A stretch of DNA of 58,829 nt from a virus, in the IMG/VR virus record IMGVR_UViG_3300037247_000927, positions 1-58,829 of that record. One strand, written 5' to 3'. Positions 1 through 58,829 of the stretch are shown piece after piece. The notes under the pieces are model-generated. The model was given only the letters and a program-made list of their open reading frames with translations, searched no databases and was not told the DNA's origin. How positions within the stretch are numbered: the stretch's first letter is position 1; every line of letters begins with the position of its first letter. A program made the position numbers and the translations under genes.

Positions 1-127
1 TTCAGACCGTCAGCAATCCCATCAAATGACTTGTCCTTACCTTGACCGCCTATCGGGTAGAAGTGGCACGGCACAGTTGTTTCTGTGCGGTTCTTGCATA
101 CTCCGCCGATCTGTAAGGTACAGTTTT
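1..127. repeat. Terminal direct repeat, left copy
   Basis: These 127 bases are identical to the last 127 bases of the window. The repeat lies inside one open reading frame that becomes intact when the ends are joined. A length of exactly 127 matches a common largest k-mer of short-read assemblers, so I read it as the overlap of a circular contig. A genuine short terminal redundancy of the packaged DNA cannot be excluded from sequence alone. Confidence 0.95.
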
Positions 128-167
128 GGCCGCGTGCTGATTTGGTTATGGCGTTTTGTGCGCTCAT
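1..167 (-). CDS. DUF1364/YbcO-like nuclease, N-terminal part (continues at window end)
   Basis: The reading frame starts at the ATG at 167, runs off base 1 and continues at 58702 down to 58561, giving about 102 residues. The protein resembles the DUF1364 (YbcO/Ren-region) nuclease family: an N-terminal segment with SARGQNC, an IGGVC element, then a conserved HFYPIGGQG segment and CYECHTYIDG, which supply the Cys and His residues expected of a metal-dependent HNH-like nuclease. Such genes sit in lambdoid nin-type regions and are thought to process DNA during recombination. The ATG overlaps the stop of the upstream gene (ATGA), so the two are translationally coupled. The assignment rests on motif spacing and overall likeness. 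Confidence 0.7.
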   Translation of the reverse strand, partial: MSAQNAITKSARGQNCTLQIGGVCKNRTETTVPCHFYPIGGQGKDKSFDGIADGL

Positions 168-391
168 GTTTTTTGAATAAATTCCTGTCGTATTTTTTCC
201 CACCGAGCGATCAGGATTTGAATACGCTTGTTTGCCCTTCTCATCACAGCTACAGTGAATGTATCTCTGATGCTCCTGTAGAAACAGGCATTAAGCTTTT
301 CGGTTTTATTGTCTCCGTCATGTGGCGGCAGGCCATGATACTTTTTCAGTTCTCTGACGCAATTTTTAATAATCTGATTATGACTCTGCAT
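164..391 (-). CDS. Hypothetical basic protein, 75 aa
   Basis: I do not recognise the family. The frame is open further upstream to 415, but I prefer the ATG at 391 because AAAGGAAA lies at good spacing before it and the overlap with the upstream gene then falls to 14 bases. The product is rich in Lys, Arg and His, largely helical in appearance, and has no membrane segment. It sits between a small zinc-finger-like gene and the DUF1364 nuclease in a tightly overlapped run, so it may be an accessory of the recombination set; that is inference from position only. Confidence 0.6.
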   Translation of the reverse strand: MQSHNQIIKNCVRELKKYHGLPPHDGDNKTEKLNACFYRSIRDTFTVAVMRRANKRIQILIARWEKIRQEFIQKT

Positions 392-680
392 CGGTGCTTT
401 CCTTTGGCATTTCATCTACCATTGTTTCCATTATTAAATCCAGTCCTTTTTCTTTAGAAAAGCCACCATCACGCACAGCTAACAATTCTGCTCTTATTTG
501 GTGGATCAGATTGCCCAAATGTTCATTTTCATTTTCTAAACCCTCAATTATTTCGGGCGTATCATCACTCATAAATCCGTGACAATCGTTGATCCAATAC
601 TCACGGCGAGGGTGCGGGCATTTGTGATCCTTGTGGTAAGCCTCACAAAATTCGCACCAGACTGAGATTAGGCCAGCCAT
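378..680 (-). CDS. Small Cys/His-rich protein, 100 aa
   Basis: The N-terminus carries Cys and His residues spaced as WCEFCEAYHKDHKCPHP, which suggests a small zinc-binding knuckle. The remainder is acidic and helical, without membrane segments. Its start overlaps the stop of the upstream gene as TAATG. No specific function can be assigned. Small zinc-knuckle proteins of this size are common in phage early regions and often bind nucleic acid or host proteins, but nothing here shows which. Confidence 0.7.
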   Translation of the reverse strand: MAGLISVWCEFCEAYHKDHKCPHPRREYWINDCHGFMSDDTPEIIEGLENENEHLGNLIHQIRAELLAVRDGGFSKEKGLDLIMETMVDEMPKESTDAES

Positions 681-1327
681 TATTTATGGCCACTTATCTT
701 GCCGCCACACTCATAGCAGAAATTCGGAAACTCTGTTCCGCGCTCATGCATGACTTCATAGCCGCATTCTGATCGCGCTGTCTCGGTATCCACCTGGGTC
801 CAACCACACATTTTTATATTTTGTTCCGCAGTCTCGATCAGGCGATCATTAAAAGTCTGATGAGGTTCAGCATCTACAGACAACTTCATTGCAACAAAAT
901 CAATGAGTGCCACTGAATCAGCAAGCATGTCTTGCGCCTGCTTTAGACCATCAGGTAGAAAAAGCCTGATTCGCTGAAATGATGTTGGAAGCATGCAAAT
1001 ATTCCCGCCTCCGGGGCCAGTGGATTCCCATGAAATCTCAATACCCTCACGGCCCTGAACTCCACAAGGCAGCTTAACGCTAAGCCTGATACCCTCATGC
1101 TCTACATAGATAAATCTTGCCTGAAAATACCGCTTGAAATATCTATCTTCAATTGCATTCTCAATACCACGAAACTCTTCCGTATAAAAAGGTGATTCTT
1201 TCTGATCATCCATTGCGATATAAAGAATCTTATTTGCTTCGTCGCGCTCTCTTTCCAATTTAGTCACATAGACTTGCGCCCATTTTGGTAGCTTCGAAAT
1301 CTGTTCAGATGTTGGTTGATCTTTCAT
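680..1327 (-). CDS. Hypothetical phage protein with C-terminal CxxC, 215 aa
   Basis: The N-terminus has the pattern KLPKWAQVYVTKLERERDEA, common at the start of uncharacterised phage proteins, followed by a predicted beta-rich middle and a C-terminal Cys pair (FCYECGG) plus an earlier Cys, possibly a zinc ribbon. No enzyme motif is visible. The start at 1327 overlaps the stop of a 31-residue reading frame (TAATG), and AGGATAA precedes it. It lies within the leftward recombination/early block. Confidence 0.75.
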   Translation of the reverse strand: MKDQPTSEQISKLPKWAQVYVTKLERERDEANKILYIAMDDQKESPFYTEEFRGIENAIEDRYFKRYFQARFIYVEHEGIRLSVKLPCGVQGREGIEISWESTGPGGGNICMLPTSFQRIRLFLPDGLKQAQDMLADSVALIDFVAMKLSVDAEPHQTFNDRLIETAEQNIKMCGWTQVDTETARSECGYEVMHERGTEFPNFCYECGGKISGHK

Positions 1328-1422
1328 TATTTATCCTCAATTAAGAACTCATATGCTGCTGCCTGGGACTGTACTGTTTCCCATCCTTCCGCACACTGCC
1401 TTTGGGGGACCGATGTGGTCAT
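1327..1422 (-). CDS. Possible 31-aa small protein
   Basis: A short frame begins at ATG 1422 and ends in TAA overlapping the next ATG (TAATG), as in many neighbouring gene pairs. The C-terminal half (QAAAYEFLIEDK) looks like ordinary protein sequence. There is no convincing ribosome-binding site, and an in-frame TAG lies two codons upstream of the ATG, so translation would have to start here or the frame is a remnant. See the finding on the interrupted frame. Confidence 0.4.
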   Translation of the reverse strand: MTTSVPQRQCAEGWETVQSQAAAYEFLIEDK

Positions 1423-1470
1423 CGGCGGCTAAGCAGGGCATTGGCAGGGCCAAACAGCAGCTATCAATTC

Positions 1471-1554
1471 TCAATTACCTCTATGTTTATAAAAATCGGA
1501 GAGAGACAGAACCCTCCGACATTTAATACAGCATTGCGTTACTTGGTTATTCAT
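1471..1554 (-). CDS. Possible 27-aa CxxC peptide, HNH-like N-terminus
   Basis: The peptide contains CCIKCRRVLSLSDFYKHRG, closely resembling the N-terminal zinc knuckle that precedes HNH nuclease domains (CxxC followed by LSxFYKHR), but a TGA ends the frame right after it. The ATG is preceded by a weak purine stretch (GGCAGAGATATTAAAGC). It is in the same frame as the 31-aa reading frame downstream, with two stops between. It could be a real micropeptide or the remnant of a degraded HNH gene. Confidence 0.4.
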   Translation of the reverse strand: MNNQVTQCCIKCRRVLSLSDFYKHRGN

Positions 1555-1590
1555 GCTTTAATATCTCTGCCTTGCATGTAAGTCGTTGAA

Positions 1591-2223
1591 TTAAAAAGGT
1601 ATATCGTCGATGAAATCATCCACAAACTCACTATTGTCACCAGACTGTGCAGGCACAGACGCAGATGCTTCAGCACCAATTGCGCCCCATTCCTGACACT
1701 GCTGAATCTTTTCCTTGATCTTATCAGGAAGGCGATTGAACATGACCTGATCAAAGGCATCAAGGCTGAACAGCAATGGGTTCTCGATAGCCGGAAATGT
1801 TTCGCTTTGTTTCATGGCTGGCGGGAGCGGGACAATCGTTTCAATGTTGGCATATGTGCTGTTCCCAGACGTGTTATGAACTACGTTCAAGTAAGCCTTC
1901 CGAGTTAGCAGCTTACTGAGATCGAATGCAGCAGCGTCTTCGTTACTGTCAAACCTTTTCCCGAACCAGCTCTCTATGGCCTTGCGAAGATAAGAGCCTT
2001 CAAACATTGAGAATGTATAGTTGCTGAACATTTCAAAATGCTTTCCTTCGCTATCCAGGGTTGAGAGATTAAAAATCAAAGTGATCTTGCGGGAAAACTT
2101 TTGAGACTTCTCGTTGAAGTGGCTACCACGATCAAACATGCCAGAACATTGTGCTGGGTGCATACCAGGTTCTACCCTCTCAAAATCTCCACCTTCGCTT
2201 GGTGGTGCTGTAAATGCGTTCAT
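1591..2223 (-). CDS. Phage single-stranded-DNA-binding-like protein
   Basis: The 210-residue product ends in an acidic, Ser/Gly-flanked tail closing with DDFIDDIPF, nearly the same as the C-terminal tip by which bacterial SSB recruits its partner enzymes (DDDIPF in E. coli). The body (about residues 15-150) is beta-rich and aromatic, compatible with an OB fold, and is followed by a long hydrophilic linker. AAGGAGAAGTCA gives a strong ribosome-binding site for the ATG at 2223. Neighbours are a Cas4/RecB-like nuclease and a UvrD-like helicase. The role, coating single-stranded phage DNA and docking host replication or repair proteins, is inferred from the tail and context. Confidence 0.7.
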   Translation of the reverse strand: MNAFTAPPSEGGDFERVEPGMHPAQCSGMFDRGSHFNEKSQKFSRKITLIFNLSTLDSEGKHFEMFSNYTFSMFEGSYLRKAIESWFGKRFDSNEDAAAFDLSKLLTRKAYLNVVHNTSGNSTYANIETIVPLPPAMKQSETFPAIENPLLFSLDAFDQVMFNRLPDKIKEKIQQCQEWGAIGAEASASVPAQSGDNSEFVDDFIDDIPF

Positions 2224-2233
2224 TGACTTCTCC

Positions 2234-2551
2234 TTAAACTAACTTCGGTGGTGTTTGAATTACGCCCGGCTGTAGGCGTTCTTTGAATGGCTTGTTGATC
2301 ATGTCAACAGTAGCCGCGAGTGCTGCCTGGAAATCTTCTACAGATTCTCCTTCGGTACTTCTGATGAAGTAATCTACCAGAGAATCCCTTGCTGAAGGAA
2401 GGTCATAAAAAATCACAGCCTGTCCATTATCGGATGCTACGTTTTCCCAAAGTTCATCCTTGTCAATGAGGGTTTCTGGAATCCTTTTTTGCAGAAACCA
2501 GCCAGCAGGCTTTCCAAGCAGCCTGTATTCTTTGCTGATATTAATAATCAC
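2234..2551 (-). CDS. Hypothetical protein, 105 aa
   Basis: Translation most likely begins with GTG at 2551, preceded by AAGGGAG at a workable distance. The stop of the upstream nuclease lies just before the start, so the two are probably co-translated. The sequence is of mixed charge with no membrane segment, metal motif or family I recognise. Its place between an SSB-like gene and a RecB/Cas4-like nuclease suggests a part in DNA recombination or repair, by association only. Confidence 0.65.
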   Translation of the reverse strand: MIINISKEYRLLGKPAGWFLQKRIPETLIDKDELWENVASDNGQAVIFYDLPSARDSLVDYFIRSTEGESVEDFQAALAATVDMINKPFKERLQPGVIQTPPKLV

Positions 2552-3523
2552 TTAACTTACTCCCTTGAGTTTTTTAAATTGTGGACAAAAATCTGCTGCA
2601 TCACAGTAAGCTTCGCAGCGCTTGTTAATTCCAGGCCGGTGATCTACAAACATTTGACTGGAGGTAGCTGCAAGCTCGTTAGCAGCCGCTTCAGGGTCAG
2701 AGCTGTTCTTGTCATCGAACACCCTGGTAGCTCGCTTATTCGTACCCTTCATGACAGCGTACTTAGAACCTGTATACCAGCGCTCTGATTCCGTACATGG
2801 CCGTGGAGTCTCAGCAGTATGCTCTCTGATCTTCTCAGCGATCAGACCGAGGGTTTTTTCCATCGGCCACAATCTTTGCGGGACCACGGCTATTGGTAGG
2901 TTGGGGTAGTTACCTTCTCCGACCTTTGATTTCATCCAGTCCCTGAGAATGGCTACGATCTGCAATGCTTCAATCTCCAAGCCATTTTGAATAGCCAGAT
3001 AAGCATTGATGTTCAGTTGGTGCAGCCAGTCATCATTGTCATTGAAGATGATTGACCAGACGGATGTGGTTTTGTAATCAGATAGCATCTTTTTGCGACC
3101 CTCAATCAGATCAACCTGGCCGCTGATAACATATTCGATTCCATCAACTGTGACAGTGCAAAAGTAGCGCTCTTCTGGGATCAGAATCTCAGGGTCAACA
3201 ACACCGGCAACAATCCGATTTGTGTTGTTGAATTTGATCGTTGCCCGTTCAATCAAAAGGTGAACTGCGGTCCCGAACATTGCCCAGATCATGTCAGAAA
3301 CATCCTGAACAATTTCATCAGCGTGCTTTATCTTCAAAGCCCTCATCTGTGGAGGCTTCAATAATTCAGTAGCGCTGAAGTCAGACTTGCCTTTCGAGTA
3401 TTCATCCATTGCAATCGCAAGCGCAATAGGTATTGGCAAGTCGTATTTGTTCGTCATTCCCCCAATCAATCTGGGATCGTCAGACTTTTTTAACTGGTTA
3501 CTTTGTGGTTGTGTCAGTGACAT
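2552..3523 (-). CDS. PD-(D/E)XK nuclease, Cas4/RecB-like, probable Fe-S protein
   Basis: The 323-residue product has the nuclease core expected of the RecB/Cas4 superfamily: a His in GTAVHLLIE near residue 88, an Asp in GQVDLIEG near 138, and DYKTTS near 149-154 giving the D and K of the PD-(D/E)XK site. Downstream a Gln/His-containing segment (WLHQLNINAYL) fits the family motif. At the C-terminus three cysteines (near 303, 307 and 313), with an earlier one in RPCTE, resemble the iron-sulphur cluster of Cas4 and AddB. Such phage nucleases resect DNA ends for recombination. GCAGGAGAAATAA precedes the ATG. Confidence 0.8.
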   Translation of the reverse strand: MSLTQPQSNQLKKSDDPRLIGGMTNKYDLPIPIALAIAMDEYSKGKSDFSATELLKPPQMRALKIKHADEIVQDVSDMIWAMFGTAVHLLIERATIKFNNTNRIVAGVVDPEILIPEERYFCTVTVDGIEYVISGQVDLIEGRKKMLSDYKTTSVWSIIFNDNDDWLHQLNINAYLAIQNGLEIEALQIVAILRDWMKSKVGEGNYPNLPIAVVPQRLWPMEKTLGLIAEKIREHTAETPRPCTESERWYTGSKYAVMKGTNKRATRVFDDKNSSDPEAAANELAATSSQMFVDHRPGINKRCEAYCDAADFCPQFKKLKGVS

Positions 3524-3781
3524 TTATTTCTCCTGCAATCCTCTTGGGATAAATTCATTCAAAGTTTCAATCAGTGATGTAGCATGTCGAGCCACACCCT
3601 GATTCCGGTAAATATTTTTGATAGAAGTGTTTGCGGTGACATTTGCGGTTTTTGCCCTGTCACAGTTTTCTTTTATAAGGTTCACAAGCACCAATATTTC
3701 TGGATTCATGCAAAGCTTTCTGAGCGCATATTCTTCTTCTTTTTTCAGCTCTATTAATCTTTCTTTTTCAGTTCGAAGCAT
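3524..3781 (-). CDS. Hypothetical helical protein, 85 aa
   Basis: A frame open from a GTG at 3814 contains an internal ATG at 3781, which I prefer because the preceding 53-aa gene then overlaps it by only 14 bases, as is usual here. The N-terminus is strongly charged (LRTEKERLIELKKEEEYA) and probably forms a coiled coil; the rest is mixed. No known family is recognised. It is directly upstream of the Cas4/RecB-like nuclease gene. Confidence 0.6.
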   Translation of the reverse strand: MLRTEKERLIELKKEEEYALRKLCMNPEILVLVNLIKENCDRAKTANVTANTSIKNIYRNQGVARHATSLIETLNEFIPRGLQEK

Positions 3782-3929
3782 TTTGTTTTCCAGATTTAAT
3801 TGCAGCCATGTCACGTTCGCACATGCCCATACAGTCGTGGCCCCGGTATTTCAATCTCTCGTACCAGCAGCCAAGGTTATGCCCCAGGATGTAAGTCGTC
3901 TGGATGAATTTCATGAAGGCGTTATTCAT
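3768..3929 (-). CDS. Small basic Cys-containing protein, 53 aa
   Basis: An ATG at 3929 overlaps the stop of the upstream gene within GATGAATAAC and opens a 53-codon frame ending in TGA at 3768, filling what would otherwise be a gap in a gapless operon. The product contains CWYERLKYRGHDCMGMCERD, a Cys-rich basic segment that could bind a metal ion. The tight overlaps at both ends argue that it is translated. No function is known. Confidence 0.55.
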   Translation of the reverse strand: MNNAFMKFIQTTYILGHNLGCWYERLKYRGHDCMGMCERDMAAIKSGKQNASN

Positions 3930-4140
3930 CTTCAATTACATCGCAGCCAATGAAAGTGCAGACTCCAATTTCAGTTTCGTTGCAGCCATGAAGGATATTG
4001 GATGACGCTAGAATCTGATAACCATCATCCCTACTATTTATTATTTCTGGTGATGAGCAGAGCGTTGGCGCTACCTCGATAGTGGCTTGGCATCTGACGC
4101 ATTTATATAAAACTTTAGCCATCACATATGATTTTCCCAT
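3922..4140 (-). CDS. Small zinc-ribbon-like protein, 72 aa
   Basis: The product has a CxxC pair in YKCVRCQATIE and later Cys residues (TLCSS, LHGCNETEIGVC), the arrangement of a small zinc ribbon. Its ATG at 4140 overlaps the upstream stop by one base (TGATG); an internal Met at codon 7 is an alternative start. It is one of several small Cys-rich proteins in this leftward block. Role unknown. Confidence 0.65.
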   Translation of the reverse strand: MGKSYVMAKVLYKCVRCQATIEVAPTLCSSPEIINSRDDGYQILASSNILHGCNETEIGVCTFIGCDVIEDE

Positions 4141-4691
4141 CAGGTTTTCTCCAGCAAAGCGCCATCAGCGCCTTCAACAGTTAACCCCATGAAATTTCCA
4201 CTCATAATTTGTTTAATCATCTTGTCAATATCTGGCCCTTGAAGCGTGGTAAGTAACCATCCGCCATCAGGTAGAGGATAGTGATAAGTATCATCTACGC
4301 CATACCCAAACGATGTGGATACATAATCCATGCGCATATATACAGACGACTTGCAAGAGAACTGTGAGTGAGGTATTCCAGCATGATCTGCTGCACGCGC
4401 AAGCTCTTCACAAGGGTTGTAATCAACGTCAAGCCAGGGGTTTAGATATTCTGCACCATCACGCATGCTCTTGATCCTTTCCGAGAGCAGCTTCCTGAAA
4501 ACTTCAATCCGATCATTGATATTGTTAATATCTGATTTATCTCTCAATATCCTCGTCATCGCAAGCGCATGACTCATGCCGCCATGAACTGAATCATCAC
4601 CGTTGTCAAAAACAGGTTCGAGTAATTTCCTACACCAAAGCTCTACTGCCCGATCTATAATTAAATCTGGTATTCGCTCTCGTTTAATCAT
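4140..4691 (-). CDS. Hypothetical protein, 183 aa
   Basis: I do not recognise the family. The N-terminal two thirds appear helical, with a charged stretch near residues 60-85; the C-terminal third (from about residue 115) looks beta-rich with many Tyr and Gly. There is no membrane segment. The ATG overlaps the stop of the UvrD-like helicase gene (ATGA), so expression is coupled to the helicase. Confidence 0.7.
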   Translation of the reverse strand: MIKRERIPDLIIDRAVELWCRKLLEPVFDNGDDSVHGGMSHALAMTRILRDKSDINNINDRIEVFRKLLSERIKSMRDGAEYLNPWLDVDYNPCEELARAADHAGIPHSQFSCKSSVYMRMDYVSTSFGYGVDDTYHYPLPDGGWLLTTLQGPDIDKMIKQIMSGNFMGLTVEGADGALLEKT

Positions 4692-6139
4692 GTTTTTTCC
4701 AAATAGTTCAGAGTTTTCTTGGCTCTGGTGATGGCAACGTAATCAATATTGCGTTCTTCTTGCTCACGCCATGAAGCGCCTTTCTTGGAAGACTTATGCC
4801 AAGGTTTGTTTTCCATAATGAAAACATTGTCAGCCTCAAGCCCTTTGGCTCTGTGGACTGTAGACAAGTTGACGAAATCCTGACGGGCCTCACCAAACAT
4901 ACCTTCAATTTCATTGATGATCTTGTTGACGCTCTCGCCCGGCATTTCTTTCAGGAAAACCCTGATCGTGTTGGCTTTATCGCGTACATGGTCAGCACTT
5001 CTGTATTCATCCCTGTTGATGTGATGAAGGACTCTTTTCTCTTCCCATTTACCAAGCTTCTTTTCAAGCTGGTTGGCGTTGTCGGCCTCGAAGCCCCTGA
5101 TTAACTTAACCAGACCTTCGCCAATATTCCTGCCAACAATCGTTGCTGGAATCTTCATTCTTATGAGCCTGTAAGCCATCCCCAACAAAGGTGCGTTCGC
5201 CCTGGATAAAATCATATCGTTGGGGGCAAAGGTTTTCTCTGTGATGTTCTTGATGTAATTGATTTCACCTTCAATTGCCCAGGGTGCAGCTTCTATTTCA
5301 GGAACAATCACCTTTGCTCTTTCAACAATTTTCTTGGGGCAACGATATGAGATTGAAAGCGGAAGCATGTCACAGTCGAACATGTATCCGAGCTTTGACA
5401 TTGAAGCGCTTGAGGCCCCTCTCCAGCCGTAGATGGCTTGTTTTGAGTCACCCACACAGACCAAGCGGCCATTGTCAACCAGAACACGGTTCAGAAGCTC
5501 ATGCTGTGATGCGTTTAAATCCTGTGCTTCATCAACAAATATAAAATCATGTTGCGGAAACCTCATTTCATTCATCAATGGCAGGTAGATCATGTCATCG
5601 AAGTCAATCATCTTGGATTTGCTCAGTGACATTTCCAGCATCAATATGGCCAGCTCGATAAGCCTTCCGTCTTCCATGACATCTGGGGATATTTCATAAC
5701 GCTTGATCAGGTTAATAAATTCAATCGTGGGAGAGTCGGGACCAAGTAAATGAGACTTTGCAATCTGCACCAACTGCCTGATTTGCGCCTTGTCTTTGTA
5801 CTCAGCCCAGGAAATTTTACCTTCTTCTTTTGCCTGGCTGAGTAGAATTCTTTGCTTGCTGCTTTCTGTATGGAAAGGACCGCCACTCAGCAGCGCACGA
5901 TAGCCAAGGCTATGCATAGTCCGGCTCTCAAACATTGGTGGCAACCTTGCTCCAAGCTCAGTAGCAATTGACTTGTTGAAGGCAAGGAACAAAGGCCTGT
6001 GAGCTATCCCGTCGAGCCTGTTTGCAGCCTCTACAATGGACACGGTTTTTCCTGAGCCAGCCACGCTTTCAACAACTGCACTGTTTTCAGAATTTTGAAC
6101 GAAATCAAACAGATCATTTTGATATTTTGAATATTCCAT
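4688..6139 (-). CDS. UvrD/Rep-type superfamily 1 DNA helicase
   Basis: All core SF1A motifs are visible in the 483-residue product: Walker A VAGSGKT (about residues 26-32), Walker B VDEAQDLNASQ (about 200-210), motif III GDSKQAIYGWRGA, motif IV YRCP, motif V LSTVHRAKGLEADNVFI and motif VI DYVAITRAKKTL near the C-terminus. It is shorter than bacterial UvrD (about 720 residues), lacking most of the 1B/2B insertions, as is usual for phage versions. It would unwind DNA 3' to 5' in replication or recombination, next to a Cas4-like nuclease and an SSB-like protein. The start is preceded by the GGATAAGAGG leader at 6146-6155. Confidence 0.92.
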   Translation of the reverse strand: MEYSKYQNDLFDFVQNSENSAVVESVAGSGKTVSIVEAANRLDGIAHRPLFLAFNKSIATELGARLPPMFESRTMHSLGYRALLSGGPFHTESSKQRILLSQAKEEGKISWAEYKDKAQIRQLVQIAKSHLLGPDSPTIEFINLIKRYEISPDVMEDGRLIELAILMLEMSLSKSKMIDFDDMIYLPLMNEMRFPQHDFIFVDEAQDLNASQHELLNRVLVDNGRLVCVGDSKQAIYGWRGASSASMSKLGYMFDCDMLPLSISYRCPKKIVERAKVIVPEIEAAPWAIEGEINYIKNITEKTFAPNDMILSRANAPLLGMAYRLIRMKIPATIVGRNIGEGLVKLIRGFEADNANQLEKKLGKWEEKRVLHHINRDEYRSADHVRDKANTIRVFLKEMPGESVNKIINEIEGMFGEARQDFVNLSTVHRAKGLEADNVFIMENKPWHKSSKKGASWREQEERNIDYVAITRAKKTLNYLEKT

Positions 6140-6145
6140 AATTTA

Positions 6146-6155
6146 CCTCTTATCC
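6146..6155 (-). promoter_or_regulatory. Conserved leader/RBS motif GGATAAGAGG
   Basis: Read leftward, GGATAAGAGG lies six bases before the ATG of the UvrD-like helicase. The AAGAGG part acts as the Shine-Dalgarno element; the GGAT extension is conserved beyond what ribosome binding needs. Exact copies also occur at 22103-22112, 22617-22626, 24389-24398 and 24651-24660, each just upstream of a leftward gene. Confidence 0.7.
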
Positions 6156-6174
6156 AATTTTGTTAAATCACCGC

Positions 6175-6717
6175 TCATGGTAACGTGACTCCCATTTCTG
6201 TAGCCGCCCATGCAGCAGTGCGATGTATTAAAGACTGGTACTCTTCCACATTCAGTTTCGATGTATCACCCGTATAGCGATAAATCCTGAAGTTCTTTCC
6301 ATTTGCATCTGTCTTCTTGCCGAACGCACGGTCAACAAGCGTGCTGATAATCGTAATGCAGTCAGCCCTTTCTTCTTTTGGCATTGTCGTTCTGGAGTGC
6401 TTGAGAAGCTTTTGTAGCGCCTCTCTTATGGAGTCAAGCTCACTGCTATTATGCTCTGAGTGTACGGGTAGCCACTCTTCATGCTCACCAAAGTATTCGA
6501 TCTTGGCCAGATGTCTTATCTGGTGGAAATCTATACCAGTGCTGTTGGCTATGAACCTGAGCATGCCATGCCAGTGGTTTTCCATTTCGCGTGTGCGGTT
6601 GATTTTGAATGGACTGAACTCGAACATCCATTGCTTGAGAGGATCAAGGTCCTTCAGGAAAGCAATGGCCGTGTCGATGTGATCCTGGCAGCTTGAGAAT
6701 ATTTTTTTAGTTGCCAT
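6175..6717 (-). CDS. NinB-like recombination protein (putative)
   Basis: The 180-residue product has the layout of the NinB family: an N-terminal region ending in a basic element (FKINRTREMENHWHG), a central helical region, and a C-terminal segment with TSKLNVEEYQSLIHR followed by WAATEMGVTLP, matching the family's typical close. Lambda NinB binds single-stranded DNA and aids recombination, which fits the neighbouring helicase and nuclease. Similarity is at pattern level only. It overlaps the upstream gene by 11 bases; both genes begin with MATKKI. Confidence 0.5.
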   Translation of the reverse strand: MATKKIFSSCQDHIDTAIAFLKDLDPLKQWMFEFSPFKINRTREMENHWHGMLRFIANSTGIDFHQIRHLAKIEYFGEHEEWLPVHSEHNSSELDSIREALQKLLKHSRTTMPKEERADCITIISTLVDRAFGKKTDANGKNFRIYRYTGDTSKLNVEEYQSLIHRTAAWAATEMGVTLP

Positions 6718-7153
6718 TACTCATACCTTCAAGCAGAGATAGAACTTCAGACATGGAACAACAAATATGATCAAACATTTTCACCATTAATTCTGGTTCG
6801 CCGTTCTCTAGTAAAAGTATTGTGGTTTTGCACTGTCCTGCCGCCCAACCCATTTCCATGCTGGCTGACCTTCCAAATGGCTGAACACCAACAAACACAT
6901 CTGCCCATAACATTGCGGAATAATCATGTTTATAACCTTGCATTGCAATAGGATGATCAAGACATTCCCGATAGCGCTCAATGCTCCATTCCTGCCATGC
7001 TGGATCAATATCCGACCAGTGAAAGCCGCTGTTGCCAGGCGCTGGATTGCGGAAGTCATATACTTCATGTCCCGCATTTCTCAGCTTACTAACTACTGAT
7101 GGCTGAATACTATTCCGCCAACTGGTAGCTACATATATTTTCTTAGTTGCCAT
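6707..7153 (-). CDS. Nucleoside 2-deoxyribosyltransferase-like protein
   Basis: The 148-residue product begins with KKIYVATSWRN and carries GHEVYDFRNP, then MLWADVFVGVQPFGRSASMEMGW and AAGQCKTTILL. This is the Rossmann-like fold of deoxyribosyltransferase relatives, with the conserved Glu in SxSMEMGW as likely nucleophile. Such phage proteins may take part in nucleotide salvage or modification, though some relatives have lost activity. GGGATAAGTC precedes the ATG and contains the stop of the upstream gene (GGA TAA), a partial match to the leader motif found elsewhere. Confidence 0.75.
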   Translation of the reverse strand: MATKKIYVATSWRNSIQPSVVSKLRNAGHEVYDFRNPAPGNSGFHWSDIDPAWQEWSIERYRECLDHPIAMQGYKHDYSAMLWADVFVGVQPFGRSASMEMGWAAGQCKTTILLLENGEPELMVKMFDHICCSMSEVLSLLEGMSNGN

Positions 7154-7156
7154 GAC

Positions 7157-7492
7157 TTATCCCTTCCACGTTGGAATTGAAACTTTCTCACTCCACCATG
7201 CAGCAACCAAGTCCCAATCCTCATCATGTTTGGCGGTTCCGACAATGGAAAATGGATTGTCCGGCCCATCATCTTCAACAGTCAGCTTCATGAGGATCAC
7301 ATAATCACCATATGCATAGATCATCCCGCCACAATCATCCATTTCACTGTCGCCCATTATCACAACCCAATAGTGGCCGTTTTCTGTTGGTGGCGAGTCT
7401 TCTACATTAATCCATTCGCCCGCACCTTTTCTCATCACCAGTCCCTTCAACCAATTGAGTATGGATTTAATTCTTGGTAAATGATTATTCAT
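7157..7492 (-). CDS. DUF551-like protein, 111 aa
   Basis: The C-terminal part begins EWINVEDSPPTENGHYWVV and ends with a WDLVAAWWSEK segment, the pattern of the small DUF551 phage family (WISVEDRLP at one end, a Trp-rich close). I place the start at ATG 7492 because GGATAAGAGAGCA, a near copy of the repeated leader motif, precedes it directly. The open frame extends further to a TTG at 7630 but without a ribosome-binding site. Function of the family is unknown. Confidence 0.65.
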   Translation of the reverse strand: MNNHLPRIKSILNWLKGLVMRKGAGEWINVEDSPPTENGHYWVVIMGDSEMDDCGGMIYAYGDYVILMKLTVEDDGPDNPFSIVGTAKHDEDWDLVAAWWSEKVSIPTWKG

Positions 7493-7495
7493 TGC

Positions 7496-7505
7496 TCTCT
7501 TATCC
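7496..7505 (-). promoter_or_regulatory. Near copy of leader motif (GGATAAGAGA)
   Basis: Nine of ten bases match GGATAAGAGG, and it ends three bases before the ATG at 7492, closer than at the exact copies. It supports that start codon over the longer frame. Confidence 0.5.
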
Positions 7506-7626
7506 ATACGGTGTAATAATGTTTGAGTACAGTCTACTCTCTCAAATGATAATTGCAAGGGGTTTCGTGCAAAAAGTTGTTTTCTTAATGCGGCTATGCG
7601 ACTTGAAGAAATATTATGTTTCGAAC

Positions 7627-7800
7627 TCAAGCGCTGCGAGGCATGCCCAGGTACACAGGAACACTCTTTATATCGGGCCTGTCATTAAAGGACAGCAGTA
7701 TCTTCGAGAGAATTTGAGCCTGAGATTCGAGAAGCTGACGAATGGCAAGCTCAAGACACATACATTTATTCACCAAAAAGATTGACATCTGAATATTCAT
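7627..7800 (-). CDS. Doubtful 57-aa reading frame
   Basis: An open frame from about 7863 contains an ATG at 7800 and ends at 7627, giving a hydrophobic N-terminus (MNIQMSIFLVNKCM) and a helical middle (LELAIRQLLESQAQILSKIL). There is no ribosome-binding site before the ATG, and the frame lies antisense to the promoter of the proposed small RNA. The composition is protein-like, but I cannot tell whether it is translated. Confidence 0.25.
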   Translation of the reverse strand: MNIQMSIFLVNKCMCLELAIRQLLESQAQILSKILLSFNDRPDIKSVPVYLGMPRSA

Positions 7801-7810
7801 CAGCGAGAAT
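7782..7810 (+). promoter_or_regulatory. Sigma70-type promoter for the proposed small RNA
   Basis: A perfect -35 hexamer TTGACA at 7782-7787 is followed, after exactly 17 bases, by GAGAAT at 7805-7810, which matches four of six bases of the -10 consensus including the key A2 and T6. Transcription would start near 7817 and meet a strong terminator about 115 bases later. Confidence 0.6.
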
Positions 7811-7814
7811 GCGC

Positions 7815-7935
7815 TTGTGCTGAAGTCCTGCCGGATGGATACACAGTTGATGGATGTCCGCAAAGCCTCTTATCCGAGTTCAGTTTGCATTCGTCAACGA
7901 AGAAGGCCCTTGAGAAATCAGGGGCTTTTCTTTTG
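7815..7935 (+). ncRNA. Putative phage small RNA with anti-leader sequence
   Basis: The stretch between a TTGACA-17-GAGAAT promoter and a clear Rho-independent terminator is about 115-120 bases and holds no plausible gene on the + strand. It contains CCTCTTATCC at 7866-7875, the exact reverse complement of the GGATAAGAGG leader found before at least five leftward genes. Possible folds are an outer pairing CTGAA/TTCAG, a small hairpin TTCG-TCAA-CGAA and the terminator stem. A GGATA at about 7842-7846 could partly mask the anti-leader site. By position it would act in trans on ribosome-binding regions of leftward phage mRNAs. All of this is inferred from sequence; no expression evidence is available. 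Confidence 0.45.
7905..7934 (+). terminator. Rho-independent terminator
   Basis: GGCCCTTGA (7905-7913) pairs along its full length, with two G-U wobbles, to TCAGGGGCT (7918-7926) around a GAAA tetraloop. TTTCTTTT follows at once. The T-run shows that it works in the + direction. Confidence 0.8.
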
Positions 7936-8060
7936 CCTGCAACTTTATTTCAAAATCATTTGACAAGCGATTCTGTTTTGTGCAAGACTGCAATTCGGGT
8001 TGCTGCTTATCCGTTACAACCGTTCGGCGGCAACACAACATTAATGAACTCGGATGCGTT

Positions 8061-8348
8061 ATGAAGAATCTCAAAATCATACCCTCCTTCCCACCTACGG
8101 CTGGGCTACGTTCGTTATTGTTAACCGACAAGCCGTATGAAGGGTTTCTTGCACAGCGGCAGTCCAAGAGCGATCTCGCACTATCAGAACTCCCAGAAGG
8201 CATACAAATGCATCTGGCTGCTCTCTGGTGTCTGATTTTCGGCAGCGATGCAAGACGGTCTTTACGGATCGAATGCCGACAACCCACAAGCGTAAACGAT
8301 GTGAGTCCTATGTATGGCGAAGGGTTCGAGAGCAAGCTAGCTTTCTAA
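8061..8348 (+). CDS. Doubtful 95-aa reading frame
   Basis: An ATG at 8061 opens a 95-codon frame with a helical segment (PEGIQMHLAALWCLIFGSDA). No ribosome-binding site precedes it, no family is recognised, and an overlapping frame exists on the other strand. It is listed because otherwise this region holds nothing; it may well be noise. Confidence 0.25.
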   Translation: MKNLKIIPSFPPTAGLRSLLLTDKPYEGFLAQRQSKSDLALSELPEGIQMHLAALWCLIFGSDARRSLRIECRQPTSVNDVSPMYGEGFESKLAF

Positions 8349-8360
8349 TTTTCTGTACTT

Positions 8361-8502
8361 CAGGTAATAGCTAGGACTTCTGATTGTCAGGAGCTTAGGT
8401 GAACTTTGCCTGATGACTCTGCTATTCAAGAGCAACCCTCTCTGGACCGCAGGGACTATAAAGGTAATATAGATATATAACTATATAATATATAAGGTAA
8501 TA
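8361..8502 (+). repeat. Three AGGTAATA direct repeats
   Basis: AGGTAATA occurs at 8361-8368, 8462-8469 and 8495-8502 in the otherwise gene-free region before the rightward replication operon. Spacing is irregular. They could be binding sites for a regulator, or chance in an AT-rich stretch. Confidence 0.35.
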
Positions 8503-8517
8503 GTATGAAATACTATT
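8499..8517. promoter_or_regulatory. Inverted repeat, possible operator or leader hairpin
   Basis: AATAGTAT and ATACTATT form an exact 8-base inverted repeat around GAA, 25 bases before the start codon of the DHH phosphoesterase gene and just downstream of TATAAT at 8484-8489. It could be an operator overlapping the transcription start, or an RNA hairpin ahead of the ribosome-binding site CAGGAGAA. Confidence 0.5.
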
Positions 8518-8542
8518 TGCAAATTTTCATCAGGAGAATCAA

Positions 8543-9409
8543 ATGAAAAGACTCTGTATTTATCATGGTAATTGTGCTGATGGGTTTGCTGCTGCATACG
8601 CAATGCAGGTTGCATTTGATCCAAGCACTATTGAATTTCATGCTGGCGTTTACGGAGACGAACCACCAGATGTAACTAACCGCCATGTTTACCTTGTAGA
8701 TTTCTCTTACAAGCGTGATGTGCTAATTGAAATGGCAGCGAAGGCTGTGAGTATTTTGATTCTTGATCATCACCAAAGCGCTGAGGCTGAGCTTGTCGAT
8801 TTGCCAGGTAACGTCGAAACAGTATTTGATATGACCCGGAGTGGCGCAGTAATAACTTGGGATTATTTTCTGCCTGCCTTAAAAATACCGCCATTGTTTT
8901 TCCACATAATGGACCGTGACTTGTGGAGATTTAAGCTTCCGGCCACGCGAGAAATAATGGCATGTCTCAGCTCGTACCCTTATGACTTTGATGTTTGGTC
9001 CGACCTTATGGATTTCGATATGGAGTTTTTGCGTAGAGGTGGCGAATCAATCAATCGTAAGCAACTAAAAGATATTAACGAATTGATCGAGGCAAATGCG
9101 CACCGCATAGTCATTGCAGGCCATGACGTTCCCGGCCTGAACGGGCCTTACATGTGGGCTTCAGACGCTTGTCATATCATGGCCAAGGGTGAGCCGTTTG
9201 CTGCATGCTATTGCGATACAGGGGAGGGCAGAGTATTCCAGCTCCGTTCTGCTGATGGTGGCATGAATGTGGCTGAGATTGCAAAACTCTTTGGTGGTGG
9301 CGGCCATGAACATGCTGCTGGCTTCAGTGTGCCGCACCATACAGGTCTTATTTTTATTGAACCACCGATTGAATCAACAGAAATATTAGGAGAAACAAAT
9401 GTCACATAA
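8543..9409 (+). CDS. DHH-family phosphoesterase (RecJ/NrnA-like)
   Basis: The 288-residue product shows the DHH phosphoesterase signature: HGNCADG (about residues 8-14), VDFSY (about 52-56), ILDHH (about 73-77) and, near the C-terminus, the DHHA1 substrate motif FGGGGHEHAAGF. Metal-dependent enzymes of this class degrade single-stranded DNA 5' to 3' (RecJ) or short oligonucleotides (NrnA). The length is closer to NrnA-type enzymes. It is the first gene of the rightward replication block, with a good ribosome-binding site (CAGGAGAATCAAATG), and overlaps the following RecF/Rad50-like gene by 11 bases, suggesting a joint role in DNA-end processing. Confidence 0.88.
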   Translation: MKRLCIYHGNCADGFAAAYAMQVAFDPSTIEFHAGVYGDEPPDVTNRHVYLVDFSYKRDVLIEMAAKAVSILILDHHQSAEAELVDLPGNVETVFDMTRSGAVITWDYFLPALKIPPLFFHIMDRDLWRFKLPATREIMACLSSYPYDFDVWSDLMDFDMEFLRRGGESINRKQLKDINELIEANAHRIVIAGHDVPGLNGPYMWASDACHIMAKGEPFAACYCDTGEGRVFQLRSADGGMNVAEIAKLFGGGGHEHAAGFSVPHHTGLIFIEPPIESTEILGETNVT

Positions 9410-10820
9410 AATCATTAAACTTACAGCCGAGAACATCAAGAAGCTCAGGGCTGTTGAGATCACGCCAGATGGCGATGTCGTTAAAATATCAGGTGCAAAT
9501 TCTGCTGGCAAAACCAGTGTACTTGATTCAATTTTGTTCGCGCTTGCAGGCAAAAATGCCATACCTGATAAACCCATTCGTGAGGGCGAGGATTCCGCGT
9601 TTGTTGAATTGAACCTGGGTGATCTGATCGTCAAGCGCCGGTTCACTCCTGGCGGCTCTACGTTATCAGTTGAGAATGCTGAGGGTGCGGTCTTCAAATC
9701 ACCACAATCCATGCTCGATGACATGATGGGTAAGCTCTCATTTGATCCTATGAAGTTTTTACAGCTCAGCAGGAAAGAACAGTTCGATGAGTTGTTGACC
9801 CTGGTTGATGTCAAGATTGATTTGTCTGAGCTGGATGAAAAGCGGCAGTCTCTTTATGAAGAACGCACTATTGTTAACCGTGAAGGCAAGGCAGTAAAGA
9901 CGCGACTGGAAGCGATACCAAAGATCGAGAATGCTCCCGATGCTGATATTGATATCGTTGTGCTGGCTGAAGAGATATCACAGGCCGAAGCTGGAAACCG
10001 CGAGCTTGATAATGTGCTGGTTAAGATTGGAGGCGATAAAGTCTCAAAGCAGCGCTTTAGTGGTGAGCTTGACGTTTTTCGTCGTGGTATAGATTCTCTT
10101 GAAGAAGAAACAAAAGACAAAGAAAAAATTGACATTGAGAAAATGCGGACAGAGCTTAATGAAACAGTTGCCAAGTTAACTCAGCAGATATCTGAGGCTG
10201 AAAACAGCAACAACGAGCTACAAACCAATCTTTCTAGTCTTGATAGCAGAAAAGCAGCGGCCTTGGACCTTGAGGTTCGAATCAATGCGCTGGACCAAAG
10301 GATTAACCAGTTCGAAAAAGAGACTGGTAGCAAGGAAAAGGTTGATACCACTGAGCTGGTAATAAAGCTCAATAATGCAAACAAAATCAATAATGATTAT
10401 CGTGCAAGCCAAGAGCGTATCGCTATTGTAGACGCTGTGAAGGTGAAGATTGTCGAAAGCAATAACCTGACCAGCGAGATTGAAAAGATCGACGAGAAGA
10501 AGAGTGAGGCCCTTTCAGTGGTTAAGTTCCCTGTTGATGGTCTGAGCCTGGGTGATGGTGAAATTACTTACAATGATATCCCGCTTGATCAGGCCTCAAT
10601 GTCAGAGCAGATGCGTGTTTCAATCGGGATTGCGATGGCTGCAAATCCAGATATCCGCGTAATCCGGATCACTGATGCCAGCCTGTTTGATTCATCGACT
10701 ATGAAGATGGTTGAAGAAATGGCAAAAACTGATGACTACCAGATATGGATGGAGATCGTCGATGAATCTGGCAAGGTTGGTATTTACATTGAAGACGGCT
10801 CAGTTTCAAAGGTGAACTGA
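9399..10820 (+). CDS. RecF/Rad50/SMC-like ABC ATPase
   Basis: The 473-residue product has an N-terminal ABC ATPase half with Walker A ANSAGKTS (about residues 33-40) preceded by the basic element typical of RecF, then a long charged coiled-coil region (about 150-360). A C-terminal half follows with a signature-like SMSEQMRVSIGIAMAANPDI and a Walker-B-like hydrophobic strand ending RITDASLFD. That strand has Asp at the end but lacks the usual adjacent Glu. Such proteins tether and process DNA ends. Overlap with a DHH phosphoesterase gene suggests that the pair works together, much as Rad50 works with Mre11. AGGAGAAACAAATG marks the start. Confidence 0.82.
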   Translation: MSHKIIKLTAENIKKLRAVEITPDGDVVKISGANSAGKTSVLDSILFALAGKNAIPDKPIREGEDSAFVELNLGDLIVKRRFTPGGSTLSVENAEGAVFKSPQSMLDDMMGKLSFDPMKFLQLSRKEQFDELLTLVDVKIDLSELDEKRQSLYEERTIVNREGKAVKTRLEAIPKIENAPDADIDIVVLAEEISQAEAGNRELDNVLVKIGGDKVSKQRFSGELDVFRRGIDSLEEETKDKEKIDIEKMRTELNETVAKLTQQISEAENSNNELQTNLSSLDSRKAAALDLEVRINALDQRINQFEKETGSKEKVDTTELVIKLNNANKINNDYRASQERIAIVDAVKVKIVESNNLTSEIEKIDEKKSEALSVVKFPVDGLSLGDGEITYNDIPLDQASMSEQMRVSIGIAMAANPDIRVIRITDASLFDSSTMKMVEEMAKTDDYQIWMEIVDESGKVGIYIEDGSVSKVN

Positions 10821-10821
10821 C

Positions 10822-11142
10822 ATGGGCGTGTATACAGTGGTTGGTTCGGGTGATTTAATTGACTTTGAAGACCGTGTGAATGCCGCGCTTAATTATGGTT
10901 ATATTCTTCATGGTGGGATGGTGGTTGAGCAAGTCACCAAATGGGTGGAAGGAATGGATGGCAATGAGCAGGAGTTAGGTAGTTATTACCTGCAAGCCAT
11001 GTACAAACCTCCCACAACAGATGAGAAAAACTCAATCATTATGCATGCCAAGGAATTTGCGCTCTCATTATGGGCAGATGAAAACGATGCATTTGAGCCT
11101 GCATGGAAACAAGCAGTAGAAATCGCGGAACCTCAAGGGTGA
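10822..11142 (+). CDS. DUF1737-like protein, 106 aa
   Basis: The N-terminal half (YTVVGSGDLIDFEDRVNAAL, then GYILHGGMVV and SYYLQAMYKP) matches the pattern of the small DUF1737 domain: a strand, a helix ending in Asn, a Gly-Trp/Tyr turn and a closing strand with QAM. The C-terminal 40 residues are helical and acidic. Its function is unknown in all settings I know. It begins two bases after the stop of the ATPase gene. Confidence 0.65.
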   Translation: MGVYTVVGSGDLIDFEDRVNAALNYGYILHGGMVVEQVTKWVEGMDGNEQELGSYYLQAMYKPPTTDEKNSIIMHAKEFALSLWADENDAFEPAWKQAVEIAEPQG

Positions 11143-11148
11143 ATTGAT

Positions 11149-11373
11149 ATGGATAGAAATCAACATTTAAAATGGTGCAAAGATCGTGCGCTGGAATATG
11201 TAATTGTAGGCGACAATGAGCAAGCAATAGCATCAATGGCAAGCGATCTTGGTAAGCATCCAGATATATTGTCAGCGGTGGAAATATGCTTAGGTTTTGG
11301 TATGGAATTGTTGACTTCCGGAAAGCTAAACAGTACAGAAAAGATGCGTATTTTTATTAATGGGTTTAATTGA
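11149..11373 (+). CDS. Hypothetical protein, 74 aa
   Basis: A small, mainly helical protein with no recognised domain or membrane segment. The ribosome-binding site is weak (GGGTGAATTGAT). It ends one base before the start of the TOPRIM-domain gene, so the genes are coupled. Confidence 0.6.
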   Translation: MDRNQHLKWCKDRALEYVIVGDNEQAIASMASDLGKHPDILSAVEICLGFGMELLTSGKLNSTEKMRIFINGFN

Positions 11374-11374
11374 T

Positions 11375-12319
11375 ATGAAAATTGCATACATAGAAAAAAG
11401 CTTTCGGCCAGGGACGATGCAGATGATTGATAAAGCCAATATCATCATCAGAGAATTTTCTCGCATGGGTTTATATCTCACGCTCAGGCAGCTTTACTAC
11501 CAGTTTGTTAGCCGTGGCATGTTTCCTGAAGACAGACGATGGGCATGGACAGGCTCAAAATGGGTTCGTGACCCTGAAGGAACGAAGAACGCGCCACCAA
11601 ACTATAAGTGGCTTGGAACCATTATTCGTGATGCGCGGCTGGCTGGTCTGATCGACTGGAAAGCCATTGAGGACCGGACAAGAAAGCCTGTCATCCGGGA
11701 TCACACGGAATCCGCTGAAGAAGCTGTAAAGGGTCTTGAAAATAAAGTAGATAAAGATCGTTGGGCCGACCAGGATGTGGCGGTGGAAGTATGGATTGAA
11801 AAGGATGCTTTGACCGGCGTAATCCGTAAGCCCTGTGGGCGTTGGGATGTACCGTATTTTGCATGTAAAGGGTATAACAGTTCATCAGCGGCATGGCTGG
11901 CAGGACAGCGCGTCTTGCAGCGTGACAAACCAACTGTGATTCTGCACTTGGGCGACCATGACCCAAGCGGCATTGACATGACTAACGATACGATCAAACG
12001 GTTTGATATGTTCACTGGCGGAAAGGCTTCGGTGGATAGGATTGCGCTTAACATGGATCAGATTGAGGAATTCGACCCGCCATCAGACCCAGCCAAGATG
12101 GGTGACAGCCGCTCACATGGATATGTAGAGCAGTTTGGGTATGAGTGTTGGGAGCTGGACGCTCTAAACCCTCAAGACATGCAATCTCTGATCGAGGGAA
12201 AGATCAAAGAATATATCGACTTCGATAAATGGGGTGCCACTGCTGAAATTGAATTTGAAGAAAACAGGGTTTTGGATGAGCTGATATTTGCTTGGCCAAG
12301 AATCCGTAACACATTGTGA
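11375..12319 (+). CDS. TOPRIM-domain protein, Spo11/TopoVI-A-like
   Basis: The 314-residue product has an N-terminal region with LTLRQLYYQFVSRG and later NYKWLGTIIRDARLAGLIDW. Next come VEVWIEKDAL, a likely TOPRIM Glu, then GYNSSSAA, and VILHLGDHDPSGIDMTND, the DxD of TOPRIM. This order is shared with archaeal TopoVI A/Spo11-like proteins and is common in phages without a B subunit nearby. The usual catalytic Tyr region may be the YYQF element, but I cannot confirm cleavage activity. I start at the ATG at 11375; one at 11360 is possible. It may act in recombination or DNA-end formation alongside the RecF-like and DHH genes. Confidence 0.75.
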   Translation: MKIAYIEKSFRPGTMQMIDKANIIIREFSRMGLYLTLRQLYYQFVSRGMFPEDRRWAWTGSKWVRDPEGTKNAPPNYKWLGTIIRDARLAGLIDWKAIEDRTRKPVIRDHTESAEEAVKGLENKVDKDRWADQDVAVEVWIEKDALTGVIRKPCGRWDVPYFACKGYNSSSAAWLAGQRVLQRDKPTVILHLGDHDPSGIDMTNDTIKRFDMFTGGKASVDRIALNMDQIEEFDPPSDPAKMGDSRSHGYVEQFGYECWELDALNPQDMQSLIEGKIKEYIDFDKWGATAEIEFEENRVLDELIFAWPRIRNTL

Positions 12320-12330
12320 GTTGAAACATA

Positions 12331-12600
12331 ATGGAATTTGAACATGGCAGGTACATTGGGACGATTCAGTTAAGAGAAACGCATAAAGGCTTGCCGCTTA
12401 AACCAAAAGTTAAAGATGTGCTGGACGGGAAAACAATGGAGTTCACTTATTGTTGGACCTGTGAACCAGACGAAAAATATGCGGGAGAATGTGCTATGGA
12501 ACCAAGCGTATGCAATAAAGATGACTCCGACAGAGAGCTATTCCGCGAGGCTGATATTTTGTGGATTGCAAGCGGTGATGTTAAATGGGCGGGGGAATGA
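12331..12600 (+). CDS. Hypothetical protein, 89 aa
   Basis: A small soluble protein with four Cys residues (YCWTCEPDE, GECAMEPSVCNK) that might bind a metal ion. No recognised family. It sits between the TOPRIM gene and a second small Cys-rich gene in the rightward operon. Confidence 0.6.
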   Translation: MEFEHGRYIGTIQLRETHKGLPLKPKVKDVLDGKTMEFTYCWTCEPDEKYAGECAMEPSVCNKDDSDRELFREADILWIASGDVKWAGE

Positions 12601-12601
12601 G

Positions 12602-12784
12602 ATGGATTTTATGAGTGGTAATTGGCCGCCAAATTGCGCTGTTTGTGGAAGATTCCATGACCCTTCAGATGAGGGCGCTATCTCGGAAACCATCTATACA
12701 GGCGGACCAATACCAGAGCCAGATCACGAAGAGTTTGTTTGTGCTGACTGTGCCGTTAAAGAAAATGCAAAAACAGAAGGATGA
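12602..12784 (+). CDS. Small zinc-finger-like protein, 60 aa
   Basis: Two CxxC pairs (NCAVCGRFH and VCADCAVK) about 35 residues apart make a likely zinc ribbon. The ATG at 12602 follows the previous stop by one base, with GGGGGAATGAG as a ribosome-binding site. Role unknown; small zinc-ribbon proteins often accompany replication genes in phages. Confidence 0.6.
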   Translation: MDFMSGNWPPNCAVCGRFHDPSDEGAISETIYTGGPIPEPDHEEFVCADCAVKENAKTEG

Positions 12785-13019
12785 CATTCGCCGGTATAGC
12801 TGCCTTGGAATCGCTAATGCCAGGGTGATGATGTTCAGCGATCCGGATAAACGTAGGCTTTTCCGCAAGCAAGTCAGATACATTAATTGGTTCGTAAAGA
12901 AGGAATTAAGACGGCAAGTAGCGATTCATATTTCTACATGTTACGCGCTAAAAAACGGTTGGTCATACGCAAAGTACCAGAAAGCACTGATCATCTGGAA
13001 CAATCACATTCAGGAGTAG
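12765..13019 (+). CDS. Small basic protein, 84 aa
   Basis: Starting at the ATG at 12765, 20 bases inside the preceding gene, the product is strongly basic (KRRLFRKQVRYINWFVKKELRRQ) and helical, suggesting nucleic-acid binding. The frame is open further upstream, but that region would fully overlap the zinc-finger gene. No family recognised. Confidence 0.55.
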   Translation: MQKQKDDIRRYSCLGIANARVMMFSDPDKRRLFRKQVRYINWFVKKELRRQVAIHISTCYALKNGWSYAKYQKALIIWNNHIQE

Positions 13020-13023
13020 AACA

Positions 13024-13440
13024 ATGACGATCAAACATACGATTACTTCACTCATGTCTCTGGATCAGGCTGAAAAAATCAGCATATCAAAAGACGATGA
13101 ACTTGAATTGTTGCGAGATTTTTGGGTATATGTCAGCACTCATGACAGGCAGTACGTTCTTGCAATAGTCGATAGTGGTGATGCAGCAAAAAGAATTATA
13201 GATTATCTTAATGAAAAGTGCGGTAAATCATTCAGGCCGGTGGCTGCGAACATGAAAATGATCAAGGCACGTCTCAAGGAGTTTAGTGAGGATGATCTGC
13301 TGAAAATGATCACTCATAAATGCAATGAATGGATGTTCACTGACATGGAAAAATATCTCAGGCCAGCGACTCTTTTTAATGCGACAAAGGCCGCGCAGTA
13401 TGTGGGCGAAATTGAGGATGATAGTGCTACTGGCTTCTAA
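13024..13440 (+). CDS. Hypothetical protein, 138 aa, replication-operon member
   Basis: A helical, mixed-charge protein. Its C-terminal part (KSFRPVAANMKMIKARLKEF, then YLRPATLFNATKAAQYVGE) resembles the conserved C-terminal domain of phage replication proteins such as DnaT- or O-like proteins, in which an RPxTLF element precedes a helix. A strong ribosome-binding site (CAGGAGTAGAACAATG) precedes it and it lies directly before the primase-helicase. A helper or loader role for that enzyme is plausible, not shown. Confidence 0.6.
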   Translation: MTIKHTITSLMSLDQAEKISISKDDELELLRDFWVYVSTHDRQYVLAIVDSGDAAKRIIDYLNEKCGKSFRPVAANMKMIKARLKEFSEDDLLKMITHKCNEWMFTDMEKYLRPATLFNATKAAQYVGEIEDDSATGF

Positions 13441-13460
13441 AACAAAAACGGATAACAATA

Positions 13461-15275
13461 ATGAAGAACTTGACTGCGGCGGATATCGCCAAGGCGCTTG
13501 CTGAGAACGTAGAAACTGTTTGTAGATACTTACTCCCAAATGGTGTCCTGAAGGCCGGTGAATGGTGCGCGGGCGACCCTCATGGCTCAGCAGGAAATAG
13601 CTGTAAGGTCAGAGTAAGTGGATCGAAAGCCGGGGTATGGTCTGACTTCAATGGTGGACAGAGCGGTGACTTACTTGATCTTTGGTCGGCCAATAAGAAC
13701 ATAAGCATTGCTGAAGCCATGAAAGAAGCCAAGGCATACTTGGGTATTTCCGAACCTGAAACTTTTCATACCAAACCCAAGCTACAGTTTGCAAAACCAA
13801 AGAAACCAAAGAGTCTTGCAAAGCTGGGTTCAGTTTTATCCGACTGGTTTGCAAAGCGAAAGATAACACCTGAAACCCTGAAGATTTATCGTGTCGCTGA
13901 AGCTGGTGGTGCAATAGTTTATCAACACATCATAGATAATAAGCTTGTCAGCATCAGATACCGTAAGCTTCCAAAAGATTTCAGCAACTCAACCAACACA
14001 GCTCATACGTTGTGGGGGTGGCACACGCTCTCTGAGAGGTCTAGGAGTGTTGTAATCTGTGAGGGTTATGAGGATGCTATGTCATGGAGGGAATACGGCA
14101 TTGAGGCGCTCTCTGTACCGTTTGGTGCTGGTACTGGTAACAAGCACCAGTGGATTGATCACGACTATGAACGGCTACAGCAGTTTGATCGTATTTATAT
14201 CAGCATGGATATGGACGAAGCTGGCCTTGGGTGTGTTGAAGAGATAGCCACGCGCCTTGGGAATTACCGATGCTTTGTTGTTGAACTGCCAAAGAAAGAC
14301 TGCAATGACTGTTTGATTGCTGGTATTGCTAAAGATGTTATTGCGGATACGATTAAAAACGCCAAAGCTATTGACCCAAAGCATTTACGAAGAGCTGATT
14401 CATATCTTGATCAGACGATCAGATTATTTTTTCCGACCAGTGATTATGAGGCTGGATTTTCTCTACCCTGGTCGCATTCTGGCAACTTGATATTCAGACC
14501 GGGTGAGCTGATAGTCCACACTGGATTTAACGGGTCTGGAAAGTCTCAGTGGGTGAATTATCTGGAAATACTCATGATGAATGCTGGCTACAAGTGCGCT
14601 ACTGCTTCGATGGAATTTCAACCCAAGCGACTACTGCACAGGATGGTCAAGCAAATCACCGGCATAGGTACACCAACAGAGGCCTACATTAAAGAATCAT
14701 TTCAGTGGCTTGACGGTAAGTTTTGGTTGTTTGGTGCTACCGGAAACGATAAAGCCGGAAATCTTTTAGATACAATGCTTTATGCCAGAAAGAGGTACGG
14801 CGTTGAGGTTTTTATTATTGACAGCTTCATGAAGTGCGGGATCAATGAAGAAGATTATGACGGCCAAAAGAAATTTATGGATCAGCTTTCTGATTTCAAG
14901 AATGATTTCGAGTGTCAGATACATTTGGTTGTGCATCAACGCAAGCCTGCTAATGTGAATGAAGTCAAAGCAACTCCGAGCAAGTTTGGGATCAAGGGAT
15001 CAGGTTCAATATCTGATTTGCCGGATACAATTGTTCTGATTAATCGGAATAAGAAAAAAGAGTTTCAGGTTAATAAGATTCTCAGCAACAACAGAAGTAT
15101 GACCGGCATTGATATTCCCAAGGAATTAAAGAATATGCCTGATGTTTATGTTAACTGTGACAAGCAACGCAATGGAGACTGGGAAGGCGGCTTTGGTCTG
15201 CATTTTAATACTGGGAACTATCAATACAAACAATATTACAGAGAAAAAAATAGGGATTTTCTTCAGCATGGATAA
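13461..15275 (+). CDS. Primase-helicase (T7 gp4/Twinkle-like)
   Basis: The 604-residue product joins a TOPRIM primase-type domain to a RecA-fold helicase. The N-terminal region (about 1-100) resembles the CHC2-type domain but has few Cys residues, so classic zinc binding is doubtful. The TOPRIM element VVICEGYEDAMSW is at about 195-207, with MDMDEAG near 248. The helicase half has Walker A TGFNGSGKS (about 353-361), Walker B FIIDSF (about 450) and VVHQRKP and SGSISDLPDTIVLINRNK elements typical of DnaB-like motifs. It would unwind the replication fork and may synthesise primers. It is the central replication gene, preceding a RuvC-like resolvase. Confidence 0.9.
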   Translation: MKNLTAADIAKALAENVETVCRYLLPNGVLKAGEWCAGDPHGSAGNSCKVRVSGSKAGVWSDFNGGQSGDLLDLWSANKNISIAEAMKEAKAYLGISEPETFHTKPKLQFAKPKKPKSLAKLGSVLSDWFAKRKITPETLKIYRVAEAGGAIVYQHIIDNKLVSIRYRKLPKDFSNSTNTAHTLWGWHTLSERSRSVVICEGYEDAMSWREYGIEALSVPFGAGTGNKHQWIDHDYERLQQFDRIYISMDMDEAGLGCVEEIATRLGNYRCFVVELPKKDCNDCLIAGIAKDVIADTIKNAKAIDPKHLRRADSYLDQTIRLFFPTSDYEAGFSLPWSHSGNLIFRPGELIVHTGFNGSGKSQWVNYLEILMMNAGYKCATASMEFQPKRLLHRMVKQITGIGTPTEAYIKESFQWLDGKFWLFGATGNDKAGNLLDTMLYARKRYGVEVFIIDSFMKCGINEEDYDGQKKFMDQLSDFKNDFECQIHLVVHQRKPANVNEVKATPSKFGIKGSGSISDLPDTIVLINRNKKKEFQVNKILSNNRSMTGIDIPKELKNMPDVYVNCDKQRNGDWEGGFGLHFNTGNYQYKQYYREKNRDFLQHG

Positions 15276-15290
15276 ATTAGGAGAATCATC

Positions 15291-15773
15291 ATGGAATGTG
15301 TTATAGGTATTGATCCTGGTATCAGTGGTGCTATCGCTTGTATCGGTATTAATGGAGAATTTATCTCCGTACATGACATGCCAACAGTTCCTGATGGAAA
15401 ATCAGACAAAAGGCGGGTAGCTATTTTTGGGCTCAGAAGCATTCTCGAAGACCTGAATCCAAAACACATCTACATCGAGCGTGTCAGGGGAATGAACAAG
15501 GGCGGCACAAAGCAGGGCGCTTCCAGGTCATTTAATTTTGGTATGTCGTATGGGATTGTCAGGGCTGTGGCCAAACTGAACAACCCAATGTCATATGATA
15601 TTGAAGTGCAGAGCTGGAAGAGATACTTTAAACTCTGGGGAAAGCATAAAAGGGACGGGCTTGTGCTGGCCAGGAAGATGTATCCGGAAGCTGAGTTACA
15701 TCTTATAAAACACCAGGACAGGGCAGATGCTTTATTAATTGCACGATATGGATTAGTGAAAATTCATGGTTGA
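15291..15773 (+). CDS. RuvC-like Holliday junction resolvase
   Basis: The 160-residue product has the RNase-H-fold acidic residues of RuvC relatives: Asp in GIDPGISGA (residue 8), Glu in IYIERV (about 62), and Asp residues in HQDRADALLIA near the C-terminus. Length matches bacterial RuvC (about 170). A phage version would resolve branched replication and recombination intermediates before packaging. TAGGAGAATCATC supplies the ribosome-binding site, and it overlaps the next gene by eight bases. Confidence 0.85.
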   Translation: MECVIGIDPGISGAIACIGINGEFISVHDMPTVPDGKSDKRRVAIFGLRSILEDLNPKHIYIERVRGMNKGGTKQGASRSFNFGMSYGIVRAVAKLNNPMSYDIEVQSWKRYFKLWGKHKRDGLVLARKMYPEAELHLIKHQDRADALLIARYGLVKIHG

Positions 15774-16293
15774 AGAAAAATATATTGCACCCAAAGAGGG
15801 TAGCGCTATTGGCACTTATCTTGAGACTCAAAGACATAACCGCAAGGCCTTACGCACTCATATAAAAGAGATTGATCTAAGGTCTGAGAATTACGATATT
15901 TTGTGCATGGATTATTCTGTTGAGCGTGTCTGTGAGGGAATTCTAAACGGCATAACTGCACAAGAGATCGCTGAAGACATTGGCATTCCCATTTACTTCA
16001 TGATGCGCTGGCTCAGGAGTGACCCAACACGTCATGCCTTATTCAGTTCATCATTCAAAGATTATGCGCTTGTTCTCAGGACCGACACAATTAAGGATGT
16101 TGAAGAGAGACCTGATACCACCATTGAGGCAAGCCACATGAAAACAAAGTCAACTACAAAACTCAGGGTTGCTGATTCACTTGATCCGCCAGATGTTAAG
16201 GGTGGTGGCGGTGCTTCCGTTTCAATTCACCTGGGGTTCATAACACCGGCAGAAGATGCCAAGGTTATTGAAGTAGAAGAGGTCGAGGGTTGA
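15766..16293 (+). CDS. Helix-turn-helix protein, possible small terminase subunit
   Basis: The 175-residue product contains a helix-turn-helix-like segment (about 60-85: GITAQEIAEDIGIPIYFMMR) and a region SDPTRHALFSSSFKDYALVL that resembles the N-terminal DNA-binding part of small terminase proteins, followed by an acidic tail with GGGGASVSIHLGF. A small terminase would recognise the packaging site. It is about 9.5 kb from the large terminase, which is unusual, so a transcription-regulator role is the main alternative. It is the last gene before the bidirectional terminator. Confidence 0.5.
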   Translation: MVEEKYIAPKEGSAIGTYLETQRHNRKALRTHIKEIDLRSENYDILCMDYSVERVCEGILNGITAQEIAEDIGIPIYFMMRWLRSDPTRHALFSSSFKDYALVLRTDTIKDVEERPDTTIEASHMKTKSTTKLRVADSLDPPDVKGGGGASVSIHLGFITPAEDAKVIEVEEVEG

Positions 16294-16343
16294 TCCAACT
16301 ATCCGGTAAAATCGGACAGTTCAATTATTAAACATCAGTCATG

Positions 16344-16377
16344 AAAAAAGGCCGGAGACTTTTGCCCCGGCCTTTTT
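16344..16377. terminator. Bidirectional Rho-independent terminator
   Basis: AAAAAGGCCGG and CCGGCCTTTTT form an 11-base-pair stem around an 11-base loop, with T-runs on both strands. It lies between the end of the rightward replication operon (16293) and the end of the leftward small-gene operon (16410). Confidence 0.9.
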
Positions 16378-16409
16378 CTATTCTTTACCTGGTTCTACAG
16401 GTTATTTTC

Positions 16410-16774
16410 TCAAGTTTGAATCAGTAGTGAACCTGGTCTAAGTCGCGTCTTGGTGTACCTGCTGTTCGTATCAGGAACCAGTCGTGAGTTAATTGCCAAG
16501 GTCAACTGACCGCCACTGACTATGGGTTGAGTAAGCTCCAGAAGGATCACCTCCTGAGAATAATTCTCCGGCACCAGGGCAATTTTCATTTCACTATATT
16601 TGTCTGTGGTCTGGTGAACAACGGAGTCACCAGTTTGGTTTGACTTGATAAAGCCAAGGTTGGCAGACTCCTGGTAGAGGCTACGTACTGGGGCTGAGTA
16701 TCAGCCATGACCGGGGAAAGACCCACAAGGACCAAGAAGGCCACAGTGAGCAGGTATGCAAAGCATTTCTTCAT
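16410..16774 (-). pseudogene. Frameshifted gene for a secreted protein
   Basis: The first frame, from ATG 16774, encodes a clear signal peptide: basic N-terminus MKKC, hydrophobic core AYLLTVAFLVLVGL and cleavage site PVMA before DTQ. It then runs on in a poor frame to 16586. A second frame, open from about 16695, carries protein-like sequence (RSLYQESANLGFIKS, later MKIALVPENYSQEVILLELT) down to a TGA at 16410. One extra C in the CCCC run at about 16693-16697 would join the two into one protein of about 120 residues. A sequencing or assembly indel, a real mutation or programmed shifting could explain it. The product would be periplasmic; family not recognised. CTATAAGAGG, a near copy of the leader motif, precedes it. 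Confidence 0.65.
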
Positions 16775-16840
16775 TTACTTATCCTCTTATAGTGATTAAA
16801 CATTAGAGAGCATTAAATATACCAACAAACCCCTGCGCTC

Positions 16841-17218
16841 TCAAGCAGGAGAATCATTTGATTTTGTTTCGCTTGTCAATTTCTCATATAAAAGCACATC
16901 TTCAATGACCCTGGATATGCAGACTTGCAGCTCATGGGGTTTTGAGATAATTGCCTGAAGCGCCATTGTTTTGTCTGACTTAATGATGATCCTGTTATCT
17001 GTCAGAATAAAATTCCTGATATGAATAGGCACAGCCTTGATTGCCTTTTCAAATTCGTCGGACTTCAGAGCCTTTAGATTCTTGGATCGCGGACGGCTCA
17101 CGTAATAAGCAAAGTCTTTCCGGTAGGCTTTATCATCTTCACCATACATAGGGTGTGATGACATTAAATTGACTTTTGACTGGGCAAGCTCGATCAACAT
17201 TTCAGTGATGCGATTCAT
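16841..17218 (-). CDS. Hypothetical protein, 125 aa
   Basis: I choose the ATG at 17218, preceded by GGAGGATATTCTC, over a longer frame reaching 17353. The product is helical and basic in its first half (RKDFAYYVSRPRSKNLKALK), without membrane segments or known motifs. It overlaps the preceding 31-residue membrane peptide gene (ATGA). Last intact gene of the leftward small-gene operon before the frameshifted one. Confidence 0.65.
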   Translation of the reverse strand: MNRITEMLIELAQSKVNLMSSHPMYGEDDKAYRKDFAYYVSRPRSKNLKALKSDEFEKAIKAVPIHIRNFILTDNRIIIKSDKTMALQAIISKPHELQVCISRVIEDVLLYEKLTSETKSNDSPA

Positions 17219-17310
17219 GAGAATATCCTCCAGATCACAACCAAGACGAAAACAATCCCAACAGCAATAAAAAGCCCTGTGGTTAACCAGGATATTTGAT
17301 GTCTTCTCAT
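17215..17310 (-). CDS. Single-span membrane peptide, 31 aa
   Basis: The product is RRH at the N-terminus followed by an unbroken hydrophobic stretch (LFIAVGIVFVLVVIW) long enough to cross the membrane. Both ends overlap neighbouring genes as ATGA, which strongly suggests coupled translation despite the size. One of several such peptides in this operon. Confidence 0.6.
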   Translation of the reverse strand: MRRHQISWLTTGLFIAVGIVFVLVVIWRIFS

Positions 17311-17549
17311 TCGACCAGCCCAAGGGCAATGGCCGCTTCCCTGTAGATTTCAATTGACTTATCTTCGCAAGTGACCGTCACCATGTCATCTTCAGATGGT
17401 GGTGGTGATGATTCAAATAGTGGTGGTGGTGAAAACTTCTTATCAGCCAAGTCACAAGCAAAACATAAGCCGTCTATGATCGGGACCGCAACCAAACCGC
17501 ATGTATTACACAGTGGCAATAGATTATCTGTTCCGTTTTTTTCAACCAT
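17307..17549 (-). CDS. Small zinc-ribbon-like protein, 80 aa
   Basis: Start at ATG 17549, placed by CTGGAG seven bases upstream; the longer open frame would overlap the preceding gene completely. The product has CNTCG and CFACD pairs about 15 residues apart, a probable zinc ribbon, followed by a Pro/Ser-rich linker and an acidic C-terminus (YREAAIALGLVE). Function unknown. Confidence 0.65.
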   Translation of the reverse strand: MVEKNGTDNLLPLCNTCGLVAVPIIDGLCFACDLADKKFSPPPLFESSPPPSEDDMVTVTCEDKSIEIYREAAIALGLVE

Positions 17550-17715
17550 TTTCATTCTCCAGCTCTTTGAGTATTTTTCTGGCAAGCTCTGGGTCCATGT
17601 GGATTCTTGTCTCCAATTCATGACATCCGTCACAATGCATGGTCCCAGTCATGGGTGTATCAGTTCCGCACAACTCACACGGAACAACCTCTCTTCCAAA
17701 TTGGTCAGTTTTCAT
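17542..17715 (-). CDS. Small zinc-finger-like protein, 57 aa
   Basis: An AAAGGAGAAACCAATG start opens a 57-codon frame with CELCG and CDGCHELE, forming a likely zinc finger, followed by a short helix (PELARKILKELENE). It overlaps the previous and next genes by a few bases, as do all its neighbours. Function unknown. Confidence 0.65.
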   Translation of the reverse strand: MKTDQFGREVVPCELCGTDTPMTGTMHCDGCHELETRIHMDPELARKILKELENENG

Positions 17716-18052
17716 TGGTTTCTCCTTTTGGTTGGCGAAATCTTAATGGCGGGATGTGTCCAGGGAACTTGGCAACATCGGCATATCTAATGGCGCTCAT
17801 CAGCGCAATGTAATCAGGATATTCTTCGCCAAGGCGTTTGTAGTTTTCAATCCTTTCCATAAAGCTGGATATAGTCAATAGCTCATACTTTTCACAAATC
17901 AAGGCCAGGGCTCTTTTAATATACCGGCCTGATAATTCATCAATCAAATAAAATCTTTTGTATAAAGTGATCAACCTCTTTGTGGGGTCGCTGCTTTTGC
18001 AGGCTCGCACGAAAAGCATATCGAGTTTACTCATGATCTTTTCTTGGGTCAT
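17705..18052 (-). CDS. Hypothetical helical protein, 115 aa
   Basis: A mainly helical protein with many charged residues and no membrane segment. No known family. The ATG at 18052 is preceded by AAGGAAAATGAA; an internal Met at codon 7 is possible. It overlaps the following zinc-finger gene by 11 bases. Confidence 0.65.
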   Translation of the reverse strand: MTQEKIMSKLDMLFVRACKSSDPTKRLITLYKRFYLIDELSGRYIKRALALICEKYELLTISSFMERIENYKRLGEEYPDYIALMSAIRYADVAKFPGHIPPLRFRQPKGETNEN

Positions 18053-18076
18053 TTCATTTTCCTTTTTTAATGGCCT

Positions 18077-18187
18077 CTATCTATTTCGCCACCAGACCTG
18101 TATCAGAATGCCTACCAGCTCTGTAATCTTGTAGCCGATTACAAAACCAACAACTATCACTATTAATTTCCAGTACTCAAAGTCCAT
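18077..18187 (-). CDS. Single-span membrane peptide, 36 aa
   Basis: A short acidic-aromatic N-terminus (MDFEYWK) is followed by a hydrophobic helix (LIVIVVGFVIGY), an amphipathic segment and a basic end (WWRNR). AAGGAG lies about ten bases before the ATG. Fits the run of tiny membrane proteins here. Confidence 0.55.
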   Translation of the reverse strand: MDFEYWKLIVIVVGFVIGYKITELVGILIQVWWRNR

Positions 18188-18193
18188 TACTTC

Positions 18194-18487
18194 TTACTCC
18201 TTGTTTGCGGGTGAACAAAATTGTTTATAGCCATCAGCACATAAGCTGGCAGGTAAGTTTGCGCCGTCAACCAGCACAGTGAAGTATCTATTTGGTAGTT
18301 GTAAGCCGTCACAGGGCTGTTTGTAGCCGTCTTTCTCGATATAGATACACTTTGCCATGTCTAAGTAATCAAATGCGACTGCAGGCAGCTCCAAAGAGCA
18401 CTTGGCCGCGAAGAAAAGGGCCAGTACAGCCACGAATAAGAAGGAAAGGAATTCAAATAAATCTGTTTTTGTCGGTTTAGCGCTCAT
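18194..18487 (-). CDS. Membrane-anchored or exported protein, 97 aa
   Basis: The start at ATG 18487 overlaps the upstream stop (ATGA). A basic N-terminus precedes a hydrophobic helix (FLSFLFVAVLALFFAA, about 14-29) that could be a signal anchor or signal peptide. The rest is soluble with four to five Cys residues, compatible with disulphide bonds outside the cytoplasm. Could act at the cell envelope; family not recognised. Confidence 0.6.
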   Translation of the reverse strand: MSAKPTKTDLFEFLSFLFVAVLALFFAAKCSLELPAVAFDYLDMAKCIYIEKDGYKQPCDGLQLPNRYFTVLVDGANLPASLCADGYKQFCSPANKE

Positions 18488-18678
18488 GTTGTTGGCTCCG
18501 GGTCCGGTCCAAACCACGCGCTGATGGTATAGTAGTCGGCATGATTAAGGTTCCTTTCCACTCCACGCTCTGCCCTGTCAGCTTGACTAATTGACTGGTA
18601 TGGCCCAAGAGTTTTCACAATACCGCCGCTGTATGATTTGATTAATACGTAATACCCGTTTTCTGCTTTATCTGCCAT
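18484..18678 (-). CDS. Hypothetical protein, 64 aa
   Basis: A compact soluble protein with YYVLIKSYSGGIVKTLGPYQSI-like alternation suggesting two beta strands, then a helix with several Arg and Glu residues. It resembles small phage proteins that fold as a beta-beta-alpha unit, but I cannot name the family. It lies downstream of the clamp-like gene. Confidence 0.6.
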   Translation of the reverse strand: MADKAENGYYVLIKSYSGGIVKTLGPYQSISQADRAERGVERNLNHADYYTISAWFGPDPEPTT

Positions 18679-18689
18679 GATTGTTCCCG

Positions 18690-19289
18690 TTAAATAAAAG
18701 TGAGAGCTTCAAATGGATCGGAGCGAACTGGCATAACTATAGATAAAGCCTGTCCAAATTTGCTGTGATAGCGCACTACAGCCGGATTATCTTTGCCCGT
18801 TGTGATTATCGTCATTGCTCCCATTCCAGGGCAGAGAATGCTCCCGGTCAGTCCTATTAACTGCATGTATGCAGGCTGAATGCATGTGGGTGCGGTTTCA
18901 ACTTCGGATAGTTCCTTTGTTGCATGGCTTGGGATAATTCGCCGCCATTCAGGGAATGCTTCATACATAACTTTCAGGTCATAAGTGGCATTCCCAACAG
19001 AAAGATAACATCTGTTATTTGGCTGGATCACAACTTCAGCGGTTTCATTTGAGCGCTTTTTGAGCTGAGTTATAACAGTCTTTGGAATAACTACTGTAAA
19101 AGGCCTGTCCCCAATGAATCCATTATCATCATCAAAACCTGCAAAAATAACGTGGCCGTCAGTGGCTACTATAGTTGTTCCTGTCCCGTCTTTGCCTGGG
19201 GATAAGTTCACACCATTAAGATACTCTCTGACATCTTTCTCAGCCTGATAAAGCGCTGCACATGCTAACAATTTTGCATTAATTCTCAT
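18690..19289 (-). CDS. Sliding-clamp (DnaN)-like protein, shortened
   Basis: The 199-residue product carries features of the bacterial beta clamp: VATDGHVIFAGF (the ATDGHRL-type turn), FPEWRRIIPSH (matching the family's FPDYRRVIP) and, close to the C-terminus, SIVMPVRSD (matching the family's VLMPM ending). The bacterial clamp has three domains and about 366 residues, so this version has lost roughly half. It may form rings of higher number, cap host clamps or recruit host polymerase III. The phage has no DNA polymerase of its own that I can see, which makes a clamp-like factor particularly interesting. Confidence 0.65.
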   Translation of the reverse strand: MRINAKLLACAALYQAEKDVREYLNGVNLSPGKDGTGTTIVATDGHVIFAGFDDDNGFIGDRPFTVVIPKTVITQLKKRSNETAEVVIQPNNRCYLSVGNATYDLKVMYEAFPEWRRIIPSHATKELSEVETAPTCIQPAYMQLIGLTGSILCPGMGAMTIITTGKDNPAVVRYHSKFGQALSIVMPVRSDPFEALTFI

Positions 19290-19292
19290 TGT

Positions 19293-19613
19293 CTAATCCT
19301 CTGTTCCGCTTAGTGTGGAATAAACAAAGGCAGCACTATCAATGTAGTGTCGATTCATAATATTTTGGATTTCTGGATATTCTTCGATCAGCTCGTCAAA
19401 TGATGTTGCGCTTAATCCGGCAATGTCAGCATCAGGGCCAACCTCAAACCAATATTCAATTTGGCGGCATAGACAATCTTTTGCAGTTGCCTTTGTGGGG
19501 GATTCTAGTAATTTCTCCAGGTCGTCTTGATCAACATAACCGCCCGTCATGTCGCAGGCTGGTGCTACCTCCCAAAGAAATTTATGATCTTTAAGCGCTT
19601 GTTCGTAATTCAT
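19293..19613 (-). CDS. Hypothetical acidic protein, 106 aa
   Basis: An acidic helical protein with no recognised motif. AAAGGATTGGATAATG marks the start. It lies directly upstream of the clamp-like gene and may be its partner by position; no other evidence. Confidence 0.6.
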   Translation of the reverse strand: MNYEQALKDHKFLWEVAPACDMTGGYVDQDDLEKLLESPTKATAKDCLCRQIEYWFEVGPDADIAGLSATSFDELIEEYPEIQNIMNRHYIDSAAFVYSTLSGTED

Positions 19614-19763
19614 TATCCAATCCTTTTGTTAATTAAAGTAGGCCGGAATTTTTACCCGCCGACCCTCCGGTTCTTTTCAAGGGTGTTTAACCCTGTGGCC
19701 ATTACTAATACCCTCCGGTGTTCTGGCCAGTAGCCAGGCCGCACATAACGCGGACTTTGAAGC
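19614..19763. other. Short intergenic stretch with repeated ACCGGAGGGT
   Basis: Read leftward, ACCGGAGGGT occurs twice about 50 bases apart. One copy stands as a strong ribosome-binding site seven bases before an ATG that opens only 16 codons. No convincing gene, promoter or terminator is visible. It may be a leader of the 19613 gene. Confidence 0.35.
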
Positions 19764-22094
19764 CTATTCCCTGTCAATAATTACCAACTTTGATGCGGTA
19801 CCGGTCCCGCTCTGCTTGAATGAGTCTTCCGGAAGGTCGATTACTTCACCACCAACAGAATCAAACCAGTTTCTAAACTCAACTGCCTTTTTATCCTGTC
19901 TGAAAAATGGGCCGGGACTCATAATAGAAACCATCCGGCCACCTATTTTCAAGAATGAATAAGCAAGGCAAACATGCGTAATGTCTTGTAGGTTTTCAAA
20001 TGGTGGATTCATCACAATGCGGTCAAACTTAAAGCTGTTGAATTGCTCTGTGAAATCAACCGGTCTTGCGTCATAACCTTTTGCCTGGAGAATTTCACAC
20101 AATGAATGATTGATTTCATAGACCACGATCAGATTATCCATGTCCAGGGCCTCGATACCGTCAACAATTGCACCGCTTCCGGCTGAAGGTTCGAGCACGC
20201 TTTGCCCTGTTGTAATGTCGGCATAGTCAAGCATCAGATCAACAACGGGTTTTGGTGTCGGGAAGTATCCCGGTATTTTGTTGAAGCGTAGAGCCTCAGT
20301 CATTCGATCAAGATTTTCCTTGTGTTGCAGTTTTTCATCTTTGCCGGAAAGAATGTCCCACAACGCCAGGGCTTTTGGTGACGCGCTTTCGTGAGGCTTG
20401 CCGGTCCCGATTGAATATTGATGCCAGCCATTAGGGACAGATTCGAAACCTTCACCAAGCAAATCATAGACAGCCTTTTTAGACTTCAATCCGGCTAATA
20501 TTTCCGGCACTGTTCCTGCTTCGTGTAGATCGGCCAAAGCATTCAAAGCTTGTTGTGTTCTTTCCAGCTTGTCAGCTTCCGAGCGTGCGCTGGCGGCTTC
20601 TTTTTGCCGCTTTGGTGTGTTGGTCAGCCTGTCGCCTCGTTTGTTATCTATGGCGCTCTGAAGTTTGTCTGACATCTTGCGGAATCGCTCAGGTAATCCG
20701 GCTGGCGGTGTTGGTGGTGGTGGTTCATTATCAGGCGGACCCGTAAAGGATCGGGCTTGATCTTCAGATTTAAACGCAAAGCCTCCAGGAGTTTGGCCCC
20801 ACTTGCGAGAATACCAGCCGCCGTTATCTTTGGCGCGGTCTCTTTCGCTAGTGAATTCATCACGCTCCAACCTTGACAGCGGAACACATATAAAGAAGTC
20901 ATAACCGCGTTTTTCGTGGTAATGCTGCTCGATTGTGTAGCCGTGTGCGCTTGGTTTGGTGTTGGTGGTAGGTGTTGACCGTTCGACGCGCTCAGGAACG
21001 CACCAGCGGCCAACAGGGACGGACTTCGCACCGTGATACAGTTCAATTTTGTTAATTGACCAGCCGCTAGAGTCTCTGTGCCCATCTTTCAGATAATAAC
21101 CAGCACCAAAGCTGTATTTTTCGCGGTGTTCAATCTTTGATTCTTCAATCTTCCAATAAAACGGGATCAAGGTATCGTCAAACTTGATTGAGTAAGGTGC
21201 ATTTTTGCCATCAATCCATGCCTTCCCCTCGACTGGATCGGGATCACCTTTTTTATCAATCCATGCTTGTGCTTGGCCCGTCGTGGTAAAGTCTTTGCAT
21301 TCTGGTAATAAATCGGAATGCCACACTGAACCGCATCCTTTATGATAATAACTTCCATTGCTATGGAAATCTTCACCGATCATTACACGCGGAGTAAAGC
21401 AACCTTTGCCGGGTCCAAGGTGTTCCGTCTCAGGTGCATTTAATGCAGCCTTGCGCATTTCTGGGAATAGATCGCGGGTATGTGTTGACCATGCCAGAAT
21501 TAAAACTTCTTTGGTTGTGTGGCCGTGGTAATCGGTCATGATATCGGAATCATTAACATGCAATTCCGCCACAATTACAGCTTTAGCGCCTGGTGGCATT
21601 TTTTCCGTGGCCACTGCTTCAAATTCTGATCGGATTTGATCGGATTTGATACGCGCATTCTCGCGGGTTATTGCTTCCTTTTGGTGATGCTCTACCATCT
21701 GGACCACTAAAACCTTCATTTCCGCCATTGTCTTACTTGGTTTTAATTCATATTTCTGCGTCCAGGGTAAAACGATTTGTTCTGATAAATCTATAGATCG
21801 CGTGTTGTCTTCGTAAATGACATCAATGCTTTTATTGATCTTTTCCATTCCGGCACCGAGCATGTAGACATTGCCGGAAGACTCATTAACTGCGGATATC
21901 CAGCCGTTTTTATCGTACATGCTCCGGACTGGCTGACCAATATAAAAGCCTTCGCGGGTTTGTGTGTGGCTGTTCCAGTCATGCCCACATTTTGAACATT
22001 CTCTGATCAGTACCGTTTCAGGGCTAAATTGTTCATGCCCGCATTCAGGGCATTGATAAGCGTTAAAAAGTGCGTTTTGTGCTGTCTGATTCAT
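19764..22094 (-). CDS. Large DNA methyltransferase with N-terminal zinc ribbon
   Basis: The 776-residue product starts with a zinc ribbon (CPECG and CSKCG, residues 15-38). A long middle region rich in Gly, Tyr and charged residues follows, without recognised motifs. The C-terminal domain (about 590-776) is a class I methyltransferase with motif I LEPSAGSGAIVD (about 631) and NPPFEN (about 695), typical of N6-adenine enzymes. It may modify phage DNA to evade restriction. The middle region includes two KYSFGAGYYLKDGH-like and PVRSMYDKNGWISAV-like segments that could recognise a substrate. The GGATAAGAGG leader stands eight bases before the ATG. Confidence 0.8.
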   Translation of the reverse strand: MNQTAQNALFNAYQCPECGHEQFSPETVLIRECSKCGHDWNSHTQTREGFYIGQPVRSMYDKNGWISAVNESSGNVYMLGAGMEKINKSIDVIYEDNTRSIDLSEQIVLPWTQKYELKPSKTMAEMKVLVVQMVEHHQKEAITRENARIKSDQIRSEFEAVATEKMPPGAKAVIVAELHVNDSDIMTDYHGHTTKEVLILAWSTHTRDLFPEMRKAALNAPETEHLGPGKGCFTPRVMIGEDFHSNGSYYHKGCGSVWHSDLLPECKDFTTTGQAQAWIDKKGDPDPVEGKAWIDGKNAPYSIKFDDTLIPFYWKIEESKIEHREKYSFGAGYYLKDGHRDSSGWSINKIELYHGAKSVPVGRWCVPERVERSTPTTNTKPSAHGYTIEQHYHEKRGYDFFICVPLSRLERDEFTSERDRAKDNGGWYSRKWGQTPGGFAFKSEDQARSFTGPPDNEPPPPTPPAGLPERFRKMSDKLQSAIDNKRGDRLTNTPKRQKEAASARSEADKLERTQQALNALADLHEAGTVPEILAGLKSKKAVYDLLGEGFESVPNGWHQYSIGTGKPHESASPKALALWDILSGKDEKLQHKENLDRMTEALRFNKIPGYFPTPKPVVDLMLDYADITTGQSVLEPSAGSGAIVDGIEALDMDNLIVVYEINHSLCEILQAKGYDARPVDFTEQFNSFKFDRIVMNPPFENLQDITHVCLAYSFLKIGGRMVSIMSPGPFFRQDKKAVEFRNWFDSVGGEVIDLPEDSFKQSGTGTASKLVIIDRE

Positions 22095-22102
22095 TGTTAA
22101 AA

Positions 22103-22112
22103 CCTCTTATCC
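22103..22112 (-). promoter_or_regulatory. Conserved leader/RBS motif GGATAAGAGG
   Basis: Exact copy eight bases before the ATG of the methyltransferase gene. The same ten bases precede four other leftward genes. Confidence 0.7.
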
Positions 22113-22123
22113 TTGTGGCGGTG

Positions 22124-22378
22124 TTATAATTCTTGTGCGTTGTAACGTCTAAATTCTGCACGGCTCTGCACCGTTGCCGGGTAGATAACATTCACTTTTA
22201 CAACATCGGCCCATACCTGGAGGGCGTGAGTTATTCGGCAAAATTTGAAACGTGGGTCACTTGCTCGAATTGCTTTGAGTTTGTCTTTTGTCCCTGATTC
22301 GGTGTATTCGCCTGTTTGGGTCTTCATTGCATATCGGCCCTCTACTTTTACATGATCTTTGAAGGTGTTCCGGTTCAT
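22124..22378 (-). CDS. Hypothetical protein, 84 aa
   Basis: A basic soluble protein. The first third is strand-rich (KVEGRYAMKTQTGEY) and the last part is helical. No family recognised. The ATG overlaps the upstream stop as TAATG. Confidence 0.6.
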   Translation of the reverse strand: MNRNTFKDHVKVEGRYAMKTQTGEYTESGTKDKLKAIRASDPRFKFCRITHALQVWADVVKVNVIYPATVQSRAEFRRYNAQEL

Positions 22379-22608
22379 TAAAATTCACCTACACAATGCA
22401 CATTCTGTTTTTCAGATTTGCACTTGTCGCGGTCTTCAATGAAGTTCCGAACCTCTTTAATGTCACCATCAAACATGCCCGTACTGCACTTAAAGCTTCC
22501 AATCTCTATAGGTTCATTGCGGTTAATCCGGAACACATAAAATGTTCTAGTCCTGCTACCGTTTAATTGAGTACGCCCGGTCTTTGTCATGTAAAAATAT
22601 GAATTCAT
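22378..22608 (-). CDS. Hypothetical protein, 76 aa
   Basis: A small beta-rich basic protein with a charged C-terminal half (KEVRNFIEDRDKCKSEK) and two Cys residues. No family recognised. The GGATAAGAGG leader lies eight bases before the ATG, and the first two bases of its TAA form the stop of the upstream gene. Confidence 0.6.
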   Translation of the reverse strand: MNSYFYMTKTGRTQLNGSRTRTFYVFRINRNEPIEIGSFKCSTGMFDGDIKEVRNFIEDRDKCKSEKQNVHCVGEF

Positions 22609-22616
22609 AATATGAT

Positions 22617-22626
22617 CCTCTTATCC
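22617..22626 (-). promoter_or_regulatory. Conserved leader/RBS motif GGATAAGAGG
   Basis: Exact copy. Here GGA TAA is also the last Gly codon and stop of the upstream gene, and AAGAGG serves the downstream gene, so the motif joins two genes. Confidence 0.7.
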
Positions 22627-22851
22627 GTTAATATTGTCGTTTAAATTTTTTAAGCAGCCCGTTATATCGGACCTAAAACAAAAACTTGTCGAGATACTCG
22701 ATATAGGGTGGCCTTTTATGTTTATCACTGAACCGTTAATTGATTTTATTTTGTGCCAGTAGCTATAGCCATCATCATCTTCAAGATAATACTTTTTATC
22801 TTTGGTCATGATGTGGCCTTTTTCTATTAAAATATCCTTTTCTGTGTACAT
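22621..22851 (-). CDS. Hypothetical protein, 76 aa
   Basis: A small soluble protein with KKYYLEDDDGYSYWHKI in the middle and two Cys near the end. No known family. The leader unit upstream holds a hairpin and GGATGAGAGG, one base different from the conserved motif. Confidence 0.6.
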   Translation of the reverse strand: MYTEKDILIEKGHIMTKDKKYYLEDDDGYSYWHKIKSINGSVINIKGHPISSISTSFCFRSDITGCLKNLNDNING

Positions 22852-22859
22852 CTTAAATG

Positions 22860-22923
22860 CCTCTCATCCGTTTAAACTTCCAGGCTCTAGCCGCCCTCCT
22901 AGCGGCTATGGTCTGAAAACTTT
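22860..22923 (-). promoter_or_regulatory. Leader unit: hairpin plus GGATGAGAGG
   Basis: Read leftward: AAGTTTTCAGACCA, then a stem of TAGCCGC and GCGGCTA (22888-22908), then GTTTAAAC and GGATGAGAGG. The same order with similar bases is seen at 24389-24457, so the two are copies of one leader. Confidence 0.6.
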
Positions 22924-22964
22924 ATTCTGTAGCTTCTATAAACATAGCAATGCAAGATAGATTT

Positions 22965-23237
22965 TCACATCACACTTCCGAGTGGGCGCGTGTAAGTCTC
23001 GTCATCTTGGCCGGAACCCATAACAGGGTCTGGCTGGTTTTTTCTGTAGCGCGGGTCACTAGCATGCTCTTCCTCTTCTCTCTTATTTGGTGGCGGATCA
23101 AAAGAATGTTTATTTAAATCTTTGATCAATTCCATAGCCTGATCAATGGTGTGGACATTTTTCGAATGATTTCCGTCTGTGACTTCAAAACTGAATTCAA
23201 AGCCTGGGCCTATTCTTTCAATCCAAAAACCGGACAT
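22965..23237 (-). CDS. Hypothetical acidic protein, 90 aa
   Basis: The true start is probably the ATG at 23237, which overlaps the stop of the 31-aa membrane peptide (TAATG); the longer open frame to 23300 lacks a ribosome-binding site. The N-terminal half is beta-rich (GFWIERIGPGFEFSFEV) and the C-terminal half is disordered, with many Pro, Asp and Glu. Unknown family. Confidence 0.6.
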   Translation of the reverse strand: MSGFWIERIGPGFEFSFEVTDGNHSKNVHTIDQAMELIKDLNKHSFDPPPNKREEEEHASDPRYRKNQPDPVMGSGQDDETYTRPLGSVM

Positions 23238-23332
23238 TACAAAATCCTCCCCATGTTGATTAAAATCGAAACTATGGAAACCGTCATGATTAACCAGCAT
23301 GCGCGGCGCATAAAATCAGTTGATGCATTCAT
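23237..23332 (-). CDS. Single-span membrane peptide, 31 aa
   Basis: Product of 31 residues with RR followed by a hydrophobic stretch (WLIMTVSIVLILINM). CAGGAGACTAGAATC gives a very good ribosome-binding site for ATG 23332. It is coupled at both ends by ATGA and TAATG overlaps. Confidence 0.6.
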   Translation of the reverse strand: MNASTDFMRRACWLIMTVSIVSILINMGRIL

Positions 23333-23493
23333 GATTCTAGTCTCCTGTAATGAGTTATTTTATAGTCGTTGGGGTTTGGTTTGAGTTCTCCGAACCTTTG
23401 CGTAACAAATTTACGCCAAGCCGACTCTTCACTGAATGCTGTTATAACTGTTTCGGTGCCGTGCCCAGTTATTTTGAATTGGATAAGTGTCAT
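23329..23493 (-). CDS. Hypothetical protein, 54 aa
   Basis: ATG at 23493 overlaps the stop of the upstream gene (ATGA), and its own stop overlaps the next ATG (ATGA). The product is basic and soluble, with TLIQFKITGHGTETVITAFS predicted as two strands followed by a helix. No family recognised. Confidence 0.6.
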   Translation of the reverse strand: MTLIQFKITGHGTETVITAFSEESAWRKFVTQRFGELKPNPNDYKITHYRRLES

Positions 23494-23690
23494 TTTAATT
23501 CGTATCCATGCAATTCAAGATATCTTGATGCACTGTCCAGGTTAATAAATGATCGGCTATCGCGTCCGCATGGCAATTGTTTGCTACCGCCATTAAAAGC
23601 AAGTATCCAGCGATATGGTTTAACGCGTGACAGTTCAAGCTTTCGCCATGTATATAAACTTTCGGTATGTTTTGTTAATTTACGGCTCAT
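23490..23690 (-). CDS. Hypothetical protein, 66 aa
   Basis: A basic protein with aromatic residues, ending in DSASRYLELHGYELK, a common pattern at the C-terminus of small phage DNA-binding or anti-host proteins. ATTAAAGAGGTGAAATC supplies the ribosome-binding site. Unknown family. Confidence 0.6.
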   Translation of the reverse strand: MSRKLTKHTESLYTWRKLELSRVKPYRWILAFNGGSKQLPCGRDSRSFINLDSASRYLELHGYELK

Positions 23691-23932
23691 GATTTCACCT
23701 CTTTAATCGGTTGTGTTGGGTGATTGTGACAATTATCTTCAAGGCTTTGTAAGCAGGCATGGAGTGCATTAATTAGTACGGGTATGCTTTCAGCGTTTAT
23801 CGTGCTTGATAGACCTACAAAGCCGTGCAGAGTGTCATCTTGGTTCGGCATAGTCATAGCTCTGACTGTAAAACCTTCAGTATCATCTGGACCGGTTGGA
23901 ATGTTAAATGTTAAATGCTCTTCTACTGACAT
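23687..23932 (-). CDS. Hypothetical protein, 81 aa
   Basis: Start placed at ATG 23932 because AAGAGGATTATCAAA precedes it. The product has LTFNIPTGPDDTEGFTVRAM then a helical C-terminus ending in a His-rich end. No known family. It overlaps the next gene by four bases. Confidence 0.6.
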   Translation of the reverse strand: MSVEEHLTFNIPTGPDDTEGFTVRAMTMPNQDDTLHGFVGLSSTINAESIPVLINALHACLQSLEDNCHNHPTQPIKEVKS

Positions 23933-23958
23933 TTTGATAATCCTCTTGTGTTTGTTGG

Positions 23959-24162
23959 TTACGATGGACCCCAAAGCCATTGACGTGCATAGTCAAACGC
24001 TGCAATGGCTGTTGTCTGTAATGCGGCATCGCCTGATATTGGAACCATGCGGCCATAGTGTTTAGAATAAATGCGCGGACGGAAAAGAATCTTCTCTCCG
24101 GGTCGTTCAAAATACACTTCAATAGCATCAATTTTAGTCGTGTTTGGCGCGTTCATTCTCAT
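23959..24162 (-). CDS. Hypothetical protein, 67 aa
   Basis: Start at ATG 24162 or 24156; GGAG lies directly upstream of both. The product resembles a compact strand-strand-helix unit (IEVYFERPGEKILFRPRIYS, then an Ala-rich helix). It overlaps the 40-aa membrane peptide gene by 29 bases. Unknown family. Confidence 0.55.
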   Translation of the reverse strand: MRMNAPNTTKIDAIEVYFERPGEKILFRPRIYSKHYGRMVPISGDAALQTTAIAAFDYARQWLWGPS

Positions 24163-24256
24163 AAACTCCAATCAAGTAATTAAAGAAGGTAAAGATACCG
24201 GCAAGGATAAACAACCAAGCAAACGGTATCGCTGAAATTAGTAAAATGCGGATCAT
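24134..24256 (-). CDS. Single-span membrane peptide, 40 aa
   Basis: The product is mostly one hydrophobic helix (ILLISAIPFAWLFILAGIFT) with a polar, charged C-terminus. The start at 24256 follows GGGTGAGAGGTTTTAA, similar to the leader motif. It overlaps the following gene by 29 bases in another frame. Confidence 0.6.
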   Translation of the reverse strand: MIRILLISAIPFAWLFILAGIFTFFNYLIGVYENERAKHD

Positions 24257-24273
24257 TTAAAACCTCTCACCCT

Positions 24274-24381
24274 CTAAAGCACAAAGGCAAAGTTAAAAGC
24301 AATAGATACTAGGCTAACAATGATTACAGCTACTTGAATCTTGCGCCATGTTGCGAGTGTGTTGGATTGTTGCGTATACAT
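24274..24381 (-). CDS. Single-span membrane peptide, 35 aa
   Basis: A polar basic N-terminus (MYTQQSNTLATWRKIQ) precedes a hydrophobic stretch (VAVIIVSLVSIAFNFAFVL) reaching the last residue. The GGATAAGAGG leader ends seven bases before the ATG at 24381. Topology would be N-inside by the positive-inside rule. Confidence 0.65.
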   Translation of the reverse strand: MYTQQSNTLATWRKIQVAVIIVSLVSIAFNFAFVL

Positions 24382-24388
24382 TATTTGT

Positions 24389-24457
24389 CCTCTTATCCTT
24401 TGGTAAAAACTATCAAGCGAAAGCCACTCCTCAAGTGGCTATAGTTTGAAAGCTTGG
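24389..24457 (-). promoter_or_regulatory. Leader unit: hairpin plus GGATAAGAGG
   Basis: Read leftward: AAGCTTTCAAACT, a stem AGCCACT/AGTGGCT with loop TGAGG (24422-24440), TTTCGCTTG, AGTTTTTACCAAA, then GGATAAGAGG at 24389-24398. Layout and bases match the leader at 22860-22923. The hairpin plus T-rich stretch may act as an attenuator. Confidence 0.65.
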
Positions 24458-24643
24458 TTACTTGGGATAATAAGAACAAACCTTTAAACAATCAGAAGGT
24501 GTTAACAGATCATTTCCGGTCGCCGGATCGCGTGAAGTAAACAATACGGTCTTGCCTGTGAATGCATTGGCTATTGTTAACTGATAACCGCAAGATATAT
24601 TTAACGGGTCAATTGGGCTGAATTTAACTGTGAAATGAGTCAT
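24458..24643 (-). CDS. Hypothetical protein, 61 aa, first gene of leftward operon
   Basis: A small soluble protein with a beta-rich N-terminal half (HFTVKFSPIDPLNISCGYQ) and a Cys-containing end. No family recognised. It is the first gene after a near-consensus promoter, with the GGATAAGAGG leader seven bases before the ATG, so it is likely to be made early and in quantity. Confidence 0.65.
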   Translation of the reverse strand: MTHFTVKFSPIDPLNISCGYQLTIANAFTGKTVLFTSRDPATGNDLLTPSDCLKVCSYYPK

Positions 24644-24650
24644 TCTGTTA

Positions 24651-24660
24651 CCTCTTATCC
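24651..24660 (-). promoter_or_regulatory. Conserved leader/RBS motif GGATAAGAGG
   Basis: Exact copy about 25 bases downstream of the likely transcription start of the leftward operon and seven bases before its first ATG. Confidence 0.7.
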
Positions 24661-24688
24661 AGTGGTTAATATGATCTAAGTACCCTTG

Positions 24689-24716
24689 ATTATAGACCGA
24701 TCTGTGTATATGTCAA
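24689..24716 (-). promoter_or_regulatory. Near-consensus sigma70 promoter, leftward
   Basis: Read leftward, TTGACA (24711-24716) and TATAAT (24689-24694) are both perfect hexamers with a 16-base spacer. This should be among the strongest promoters in the genome for host RNA polymerase, driving the small-gene operon that runs to 16.4 kb. Confidence 0.88.
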
Positions 24717-24886
24717 CATTATTGTTTGACTAATATCAAGCGAACAACTAAAGGCGGACCCGTAAACCATTACCCATAACGCTGTGCAGTTGATCGTTGC
24801 AAGGCGGAACCAATAACCCTATAACCCTAATAGACCACCTACAATATAGTAGATATAAGATCAATTATTAACAGATCAGTCTATAA
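24690..24886. repeat. Inverted pair of promoter-associated elements
   Basis: TTATAGACCGATCTGT at 24690-24705 and its near-exact inverted copy ACAGATCAGTCTATAA at 24871-24886 differ at one base. The first spans the -10 and spacer of the leftward promoter; the second faces right and ends in TATAAA. They may be operators of one regulator controlling divergent transcription. Confidence 0.55.
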
Positions 24887-24991
24887 AAAGTAGTTGAGTT
24901 AACCACAAACCTCTCAAATCACCCCCAAATTACCCATAATAAGCCCTATTTAGCCATAATGACCATTAAAGGGTGTTAATAGTGGATCAAT

Positions 24992-25116
24992 GGGTGGGAA
25001 GGAATGACCAAAATAGTGAAAGTAACATAGCTCATATAATCAATAAGTTAGTTAACTTGTTCCACCGGTAGTATAAAAGCCGATGGGTGGGAAGAAAACA
25101 TGCAAAAGGGTGGGAA
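24992..25116 (+). repeat. Three GGGTGGGAA direct repeats
   Basis: Copies at 24992-25000, 25085-25093 and 25108-25116, all in the same orientation. They could be protein-binding iterons. Confidence 0.5.
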
Positions 25117-25447
25117 AAAACCTACCCCTATTTTGTGAAATATGCATGATCGTGGTCTATATGAATCAATGACTTGCACGTATGACCATGAACGATACCC
25201 GCTTGACCGTCTACATTTGAATGTGTGGGTAGTATCGTGAGTGCATCAGAGAGTCAGCAGCCAGGGTTAACATAAATATCCAGGGTTCAGTCAGTAGTCA
25301 CAGCAATCATTGTCATAGCGCCATTACAGCAAGTCAGGAGATCAACACCCCCCCTATGGACCAAGTGATTAGTGAGACCCGCTATTGATATTTACGTAGT
25401 ACCCCAGACACTCATGGTTTCGCTATATTATTTTCCTCTTGAAATTC

Positions 25448-25528
25448 TTGTGCACCATGGGATTATTGACGTGGTTAAAAGGTATTGAGGCTTTATTGGC
25501 TGTAGAAAGGGGTCTTTGTGCACCATGG
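25448..25528 (+). repeat. Direct repeat TTGTGCACCATGG
   Basis: Thirteen-base exact repeats at 25448-25460 and 25516-25528, start to start 68 bases, upstream of the terminase-region promoter. Each contains the palindromes GTGCAC and CCATGG, suggesting sites for a late-gene activator or repressor. Confidence 0.55.
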
Positions 25529-25561
25529 CTTTTTCAGATATATTTTTCTCCTGGGAATTTC

Positions 25562-25573
25562 TGGTATAGAATG
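25562..25573 (+). promoter_or_regulatory. Extended -10 promoter for virion genes (putative)
   Basis: TGGTATAGA gives a TGn-extended -10 (TATAGA at 25565-25570) about 28 bases before the start codon of the first rightward gene; no good -35 is present. The ten bases GTATAGAATG also occur at 57452-57461 before another rightward gene. It may need an activator bound at the repeats upstream. Confidence 0.5.
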
Positions 25574-25597
25574 CTGGTGTTCATAAAGGAGGCTGTT

Positions 25598-25744
25598 GTG
25601 AATCAAAAGAAACTGGTTTCAGCGATACGCGCAGGTCTTTGGGTTATGCTGGGACATATGAGTTCTGCGCAGTACGTTCACATAACACCAGATGGTCTTG
25701 GCAAGATTGTTTATTATCCCTACTATCAAAAGAGAGCAGAATGA
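25598..25744 (+). CDS. Small protein ahead of terminase, 48 aa
   Basis: A strong ribosome-binding site (AAAGGAGG) lies five bases before a GTG start at 25598. The frame is open further upstream but that part has no ribosome-binding site. The product is basic and aromatic (QKKLVSAIRAGLWVMLGHM, then a YYPYYQKR end) and ends four bases before the terminase ATG. No family recognised; could be a packaging accessory. Confidence 0.55.
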   Translation: MNQKKLVSAIRAGLWVMLGHMSSAQYVHITPDGLGKIVYYPYYQKRAE

Positions 25745-25748
25745 TCTG

Positions 25749-27254
25749 ATGTCTGCAATCTTTAACGAGATCAATTATCAACCCACTCCTACTGCAAGGC
25801 TCTTTCATGAGTGTACCAAGCAGATCAGGGGGATAGCGGGCGCTGTAGGCAATGGGAAGACCACGGCTGCCATGTTTGATATGTTTGGTCATATCATCAA
25901 CCAGAGGGCCTTCAACAACGTCAGAAGGAGTCGCTGGCTGATTGCGCGAGCTACTTATCCTGAGATTGAAGCGATTATTGTTTCTGAGCTAAAACGTTGG
26001 TTCCCTGAGTCCATTTTAACCATCAAGCTTAAAAAGCCGATTATTGGTGAATTCAATTTTGAACTACCTGATGGTTCGTTGGTAAAGGCTGAGCTTACAA
26101 TGATTGGTCTTGACAGGCCTGAATCTGCTGCCAAGCTGAGATCGTGGAATGGTACGGCTGCCTGGTTGAATGAAGCTGATACCCTCCACAAAGATGTTTT
26201 TGATATTGTCCAGCAGCGATGCAGGCGATATCCATCTCCCGTAGAGGGCGGTTTTAACTGGGGTGGTGTGATATTCGATTACAACCCGCCTGATATCAAG
26301 CACTGGCTGTACAAGAATTTCGTCAAAAGTTCTTTTAAAGATGTTGACGGTAATGAAATATCTCATGTCTTCCACATGGAGCCGCCTTTATATCGTGTTG
26401 AGGGTGAGCAAGCTGGTGGATTCTTCTATGAAGGTTTCTCGTACTTTGAAAACCCAAAGGGCGAGGGCATCATCTTCCAGGGCGATGGTATCAATTACTG
26501 GCTGAATCAGATCAGTGGTAAAGAAGACCGTTGGATTAAACGCTTCCTGTTGGGCCAGTACGTCCCGACGATGGAAGGTAAGCCTGTCTTCTGCACTTTT
26601 ATAGAAGATGAGCATATATCTCCCAACACTTTGAAGTTCATCCCTGGCAGAGAGGTTCTGATCACGTTTGATTGGGGTATGCACACAGCCGCCTTGCTCT
26701 CTCAGATTGATGCTGAGTCACGATTGCTGATTATCAGAGAGCTTTATGATGGTGATATGGGGCTATCCAACTTGCTCGAAGAGTTCCTGCTGCCTATTTT
26801 GAATGATGAGCTGCGTGGATTTAAAATCCGGTCCCTGGGTGATCCCGCTGGCAAGCCTGATGGCGTTACCGTCGATCTGACACCTTTCCGGATCGTCAAT
26901 GAATTCTTTCAGGAGCATGGTTTCACGAATGCTTTCTGCAACAGGGCATTAACAAATAATTGGATACCGCGCAAAGAAGCTGTAGACTATGTTCTGAAAA
27001 AGCGTGATGGCTGTTTGATTGATCCGTCTTGCGAAATACTGATTGAAGGATTGTCTGGTAATTACCTGTACGCACCGAAGCGTGGTGAATTTGCAACTTA
27101 CAAGGAAACGCCTGAAAAAAATAAATATAGTCATGTTCTCGATTGTTTTCAGTACGACTGTTTGGATTTCAAACATTTAGGTGGATCATCCAATGAGCAT
27201 CGCAGAATGAATCAAAACAGACAGGCACGGCAACAATACGGTCAAAGGCGTTAA
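25749..27254 (+). CDS. terL: Terminase large subunit
   Basis: The 501-residue product has a Walker A-like GAVGNGKTT (about 31-39), a Walker B followed by the catalytic Glu in AAWLNEADTL (about 135), and a C-terminal nuclease domain with an RNase-H-type ITFDWGMHTAAL (about 300), GDPAGKPDG (about 365) and a final Asp in SHVLDCFQYDCLD. It pumps DNA into proheads and cuts the concatemer. I start at ATG 25749, just after the stop of the preceding small gene. It opens the canonical terminase-portal order. Confidence 0.93.
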   Translation: MSAIFNEINYQPTPTARLFHECTKQIRGIAGAVGNGKTTAAMFDMFGHIINQRAFNNVRRSRWLIARATYPEIEAIIVSELKRWFPESILTIKLKKPIIGEFNFELPDGSLVKAELTMIGLDRPESAAKLRSWNGTAAWLNEADTLHKDVFDIVQQRCRRYPSPVEGGFNWGGVIFDYNPPDIKHWLYKNFVKSSFKDVDGNEISHVFHMEPPLYRVEGEQAGGFFYEGFSYFENPKGEGIIFQGDGINYWLNQISGKEDRWIKRFLLGQYVPTMEGKPVFCTFIEDEHISPNTLKFIPGREVLITFDWGMHTAALLSQIDAESRLLIIRELYDGDMGLSNLLEEFLLPILNDELRGFKIRSLGDPAGKPDGVTVDLTPFRIVNEFFQEHGFTNAFCNRALTNNWIPRKEAVDYVLKKRDGCLIDPSCEILIEGLSGNYLYAPKRGEFATYKETPEKNKYSHVLDCFQYDCLDFKHLGGSSNEHRRMNQNRQARQQYGQRR

Positions 27255-27256
27255 GC

Positions 27257-29233
27257 ATGCCACAACCTTTTTTAAGGCCAGATAATAAAGCTTCCGTTTC
27301 TCAGTTCGTTAGAGATTGCTTCTCTATCAACGCAAATCATCGCAAAGAACTCGGCATCGACAGCCGCATGGATCGCAATCTCCGGCTTCGTAAAGGCAAA
27401 TACTCTTCAGAAGAAAAAGCCCTGTTTGGTCAATACGCTCCCTACCTGAATGTTGTTGAAGTCAAATGTACTGACTTTGAAGCCGCATTTGAAGATGTCC
27501 AATTTAATATTCACAAGAAACCTTGGACGATAGAACCTACTCCTGAACCTGAACTACCGTTTACCGTCAAGCGACAGGTGGCCATCATGGTCATTGAGCA
27601 GATAGGTGCTGTCTTCAACGGTCAGATCAGTCGTGAAAGTCTTGTTGAGCTGATTCGTGGTTACAAAGACACGGCTACCAAGTTCATCAAGAAAGAAGCC
27701 AAAAAAGGCGCTGCTCGTATGGAGAGGAAAATATTTGACTTCCTTTCACAAACGGATTGGAACTCAAACTATTCTGACTTTATCAGCGATCTGGCGACTT
27801 ATCCTAATGCTTTCTTGATGTCCCCTGTAAACATTGTCAAAAAGACATTGAAGTGGCGTAGAGATTTGTTGGTGCATGGCAAAGAAACCATGCCAGCGGC
27901 CAGAAGGGTCAGCCCGATTTATGTATTCCCCTCTCCAAATTCCACCAATACTCAGGATGGCGATAATATCGTTGTTGTAAAACCCCTGTCTTTAAAGGAT
28001 TTGACTGAAGCGAAGAATTCTCCCGGCTTCAACAAAAAAGAAATCCAAGAATTGCTTGATGAAGCTGAACTTCAAAAAACTTTCTCATGGTGGTCATGGC
28101 CAAGAACAAGGGCTACAGAAGAAACGGTAGCAGCAGAAACACTTGTGGCGACTGAATCTTTAAACAGTATTTTCTTGTCTACGAATAACAGTTACGCGTT
28201 GATTTATTATGGTGGTCTTACGGGCAGACAGCTCAAAGCAATCAATGTCAAATCTGCAAGCGGCGTTACGGTCAAGGATGACGAATACTACGAGTCTGAA
28301 ATCTGGGTTGCAGGCGATCATGTCATAAGGGCACTATTGAATCCTGATCCAAGGGGTATACGTCCAATCCATTCCACTTCGTTCAGAAAACGTTCTGGCC
28401 ATTTCTGGGGTGAAGCTCCACCTGATTTATTGTATGACTTGCAGCTTGATATCAATACCTTCAAGCGTGCGCATATGACCAATGTGCGTTTTATGGCAGA
28501 ACCGATTACTGAGATTGACAGCTCACGGTTTAATAAAGATGATATGCCGGGTGATGTGCAGCCTGGTGATACCATCTACACACGCATGGACCCTGTTTTT
28601 ACCAATGGCAGGGCCGTTAATATGTATAACGTGCCTGATAACGCGGCCACGATACAAGCCACGCTTATAATGCACTACAGGCTGGCTGACGACATTGTTG
28701 GTATTCCCTCTCAGTTGACTGGTGCATCCGACCTTCCGAGTGTCAACAGGACTGCATCTGTTTTTGTTTCATCTGTCAATAACGCGCTGAAGAAGGTCAA
28801 GAAAATCGGCAAGAACATTGATGAAGATGTGATCGTTCCTGTCATTGACGGCATGTACACAATGCTGATGATGTTCTCAGATGATGACAGTATTAAATAC
28901 GATGCGAAAACGGTTGCTTCTGGCAGTCAGGGTATTGTTGAAAGAGAGGTTATGCAGGGTCAGATCGGCCTTGTCTTGCAAAATGTCATCGAAGGCATTA
29001 AATTAAACCTCATTCCTGCTGACCTGTATTACGTTGTGATCAGGCAGCTATTCGCTAATTTTGGTACTGATGTAGGTGATCTCTTGCCTGACCCGACCAG
29101 AGACAAAGAACTTTCAGCGCTGGGCTTATTGCCGCAAGCAAGCGTTGCTGCCGGTCAGTTAACTCAAACATCACAGCCTGGAGCTGAAGTCCCGAACCTG
29201 GACGGGAGAAGTCCCGTACCTCAAGGTCAATAA
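27257..29233 (+). CDS. Portal protein
   Basis: The 658-residue product follows the terminase by two bases. Its size, the N-terminal helical region, a middle section with GEAPPDLLYDLQLDINTF and the later LADDIVGIPSQLTGASDLP, TASVFVSSVNNALKKVKKIGKNIDE fit the large portal proteins of podovirus-like phages, in which a tunnel helix is followed by a crown. It forms the twelve-part gate through which DNA enters and leaves. The C-terminal 40 residues are Gln/Pro-rich and probably disordered. Confidence 0.85.
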   Translation: MPQPFLRPDNKASVSQFVRDCFSINANHRKELGIDSRMDRNLRLRKGKYSSEEKALFGQYAPYLNVVEVKCTDFEAAFEDVQFNIHKKPWTIEPTPEPELPFTVKRQVAIMVIEQIGAVFNGQISRESLVELIRGYKDTATKFIKKEAKKGAARMERKIFDFLSQTDWNSNYSDFISDLATYPNAFLMSPVNIVKKTLKWRRDLLVHGKETMPAARRVSPIYVFPSPNSTNTQDGDNIVVVKPLSLKDLTEAKNSPGFNKKEIQELLDEAELQKTFSWWSWPRTRATEETVAAETLVATESLNSIFLSTNNSYALIYYGGLTGRQLKAINVKSASGVTVKDDEYYESEIWVAGDHVIRALLNPDPRGIRPIHSTSFRKRSGHFWGEAPPDLLYDLQLDINTFKRAHMTNVRFMAEPITEIDSSRFNKDDMPGDVQPGDTIYTRMDPVFTNGRAVNMYNVPDNAATIQATLIMHYRLADDIVGIPSQLTGASDLPSVNRTASVFVSSVNNALKKVKKIGKNIDEDVIVPVIDGMYTMLMMFSDDDSIKYDAKTVASGSQGIVEREVMQGQIGLVLQNVIEGIKLNLIPADLYYVVIRQLFANFGTDVGDLLPDPTRDKELSALGLLPQASVAAGQLTQTSQPGAEVPNLDGRSPVPQGQ

Positions 29234-29245
29234 AGGTAGAAGATA

Positions 29246-29794
29246 ATGGCATTTTATACATTCATGGTTTCGCTTGGATCACCAAAGCTTCTGACTTATG
29301 AGGGCTGCATGGTTGAGGCGGTTGTCGAAAAGCAAAACGCAGATTTGAGCTATTCAACATATGTGGTCAATTCTGAAGTTATTCGACTTGGTGGTTTTTA
29401 CACTCATGCAATAGTTTCGGAAGAAGGAAGTTATCGGATTCAGTTGTTGGAGTGCGCATGTCCGCCTGCTGGTTCTGAAGAACTTGCGATTATTGAAAAG
29501 CCTGCCAGTGGTATTGATGGCGTTGGTTGTTGTTGCTCAACTTACGAGCAATTGGTTAATATTACAGGTGGACCCGGTGACGAATTTTGTGTTGAAGTAA
29601 TAGCCACTTCTTGTGACGGACAAACTACATATATTCGCGCTGATGGAAGTGGAGAAGTTCTGGATGAAGCAGTTTTAACTGTTCTTCCTGTAACTAATTT
29701 AGACGATTGCTGTGCTGGTGAGAATGTGGATAATCTCTTACTGGACGGCGGAGACTTATTCCTGCTTGATGGTGGGGATGTGTTACTTTTATAA
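29246..29794 (+). CDS. Virion-associated protein with LLLDGGD repeat tail
   Basis: The 182-residue product is beta-rich and Cys-rich (CACPPAG, CCCSTYEQL, DDCCAGEN) and ends with NLLLDGGDLFLLDGGDVLLL. The same tail is on the product of 39063-39551. Repeats of this L-L-D-G-G type are seen at the ends of many uncharacterised phage virion proteins and may form a small beta-solenoid cap. It lies between portal and fibre-like genes, so it is probably a structural or decoration protein. Confidence 0.6.
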   Translation: MAFYTFMVSLGSPKLLTYEGCMVEAVVEKQNADLSYSTYVVNSEVIRLGGFYTHAIVSEEGSYRIQLLECACPPAGSEELAIIEKPASGIDGVGCCCSTYEQLVNITGGPGDEFCVEVIATSCDGQTTYIRADGSGEVLDEAVLTVLPVTNLDDCCAGENVDNLLLDGGDLFLLDGGDVLLL

Positions 29795-29815
29795 TCTTAA
29801 ACGGAGTAATTAATA

Positions 29816-31036
29816 ATGGCTGACCAAGAGCTTCCCTCAATCAGAGCATCAAACCCTATAGTCTCGGCTATAAGTGATCTCGTTTATCTGACCAGGGCTG
29901 GCGCAAGAGCTGGCGGTCTGGCAGAACAAGTCGCTCATACGGGCGATAACCTTACTGCAATCATTGCACCTACCGTCAATGACGATTCAACAGTTCCATA
30001 TATCGTCGGTAGTTTGTGGATCGACCAGGTTACTGATAAAGCATACGTCTGTCTCGATGTTTCTGTTGGCGCTGCTGTCTGGGTACAGTCTTCCTTCACA
30101 GGGGCTGAACTAAAGGCCTTGTATGAAGGTGAAGCAGACACCAATGCCTTTACTGATGCGCTTCTGACAAAGTTGAATCAAGCGCTGACGGCTGACGGCA
30201 CGGCCCCGTTGACAGCAAATTGGGATGCTGGAGCATTCATAATTACAGCCTTACAGCTTGTTTCTGATATCGTTACCGGAACAGCCCCGTTGGTTGTTGC
30301 CAGCACGACTGTTGTCGCTAACCTCAATGCCTCGCTGCTTGAAGGAAATGCAGCAGCAGCTTTTGCTACAGCATCTCAAGGCACTTTGGCAGATTCAGCG
30401 CTGCAAGACGCAAGCCTGGATTCACTTGCCAAACTCAATGCGCTTGTACTTGATGCAACGCTTGGTGATGCTGCTGACTTCGCTACGGCGGCTCAGGGTG
30501 CTACTGCTGACAGTGCTGTGCAAAAAGACGGCTCAGAAGTTCTGACGGGCGACTGGGAGGCGGGTGCATTCGATATTCGCTCACTCTCCACACATCAAGA
30601 CGCTGGCGCTGCGGCTGCTGCTGTTGTCCAGAGATTCGGGGCTTCAGAAAATGAAGGCTACGAAATCAAAGTGATTGATGAAACGCTGGCTGCTTTGGCG
30701 GCGATTTCAACTGATCTCACCGAAGATATTCCGATTGACGCATATATTATTTCCGTTCAGTCGAACATCGAAGAATTGGTGGTTGCTGGCGGAACTTCAG
30801 TGCAGGTTGGTATTGGTCCAGTTTCCAATCCTGATCAGTACGGGATCAGCGCTGCATTCACCAAGAACCTGAAGACTGACGTTATTCCGGTTCATGCGAT
30901 ACTTTCAAGCCTTGAAGATATCCAGGTGAATATGGTAACTGCTGCTGGAGATATTGGCGACACGGTTGCGAGTGCAGGTGCAGTTCGCGTCAGGATAGTT
31001 TATGCGACATTGAACTCACTTGATGACGCTGCTTAA
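29816..31036 (+). CDS. Tail-fibre-like protein A
   Basis: The 406-residue product has a module, about residues 43-85 (IIAPTVNDDS, then GSLWIDQVTDKAYVC, VGAAVW), found in many fibre and appendage proteins and repeated in the 31369 gene. The middle holds Ala-rich heptad-like repeats (TADSA, TAAQG, LADSAL) suggesting a trimeric fibrous shaft, and a beta-rich C-terminal domain follows. It probably forms part of a receptor-binding appendage. Confidence 0.65.
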   Translation: MADQELPSIRASNPIVSAISDLVYLTRAGARAGGLAEQVAHTGDNLTAIIAPTVNDDSTVPYIVGSLWIDQVTDKAYVCLDVSVGAAVWVQSSFTGAELKALYEGEADTNAFTDALLTKLNQALTADGTAPLTANWDAGAFIITALQLVSDIVTGTAPLVVASTTVVANLNASLLEGNAAAAFATASQGTLADSALQDASLDSLAKLNALVLDATLGDAADFATAAQGATADSAVQKDGSEVLTGDWEAGAFDIRSLSTHQDAGAAAAAVVQRFGASENEGYEIKVIDETLAALAAISTDLTEDIPIDAYIISVQSNIEELVVAGGTSVQVGIGPVSNPDQYGISAAFTKNLKTDVIPVHAILSSLEDIQVNMVTAAGDIGDTVASAGAVRVRIVYATLNSLDDAA

Positions 31037-31055
31037 TTTAACCAGGGGCTAGATA

Positions 31056-31367
31056 ATGCTTAATATAGGTGTTCTATCAAAAATCTGGTGCATCCTGCGC
31101 GACATCGCAAATGCAATTGGTGCTGGTGAAGAAGGCCTTACAGCCTACACACCATCAGTGTTAACTGATGCTGGCGCTGGCACTGTCGCTGCTGGCGCTA
31201 TCAGTTTCTCAATTGCAAATGTGGGTGTTGCTGCTGGCACTGTAGATGGAGACTCTTTGCCTATTGGCGGCGTTGCTTCTTTCTCAGCCCCATCGGGCGG
31301 TGATCTCACTGCAATGTCTTATGACGCTACTGGAACTACTTTCCTAATCTCTGAAGTGAGGCCATAA
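31056..31367 (+). CDS. Small Gly/Ala-rich virion protein, 103 aa
   Basis: After a helical N-terminus the product is Gly-, Ala- and Val-rich (GAGTVAAGAISFSIANVGVA), suggesting a beta-structured decoration or fibre-tip protein. It sits between two fibre-like genes. No named family. Confidence 0.55.
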   Translation: MLNIGVLSKIWCILRDIANAIGAGEEGLTAYTPSVLTDAGAGTVAAGAISFSIANVGVAAGTVDGDSLPIGGVASFSAPSGGDLTAMSYDATGTTFLISEVRP

Positions 31368-31368
31368 A

Positions 31369-32910
31369 ATGTCAGGTTCTGCTGAAATACATTTATTTGG
31401 TCAGTCTGTTAAGAACAACTTTACTGCTGTTGTTGCGCCAACTGTCAATGATGATTCAGATGACGGGTATGCTGTAGGTTCTGTTTGGATTGACACGGTT
31501 ACTGACAGTATATATCAGTGCGTTGATTCAACTGTTGGTGCTGCTATCTGGATTGAAGCATCGGCAACTGCTTTAGCAGCAACGATTGCCCCTGCTGGTG
31601 CGTCTTTAGTTGGCATGCTCTCGGTCCCAGGATCGACTTATGAAACCGTTGAGGACATGCAGAATACTTTTCATTCTGCGGGATGGATAAGTGGTGGAGA
31701 TGTAAGCGATGCGGGCGGGGCAACTGTTGATATAACAGCAGGCACAGGATTTCTGCGCTCTACAAACAGCAGTGTTGGGCTGATATTCAATATTGACTGG
31801 GATCAGGTTCTTGGTATTGCGACAACCACTGATGCGGCAAATTACGTTATCGTTCAGTGGAATGGTGGCGCACCTGAAATACTGACTCCATTACCTACGT
31901 CTGACACATCAGATGGGCATACTTCATGGCTTTTAGCTGTAGTTGTTAATGAGGCAGGTGTTCTGCATTCAATATCACATCGTATTACAGTTGGTGATCA
32001 TGCTTTGCGGATGATTGCTCGCACCCATGCAGTTAATCATATTGAGCGGGATAATGAATTTGGCGGTTTAATACTGGATTCAACCGGAGCCAACGATATT
32101 TCTGTGACAGCCAGCAGGTTATATCTTGGCCTGGATCGGCGCGATATAGCTGCGCTTGATACGGCTGCGGCCAGCACGTTTGATGCTTATTTCAATAACG
32201 GTGCAGGATTCACCAAGGAAAGCACAGGGATTGGCGCATGGGATAACTTGCAGTATGAAAACGGAGGGGCACTGGCTACGCTGGGTGGTAATAAATATGC
32301 TGTTTTGTGGTGGTATATAGAACTTGATGGCAATCTGGTCATGATCTACGGAAACGCAGAGTACAACAATGCGGCTGCGGCTGCAATTGAACCCACACCA
32401 GCATCCGTGCCAATCAGGTTACAGGAACATGGCATATTAATTGGCCGCTTTATATTCAAGGAATCAGAGGCAATTGCTGAATTGGTTGAAACCGTATTTA
32501 CAACCGTATTTGCAACTGCTGGTGTTACTGCGCATGGAGATTTAACAGGAATAGGCACTAATACACATGCAGAGATTGATTCTCATTTGGCTAGTCCTGA
32601 GCCAACAAAGTACATTGGATCAAGTTTAGAAAGTGGCGCTTCTTATGAGTTGCTTCTGACTGATGCAGGTAAAATGGTAGAATTAACACATGGTTCAGCC
32701 TGTGGAATCGTAATACCTGCAAATGCGTCAGTTCCTATTCCTGTGAATACACGGATTGATCTCAGCCAAGGTGGAGCAGGTTTGCTCACCGTCACAATTA
32801 CATCTGATACATTACTAGGTGATCCTGTTTCAGTTGGTCAGAACAAAGGTCTGTCACTCTGGAAGAAATCTGCAACGGTTTGGGTGATATTTGGTGGCAC
32901 TACCGCATGA
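31369..32910 (+). CDS. Tail-fibre-like protein B
   Basis: The 513-residue product repeats the APTVNDDS/GSVWIDTVTD/VGAAIWIE module near its N-terminus (about 20-65), then continues with beta-rich, Gly/Thr-rich sequence typical of fibres, including a segment ANYVIVQWNGGAPEIL. The last 75 residues (GSSLESGASYELLLTDAGKM onward) resemble a phage fibre domain that caps a shaft. It overlaps the following gene by four bases (ATGA). Confidence 0.65.
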   Translation: MSGSAEIHLFGQSVKNNFTAVVAPTVNDDSDDGYAVGSVWIDTVTDSIYQCVDSTVGAAIWIEASATALAATIAPAGASLVGMLSVPGSTYETVEDMQNTFHSAGWISGGDVSDAGGATVDITAGTGFLRSTNSSVGLIFNIDWDQVLGIATTTDAANYVIVQWNGGAPEILTPLPTSDTSDGHTSWLLAVVVNEAGVLHSISHRITVGDHALRMIARTHAVNHIERDNEFGGLILDSTGANDISVTASRLYLGLDRRDIAALDTAAASTFDAYFNNGAGFTKESTGIGAWDNLQYENGGALATLGGNKYAVLWWYIELDGNLVMIYGNAEYNNAAAAAIEPTPASVPIRLQEHGILIGRFIFKESEAIAELVETVFTTVFATAGVTAHGDLTGIGTNTHAEIDSHLASPEPTKYIGSSLESGASYELLLTDAGKMVELTHGSACGIVIPANASVPIPVNTRIDLSQGGAGLLTVTITSDTLLGDPVSVGQNKGLSLWKKSATVWVIFGGTTA

Positions 32911-33527
32911 TATTTCTACCACATGGTATTTTGCAGCAGCAGGTAGTTGGTGAAGCCGAATCGCAATTAGTCACCGACACATTTACCGACTCGAACGGAA
33001 CGGGATTGTCTTCACACACGCCGGATGTAGATTCAGTCGGTGGTGGTTGGATTGAAGATTTTGGTTCTGGTGCGGATATTCAAATTCTAAGCAACAAAGC
33101 GGAGCAAACGGATAATGTACCAACGTATCCGGGCGGGGTGGCATTCATTGATGTTGGTGTTGCTGATTGTTCTTTGTCTGGTGTGTGGAGGTCTAACCCA
33201 ACTTTTGGGACAAATGGTGGCATGGTGGTTAGAGCAACTGACAAGGACAATGGCTGGTATATACGCTTGCAGAATGCTGGTGTTTTTGAAATTTTAGAAC
33301 GTATTGCGGGTTCTGACACCCAAAGGGCGAGCGTATCACCAACAGTTAACCTGAATACTGATTACACAATTACTGTTCAGTTAAGTGGTACAACCATAAC
33401 GGCACAATTAGATGGCGGTAACGAAATTAGTTATTCAAGCGCATCATTCAATCAGACAGAAACCAAGCATGGCATTCATCTCAGAAGGGGCGGGGATAAA
33501 TTTGATAACCTGTCAATTACTGGTTAA
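32907..33527 (+). CDS. Concanavalin/LamG-like virion protein
   Basis: The 206-residue product contains DTFTDSNGTGLSSHTPDVDS, GGMVVRATDKDNGWYIRLQ and DYTITVQLSGTTITAQLDGG, the strand order of laminin-G/concanavalin-like lectin domains that often bind glycans in phage appendages. The start overlaps the end of the fibre gene (ATGA). It probably recognises host surface sugars. Confidence 0.65.
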   Translation: MIFLPHGILQQQVVGEAESQLVTDTFTDSNGTGLSSHTPDVDSVGGGWIEDFGSGADIQILSNKAEQTDNVPTYPGGVAFIDVGVADCSLSGVWRSNPTFGTNGGMVVRATDKDNGWYIRLQNAGVFEILERIAGSDTQRASVSPTVNLNTDYTITVQLSGTTITAQLDGGNEISYSSASFNQTETKHGIHLRRGGDKFDNLSITG

Positions 33528-33531
33528 TGAA

Positions 33532-33636
33532 ATGCCAGGTCAAGAATTAGCACCCGGAACTGATGTTGTTACTTATTTGCTTGCACAAGAACTATGCAAA
33601 CAGAATTGTTCTGACAATAAATTAAAGGAAGTCTAA
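33532..33636 (+). CDS. Small protein, 34 aa
   Basis: An ATG five bases after the preceding stop opens a 34-codon frame (MPGQELAPGTDVVTYLLAQE and more) with two Cys. Its end lies just before a TTG-started gene. Protein-like composition, but no clear ribosome-binding site. Confidence 0.4.
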   Translation: MPGQELAPGTDVVTYLLAQELCKQNCSDNKLKEV

Positions 33637-33639
33637 AAA

Positions 33640-33930
33640 TTGGATGCTTTGGATGTTGCAACGATCAAAAGAATCGAAAGGCTTGAGAAAGTTGTCTTGA
33701 CTGGCAACGGCACCCCAAGCATTGTTTCCATGCTCACTGGTGCTGTGACTCGCTTAGATTCTGTTGTGGATGATATCAAGGATATAGGTGACTCAGTATC
33801 TGAGATAAAGAGAATAGATTCTCAGAGACTTGAGAAGAAATTTGATTTTGAAAGGGCAATAAACAGAAGGATGTCGATTGGACTCGTTCTTATTTTAGCA
33901 TCAGCAATTGCTAATTTTGTACTGAGATAG
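33640..33930 (+). CDS. Coiled-coil protein with C-terminal membrane anchor, 96 aa
   Basis: Start is TTG 33640, placed by AAGGAAG eight bases upstream. A long amphipathic helix (KRIERLEKVV, then RLDSVVDDIKDIGDSVSEIK) leads to a basic stretch and a terminal hydrophobic helix (MSIGLVLILASAIANFVL). This resembles XhlA-type holin-associated proteins in layout, so a lysis or membrane-attachment role is possible, though the endolysin is 19 kb away. Confidence 0.55.
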   Translation: MDALDVATIKRIERLEKVVLTGNGTPSIVSMLTGAVTRLDSVVDDIKDIGDSVSEIKRIDSQRLEKKFDFERAINRRMSIGLVLILASAIANFVLR

Positions 33931-34079
33931 ATATGTAATGATTATTTATGGTAAAATTTTTTTACGATTTGTTAACTTGGATGGCCAATGTTAAGTCGTG
34001 TTGAAACAATCTGGATAGCAAGCGCTAAGTCAAATTGCTGGATGCATCGGATAGCAAGCCAAGTCAAAGGAGAGATTCA
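33931..34079. other. Intergenic stretch with GGATAGCAAG repeat
   Basis: The 149 bases before the scaffold gene hold the direct repeat GGATAGCAAG (about 34013 and 34050) and an AT-rich tract with a TTTTTTT run. No complete promoter or terminator is obvious. A boost of scaffold and capsid expression may start here. Confidence 0.35.
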
Positions 34080-35003
34080 ATGAATGACGTAGTTGTGAAT
34101 AACGATAAAGGTGAAGCTTTTGATATGGATGCGTTTTTAAAGACGCTCCCTAATGTAGTTGATCCTGATGCCGAGCCAGGCAGTATAAGTGCTGGCATGC
34201 AATCGAAAGAGCTGGAACAAGCGCAAGCTGATCTGACTGATCTAAGGCAGAAGTTTCGTACCTTAGAAGGCAGAACCAGCAAACTTTCACAGCTTGATAG
34301 CAAGTACGCTGAATCTCTAACCCTTGCGAAAGTTCAAGGTGATCGAATTCTGGAACTGACTCAATTGGTTGCTGATGCGACCAATCAGAAAGTTGAAGAT
34401 ATTCTAACTCCTGAAGAACAAAAGGCTTTTGCGAAATCAAGACCAATCGTAGAAAAGATAGCAGTCAGTAAGGCCAAAAGTACCGTTAATGATGCCCTGA
34501 AGGGCTTAGACGGCAAGTTCACCAAGCAGGATGATCGTATATCCGGTTTGGAAAAAAATCTCCAGGATGAGCGAGACAAGGGCTTTAGGACTACTGTCAG
34601 AGCAGCGCATAGTGACCTGGATAAGTTTTTATCTTCCGAGGTTTGGGAAGAAGCTAAACAGGAATTGCTACCGCTTGCGGGAAGAACGCTTGGTGAACTC
34701 TTTGCCGATGCTCTTGATAACAGGAATGCTGAACAAGCAATCAATATTATCAAGACAGTCAAAGAGAAAACCGGCTTTGGTGATAAAGGTTCAACATCTG
34801 ATTATTCATTGTTGTCCGTTCCGGATGGAAGTTCCGCCGCCGTTGAGCAGAACAAGTCTTCTGTTGAGGGCAAGACATTTAAGGCTACCGATCCGGATGA
34901 TTGGAACGAAATGAGATTTCAGAAAAAAACCATCACCAAAGAACAACATGAGGCCCTGCTTGCTCAGTTTGAAAAAGCTGAAATGGAAGGCAGGGTTATC
35001 TAA
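34080..35003 (+). CDS. Capsid scaffolding protein
   Basis: The 307-residue product is acidic, almost wholly helical with coiled-coil segments (LEQAQADLTDLRQKFRTLEG), and lies immediately before the major capsid gene, as scaffolds do. The C-terminal 60 residues (from about DDWNEMRFQKK) are basic and short, matching the capsid-binding end of scaffolds. CAAAGGAGAGATTCA places the start at 34080 rather than 34035. Confidence 0.75.
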   Translation: MNDVVVNNDKGEAFDMDAFLKTLPNVVDPDAEPGSISAGMQSKELEQAQADLTDLRQKFRTLEGRTSKLSQLDSKYAESLTLAKVQGDRILELTQLVADATNQKVEDILTPEEQKAFAKSRPIVEKIAVSKAKSTVNDALKGLDGKFTKQDDRISGLEKNLQDERDKGFRTTVRAAHSDLDKFLSSEVWEEAKQELLPLAGRTLGELFADALDNRNAEQAINIIKTVKEKTGFGDKGSTSDYSLLSVPDGSSAAVEQNKSSVEGKTFKATDPDDWNEMRFQKKTITKEQHEALLAQFEKAEMEGRVI

Positions 35004-35024
35004 ATCCATTAGGAGTTAGTAATT

Positions 35025-36026
35025 ATGTCACTTAATACCGGCCAACAAGCCGCAGCAGGGTACGCCAATACCTCTGGAGGTCCGATGTTTCCACCCGTCA
35101 GTATGCGGGCAGGGATACTCAGGCGTTTCTGGGAGGCAAGTTTTGTACCCTTCATCTCGTCCACAAGTTACTTTGCAGGCCAGACGCCTACATTTGGACG
35201 GCCTTTGCGTTTCCACCGTGAACCTATTATCAAAGTTCGCAAGCGTCAGAAGAATCAGAAGATCAAGCATGATCAACTGGACCTGACCGCGCTTGATGTG
35301 ATGATTGGTGAACAGCTCGACTATTCCTACAAGATTGATGATTTCGATTTTGAGGCTCTCTGGTCACAGTCTGAGTACCGTCAGTCAATCGAAGGTGGTG
35401 CTGCATTATCAGCTCACCAGGTTATTGGTTCTGAACTCCTGCACTTCATGGTTGGTGAAGCTGCATGCGAGAATCAGGGAAGTAGTGCGGGCAAGATCAC
35501 CAAGCAGTACAACCTTGGCGCTCCATCTGCACCACTGGTCATCGACGTTAACAACATTGGTCGGGTTTATAGTATTGCGCAGGCTGTTTTAGCTGAGCAG
35601 GATATTAACGCGGACTCTATGACTGCCGTGTTTGGAAATGAAGTAGCTATGACGATTGTCGTACCGCCCGCATTCCGTGAAACAATGCAGAACTCCAAGT
35701 TTGCTGATCGTATTTCAAATGCGATTTGTGATCCTGGCTGTAGTCTGCTGATCAACGGTATGATCCCAAGGTCAATTAACGGTTTCGCAACGATTGTTTC
35801 AAATTGCGTTCCGATGGTTATTGATCCCGGCAATTCCAAGCTTTCATTCTATCTGGTAGCAACAGCAAGACGGGCAGTTGGTTTTGCTGGCGTTAACGAG
35901 AAAGTGAGATTGGTTGATGGTGCACCGGATGGTTGGGACACTTACTTACAGGGACTGTTCACGTATGGCTTCGATGTATTTTATCCTGATGCCATTGTTA
36001 TTTTTTACGTGCAGTTCACAGCTTAA
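35025..36026 (+). CDS. Major capsid protein (HK97-fold)
   Basis: The 333-residue product follows the scaffold gene. Its start, FWEASFVPFISSTSYF, then a loop-like extended segment (GRPLRFHREP), VVPPAFRETMQNSKFADRI and a C-terminal LFTYGFDVFYPDAIVIFYVQ fit HK97-type capsid proteins of podovirus-like phages. It would form the icosahedral shell. A strong ribosome-binding site (TTAGGAG) precedes it. Identity rests mainly on position after the scaffold and on length. Confidence 0.8.
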   Translation: MSLNTGQQAAAGYANTSGGPMFPPVSMRAGILRRFWEASFVPFISSTSYFAGQTPTFGRPLRFHREPIIKVRKRQKNQKIKHDQLDLTALDVMIGEQLDYSYKIDDFDFEALWSQSEYRQSIEGGAALSAHQVIGSELLHFMVGEAACENQGSSAGKITKQYNLGAPSAPLVIDVNNIGRVYSIAQAVLAEQDINADSMTAVFGNEVAMTIVVPPAFRETMQNSKFADRISNAICDPGCSLLINGMIPRSINGFATIVSNCVPMVIDPGNSKLSFYLVATARRAVGFAGVNEKVRLVDGAPDGWDTYLQGLFTYGFDVFYPDAIVIFYVQFTA

Positions 36027-36047
36027 CCGGCATAGGAGAGAATAATT

Positions 36048-36710
36048 ATGTCAGCTAATGTTTTTGTTCACAGGGGCGGTCCCAACAAGACTACCTTTTT
36101 TGGCGACAGTCTCCCTCCGGAGCTGCCAGAAAGGTGTAATAAGTTGTATGGTGCATCGCATAATACCCGTCAGTCTTACTCTGACAGGTTCACTTTTCAC
36201 AAGTCAGAAGAAAAACTCTTCAACTACATCATGGCTCAGGAGTTTGAGGCAGAATCCAATATCTATACTCATGCTCTGCCAGCCGGGATGTGGCTTGAAT
36301 ATGTCACTCTTCGTGGCCTTTGCCCGACTGTTGGACTTACGTTCAGTGTCGAGCTTGTAGGCCTGCTTGATCCGTCAGAAGTATCTGGTACTGATCCTGA
36401 AGACTTCATTGATGAGCAGGATATTACTGTCCTCATTGCTGCTGCCGACATGGATTATGACGTAGATGTTTGCGCCGAGCAGTACATCGCTCAATGGCGT
36501 GCGACTGATCCAGGCGAGTTTCTGACTTCCAATAAAATGATTCGTATTGTTATCACTACAATGCCTGTAGAGGACTTGTTTGGTACATGCGCGAATTATT
36601 CTTTGGGCTTCGAACTTTCTGCTTCATATACCGATCCATGTTTCATTGATGTGGCTGCTGGTATGTGTCATGAACAGGACTGTGGTGACGTAACCACAGC
36701 CGCTGAATAA
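36048..36710 (+). CDS. Virion protein downstream of capsid, 220 aa
   Basis: A beta-rich protein with Cys residues (FGTCANYSLG, DPCFIDVAAGMCHEQDCGD) and a strong ribosome-binding site. Proteins of this size directly after the capsid gene are often decoration or head-completion proteins. No named family. It is followed by a hairpin. Confidence 0.6.
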   Translation: MSANVFVHRGGPNKTTFFGDSLPPELPERCNKLYGASHNTRQSYSDRFTFHKSEEKLFNYIMAQEFEAESNIYTHALPAGMWLEYVTLRGLCPTVGLTFSVELVGLLDPSEVSGTDPEDFIDEQDITVLIAAADMDYDVDVCAEQYIAQWRATDPGEFLTSNKMIRIVITTMPVEDLFGTCANYSLGFELSASYTDPCFIDVAAGMCHEQDCGDVTTAAE

Positions 36711-36728
36711 GCAGCTTTGTAATACCGT

Positions 36729-36751
36729 GGGGGGCTTCGGCCCCTCGCTTT
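36729..36751 (+). terminator. UUCG hairpin, terminator or processing site
   Basis: GGGGC-TTCG-GCCCC, a five-pair stem with an extra-stable tetraloop, lies between two virion genes, followed by a short T-containing tail (TCGCTTT). It may reduce read-through or protect the upstream capsid mRNA. Confidence 0.55.
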
Positions 36752-36765
36752 AAGAGGAAATCGAA

Positions 36766-37263
36766 ATGTCAGTAAGCAAATATTTAATTCACAGGAAGAC
36801 AGGGAACGTGGTTGTTTCCAATGATGGTTTCGCAGGGTCTGGTGATTACAGGCGCATGACGAAGGCTGAGCTTGAGCAGAGGGGTTTTCTTGCTCATGAA
36901 GATGAGGCCCAGGTGATTGCTGGTGAACATATTGTATTGGCAGATCATTTTGGTGATTTAAGCAAGGCCGATCTGAATCTGTTTGTCGTTGAAAATGGAC
37001 TGGCCTCAAGCCTCAACACAGCCAGCCCACAGCTAGAGCTTGTCAAGCTTGTGAAGGGTCTTGTCCGAAGGCACAACAGAGAGCTTCTGAAATCAACTGA
37101 AGAAACTTTTTTGCCTGAAGGCTTCTTTAATATGACGACGAAAACCTTGAGAGAGATATCCAAGGAAGAAGAATTTGATATTGATCTCTCTGGTTTGAAG
37201 ATCGACATCCAGGACCGTCTGTACGCTGCATTTTATACACGCTCTCAGGAACCTGAAGAGTAA
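36766..37263 (+). CDS. Hypothetical virion-region protein, 165 aa
   Basis: A helical, charged soluble protein with no known family. AAGAGGAAATCGAAATG gives the start. It lies between the capsid and connector-like genes, a place often held by head-tail joining or chaperone proteins. Confidence 0.6.
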   Translation: MSVSKYLIHRKTGNVVVSNDGFAGSGDYRRMTKAELEQRGFLAHEDEAQVIAGEHIVLADHFGDLSKADLNLFVVENGLASSLNTASPQLELVKLVKGLVRRHNRELLKSTEETFLPEGFFNMTTKTLREISKEEEFDIDLSGLKIDIQDRLYAAFYTRSQEPEE

Positions 37264-37277
37264 AACAAGGAAAGTGA

Positions 37278-37961
37278 ATGTCCAATGTTGGAGAGCTTGT
37301 TGAATTCATTTCTGAGCAGCTAAATGATGCTGATGCAGGCAATGAAAATATCCGATGGACCAAAGACCTTGTAAGGAAGTACATCACTAATGCGGTCATC
37401 GCTACCGCATCACTTGCTCCAAGCCTGTTCTCTATGCCAAAGGAAATCACTTTGGCTAGAGATACATGCGTTCATGAAATCTGTGATGAGTGCGATAAAT
37501 TTGGCGGTATCCTGGCGGTTGATGGCAATGAATGCTCATCTGAAAAGAATCTTGGTAAGAAGCATAGAAAACTACTCTCTCACTTTTCTGATTCCGTATG
37601 TGAAAGCACTTCAGAAGCTTATGAGACGGGCGGTGTTGAGTTTTCCAACAAGACTCCATGCATCTTCTTAACTGCAAACAAAACACCCCTGAACAGGGAC
37701 GTGAAGGCTCTTGTGAGCTGTGTTGAGTACCCTGACCGAGACGAAATGAAAGCTCAGGGTGACGACTTTGTTTTGCCGAGGGCAATTTGTGGTGAATTGA
37801 GTTCTGCTGTTTACGAGCATATTCTTTACCAGGCAAGAGAAAAGGATTTGGAAATTGATTCCTCTCAGCCTCAACAAACCTCTCATTTCAATCGGTTCCT
37901 ATTGCTGGTCAGGGGTTATCTGGCTGCTGATGATAGGTTTGAAGAATTGCAGGAGGCTTAA
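37278..37961 (+). CDS. Head-tail adaptor-like protein, 227 aa
   Basis: The N-terminus (VGELVEFISEQLND, then WTKDLVRKYITNAV) and the C-terminus (SAVYEHILYQARE, then HFNRFLLLVRG) follow the helical pattern of portal-adaptor proteins in podovirus-like phages. A middle region carries several Cys (CVHEICDECDKFGG). It overlaps the next gene by one base (TAATG). Assignment rests on gene order and helical layout. Confidence 0.55.
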   Translation: MSNVGELVEFISEQLNDADAGNENIRWTKDLVRKYITNAVIATASLAPSLFSMPKEITLARDTCVHEICDECDKFGGILAVDGNECSSEKNLGKKHRKLLSHFSDSVCESTSEAYETGGVEFSNKTPCIFLTANKTPLNRDVKALVSCVEYPDRDEMKAQGDDFVLPRAICGELSSAVYEHILYQAREKDLEIDSSQPQQTSHFNRFLLLVRGYLAADDRFEELQEA

Positions 37962-38665
37962 TGAGCATCTTTTGTAATTCAAATCCGGTCCCGTTTTCAC
38001 AGTTGTTTTGGTATATATCCCCTCACGTTGTAAGGGACGGTGATGGCGATCTGCCTGATCCCGTTATTGAGAAGTATCTTAAATCCGCTGCTACAAAGTT
38101 CATCAAGGATTCTGAGATCATCAGGCGTTGGCTCAGTATTGATGGCCAGGAATGCGTTGCTGATTACCCTATCGAGCTTGAGGATTGCTACGCTCCACTG
38201 TCGATAAAGAGTCTTTACGTTAATAGCGTGAGATATCATCCGGGCCATGAAGAAGACAGGCCTGTTGGCCATGAACCATTTGTTGATTCTTTCAGGCCTA
38301 TAAGCGGTAGCAGAGGTTTCAATACTTTCTGGCTTCAGGAACGTAATTGGGTTTATATGAACCCGGCCCCAGGTGAAGATTGCGTTGGCTCGATTCAGAT
38401 GTATTTATCTGTTTATCCGACCAGTGAAACATGTTCTTTGCCGGAAGATATTTACCACGAATGGGGTGAAGACATTGCCAATGGTGCGCTGGCTGAGATT
38501 TTATCCATCAGAAGTGAGCCGTGGTATGATCCAACGCAATCGAGATTAAGAGAGCGCAAGTTTAAAGCAGCTATAAATGATGCGAAAAACAGTGCGATTA
38601 AAGGTAATGTTGCTGGCAAGCATAGGCCTGTCAGATCAGGATTTCATGTGAGGAATTTTCGATGA
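37961..38665 (+). CDS. Connector or tail-tube-like protein, 234 aa
   Basis: The protein has an N-terminal helical segment (DPVIEKYLKSAATKFIKDS), a beta-rich middle (NWVYMNPAPGEDCVGSIQMYL) and a helical end with ANGALAEILSIRSEPWYDPTQS then RERKFKAAINDAKN. This is a pattern I associate with small head-tail connector proteins in phages that lack a long tail. It overlaps the next gene by four bases (ATGA). Confidence 0.55.
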   Translation: MSIFCNSNPVPFSQLFWYISPHVVRDGDGDLPDPVIEKYLKSAATKFIKDSEIIRRWLSIDGQECVADYPIELEDCYAPLSIKSLYVNSVRYHPGHEEDRPVGHEPFVDSFRPISGSRGFNTFWLQERNWVYMNPAPGEDCVGSIQMYLSVYPTSETCSLPEDIYHEWGEDIANGALAEILSIRSEPWYDPTQSRLRERKFKAAINDAKNSAIKGNVAGKHRPVRSGFHVRNFR

Positions 38666-39066
38666 GTGTATTTATCTATCACGCATATGCTGATAACAAA
38701 CCAGCTATGGCATTTAATGATTTGTTGACTGTGCCATCCAATATTGAAGACACGGATGATTTCTCAGAGAGTGTTTTTGAGCGAGAGCAAGAGCTTCGTG
38801 AGAACGCAGACTTCCTTGTTTTTATTGCGACCCCGAAATCAGGTGGAAGCTGGCTGGCTCAAGACGCAATATACGCTGCACAATCAGAGTCAAGCCTTGT
38901 CATTCTGATTATTCTGGATGAAGAGGGCGGCAGCACATTTAGCGAAAGCGAGGAAATGCGGCTTGGTGCTGGCTCTGTAATCTTGCTACACAATGGCGGC
39001 AAAACATTCAGGACGCTTGAAGATGCGGCCAACTACATTAATGATTGGGACCCGCTGATGTCATGA
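38662..39066 (+). CDS. Deoxyribosyltransferase/TIR-like fold protein, 134 aa
   Basis: The protein begins VFIYHAYAD and continues with ADFLVFIATPKSGGSWLAQD, AIYAAQSESSLVILIILDE and a C-terminal TLEDAANYINDW. This order of strands and helices recalls the nucleoside 2-deoxyribosyltransferase-like/TIR-like group that acts on nucleotides. It is a second member of that fold in this genome (see 6707-7153). Coupled by ATGA overlaps to virion genes on both sides, it is oddly placed for an enzyme. Confidence 0.5.
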   Translation: MSVFIYHAYADNKPAMAFNDLLTVPSNIEDTDDFSESVFEREQELRENADFLVFIATPKSGGSWLAQDAIYAAQSESSLVILIILDEEGGSTFSESEEMRLGAGSVILLHNGGKTFRTLEDAANYINDWDPLMS

Positions 39067-39551
39067 GCGTAAAGCAGTACATTCAAATTGACGGCACGAT
39101 AGGGGCTACTGTATTCAGGCTCACTGAAGGTGCTTGCTGTCAGATTGATCATCAGGATGATGGAATCACGGCACAGATTTACAGAAAAGGAAAAGAAGAA
39201 ACTGATGATTTGTTGGTTGAGTACCCTCTGAGTGAGAGAACTGGTGATGAGTTCAGCTTCTTCTGGAATGCAGCCTTATATAGACTTTGTGCTGGCTGGT
39301 ACATTGTCAAGATTGTCAATGGGTGCAGGGAATGTGGAAGGCATACAATGCGTATTGGGAATAGATGTTATTCTCAATATCTTGAAAACATAAAAACTCA
39401 GAATGATCCATGTTTTGACATCGGAGTGAATACGAAGGAATGCAAGTCTGCTCCATCTCCGGTTGTTTATTGTTGCCCTGTAGACTATCTCTTGCTTGAT
39501 GGCGGAGACTTATTCCTGCTTGATGGTGGGGACGCATTAATTTTAAATTAA
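39063..39551 (+). CDS. Virion protein with LLLDGGD repeat tail
   Basis: The 162-residue product is beta-rich and Cys-rich and ends YLLLDGGDLFLLDGGDALIL plus one residue, nearly identical to the tail of the 29246 product. A 32-base DNA stretch is shared exactly (39501-39532 and 29747-29778). I start at ATG 39063, which overlaps the previous stop. It is probably a structural protein of the tail or appendage. Confidence 0.6.
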   Translation: MSVKQYIQIDGTIGATVFRLTEGACCQIDHQDDGITAQIYRKGKEETDDLLVEYPLSERTGDEFSFFWNAALYRLCAGWYIVKIVNGCRECGRHTMRIGNRCYSQYLENIKTQNDPCFDIGVNTKECKSAPSPVVYCCPVDYLLLDGGDLFLLDGGDALILN

Positions 39552-39594
39552 TAGGAGCGGTGGGTTAAAGCTCTTAATTTGTTAAGGAAAAGCG

Positions 39595-41022
39595 ATGCTT
39601 ATTTTTTACAACGTATTCATAACAGACCTTGATGTTCAGCTTTTGGCTTCTGATCTCACAATGAGTCTGGACGATTCAGGTACATTGTGCGCTGACCTTG
39701 CAGCAACTCCCGGCTCATACACCTACTTTCAGATCAGCGATGGAATTAACTTCGAAATAGTTAAGGTCACTGGTTGTACTGGCCCGCTGATTGATATCGA
39801 GCGTGGTCAAGGTGACACTGATGCAGCTAATTTTGCAGCAGGGACTTGCGTGGCATTCAGGCTCAATGATGTCGTTCTTTCAGACTACATTTGCTCACTC
39901 TCATGCCAGGACGAAGAAGATATCGTTTGTAATATCGTAACTGGTGCGCCGGGATTTATTGAGCTTTCGAGAGACGGCTGTGAAATGACAGTTGACTTTG
40001 TTCCATACACTGCTGGTGTTGGGATTGATATTACTGACAATGATATATCGACTGACCTGTGCAACCTTGATCCTACGTCTGAGCTTGACAATACCGCCAA
40101 CTTTATTATTTGCAAGAATGGTGTTCCGTGGCAGGTTAACTTTGCTGTACTGGTAGAGGAAATTGGTGCGTGCGGGGAAGGTGCTGCGGCCCCTGGCGTT
40201 CAGTCAGTTGTTGGTGGTACTGGGATCAATGTCACAGGCACAGCAGAAGTCCCAATTGTCAACATGGATGAAGTTCTGGTTGGCGGCGGAAGCTTCCTTG
40301 GTATCACATTCAATAATCTTGGGCAGGCTATTGTTGTTCCGGGCACTGATCCGCTGATTCCTGTTGCTTTGCCTGATGGAAATTACGACCCTGCAAATAT
40401 TACTGTTGCTGGTGGTTTGATAACGGCTATCTCAACATCAACAAGCTTTGGTGTTGTGAGCGTTTCTCAAACTGTTGGCGCAAGCGTAACAGTAGACAAT
40501 ACAGACCCAAATAATCCTCTTATAGAGCTTCCTGACAGTACTTTAGTGCCGGGGACATACTCAGGCTTCACCTTTGATGATAAAGGCCGTGCTACAGCAT
40601 TTGTAGCCCCTCCTGATGCCATAACATCAATCACCACTCCTATCGGCTCCAGGCTCACTATTACAGGGCCTGTGGCCGGTGTAGTGGACATAGATCATGA
40701 TGACAGTGGTGTGGGTGCTGGTATATACAATGGGATCACTGTTGATGCCAAGGGTCATGTTGTCAGTGTTACCGGTTCTGGTGTTTCAAGATGGGTTGGT
40801 ACTGCCGCTTCAGTTGCTTCTCTCACGGAAAACCTGACTGCCACTAATGTAGGCGCGACAATGACGCTTACCTTTACCATTCCGACTTCAAACCCTCTCT
40901 ATCATGTGATGGCTAGTGATGATGCTGGCACACAGTTTCCTGTGACATCAAGGGGTGCAGGTGTTTTCGATATTGACACAACAGGTGTTGTTGGTTTGGT
41001 CTATGTCACAGCAATTGGTTGA
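39595..41022 (+). CDS. Tail-fibre-like structural protein, 475 aa
   Basis: The N-terminal 110 residues (FYNVFITDLDVQLLASDLTM, later GPLIDIERGQGDTDAANF) resemble a collar or fibre-base domain. The remainder is a Gly/Val/Thr-rich repeat region with recurring PGTYSGFTFDDKGRAT-like units (YDPANITVAGGLITAIST, GAGIYNGITVDAKGHVVSVT), typical of beta-stranded fibre shafts. It probably forms part of the tail spike or fibre. Confidence 0.65.
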   Translation: MLIFYNVFITDLDVQLLASDLTMSLDDSGTLCADLAATPGSYTYFQISDGINFEIVKVTGCTGPLIDIERGQGDTDAANFAAGTCVAFRLNDVVLSDYICSLSCQDEEDIVCNIVTGAPGFIELSRDGCEMTVDFVPYTAGVGIDITDNDISTDLCNLDPTSELDNTANFIICKNGVPWQVNFAVLVEEIGACGEGAAAPGVQSVVGGTGINVTGTAEVPIVNMDEVLVGGGSFLGITFNNLGQAIVVPGTDPLIPVALPDGNYDPANITVAGGLITAISTSTSFGVVSVSQTVGASVTVDNTDPNNPLIELPDSTLVPGTYSGFTFDDKGRATAFVAPPDAITSITTPIGSRLTITGPVAGVVDIDHDDSGVGAGIYNGITVDAKGHVVSVTGSGVSRWVGTAASVASLTENLTATNVGATMTLTFTIPTSNPLYHVMASDDAGTQFPVTSRGAGVFDIDTTGVVGLVYVTAIG

Positions 41023-41031
41023 TAATGAACG

Positions 41032-43584
41032 ATGATACGCAACTCCAAATTTGGCGGGTTAATACCACGAATCCATGCGAGGATTCTGCCTAACGGTTCT
41101 GCTGAAGTTTCTGTAGATGTAAATCTTGAGCATGGCTCTATCAAGCCGTGGCCAAAGCCAAGCTTAAAATGCGATGTCGGACAAGATATCGTTACCATTC
41201 ACTTTGATAAAAACTGCGCATGTGTGACATGGCCTATTCCTGTTGATGTTGTCGATTACATTGCTGGTGGCTGTGAATTCAAAATCTGGAATGAGCGGGA
41301 CAGATTGAGGATTGAATCACCACCTAATTTCTGTAATGGTCTTGAATGCTTTCTCGGTGTTCCGTGTCCAACAGAACCTTTATTGATAGATGATGACGGA
41401 ATATATGTCTATACATGGATAAATAAATTTGGCCAGGAAAGCCCTCCCTTCATGAACCCTTCAGGGTCGCAACCACCACCAGCAGCATTATCCGACTGCA
41501 ACGAAATATGGAATGTTGGCGTTTTGATACCTGATTTGCATGTAGGCGGCGTTGTTTCAAATGTGTGGAATGGTGATCTGATAAGAGGAATAGGTGTTCT
41601 TAAAGACGCTCGTGTAGACACCGTATACACCACCAACGATACAGACAATTATACCCGATATCCCGGTTTCAACCCCGGCGTGGAGGATGGTGTTGCAGAA
41701 GTTTTCTATCCAGAATGCCAATGGTATAACTATGCAGGTCCATTGCTTGATAACCAAATGGCAGGTACAACATTTGACCTGAGTGATGCAGAGTGGACTC
41801 CGTTTGGAACACCGACATTTGCATTTGCTGATGGTCTGGATGGTGAACCGCTATGGTCAGTTATTATGACTGACAACAATCCTGCTGGTGTTGAGGGCGT
41901 GTTCAAGGGAACAGCGCTAAACTCTCTGCCGGTTGATACAGAGCCGTTCGTAACGAGATTCGCAATTCATAAAGCCACTGGAGCGTTGGATGATTCTGAG
42001 CTAAAGAGCAATCCTGAAGGCGGCCCTGGTATTGAAATATTCTTTAACACGTTTACTGGTGTTGCAACATTGGGCGCAGGGGTTGGCCCGAATCAGGCGT
42101 TCGAGGTTAGGGGTAATGGTAACTGGTGGGAGGTCTATTTACAGACGGATGCGGATAATTCAGGTACAAGGGTGCTTGTTGCTATCGTAACGTCAACACC
42201 ATCTGGAGCGGGTGATATAAGGGTTGCAGATGTTGCGGTATTCGTACACAGAACAATCGGAATGGTCAGGGGTGGTGCAATAGAACCTAAAAAGAACGCA
42301 GCATCACCATCAAGCGTTATTGACATATCCAGAGATTTTCTTGATGCCGCCAATCACGATGATACAGAAGGGGGAGATTATATAGAGTTTAGACCAATGT
42401 ACGGGCATTCTGAAATAACCCGTGATGTTGAAGTCCTGTCGCTGAACGATGCTCCTGGATTGCTGTATATTGATCGCGTGAATGCTCTATTAACTGCAAC
42501 AGATGGGGTTAATGTAGCAACCGTACCACTGACACTGGTTGCTGAAACCAAGTACCGTTGTGGCGTTATATGGGGAGACTTCCTTCGGGTAGGTGTGGAC
42601 AGCGTGTGGGGTACTGCTGTTCCATACGATGGCGCATTTGCCGGTGGTTCTGATCTTGTCGTTTGCAGAAACGAAGAAGCGGTCAATATCTGGCGCGAGC
42701 TGAGGGGATTTCATGTTTCGTATACGGATGCCTTCAATGAAATATCCCTGTTAATGGAAGGGATAGGAATTGGAACAGATTGGGAATATGTCAGTACGAA
42801 TGCAGCAGAAGCCAGCGGCGATCCTTGGGCAGAAGGCGACATAATTACCATAACTGGTGGGCCTGTCTTTATCTACAATACAAACCTTGCTGCCCCTGAC
42901 GATATTTCAGGGCTTATCCACAGAGAGCCGTATGGTGCTGGCAATGGTGTATTCACAGGGCTTACCGTACATGGTTCTGAATTGGCGGATAGTGACCCTG
43001 ACGCATGGACAAGCGGTTGGCTGGATATTAGCACTGGAGTTCAAGGTGTTGATTATGAACTGGATACTGCATCCAATCTATCAAGGTTCAGGGATTTAAC
43101 TCCTGCTGGTATGACGAAGTTGATAACAAATAAGAAAATCGACAGTGGTGATACCGAATCATTCAGAATTATTGATGATATTTCAGGTGTAACTACTGCG
43201 TCTACTGCATTCACCTTCCTGTTGGCATTGCAGCTACAGGTTTATAAAGACGGTGTAAATAGGAACTGGATTACACTCGAAGGTTCTGATGATGGAACCA
43301 GCATAAACTGGCGTGTAAACCATACAACTTTCCTCACATTTGCTGACACATTGAAATCGCGCACATCAGCAAGTAGGGTGTATATGTACGTCAAGAGCGG
43401 TCAATGGGCGGTCTGGTTCGATGATGATGCTGCCCCTGCTGCAAGTGGTATAGTTCCTAGAGAGGGTGCAGATAGTGGTTCTGAACCTATTACAACCTGC
43501 CAGGCTGGTAACACCTTTGCTACTGGCGGAACAACAACCATGCTCTTAGGCTCAGATGTGTTTGGCAAGATGGAGACTATTTAA
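41032..43584 (+). CDS. Tail protein N-terminal part fused to large adhesin-like insertion
   Basis: The first about 150 residues (IPRIHARILPNGSAEVSVDV, HGSIKPWPKP, then YVYTWINKFGQESPPF) match the start of a widespread phage tail protein that normally continues with RIYR, FSEP and IVGL segments. Here that continuation is missing and is found in the next large gene (43697-44914). Residues from about 160 to 850 are instead beta-rich modules with lectin-like strands (TFAFADGLDGEPLWSVIM, ITGGPVFIYN, FTGLTVHGSE), probably binding host glycans. The total of 850 residues is unusual. Start has no strong ribosome-binding site (GTTGATAATGAACG). Confidence 0.65.
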   Translation: MIRNSKFGGLIPRIHARILPNGSAEVSVDVNLEHGSIKPWPKPSLKCDVGQDIVTIHFDKNCACVTWPIPVDVVDYIAGGCEFKIWNERDRLRIESPPNFCNGLECFLGVPCPTEPLLIDDDGIYVYTWINKFGQESPPFMNPSGSQPPPAALSDCNEIWNVGVLIPDLHVGGVVSNVWNGDLIRGIGVLKDARVDTVYTTNDTDNYTRYPGFNPGVEDGVAEVFYPECQWYNYAGPLLDNQMAGTTFDLSDAEWTPFGTPTFAFADGLDGEPLWSVIMTDNNPAGVEGVFKGTALNSLPVDTEPFVTRFAIHKATGALDDSELKSNPEGGPGIEIFFNTFTGVATLGAGVGPNQAFEVRGNGNWWEVYLQTDADNSGTRVLVAIVTSTPSGAGDIRVADVAVFVHRTIGMVRGGAIEPKKNAASPSSVIDISRDFLDAANHDDTEGGDYIEFRPMYGHSEITRDVEVLSLNDAPGLLYIDRVNALLTATDGVNVATVPLTLVAETKYRCGVIWGDFLRVGVDSVWGTAVPYDGAFAGGSDLVVCRNEEAVNIWRELRGFHVSYTDAFNEISLLMEGIGIGTDWEYVSTNAAEASGDPWAEGDIITITGGPVFIYNTNLAAPDDISGLIHREPYGAGNGVFTGLTVHGSELADSDPDAWTSGWLDISTGVQGVDYELDTASNLSRFRDLTPAGMTKLITNKKIDSGDTESFRIIDDISGVTTASTAFTFLLALQLQVYKDGVNRNWITLEGSDDGTSINWRVNHTTFLTFADTLKSRTSASRVYMYVKSGQWAVWFDDDAAPAASGIVPREGADSGSEPITTCQAGNTFATGGTTTMLLGSDVFGKMETI

Positions 43585-43585
43585 A

Positions 43586-43687
43586 ATGAGAAACAAAGTT
43601 TTCATTTACACCACGAACCAGGGAAGCCTTCGAGTAAGGTGGAGTCACTTTTGTGAAATAGTTGATTGTTTGTCTCTGTTTTTATAG
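43586..43687 (+). CDS. Possible 33-aa peptide
   Basis: An ATG just after the preceding stop opens 33 codons (MRNKVFIYTTNQGSLRVRW...), with GGAG ten bases upstream. It fills the short gap before the C-terminal tail-protein gene. It may be a remnant of whatever split the tail gene. Confidence 0.35.
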   Translation: MRNKVFIYTTNQGSLRVRWSHFCEIVDCLSLFL

Positions 43688-43696
43688 GTAAACAAT

Positions 43697-44914
43697 ATGC
43701 CAATTGTACAAATACCAACCCCGCCTGAAGGCCATTGCATAACAGGTGGTCGAATCTATAGGGTAGAAAAAGGTTGGAAAAGCGGTGACGAGCCAAAGAC
43801 TGAGCTTGGTTCTGGCGCATTTGCTGTTGCTGAATTTGATTTAGCTGGTAATGCGACATGGTTTAATCCTGCCATGCAGCTTGATACATACCGATACTTC
43901 GAGCCACCACAGAACACGAAAGGTCTTGAAGCCATGAAGAACGGAGCTTTAGTTACTTTTCGTGGCAAAAGGTTGTTTTTCTCTGAGCCGCCTTCACTTG
44001 GTCCTTCTCCGCACGCGTGGTCAGGGCTTCACGATATAGAGCTTGATTATGAAATCATCGGGATCAAGTCTGATGGCGAAAGGCTGTATGTTGGAACATG
44101 CAAATATCCATATATCGTGACACTGGAAACCCCAAGGACAGGTGACTACGTTTATAATGAAGTGAAGATTTCTGAATTTATGCCGCTTGCATCTGACAGG
44201 TCAATGGCTGTCACTGGTGATGGATTATTAATGATGACGCTCGAAGGCATAGCGCTGATCACCAAGTCATCAGGACTTACTGCTGCTTCCGCTGCGATTA
44301 TCAGTCATGGTCACTTCACAAGAAAGCAATGGAAAAACCTCAAGCCGGAAACTGGAGTGGCTGTTGCTGTTGCAGGCAAATATATTTTCAGCACCAGCGA
44401 AAAAGCGTATGTTTTCTTCTATGGTGGCCGGTCACATAATCATGCTGCTGAGCTTTCGCCATTAACTGAGCTTTCATTGCTGGCAACTCCGAATGATATG
44501 AAGTTGACGGACCAAGGCTCAATAATTTTTGACTGGCCGGAAGACCCTTGTTTGCCTATTCGTGACCAGATATACGAGTGGGATGTATCGGATGAAGAAG
44601 TTACTTGTCTAAATTGTCAGGAGTACCAATACAGGTCAAAGATTTATGTGGACAGTGAATGTGATAACCCTGGCGCTTTTAAAATATCATTTGATCAATC
44701 TCAGGGTAAAGTTAATTTCAAATTAAGAACGCACGATTGCGGGATTGCTGTAGTCAAGCACGAAAGGAATGTTTCTGACTGCAAGCCAAAGAGATTGCCT
44801 TCTGGATATTTAGCTACAGATTTTAGTTATGAAGTAACGGGATGCGCTGAGATTTATGAAGTGCATATTACAAATACAGTTGGAGATTTGGCGAGAGCGC
44901 CAAGGGAGCAATAA
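43697..44914 (+). CDS. Tail protein C-terminal part
   Basis: The 405-residue product opens with IPTPPEGHCITGGRIYRVEK, then ATWFNPAMQLDTYRYFEPPQNTKGLEAM, GALVTFRGKRLFFSEP, HAWSGLHDIELDYEIIGIKS and LASDRSMAVTGDGLLMM. These are, in order, the later segments of the same widespread tail protein whose N-terminal part is encoded at 41032. Taken together the two genes make one full family member; they are separated by the adhesin-like insertion and a new start codon. The role is in the tail tip or tube that contacts the host. Confidence 0.7.
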   Translation: MPIVQIPTPPEGHCITGGRIYRVEKGWKSGDEPKTELGSGAFAVAEFDLAGNATWFNPAMQLDTYRYFEPPQNTKGLEAMKNGALVTFRGKRLFFSEPPSLGPSPHAWSGLHDIELDYEIIGIKSDGERLYVGTCKYPYIVTLETPRTGDYVYNEVKISEFMPLASDRSMAVTGDGLLMMTLEGIALITKSSGLTAASAAIISHGHFTRKQWKNLKPETGVAVAVAGKYIFSTSEKAYVFFYGGRSHNHAAELSPLTELSLLATPNDMKLTDQGSIIFDWPEDPCLPIRDQIYEWDVSDEEVTCLNCQEYQYRSKIYVDSECDNPGAFKISFDQSQGKVNFKLRTHDCGIAVVKHERNVSDCKPKRLPSGYLATDFSYEVTGCAEIYEVHITNTVGDLARAPREQ

Positions 44915-45543
44915 TGAGTCAGAAAGAAAAAATCTATAAAGGGTCAATCAGCAACAGGCTGAAGTTTCCTGTCCATGATTTCAATGATGTCATTTTCATC
45001 ATGCGGGAGTTTATTCACGTTGAAAATATTCTCAAAGACCCTGATGTTGAAAACGAAAATGTAGTAAAGGTCATGGCTGAAGGTGCTTTAAATTTCGCTA
45101 TCAGCCACGTCAATATATTGCACACATGGTATGGGCTGGTCACTGGCGATTGGCATGTAGAAACAAGCAGGGTTGATGCAGCTTTTATGGACTCAACTTT
45201 GCACATGAACACGAATCCATTTTATGATCTATACAAACCACTGCTTGTCGGCCCGATGCTGTCAGCTCAGATCAGGTGGATTACAGGAAGAGTATTTGAG
45301 CAAGAGGCTGAAAATAAAGACGATCTAACAACGGCTTACACGGCTATCTCTGGGCTTTTCGATATATTCCCTATAATCGTGTATGCTTTTTTCTCAACCA
45401 TCAATTTGGGGTCGCCTGTGAAGACTCAGACATCTGCTATGAGGAATGCGCATGCGTTTTCTATTGCAATGCAAGCGGTTGTAAGAAACATTACTCTTGA
45501 AGAGTATCTTGATAAGCATATGAAAAGGATAGGTGAAAAGTAA
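44914..45543 (+). CDS. Ejection-region protein, 209 aa
   Basis: A helical soluble protein with no named family. TAATG overlaps with both neighbours make it the first of a coupled run (44914-48000) whose other members look like internal virion proteins. By position it may be an internal core or assembly protein. Confidence 0.6.
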   Translation: MSQKEKIYKGSISNRLKFPVHDFNDVIFIMREFIHVENILKDPDVENENVVKVMAEGALNFAISHVNILHTWYGLVTGDWHVETSRVDAAFMDSTLHMNTNPFYDLYKPLLVGPMLSAQIRWITGRVFEQEAENKDDLTTAYTAISGLFDIFPIIVYAFFSTINLGSPVKTQTSAMRNAHAFSIAMQAVVRNITLEEYLDKHMKRIGEK

Positions 45544-46232
45544 TGGTATTCGGCATAGCCTTTGACATACTTGAAACTGCAATTGCAACTTTGGTTGCAG
45601 TATTTGCTTTGCTTCTTATTAAAAAATATGAAGACGAGATCAATGATGCCCATGACGCGATGAAAGGTTATCTGGATTTTCAGATGGACATCGCTGACTA
45701 TTATCATCGTTACTATGTCGATATTGTTAACCCGCAAGAACTTGTTGGTCTGTGCTATGCGTTGAATATGAACTTGGTTCCTCCTGGGTCATCAAACCCT
45801 TTTGCTGATTTTGACAGCCTTTCATCTTCAGCTTATGCAGATGCCAAGCACACAGCAAGAATGATGTTGTCAGGTAGCTGCAATACAGTCTTTCCTGCAT
45901 GTGATCGAGAGTTTGAAATCATGGCTGCTGTTTCTGGTGTTGACTCAGGTGAGGCCGAATCTCAATTTACGGCACGAAGAGGGGATAGGGTTCTTGCAGA
46001 AAAGGTCAAAACAATATTGGCGGCTATTAATTACAGTTACAAAAACCCGAACAGCATTCTTGGTTTCGTGAATAGCGCAATAAGTATTCAACAGAATCTA
46101 ATCAATATGGCAGCGACTGGATATAATGGTGCCATGGGTTTGCTTGGAGTGGGCCTTGGAATGCTTAGTAATACATTACAGCAACGCTCAAGAGAGGCTG
46201 AGCAAGAAACTCGGTCGAGCGAGGAAAGCTAA
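45543..46232 (+). CDS. Internal virion-like protein with membrane helix, 229 aa
   Basis: An N-terminal hydrophobic helix (FGIAFDILETAIATLVAVFALLL, residues 3-25) is followed by a helical soluble region and a small Gly-rich hydrophobic segment near the end (GAMGLLGVGLGMLSN). Such proteins are ejected with the genome and insert in the host envelope in T7-like phages. Start overlaps the previous stop as TAATG. Confidence 0.6.
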   Translation: MVFGIAFDILETAIATLVAVFALLLIKKYEDEINDAHDAMKGYLDFQMDIADYYHRYYVDIVNPQELVGLCYALNMNLVPPGSSNPFADFDSLSSSAYADAKHTARMMLSGSCNTVFPACDREFEIMAAVSGVDSGEAESQFTARRGDRVLAEKVKTILAAINYSYKNPNSILGFVNSAISIQQNLINMAATGYNGAMGLLGVGLGMLSNTLQQRSREAEQETRSSEES

Positions 46233-46936
46233 TGTCATTTGCGGTTGTAACAGCAACAATACTTGAATCTGTTGTTGGCCTCTATGCCGCTGACAAAGCG
46301 CTGGATATCTACAAGCGCTACAGAAACTTGATGATCGACAATAAGCAGCGATCTATTCAGTTTGCTGGAGAAGCGTGGAATGCCGATAAGGCTCTGAAAG
46401 AGAAAACACCAGAAGCTTACAGTCAGATGAACGGCCTGCCAAGTTACAATCCTGATCTGACTGTATCTCAGCGTGCAAAGATTTCAATCTTCTCTACAAT
46501 GAGAAAAACAAAAGAATCCGTAGTGGGCAGATCAAGCAAGAGTCAGCTTGGCTTCAGAGACTCAATGGCCAGGGGCATTATGTTACCGATAGCTGCTGCA
46601 AGTGTATCTCTGATGGCTGATGCGAGAAAACATCAATTCGGACTTGAAGAGGCCTACAGGCAAATTAAGTCCAGGGGCATCGTAGGGATCGCTTCTGGTG
46701 GCGCTTACTCTGGTGGCGTTGTCAGTGCCTTCAAGTCAAATGCAAATGTGTTGTCAGACATCTCAGCAGCATACGCGCAGAGCTTTAATGGAGCCTTGGC
46801 AACAATAGGTGTTGGCGTTGGCCAGATACTTGAAATAACATCAAGACCACGATCCAGCGAACAAGGCGAAGCAACAAGTGGCGTTGTGTTTCCTGACACG
46901 CCATCGACGAATAGTACATTCGGACCACCAGTTTAG
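46232..46936 (+). CDS. Internal virion-like protein, 234 aa
   Basis: The N-terminal helix (AVVTATILESVVGLYAADKAL) and a C-terminal GALATIGVGVGQILE segment resemble the preceding gene in layout, so the two may be distant paralogues. The middle is helical with a hydrophobic stretch (ARGIMLPIAAASVSLMADA). Likely an ejection protein. TAATG overlap at start. Confidence 0.6.
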   Translation: MSFAVVTATILESVVGLYAADKALDIYKRYRNLMIDNKQRSIQFAGEAWNADKALKEKTPEAYSQMNGLPSYNPDLTVSQRAKISIFSTMRKTKESVVGRSSKSQLGFRDSMARGIMLPIAAASVSLMADARKHQFGLEEAYRQIKSRGIVGIASGGAYSGGVVSAFKSNANVLSDISAAYAQSFNGALATIGVGVGQILEITSRPRSSEQGEATSGVVFPDTPSTNSTFGPPV

Positions 46937-46944
46937 GAGTTAAT

Positions 46945-48000
46945 ATGTCAGCTTCAACAGAAGATATCCTTGCACAAATTGACCGTTCGTTGGAAGAACA
47001 GAGACTTCTCAGGCAGGAAGCGCAAGAAATTACTGACGCTCCTATTGGTGATGATTTCTTACGGGAAAGAGCTGCTACGCCTGTCAGTCGTGACACAGTT
47101 AATCTGCTCCAATCTTTTGTCGGTACTGGTGCGCCGAATGTTGCTGCACTCGCTGCTGGTTTTTTAAGCACTCAGGTTGATGCAAGGGATGCTGCTGTAA
47201 CAGAAATCGAACGTCAAAGGACAGCAAGAACAGAAGCCCTTCAGGGCATAAAGCTGCGTTCTGATATTGATAATCAGGTTGAAGATTTACTTGCTATTGG
47301 CGAGGCACGAAGACAGGCTCAGGAAACTGAGTCTTTAACTTCCGGAAGGACTGAACAACAAAGACTTGCCAGAGAATCGGAGGCGAGGCTTGGACGCGGA
47401 ACAGAGTCTCAGATTCAAGACAGAGCTGAACAGCAAAGGCTTGCTAGAGAAGAAGAGGCAAGACTATTGGCGGGAACTGCATCTTCGATTTCTCAAAGAA
47501 CTGAGCAACAGAGGATTTCAGCATTACAAGAAGAAAGGCTCGCTAAAACAGCAGAAGCCCAAGACGAAAGAAGAGAGCTTCTGAACCGGTTGACCAATAA
47601 ACAAATTGATCTTACTGAAGATGAGGGCAGGCTATTTAACCTCAGCAATCAAGCGCAGAGAAGAAAGAAAATAATCTCTGATCAACTGCAACTTGAGGCC
47701 GCGAGACAGGGCCTTGATTTTGACCAGGTTAATGAGATTCTTCAGCAGAGAATTTCTAACGACACTCAGCTTCGAGCGTTAGAAGTAGAAGTAAGGTCGC
47801 TTCTTTCTGGTGGGACTGTTACGCCCGGAGAAATTGAAGCTGAAGCCTCGTTACGAGAAGGTGAGCGGACTGATGCTATTCAGACGGAAGGGTTTGACCC
47901 ATTCGCTGTCCCGACAGAAGAAGAGGATGAGCGTGGCTTCTTTGATCGGACAATCTTTGGGCGAGTTGGTAATTTCCTCTTTGGAGAGGATGACCAGTAA
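46945..48000 (+). CDS. Coiled-coil internal virion protein with 25-residue repeats
   Basis: After about 135 residues the 351-residue product has three tandem units of 25 residues beginning TEQQRLARESEARL, AEQQRLAREEEARL and TEQQRISALQEERL (about 136-210), then more coiled coil and an acidic end. Such long helices suit the gp15/gp14-like ejection tube proteins. Start overlaps are TAATG at the downstream side. Structural role by context. Confidence 0.65.
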   Translation: MSASTEDILAQIDRSLEEQRLLRQEAQEITDAPIGDDFLRERAATPVSRDTVNLLQSFVGTGAPNVAALAAGFLSTQVDARDAAVTEIERQRTARTEALQGIKLRSDIDNQVEDLLAIGEARRQAQETESLTSGRTEQQRLARESEARLGRGTESQIQDRAEQQRLAREEEARLLAGTASSISQRTEQQRISALQEERLAKTAEAQDERRELLNRLTNKQIDLTEDEGRLFNLSNQAQRRKKIISDQLQLEAARQGLDFDQVNEILQQRISNDTQLRALEVEVRSLLSGGTVTPGEIEAEASLREGERTDAIQTEGFDPFAVPTEEEDERGFFDRTIFGRVGNFLFGEDDQ

Positions 48001-48686
48001 TGCAAATTTCAGACGCACTAATTGAAGGCATCTTTAATCACGCCAGGGAATCAGGCCATCCTGACCCGTTAGGGTTTGTTGCGAGGATGAAAGTTGAAAG
48101 TAATTTTGATCCAGACAAGGTTGGCAAAAACGGTGAAGTTGGGCTTAACCAGATTGCTCCGAAAAGAGCTGCAAGATTTGGCTTGCAAGATATAGATTCG
48201 ATTGAGGGGAATATCGACAGCGCAATTCAGATTGATTTCTCTCACTTCGAAAAGGTTGGGCAGAATCTTGAAAAGATGTACATAGCGTGGAGGATCGGCC
48301 TTAACCCGGAAAAACTCAATGCCCCAACAGCTTCAGTGAAGCGGTGGCTGAAGAAGATTGAGTCTGAAAGCAAAAAACTCGCCAAGCTACTTGGTATCAC
48401 TCAGGATGTTCGTGAAGATAAAAGCAAAGAAGAACGCGAAATTGACAGGGAAACCAGGGAGATATATTCAGGAAATCGCTTCACTACTGAAGGCGTATCC
48501 GGACCACCTGTTAATCGAGAGATTGCAGTATTCTTTCCTGAAGCCGTTGAATCCAGTCTTGATGCAAACAGAACAGTAGCGCCAGCGCAGCCGGGAAGCA
48601 CTTTGGTAGCGAATAATCGCCCTGTGCAAACACAGGAAAGAGAGCGAATGATCAGTATGATTATTCAGCTCATTGACAAGGTTTAA
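48000..48686 (+). CDS. Lytic transglycosylase (virion-associated)
   Basis: The first 90 residues form an SLT-type lysozyme-like domain: FVARMKVESNFDPDKVG with the catalytic Glu at residue 33, then GEVGLNQIAPKRAARFG and MYIAWRIGLNPEKL. The rest is helical and basic then Pro-rich. It cuts the host peptidoglycan during DNA entry. It is coupled to its neighbours at both ends, in the order seen for ejection proteins. Confidence 0.85.
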   Translation: MQISDALIEGIFNHARESGHPDPLGFVARMKVESNFDPDKVGKNGEVGLNQIAPKRAARFGLQDIDSIEGNIDSAIQIDFSHFEKVGQNLEKMYIAWRIGLNPEKLNAPTASVKRWLKKIESESKKLAKLLGITQDVREDKSKEEREIDRETREIYSGNRFTTEGVSGPPVNREIAVFFPEAVESSLDANRTVAPAQPGSTLVANNRPVQTQERERMISMIIQLIDKV

Positions 48687-48690
48687 CGTC

Positions 48691-51600
48691 ATGCCACACG
48701 AAGAAGGTCACGTAGCTGAAACTCCAGATCAGGAGCTAATCTCTCCAAGCGGGAACAGAATTGACTTGGCTGTAGATAATTTCGCTCGTTTTGTTGGCGG
48801 GCAGAATGTTGGCACGGAATCTGACTTGTCAATATTTAAAGAGAAGTACAAGCCACTGGTTACAAGTCGATTGACTGATGAAGCTGAAATCGCTGCATTC
48901 GAAACAAAGTTCGAAGAACGTTATGGGTCGGTTAATAAGTTCTCAGATTTGGTTACTTCTGATGGTGCGCGTCGAGAACGGAAATCAAAAATAGCTAAGT
49001 CCAATCTGAAAAGGCGTGGTAGCGCACTTGGCTTCGGTGTTGATCAGGCTCAGTCATTGGGCGGGTCAGCGGTGAAGACGGTTGGTGATTTATTTGGTAG
49101 CGATTTCCTCACTGACTTTGGCGATGACATCATCAAACAACAAGAAAAAGATATTGAGGAAATTGGTTACGTTTCGAAGTATCAGGATTCATTCAGAAAT
49201 ACGGTTTCAAATCAGGGCGCATTAGCAAGCCTTGGTTGGATATGGGAGGCTTCCCTTGAGAATGCAGCAACATCTGGTGTGGCACTGGCAGGTACGGGCC
49301 TTGCGATTGCAACAGCTCCGATATCTGCGACACTCGCCACTATTATTGGTGTGGGGACGGCTGGCGCTACTGCTGCTCTTGGCGTTGGTGAGGTTAGGCA
49401 GGAGCTTGAAGATAAGGGAGTTTACGATCCAGATGATGCTGCGTTTGCGGTTGGTGCTGGGCTGGTTATTGCTTTGCTGGATAGGCTCGGTGCAAAAAAG
49501 GTTTTACCAACTGGTGAAATGGTCAAGCGGCTTGCCGAATCAGGCGTAATAAAAAGAATAGGAGTAAAGGCAGCAGGGATAGCCACGAAGACGGGCGCTG
49601 AAATCAGCACTGAAGCGTTACAGGAAGCAATTGCTGTTGGAGCTGCTGCTTTCAAGGGCGCTGAGTATGAAGGCTCTGAAGTCCTCGACAGGCTAATTGA
49701 TGCTGGTGTTGTTGGCGGTGCATTGGGTTTAGGCGCAAGTACGACTGACGCTGCTGTCAGAAGGCCTCAGACGCAAGCTGACACTCCTGAAGGTGTCGAT
49801 CAGAAGGCGGAATTGGCCAAGACAGTTACAGAGACAGTTCAAGAGGTAACTGCTGATGCTGAACTTACTGGTGACGTTCCGCTTCAGGGCGTTCCAGAAG
49901 AAGACATAGAGGTCGTAGATGTAACTGGTGATCCGACCACGCTCCCTGAAGCAAACGTAACCGCAACTGCAATGGATACACCTGACTTTGGTGAAGGACA
50001 GCCAAGATCATCTGAAGAAATACCTTTGGGTGAAAAGATAGAGAATACGACACTCGATGAAAATGTGGTTGCAAATCCACAGCCACCACAGGATTTGAAA
50101 CTTACGCAAAAAGCACGGAGGGTGTTCACTCAATTCTTACATCCATCAAGTTTGTTTTCTCAGATCGAGGGCGGGTCGGCCTTGCTTGATATAAGGCGGT
50201 CAATCATTGGCGCTGAGCATGACATGGAGATCGAGTCGAGTCTGTCTGCTTCAAACTATGCTCAGTCAATATCAGAAAAGGCTGGTGTTCCTTATGCCGA
50301 AATACCAGCAGAAGAACGAGAATCAATTTACCGGCAAATGACGGGTGATACTCCCATACAAGAAAAGTATGCTGATGTCATAACATTTGCCAGAAATAAG
50401 GTTGACGTCTTTTCTGAAAACATAGTCAGATCATTGGATAATGCAATTGAGTTTGCAAACAGGCGCGGGCTTGATGCAGAAAAGACAGTCAACAATCTTG
50501 AGAATGCAAAAGCTGCTGTTGAAACAAATCTCGGCTCTTACCTGAATCGCTCATTCCAGGTTTTTGAAAACAGGTTTCTGTTGCGCAAATTCATTGGATC
50601 AGAAAAGCACACAAAAGCAGTAGATCAGGCAAATGAATCTTTATTCAATGGACAGGACAGGGATGCGGCAGAAGCTGTTGTAAATGATTTCACAAGGGAT
50701 GTTCAAGAAGCCAGAAGCAGCGAGTCTTTCCTTATCAATTCAATTGCTCAAGTCTATGGTGGTCGAGTAAAGTTCCAAACTATTTTCAGGGAAAAGAAAG
50801 AACTTGATCCTTGGGTGAAAACCATATTGCATGAAGATACTGATCCAGTATCTGTTCTGAATAAAACGCTTGGAAAGCAGGGGTTCTTTTTTGAAAACAT
50901 GAATGGCCAAGTGAAGCTCATGGATGCTTTGTTTGATGCTGGACTTGCTTCTGCTGTTGCAGCGCCTGGGTTTGTTCCTGCTGAAAACTCAATGGCTCAA
51001 GGCAAGAGATTTTCCTTACTGAGTGATGTATTTCTGCACAAGGATGTCAAAGATTCTCTTGATGCTTTGTATGGTGGTGGCGATATAAGTTCTGGTGCTG
51101 CTGCATTCAATATGGTTAACCTTGCTCAGAAGGTGAACGCAACAGTTTTAAGCACATCTACGCAGGCAAGGAATGCAAAGGGTGCGATTATTTATGCGCT
51201 GATGAACGGAGCATCAAACCCGAAAGACTGGATCAATACATATCGCCAGTTCAGGAACTTTGCAAAAGAAAAAAACCAAGGCAGGTACGACCAGTTCAAG
51301 AAGTTCCTAGTTAGAGAAAGAATTATCAGTGACTCTGCGCATGCTGATGAGATACGCGATCTCGCACTGACAATTAAGGATTCTGATATCAGCGGAGTTT
51401 TCGCAAAAGAATTCACTTCGAAGGTTGCTGGTGGAATCTTTGACGGAGCAAAGCGTGTATTTGGAGCCTTCTCAAAAACATATCGGTTGGCAGATGAATT
51501 CTCAAAGGTAATTTATTTCAACAAAGAACTCAGGTTTGGTGTTGAAAAAATGAATCTTACAAATCAAGGCGCTATGGAGAGAGCTGCTGTGCTGACACGC

Positions 51601-52890
51601 AGAGTGATGCCAACGGCTACAAATACTCCGGCCTTGGTTAACAGATTGAGGCGGCCACGTAGCGGTGTTGAGGTTGTTGCTTCTATGGCTGGCGGTACAT
51701 TCCTGACGTTTAATGCTGAGATAGCACGGAATGTCTCAAACATCTACCTGCAATCAAAGAGTGAAATTACTTCAGGTGATCCGGTACAGATAAAAAGAGG
51801 CCTTGAAAGATTCAGTTCTTTGGCTATTGTTGGATCACTGCTTGTTCAAACGGCATTGCCAGAAGACGATGAACTGAACCCAATGGAAGTTAATCGTGTT
51901 CTGCCGTGGTATTACGCAGGCAGGGAACTGCGTGGCGGTGAGCTTGATCCGAATGGTGATGTCAGATTCAAAGTAACCCACTATTCAAATCCGATATCAA
52001 TGTTCACAAATACGCTCAGGATACTTGGTGAATCAATCTTCAATGACTCTTTAACCCCAGAAGAAACCATGAAGTTTATTTACGAATCAACCCTTGGTGA
52101 ATTTATTGGCGACAACATGACATCGCAAAATGTTCGCGAGCTTTTCACTGTTGATGGCGAGAGGAAAACTTATAACGAAGCATTTGCAAGGGTTCTGAGT
52201 AATATCCTGCCAAGGACGATGACTGACTCTATGAAGATTGCGACAGGCATAAGCGCGGTCCAGACCCCGGCGCAAAAGAAAGACTTAGAAAACAGATTGC
52301 TCAAGCTGGTTGATGCTGGAGATTTCATTCTGACAAAGGCTGATGCTGCTGGCAATGCTGGCAGGTACTTGAGGGTTTATAAAACCGACCTCAATAAGTT
52401 TATCAACAATAGTCTTTTGACAACTTCTGCCAATTTCAATGCAGATTCAATGGCTGTCAGATATGTGAATCAGGCCAAGACTTATCTGGACAAGTCAAAG
52501 GAAACCATAAGTCAACTTGTCCAGTATCAGCAGTTTCTCAAAGTAAATGGTATTGAATATTCCGACAAGGAAATGTATTCAAATTTCAAAGGCGCTTCTG
52601 GAATGAGCAAGGGAATGTTCACGGCCATCACAAAGGGAATCAGGGAAGACACTCTCGATGAGATAACACCATTTTCATCATTTGGAACAAGACGCAGCAG
52701 ATCAAAGCTTATTGATGCGAAAGTAATGTCCAGGCGGGCAGCTTCTGGAAAAGTCGAAGACCCTGATCTGTTGCCAGTGTTCGAAGAAAGAGAAGCTGAA
52801 CTTGCGGAATCAATAGCAAGGCTTCAGTTTAAATCAGGTACTCGTTCTCGCAGAGTAAGAACTAATGCTCTCGGAGAGATCATTCAATGA
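48691..52890 (+). CDS. Large internal virion (ejection) protein, 1399 aa
   Basis: Start at ATG 48691; the open frame reaches 48673. The product has a Gly/Ala-rich hydrophobic region (TSGVALAGTGLAIATAP, TLATIIGVGTAGATAALGVG, about 200-240), a second one near residues 250-270, a long acidic disordered part (about 360-470), and helical C-terminal regions. Large size, position after a transglycosylase gene and the mix of helices and hydrophobic patches suit gp16-like ejection proteins that build a channel through the envelope. ATGA joins it to the next small gene. Confidence 0.7.
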   Translation: MPHEEGHVAETPDQELISPSGNRIDLAVDNFARFVGGQNVGTESDLSIFKEKYKPLVTSRLTDEAEIAAFETKFEERYGSVNKFSDLVTSDGARRERKSKIAKSNLKRRGSALGFGVDQAQSLGGSAVKTVGDLFGSDFLTDFGDDIIKQQEKDIEEIGYVSKYQDSFRNTVSNQGALASLGWIWEASLENAATSGVALAGTGLAIATAPISATLATIIGVGTAGATAALGVGEVRQELEDKGVYDPDDAAFAVGAGLVIALLDRLGAKKVLPTGEMVKRLAESGVIKRIGVKAAGIATKTGAEISTEALQEAIAVGAAAFKGAEYEGSEVLDRLIDAGVVGGALGLGASTTDAAVRRPQTQADTPEGVDQKAELAKTVTETVQEVTADAELTGDVPLQGVPEEDIEVVDVTGDPTTLPEANVTATAMDTPDFGEGQPRSSEEIPLGEKIENTTLDENVVANPQPPQDLKLTQKARRVFTQFLHPSSLFSQIEGGSALLDIRRSIIGAEHDMEIESSLSASNYAQSISEKAGVPYAEIPAEERESIYRQMTGDTPIQEKYADVITFARNKVDVFSENIVRSLDNAIEFANRRGLDAEKTVNNLENAKAAVETNLGSYLNRSFQVFENRFLLRKFIGSEKHTKAVDQANESLFNGQDRDAAEAVVNDFTRDVQEARSSESFLINSIAQVYGGRVKFQTIFREKKELDPWVKTILHEDTDPVSVLNKTLGKQGFFFENMNGQVKLMDALFDAGLASAVAAPGFVPAENSMAQGKRFSLLSDVFLHKDVKDSLDALYGGGDISSGAAAFNMVNLAQKVNATVLSTSTQARNAKGAIIYALMNGASNPKDWINTYRQFRNFAKEKNQGRYDQFKKFLVRERIISDSAHADEIRDLALTIKDSDISGVFAKEFTSKVAGGIFDGAKRVFGAFSKTYRLADEFSKVIYFNKELRFGVEKMNLTNQGAMERAAVLTRRVMPTATNTPALVNRLRRPRSGVEVVASMAGGTFLTFNAEIARNVSNIYLQSKSEITSGDPVQIKRGLERFSSLAIVGSLLVQTALPEDDELNPMEVNRVLPWYYAGRELRGGELDPNGDVRFKVTHYSNPISMFTNTLRILGESIFNDSLTPEETMKFIYESTLGEFIGDNMTSQNVRELFTVDGERKTYNEAFARVLSNILPRTMTDSMKIATGISAVQTPAQKKDLENRLLKLVDAGDFILTKADAAGNAGRYLRVYKTDLNKFINNSLLTTSANFNADSMAVRYVNQAKTYLDKSKETISQLVQYQQFLKVNGIEYSDKEMYSNFKGASGMSKGMFTAITKGIREDTLDEITPFSSFGTRRSRSKLIDAKVMSRRAASGKVEDPDLLPVFEEREAELAESIARLQFKSGTRSRRVRTNALGEIIQ

Positions 52891-52982
52891 AATTAAAAAT
52901 GTTCAGAGTGCGTTATGACAGGTTTCACGTGGAACATGTCGATGCTGCGAGCTTCCATCATATTATTCGGTGGTGTAATTAA
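52887..52982 (+). CDS. Small basic protein, 31 aa
   Basis: The ATG overlaps the stop of the large ejection gene (ATGA), and its TAA overlaps the next ATG (TAATG). The product is MKLKMFRVRYDRFHVEHVDA followed by a His-rich end. Double coupling suggests that it is translated; function unknown. Confidence 0.5.
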   Translation: MKLKMFRVRYDRFHVEHVDAASFHHIIRWCN

Positions 52983-53323
52983 TGAGACTTGGCGCAAAAC
53001 AAGAATTGTTTGCTGAATTGTTCATCGAGCATTGTGCATGGCTCATAAGCAAGGGTTACGAGATCAGGTTTGGTGATATTTGGGCGCGTGAAGGCCATAG
53101 GGAAGGAAGCAATCACTATCTCAAACTTGCTGGTGATCTCAATTTATTTTACAGTGGTGTTTTCTTGACTCAAACATCAGATCATACTGAGTCTGGATTA
53201 AAATGGGAAAGCCGCCATGACCTGTGCAGGTGGGGTGGTAATTGGGACAAAGACAGCCATCCTGGAGAAGCGGGCGAGAATGATGGAAACCATTATTCAC
53301 TAATCCATAACGGAGCTATGTAA
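52982..53323 (+). CDS. Endolysin, M15-type peptidase
   Basis: The 113-residue product has the metal-binding elements of L-alanyl-D-glutamate peptidase-like M15 enzymes: His45 and Asp52 in SNHYLKLAGDLNLF, then TSDHTESGLKWE, CRWGGNWDKDSH and Asp101/His104 in DGNHYSLIH. The usual phage pattern SxH-DLNLF-DGNHFSL is thereby complete. It cleaves peptide bridges in peptidoglycan to release progeny and is exceptionally short. It opens the lysis cassette. Confidence 0.85.
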   Translation: MRLGAKQELFAELFIEHCAWLISKGYEIRFGDIWAREGHREGSNHYLKLAGDLNLFYSGVFLTQTSDHTESGLKWESRHDLCRWGGNWDKDSHPGEAGENDGNHYSLIHNGAM

Positions 53324-53400
53324 TACCTGCTGATAACGAACCGGAAGGACGTGAATAGTCGTCGCGGTAAAAAACGGCTAACTTATAGAAGGAGATTGAA

Positions 53401-53910
53401 ATGAGTGAGCAAGTAAGTCAAATTGAAGAAGCGATGTCCAAGGCGATCATGAAAGTGATTGGTGCGGTTGCTGATGGTGCAGCCTCTGGTGCCGTACAGG
53501 CCTCTGCTGGTGCCCAAGGTACTGTTGGCGGTACTGTTGTTGAGGCGGGACAGTCCTCTCAATCTACCGTAACAGGCGCGTCACACAAGAATGATGTGAG
53601 TGTACCCGAAGCCATGGAAAGCCTGAACCTGCATGCGCTGAAGGACGCCAACCTTGTCAACAAGAGCCTGGTCGGTCAGGCGCAGTCAAATGCCAAGCTG
53701 TATGATATAACCGCAACAGCACTTGGCCTGGCCACACTGACCGCAACACACCACATGGGCCTGGTACAACAGGCGTCTGCTGATCACCGCGATCTGGCAC
53801 ATGACCGTCATTGGAACATTAATGAAACGGATATGTATGCCACTATCGCCGGGACCATTACGGCAGCCGTGCTGGCATCAATAGGCAAGAAAGCTGAGGA
53901 AAACAGCTAA
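53401..53910 (+). CDS. Lysis-region protein with C-terminal hydrophobic end, 169 aa
   Basis: An Ala/Gly/Val/Ser-rich first half (GAVQASAGAQGTVGGTVVEA) is followed by a helix with His residues and a hydrophobic end (MYATIAGTITAAVLASIGKK) that might enter a membrane. A strong AAGGAGATTG site precedes the ATG. It lies between endolysin and DUF1353 genes, where holins are expected, but the layout does not match a known holin class. Confidence 0.5.
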   Translation: MSEQVSQIEEAMSKAIMKVIGAVADGAASGAVQASAGAQGTVGGTVVEAGQSSQSTVTGASHKNDVSVPEAMESLNLHALKDANLVNKSLVGQAQSNAKLYDITATALGLATLTATHHMGLVQQASADHRDLAHDRHWNINETDMYATIAGTITAAVLASIGKKAEENS

Positions 53911-53916
53911 GCTACA

Positions 53917-53988
53917 ATGCCCGGCTCAATATTCAAGGATGACAACAGGCCCAAGGATGGGCCGCTATTCACTGATTCGCGAGGGTAG
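53917..53988 (+). CDS. Possible 23-aa peptide
   Basis: ATG 53917 opens 23 codons with charged, proline-containing sequence (MPGSIFKDDNRPKDGPLF...). It occupies most of the gap before the DUF1353 gene. No ribosome-binding site; may be noncoding. Confidence 0.3.
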   Translation: MPGSIFKDDNRPKDGPLFTDSRG

Positions 53989-53994
53989 AATATA

Positions 53995-54435
53995 ATGGAA
54001 CAGGTGCTTCGTTATAGGGACTTCGGAAGTTTTGGTCAGGTACTCGAAGACTATACGTTCCAACTGCCTGAAGTGTTGTGGCCTGACAAGCCCATTGTCA
54101 CGGAATGGCTGACTGTAAGTGTTACTGGAGAAATGACTTGTTTGCGTGGGTTCATATGGGATTACGCAACTGTACCCATCACCAAGTGGCTCTCAAATAA
54201 GATTGCAGGTAAGAAGTCTAAAGTACCCTCACTGGGTCATGATGCTTTGTGCCGTTTGAAGCGGTTGGGTTTATTGCCTCATGATCCAAAGCGAAAGTAC
54301 ACAGACAGATTCTTTTATGATTTGCTGTTAGCTCGCAAGTTCTTGAAAGCAAGAGCATGGGGTTGGTGGAAATTTGTTCGGTTGGGTGCCAAATGGCATA
54401 AAGCCGGACCACGTAAAGTTTATGAAGTAATTTGA
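53995..54435 (+). CDS. DUF1353 protein
   Basis: The 146-residue product shows the DUF1353 pattern: a strand-rich start, GFIWDYATVP, SLGHDALCRL, YTDRFFYDLL, then RAWGWWKFVRLGAKWHK. These proteins are common beside phage lysis genes; the conserved His/Asp residues suggest an enzyme, possibly acting on cell wall, but no activity has been established that I can cite. It lies between the endolysin/holin region and a lipoprotein gene. Confidence 0.75.
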   Translation: MEQVLRYRDFGSFGQVLEDYTFQLPEVLWPDKPIVTEWLTVSVTGEMTCLRGFIWDYATVPITKWLSNKIAGKKSKVPSLGHDALCRLKRLGLLPHDPKRKYTDRFFYDLLLARKFLKARAWGWWKFVRLGAKWHKAGPRKVYEVI

Positions 54436-54444
54436 GGAATTGAG

Positions 54445-54822
54445 ATGAGTAAACGTATGACAAACAATCTACTGGCCACGCTGATCGTGTTCATGATGCT
54501 GGCGTTAAGCGGGTGCGCCACCACGGAGCTGACATACGATCCCAAAGGAAAGACTGTGTGGAAATCAACCACCTTTCTGAAAAACGTAAAGGATGCTGAT
54601 GTCCAATGGGGTACTTTTCATGCAAGGCTGGGTTCTTCACTGGGAGACTATCAAACTGCTGGTACCATTATGCCCGGCTCGCTTATGCAAACTGTAGCTG
54701 AAACAGGCAATATAACTTTTGCTGGCGGCGATCTTGTAGATACACTCGGCAGACCGAGATCAGCTACATTGGCAGAAATGGCTGCGCAATATGATTTGAT
54801 GGAAAGATTGAATAGGGAGTAA
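54445..54822 (+). CDS. Phage lipoprotein, 125 aa
   Basis: A basic N-terminus, hydrophobic core (LLATLIVFMMLAL) and lipobox LSGC at about residues 21-24 mark a lipoprotein signal, so the mature protein starts at Cys24 and is attached to the outer membrane. The mature part is beta-rich then helical. It could be a spanin-like or superinfection-exclusion protein. Found within the lysis cassette. Confidence 0.75.
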   Translation: MSKRMTNNLLATLIVFMMLALSGCATTELTYDPKGKTVWKSTTFLKNVKDADVQWGTFHARLGSSLGDYQTAGTIMPGSLMQTVAETGNITFAGGDLVDTLGRPRSATLAEMAAQYDLMERLNRE

Positions 54823-54929
54823 CCTATGGTTTTCGAATTAAAACAAAATGCTCATGTCGTGACAACGCAACTAAAACATTTGTAGTTAAAACATATGTGG
54901 CAAAAGAAGAATTCTAAAAGAGGTTTTCA

Positions 54930-55301
54930 GTGGGAGATAAATCAAGGCGACTGAAAACCCTCACATCACGAAGGGCAAAGCTTTCCCGTGATCTCAAGTC
55001 TGTTTATGAAAAGAGGCCTGTTGACAAGCATGTAGTTTCCGTAATTAAAGGAAAGATGGACAAGGCTACAAAAGAGATCGAGAAGATTCAAAAAGGCACA
55101 ATCATAATTTCTGAGCATGCCCTGCTGCGCTATCTCCAATACGTTTACAAGCTTGATGTTGAAACCATTGAGACAGAGATACTAAGCGATGCAACGATTT
55201 CCATGATGAAGGGTATGGGTAATGGAAAATATGGCGTAGGAAGCGATCTCATGGCCATCCTGGTTGACAATACGGTGGTGTCGATAGTGCCGAGGAAGTG
55301 A
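54930..55301 (+). CDS. Hypothetical basic protein, 123 aa
   Basis: Start is GTG 54930 after AAGAGG. The N-terminal half is a basic coiled coil; the C-terminal half (ISEHALLRYLQYVYKLDVET, then DATISMMKGMGNGKYGVGSDLMAI) matches a widespread small phage domain with the same HALLRYLxRV pattern, of unknown function. It ends in a 53-base convergent overlap with a leftward gene. Confidence 0.65.
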   Translation: MGDKSRRLKTLTSRRAKLSRDLKSVYEKRPVDKHVVSVIKGKMDKATKEIEKIQKGTIIISEHALLRYLQYVYKLDVETIETEILSDATISMMKGMGNGKYGVGSDLMAILVDNTVVSIVPRK

Positions 55302-55455
55302 TTTCTGCTGGTAGGCAGTGATGATTACACTTTGGACACTTCATGCAGTGAACATGAACGCTTGTGTCTTCCGGCCTTAATGCCCTGACAAGCACAATCG
55401 CACTTGTCATTTCAGTTTTGCATTTCGGGCAATATTGTGTTTCTTCAGGCGTCAT
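55249..55455 (-). CDS. Small zinc-ribbon protein, 68 aa
   Basis: Two CPKC units (YCPKCKTEMT and CMKCPKCNHH) plus a nearby His pair form a likely zinc ribbon. The last 18 residues lie antisense to the end of the rightward 54930 gene. Ribosome-binding site AAAGGAA precedes the ATG. It is the last gene of the leftward block. Function unknown. Confidence 0.6.
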   Translation of the reverse strand: MTPEETQYCPKCKTEMTSAIVLVRALRPEDTSVHVHCMKCPKCNHHCLPAEITSSALSTPPYCQPGWP

Positions 55456-55479
55456 TTCCTTTGTTAGCCTTTGTTTCCT

Positions 55480-55917
55480 TCATATTATACCAATACCGTC
55501 AAGGTGGTCGATCTCATGTTGAACAATCCTGGCCAGCAAGCCGCGTATCTTTATCCGCTTTGGGGTGCCATCAATTGCCAGCCATGAAACGACAATAATC
55601 TTATAGCGCTCAACAGATACCAGCTTTCCAGGGAATGACAAGCAACCTTCAGATTCAATGTTGGTCCCGCCACGAAACTTTTCTATGACGGGGTTTACCA
55701 TAGCTTCTTTGAAGCCAGCGTAATTAACTACGATTAATCTTTTTGGTATACCGACTTGATTGGCAGCAAGACCAACTGCAATTTTTTCTTCTGATGGGTT
55801 CTGGTGAGCATAGAGCATGCGGAACATAGCGTCAGAAATGCTATTTACGTCAGAAACATTAACAGGCAGAACAAACGGATCACAAATAGTTTTTAAGAAC
55901 TGGGAGTTAAGCTGCAT
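55480..55917 (-). CDS. def: Peptide deformylase
   Basis: All three peptide deformylase motifs are present in 145 residues: GLAANQVG (49-56), EGCLS (90-94) with the metal-binding Cys92, and HEIDH (134-138) with two metal-binding His and the catalytic Glu135. The protein ends soon after motif III, lacking the C-terminal helix of most bacterial versions, as do other phage deformylases. It removes formyl groups from new proteins, probably helping host-cell takeover or speeding maturation of phage proteins. CAGAGGAAATAAA marks the start. Confidence 0.93.
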   Translation of the reverse strand: MQLNSQFLKTICDPFVLPVNVSDVNSISDAMFRMLYAHQNPSEEKIAVGLAANQVGIPKRLIVVNYAGFKEAMVNPVIEKFRGGTNIESEGCLSFPGKLVSVERYKIIVVSWLAIDGTPKRIKIRGLLARIVQHEIDHLDGIGII

Positions 55918-55965
55918 TTTATTTCCTCTGAGGGTGTCGTATCCTCAATGACCTGTTTGTTTTTT

Positions 55966-56265
55966 TCATCCCATCACCTTCATTGCGTACAGAAACCCCG
56001 ATATAAATATCCAGAACCCCGCGATTGATGCCAGGATGATTTCAGTTAGTCCATTTATTATTCGCTGGAGCACGCGCAACCACAGGCTTGGGGCGGGGTA
56101 TCTAGATTCAGGGTACTTATCAGGCTCATAGACTATATAAGGATGCGCGGGTTTAATGTACTTATACCAATCTTCTTTTTTACGCGGAACGCCTGCCTGA
56201 GTAGGGTAATCAACCGTTTTGGTGCCTTTGTTTCCGTGTTTCCATCCATCCCATTTGCCACTCAT
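55966..56265 (-). CDS. Protein with C-terminal membrane helix, 99 aa
   Basis: Start at ATG 56265 overlaps the stop of the upstream gene (ATGA). The first half is polar with Pro and Trp/Tyr residues (YKYIKPAHPYIVYEPDKYPE); the end has a hydrophobic helix (EIILASIAGFWIFISGFLYAM). A tail-anchored cytoplasmic protein is likely. Unknown family. Confidence 0.6.
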   Translation of the reverse strand: MSGKWDGWKHGNKGTKTVDYPTQAGVPRKKEDWYKYIKPAHPYIVYEPDKYPESRYPAPSLWLRVLQRIINGLTEIILASIAGFWIFISGFLYAMKVMG

Positions 56266-56525
56266 GGCTTTTGCTCCGGTGGCGGATTTTTCCAAGTAGC
56301 TCGCTGATTCGTGGTTGCTAATTCAACAAAATCTGCAATCTTCCGAAGGCATTCTTGCTCATATAGCGTGTTGGAATAGGAATAAAAAGCGTATTTCCGC
56401 CAGCCACAACACCACTTAATTTCGCCAAGGCAAATACAGGATGCCATTGCTATGACAGTCCATACTTTTGTTTTCCCTTTTGACGGCTGTTCGTCAAAAC
56501 TAAGCCACTCTCTTACTTGTCCCAT
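56262..56525 (-). CDS. Hypothetical protein, 87 aa, WRxYxF family
   Basis: The core LGEIKWCCGWRKYAFYSYSN, followed by TLYEQECLRKIADFVE, matches a frequent small phage protein pattern (IKWxxxWRxYxFxPxxxTxxxxxCLxxI), of unknown function. CCGGAGGATAATTG provides the ribosome-binding site for ATG 56525. ATGA overlap downstream. Confidence 0.65.
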   Translation of the reverse strand: MGQVREWLSFDEQPSKGKTKVWTVIAMASCICLGEIKWCCGWRKYAFYSYSNTLYEQECLRKIADFVELATTNQRATWKNPPPEQKP

Positions 56526-56541
56526 CAATTATCCTCCGGCT

Positions 56542-56823
56542 TTACGCAGCTTCTCTTGCCTTCACCATGTATGATCTAAGCTCATGGTAAGCCACCTTGA
56601 GAGCTTCAGGGAGGTCACTAACGTCACAGTCAGGGCTTTCCTTCAATGTACGGTCCAAGACTGCTTCCAGGGCGTTAGCAAGCGATGACGGGTATGCGGG
56701 GCTATCTTCATCCCATCGTTGCTGGCCTATATTCTTTCCTGATTCCGCAACAACCAGCCTTTCAATTTTCCAGCCATATGTATAAGATTTAATCCGCCTG
56801 TTTTTCCCACATTGAATGATCAT
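56542..56823 (-). CDS. Hypothetical protein, 93 aa
   Basis: A soluble protein with a strand-rich start (YTYGWKIERLVVAESGKN), then RWDEDSPAYPSSLANALEAV and a helical end with DLPEALKVA. The pattern recurs in small phage proteins of unknown role. The ATG overlaps the preceding stop as ATGA. Confidence 0.6.
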   Translation of the reverse strand: MIIQCGKNRRIKSYTYGWKIERLVVAESGKNIGQQRWDEDSPAYPSSLANALEAVLDRTLKESPDCDVSDLPEALKVAYHELRSYMVKAREAA

Positions 56824-57209
56824 TTTTCTTCTGCCTTTTCAGATTTCACGACTTCTTCTTGCAGTTCATCAAAGGCTTTATAGATCATCGCCACTGCCTT
56901 TTTTCCTTTATGCCAGTTACGATAACTTTCAAACGAGAGTTCACCTTCAGGGCGTGTTATAAGCCCTTTGGATATGCATAACTCAAGTGCTGTCAGAATC
57001 TTTTCCAGTCGTTCAACCTTCTCTTGTGGCCTGGGTGAGTATTGACCATACAACCAACTTAAAATAACCATACTGGTCGTGTTCATGACTATGCACAGTG
57101 CAGATGGTGTGATATAGGTATTTAAAATTACATTGAATATCCTTGCCCCAACACATTTTGGGTTACTGAGCCTCAACGCTTGAGCTTTTTCGATGTCAAA
57201 TAAATGCAT
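56820..57209 (-). CDS. Hypothetical protein, 129 aa
   Basis: Mainly helical with a mildly hydrophobic middle (ARIFNVILNTYITPSALCIV, then MVILSWLYG) and a charged end (EELQEEVVKSEKAEEK-like). No named family; could be membrane-associated. TAATG overlap with the upstream gene. Confidence 0.6.
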   Translation of the reverse strand: MHLFDIEKAQALRLSNPKCVGARIFNVILNTYITPSALCIVMNTTSMVILSWLYGQYSPRPQEKVERLEKILTALELCISKGLITRPEGELSFESYRNWHKGKKAVAMIYKAFDELQEEVVKSEKAEEK

Positions 57210-57430
57210 TATCTTCTCCAGAATATTAATTTAATTTTGTCAAATATTTTTTCAAACCAGTTGATTTCTTTTTCCTCAAGGAATGAAAGGCCAAAAAATA
57301 TCAACAGGAACATGCTTGTCATGCTATGAATCAGGCTCGCTACCATCGGGAATACAAACCCAAGCGGGAGCGCAATGGCATTAAGGGACAAGAATATTGC
57401 GAATAACAATTTCCAATTGATCTCTTTCAT
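57209..57430 (-). CDS. Two-helix membrane protein, 73 aa
   Basis: Two hydrophobic helices (LLFAIFLSLNAIALPLGFVF and a second around SMFLLIFFGLSFLEE) are followed by a basic amphipathic end (FEKIFDKIKLIFWRR). This is holin-like in size and layout, but it is far from the endolysin and on the other strand, so another membrane role is equally likely. AAAGGAAATTAAAG is the ribosome-binding site. Confidence 0.6.
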   Translation of the reverse strand: MKEINWKLLFAIFLSLNAIALPLGFVFPMVASLIHSMTSMFLLIFFGLSFLEEKEINWFEKIFDKIKLIFWRR

Positions 57431-57490
57431 CTTTAATTTCCTTTGATTGTTGTATAGAATGAAGGCCGGAAACCAAAAGAGGAAACGACC

Positions 57491-57862
57491 ATGCCATGTG
57501 CAGGATGTGCGAAGAGATCAGCAGCAATGAGAAAAAGTTCACACCTTACGACATCAAACCTAAGCCGAATGGCAGCGTATAAATCAACAAAGCATCCGTA
57601 CATTGATGAAATCCAGGAGTTGCAGAAAGTATCTGAATCTATAAGTCGTGGATACTTCACCATTGAAGGCCTTAACGCAGCACTGCTTAAAACCAAAGAT
57701 TCAGTTTTGAACTCGGACATAAAGACAACTTTAAACATAAAAGCCTTTGCTGCAAAGATTGATGAATTTGTTGGCATTTCTGATCCCATTAATTCGGTTC
57801 AGGCTAATAAGATTACTGCTGCCATCACAGGTGTTCTTGTGACAGCAACAGAAATCCCTTAA
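57491..57862 (+). CDS. Hypothetical protein, 123 aa (isolated rightward gene)
   Basis: The only rightward gene in this leftward block. Start ATG 57491 follows AAGAGGAAACGACC, with GTATAGAATG upstream. The N-terminus has PCAGCAKRSAAMRKS; the rest is helical. It converges on the Lys/Pro-tailed protein gene. Its own promoter suggests separate control. No family recognised. Confidence 0.6.
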   Translation: MPCAGCAKRSAAMRKSSHLTTSNLSRMAAYKSTKHPYIDEIQELQKVSESISRGYFTIEGLNAALLKTKDSVLNSDIKTTLNIKAFAAKIDEFVGISDPINSVQANKITAAITGVLVTATEIP

Positions 57863-57878
57863 CCACTATTTGTCATTC

Positions 57879-58526
57879 TCAAAAAGGGTCCTTTTCGGCT
57901 GGCTTTTTATCACCAACCTTTTTAGCTGGTTTTTTATCACCAACCTTTTTGGGCGACTTGATATCAACAACCTTTTCGGCTGGCTTTTTATCACCAACCT
58001 TTTTGGTTTCCGGATCAGGTTTATGCTCATCTGCTGGCGCGGGAACATCAACTTCTTCAGCCTCAAACAAGATGGAACTTTTCAGCTTGTGGAAGCAGTA
58101 GGCCAGAACTTCGTCTGACGGGTCCTGGATGTAACAAGAGAAGCTGGCATCCCATACACCTTTCTCGTTGGTGGGAGAGACTACAAAGCCCTTCAGGACT
58201 GCTCCCTCGGCTACCAGGCTGTCATTCTCATCAATCCGGACAGTAACGTGGTTCAACTCTTTATCAAGAGCGATTGATTTGATCCCGTACCAGCGCGGTA
58301 AATCTTTCTCATCCCAGAAAGAATCATCGAGGGCATTGGCAGAAGCTTCACCCCTGAACATTTCTTCAGTCTTGCCTGATCCCAGGGTAGAGAAGATTTC
58401 ATTGATGTGTTTAGTACCAAGGACTGCCGTGAGTTTCAGCGTCATACCTGAAGCCAGGTCCTGTGACTCATTGCCCTCTTTGTTCGTACCAAGTCCGGTT
58501 AACTTAACTTTTGATTTAAACTGCAT
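57879..58526 (-). CDS. Protein with Lys/Pro repeat tail, 215 aa
   Basis: A beta-rich domain of about 165 residues (KSKVKLTGLGTNKEGNES, later WDASFSCYIQDPSD) is followed by an acidic linker and a repeated tail of KKVGDKKPAEK-type units (about 175-212), ending DPF. The tail is highly basic and would bind nucleic acid or extend through a pore; the final acidic-Pro-Phe tip recalls SSB-like ends. Neighbouring recombination genes suggest a DNA-binding accessory. AGGAGTAAAAA is the ribosome-binding site. Confidence 0.65.
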   Translation of the reverse strand: MQFKSKVKLTGLGTNKEGNESQDLASGMTLKLTAVLGTKHINEIFSTLGSGKTEEMFRGEASANALDDSFWDEKDLPRWYGIKSIALDKELNHVTVRIDENDSLVAEGAVLKGFVVSPTNEKGVWDASFSCYIQDPSDEVLAYCFHKLKSSILFEAEEVDVPAPADEHKPDPETKKVGDKKPAEKVVDIKSPKKVGDKKPAKKVGDKKPAEKDPF

Positions 58527-58540
58527 TTTTTACTCCTGAT

Positions 58541-58562
58541 TAAAAGAAAGCTCATGTGAGCT
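58541..58562 (-). terminator. Weak Rho-independent terminator (leftward)
   Basis: Read leftward, AGCTCA-CA-TGAGCT followed by TTCTTTT lies at the end of the DUF1364 nuclease gene, overlapping its stop codon. The stem is only six pairs, so termination is probably partial. Confidence 0.45.
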
Positions 58563-58829
58563 ATTGCCGTGGCTTTATGCCGCGTTTGTACAACAACCTG
58601 TGTGTCCGTATAATTCCCGCACAAGCAAAGCGCCAGCGCATCGGGTCATCCTTACTCAAGCCGTCTATGTAGGTGTGGCACTCATAGCACCCGTAAGCCA
58701 TGTTCAGACCGTCAGCAATCCCATCAAATGACTTGTCCTTACCTTGACCGCCTATCGGGTAGAAGTGGCACGGCACAGTTGTTTCTGTGCGGTTCTTGCA
58801 TACTCCGCCGATCTGTAAGGTACAGTTTT
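58561..58829 (-). CDS. DUF1364/YbcO-like nuclease, C-terminal part (continues from window start)
   Basis: The same gene as at 1-167, seen here without its N-terminal end; the last 127 bases repeat the window start. It carries the PCHFYPIGGQG and CYECHTYIDG elements and the closing MRWRFACAGIIRTHRLL helix typical of the family. When the ends are joined the coding region is complete from ATG 167 to the TAG at 58561-58563. Confidence 0.7.
   Translation of the reverse strand, partial: NCTLQIGGVCKNRTETTVPCHFYPIGGQGKDKSFDGIADGLNMAYGCYECHTYIDGLSKDDPMRWRFACAGIIRTHRLLYKRGIKPRQ
58703..58829. repeat. Terminal direct repeat, right copy
   Basis: Identical to bases 1-127. Removing one copy gives a circular unit of 58,702 bases. 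Confidence 0.95.

Follow-up and report, generated by a model that had tools for sequence, protein, structure and literature searches.

In phages P1 and P7, the C4 antisense RNA carries complementary segments in its loops that block the ribosome-binding site of a phage mRNA (PMC12197685). According to the same review, most phage sRNAs have one phage mRNA or host RNAs as their target. Among phage RNAs that act by pairing, sar of P22 and OOP of lambda act on single phage mRNAs, PreS of lambda acts on host dnaN, and VpdS of VP882 acts on both phage and host mRNAs; for none of these four does the review describe a match to a leader common to a set of phage genes. Comparable RNAs are encoded by bacteria. 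The alpha-r14 or cuckoo RNAs of alphaproteobacteria (NfeR1) have anti-Shine-Dalgarno sequences in unpaired regions of hairpins and occlude the ribosome-binding sites of many targets (PMC10746234), and the sibling sRNAs NmsRA and NmsRB of Neisseria downregulate translation of several mRNAs through a UC-rich loop complementary to their Shine-Dalgarno regions (PMC5362039).

Here we describe a putative sRNA encoded by an uncultured phage (an IMG/VR virus record), whose 58,829 nt make up the whole stretch of DNA analysed, called the window below. By analogy, it would resemble C4 and the bacterial anti-Shine-Dalgarno RNAs in its working, and phage T4 RegA in its scope. Like C4, it is phage-encoded and has a loop complementary to a phage ribosome-binding site, but C4 controls the antirepressor mRNA whereas the predicted sRNA has one loop for five to seven genes from two operons. 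We do not assign it to the C4 family, because the region has no Rfam match at gathering score and C4 is absent from the relaxed matches in 7400-8600. The alpha-r14 RNAs are cellular and have three hairpins, each with an unpaired CCUCCUCCC (PMC10746234), whereas the predicted sRNA has one hairpin with CCUCUUAUCC, and its loop, unlike theirs, matches the leader over more than the ribosome-binding core; 7817-7936 contains neither CCUCCUCCC nor three such hairpins, so we do not place it in that family either. NmsRA and NmsRB are also cellular, with metabolic targets and partial complementarity, in contrast to the exact complement encoded by this phage. Like RegA, the predicted sRNA would be one phage factor acting at the initiation regions of many phage mRNAs to turn them down (PMC3014915), but RegA is a protein acting on loosely defined A+U-rich sites and the factor here would be an RNA that complements its sites exactly.

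A predicted RNA between two divergent operons

The locus sits in a non-coding gap of about 1 kb that separates divergent operons, with leftward genes starting from 7492 and rightward genes from 8543. Its features are:

7782..7810, + strand: promoter match TTGACA-17-GAGAAT for the predicted sRNA, 10 of 12 consensus positions
7817..7936, + strand: predicted sRNA of about 115-120 nt, with the start near 7817 placed from the promoter; supported by its fold z-score and lack of coding potential
7846..7857, + strand: 5' arm of a 12-pair stem in the minimum-energy fold, GUUGAUGGAUGU
7866..7875, + strand: anti-leader CCTCTTATCC (RNA: CCUCUUAUCC), exact complement of five leaders GGATAAGAGG
7887..7898, + strand: 3' arm of the 12-pair stem in the minimum-energy fold, GCAUUCGUCAAC
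7902..7937, + strand: predicted strong intrinsic terminator (hairpin 7902-7929) with a GAAA loop and the T-rich tail TTTTCTTTT

The promoter and terminator are as the initial annotation had them: TTGACA begins at 7782 and GAGAAT finishes at 7810, and the hairpin described there as nine pairs with a GAAA loop and a T-run has a core of 8-9 pairs, lengthened by weaker pairs. Seven + strand promoter matches of at least 10/12 occur in the window, this one among them. Its -10 hexamer, GAGAAT, is poor, which counts against an sRNA. No other intergenic + strand terminator of the window has a promoter matching at 10 or more of 12 positions within 400 nt, and there is no + strand protein gene upstream of 7929 for this terminator to end. 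The terminator region (7900-7940) has 88% identity over 41 nt (E = 8e-5) to terminators of Stenotrophomonas phages, which stand about 20 bases behind annotated protein genes; we rejected these as homologs of the sRNA because the match covers the terminator alone. Weaker matches to the same region occur in Arthrobacter and Pseudomonas phages.

ORFs of at least 25 codons within 7500-8540 have negative or near-zero codon-usage scores, compared to positive scores for the neighboring genes, although this score is weak for short ORFs and some accepted small genes are likewise near zero. An ORF of 78 codons does open at TTG 7863, 2 nt behind the - strand motif copy at 7866. Its coding score is negative, it has no PHROG match, and a spacing of 2 nt is too short, so the initial annotation correctly described these roughly 115 bases as lacking a good gene.

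The + strand RNA of 7817-7936 has a predicted folding energy of -44.4 kcal/mol (z = -3.74; 0 of 200 shuffles were as good), whereas the opposite strand does not fold beyond its shuffles (z = +0.14). Much of the + strand signal comes from the terminator, since the 5' hairpin alone folds only slightly better than its shuffles (z = -1.73), and the difference between strands is partly due to the three G-U pairs in the 12-pair stem (7846-7857/7887-7898). On this stem UUAUCC (7870-7875) forms an open hexaloop with an unpaired probability of 0.99-1.0. In the free RNA, however, the anti-leader's CUC pairs for the most part with GAG, which counts against an action as an sRNA.

These folds bear on whether the 7866 copy is instead the vestigial leader of a lost leftward gene, an alternative raised in the initial annotation. 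The copy is exact and in leader orientation, and the TTG 7863 ORF lies just behind it. As that annotation remarked, there is no start codon 6-9 bases past the copy: no ATG is found there, and the nearby start is a TTG at a spacing of only 2 nt, opening an ORF with a negative coding score and no family match. The strand-specific folding, as modeled, argues for a + strand RNA over a relic leader. A relic also leaves the + strand promoter, hairpin and terminator around 7866 unexplained, and we regard it as very improbable.

Alternatively, the element could belong to the rightward operon (8543-16293) as its 5' leader, containing an attenuator or antitermination site, with the match to leftward leaders incidental or secondary. 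Three observations suit a leader: between 6000 and 10000, no + strand promoter match other than that at 7782 reaches 9/12; about 600 nt separate the terminator from the start of the rightward operon; and the element contains CTCTTA, which resembles the core of boxA antitermination sites. However, the predicted structure shows no alternative fold that pairs off the terminator, a leader peptide with coding potential is lacking, and the exact 10-base match to five leaders stays unexplained. We consider this reading unlikely.

A leader motif shared by leftward genes

The sequence GGATAAGAGG is present six times in the window, always on the - strand (at 6146, 7866, 22103, 22617, 24389 and 24651), compared to an expected 0.03 copies from shuffles. 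Five of the copies stand 6-8 nt upstream of the ATG of leftward genes, including those for a UvrD-like helicase and a methyltransferase-domain protein, so the original observation of an exact complement to the leaders of at least five leftward genes holds. The sixth copy (7866) is not followed by an ATG and is the only place in the whole window where the exact 10-mer occurs beyond true leaders. A scan allowing one mismatch added two further leftward leaders, at 7496 and 22860. The seven leaders, all on the - strand, are listed with their predicted energies of pairing to the sRNA:

6146..6155, - strand: leader GGATAAGAGG of the UvrD-like helicase gene 4688-6139; exact, 6 nt before ATG; -13.6 kcal/mol
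7496..7505, - strand: near-copy GGATAAGAGA before gene 7157-7492; one mismatch, 3 nt before the ATG at 7492; -6.8 kcal/mol
22103..22112, - strand: leader of the methyltransferase-domain gene 19764-22094; exact; -11.7 kcal/mol
22617..22626, - strand: leader of gene 22378-22608; exact; -12.8 kcal/mol
22860..22869, - strand: variant leader GGATGAGAGG of gene 22621-22851; one mismatch; -13.9 kcal/mol, the best
24389..24398, - strand: leader of the 35-codon ORF 24274-24381; exact; -9.5 kcal/mol
24651..24660, - strand: leader of gene 24458-24643, the first gene past a 12-of-12 promoter; exact; -10.2 kcal/mol

That promoter (TTGACA-16-TATAAT; 24689-24716, - strand) matches the sigma-70 consensus at all 12 positions, and we found no other such match in the window. 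It precedes the right-hand leftward operon, which suggests that this operon may be transcribed early by the host polymerase. Similar hairpins, AGCCGCTAGGAGGGCGGCT and AGCCACTTGAGGAGTGGCT, precede the leaders of genes 22621-22851 and 24274-24381 (22870-22930 and 24399-24440, - strand), and the AGCCACTTGAGGAGTGGCT hairpin (24399-24440) additionally scores as a weak terminator.

The sequence GGATAAG is found upstream of 7 of 28 leftward genes but 0 of 37 rightward genes; the chance that all seven such leaders would be leftward if placed at random is C(28,7)/C(65,7), or about 0.002, in a comparison that is post hoc because it was made once the motif had been seen. Because the motif overlaps the ribosome-binding site, its conservation is in part to be expected even without an sRNA. 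It might simply be a favored strong ribosome-binding site, TAAGAGG being a plausible Shine-Dalgarno element, or the operator of a translational repressor protein, as in phage T4, where the RegA protein represses about 30 mRNAs at their initiation regions (PMC3014915); the complement at 7866 would then have no regulatory part. Ribosome binding leaves the GGA of the motif unexplained, because the 16S rRNA tail does not reach that far. A protein operator needs no complement within an RNA loop, and there is no RegA-like protein among the subset of the phage's proteins that we scanned. We therefore think it improbable that the motif is only a ribosome-binding site or an operator.

An RNA–RNA interaction prediction, which the initial annotation had proposed as a check on antisense pairing, ranked the seven motif leaders first among the 18 leftward gene starts that we compared. 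Their energies, which are corrected for accessibility by including the opening costs of both partners, range from -13.9 to -6.8 kcal/mol, and the next leader has -4.9 kcal/mol. The GGATGAGAGG leader ranks best, despite its mismatch, because G-U pairing and two flanking pairs preserve the helix.

Chance controls and proposed mode of action

The coincidence of the sRNA loop with the leaders is well beyond chance. The 120-nt element contains an 8-mer complementary to six leaders, a level reached by 0 of 1,000 dinucleotide shuffles of the element; when the match is raised to 9-mers, one shuffle in 1,000 reaches six leaders. Six leaders are also matched at the 8-mer level by two other places (around 1950-2009 and 41550-41609, - strand) among 1,785 half-overlapping 120-nt segments of the genome, which counts against the sRNA reading. 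We also surveyed 321 stretches ending in terminators from 88 phage contigs. The sRNA stretch matches five automatically called leaders, two stretches match two, and the remaining ones match one or none; a reversed control never exceeded two. The survey used ATG-only gene calls, because earlier versions took spurious TTG-start ORFs as genes and missed the sRNA site, and its final settings were picked in the knowledge that this site ought to be detectable, so its result is supportive rather than fully blind.

We propose, with a probability of roughly 0.6, that 7817-7936 (+ strand) encodes a free, trans-acting antisense sRNA masking ribosome-binding sites in a set of leftward genes. The locus has the features of the general class of phage trans-acting antisense sRNAs: promoter and terminator matches of its own (both predictions), no coding potential, and accessible complementarity to the initiation regions of mRNAs encoded elsewhere. 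The initial suggestion that one RNA acts on the shared leaders is therefore partly supported: its sequence-level case has gained strength, with a strand-specific fold, an open hexaloop, motif leaders as best targets and a match beyond chance, and we infer transcription and action in trans from the sequence.

In the mechanism that we envisage, the open hexaloop UUAUCC would seed on GGAUAA, on the upstream side of the Shine-Dalgarno element in leftward phage mRNAs. Pairing would then zipper from UUAUCC through CCUC onto GAGG, covering the ribosome-binding site, and translation of the leftward set, including the UvrD-like helicase and the methyltransferase-domain protein, would fall. Repression rather than activation is expected from the position of the pairing. 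Being read rightward between the divergent operons, the sRNA could lower the expression of leftward genes at a particular point in infection, although the timing of its action is speculation. More tentatively, and at somewhat below even odds, the phage may have standardized one ribosome-binding leader across a whole set of genes, allowing a single sRNA loop to switch all of them, as an RNA regulon switch reminiscent of RegA. With a single loop matched to a leader common to the genes of two operons, a phage would have a compact means of timing its own genes, and loop and leader should be exchangeable in matched pairs.

Distant relatives and other features of the phage

We found no close relatives of the phage and no homolog of the sRNA in the collections searched, from which records very near the window may be absent. 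Protein searches of viral contigs (with the helicase, DHH protein, portal, primase and ATPase, and a terminase alignment) and of genome contigs (with the helicase) gave distant relatives or none. The terminase relatives have at most about 37% identity. Helicase relatives have 37-38% identity, with about 37% to Nipunavirus-like Pseudomonas phages such as PaMx25 and NP1. Exact DNA patterns of the loop and of the stem plus loop hit 25 and 47 stretches in viral contigs, all of them, judging by their contexts, seemingly by chance and with the hairpin absent. Rfam has no family at gathering score for the sRNA region, and we rejected its weak matches to ctRNA_p42d and BjrC68, which are below threshold and rest mainly on the terminator. 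Relatives of the DHH protein have up to 49% identity, the value in Vibrio anguillarum phages, where the gene order differs.

Elsewhere in the genome, a strong two-way terminator (16349-16377) lies between the convergent rightward (to 16293) and leftward operons. The adjacent genes 6175-6717 and 6707-7153 have near-identical stretches of 32 nt at their starts (6699-6730 and 7135-7166), giving the protein starts MATKKIF and MATKKIY.
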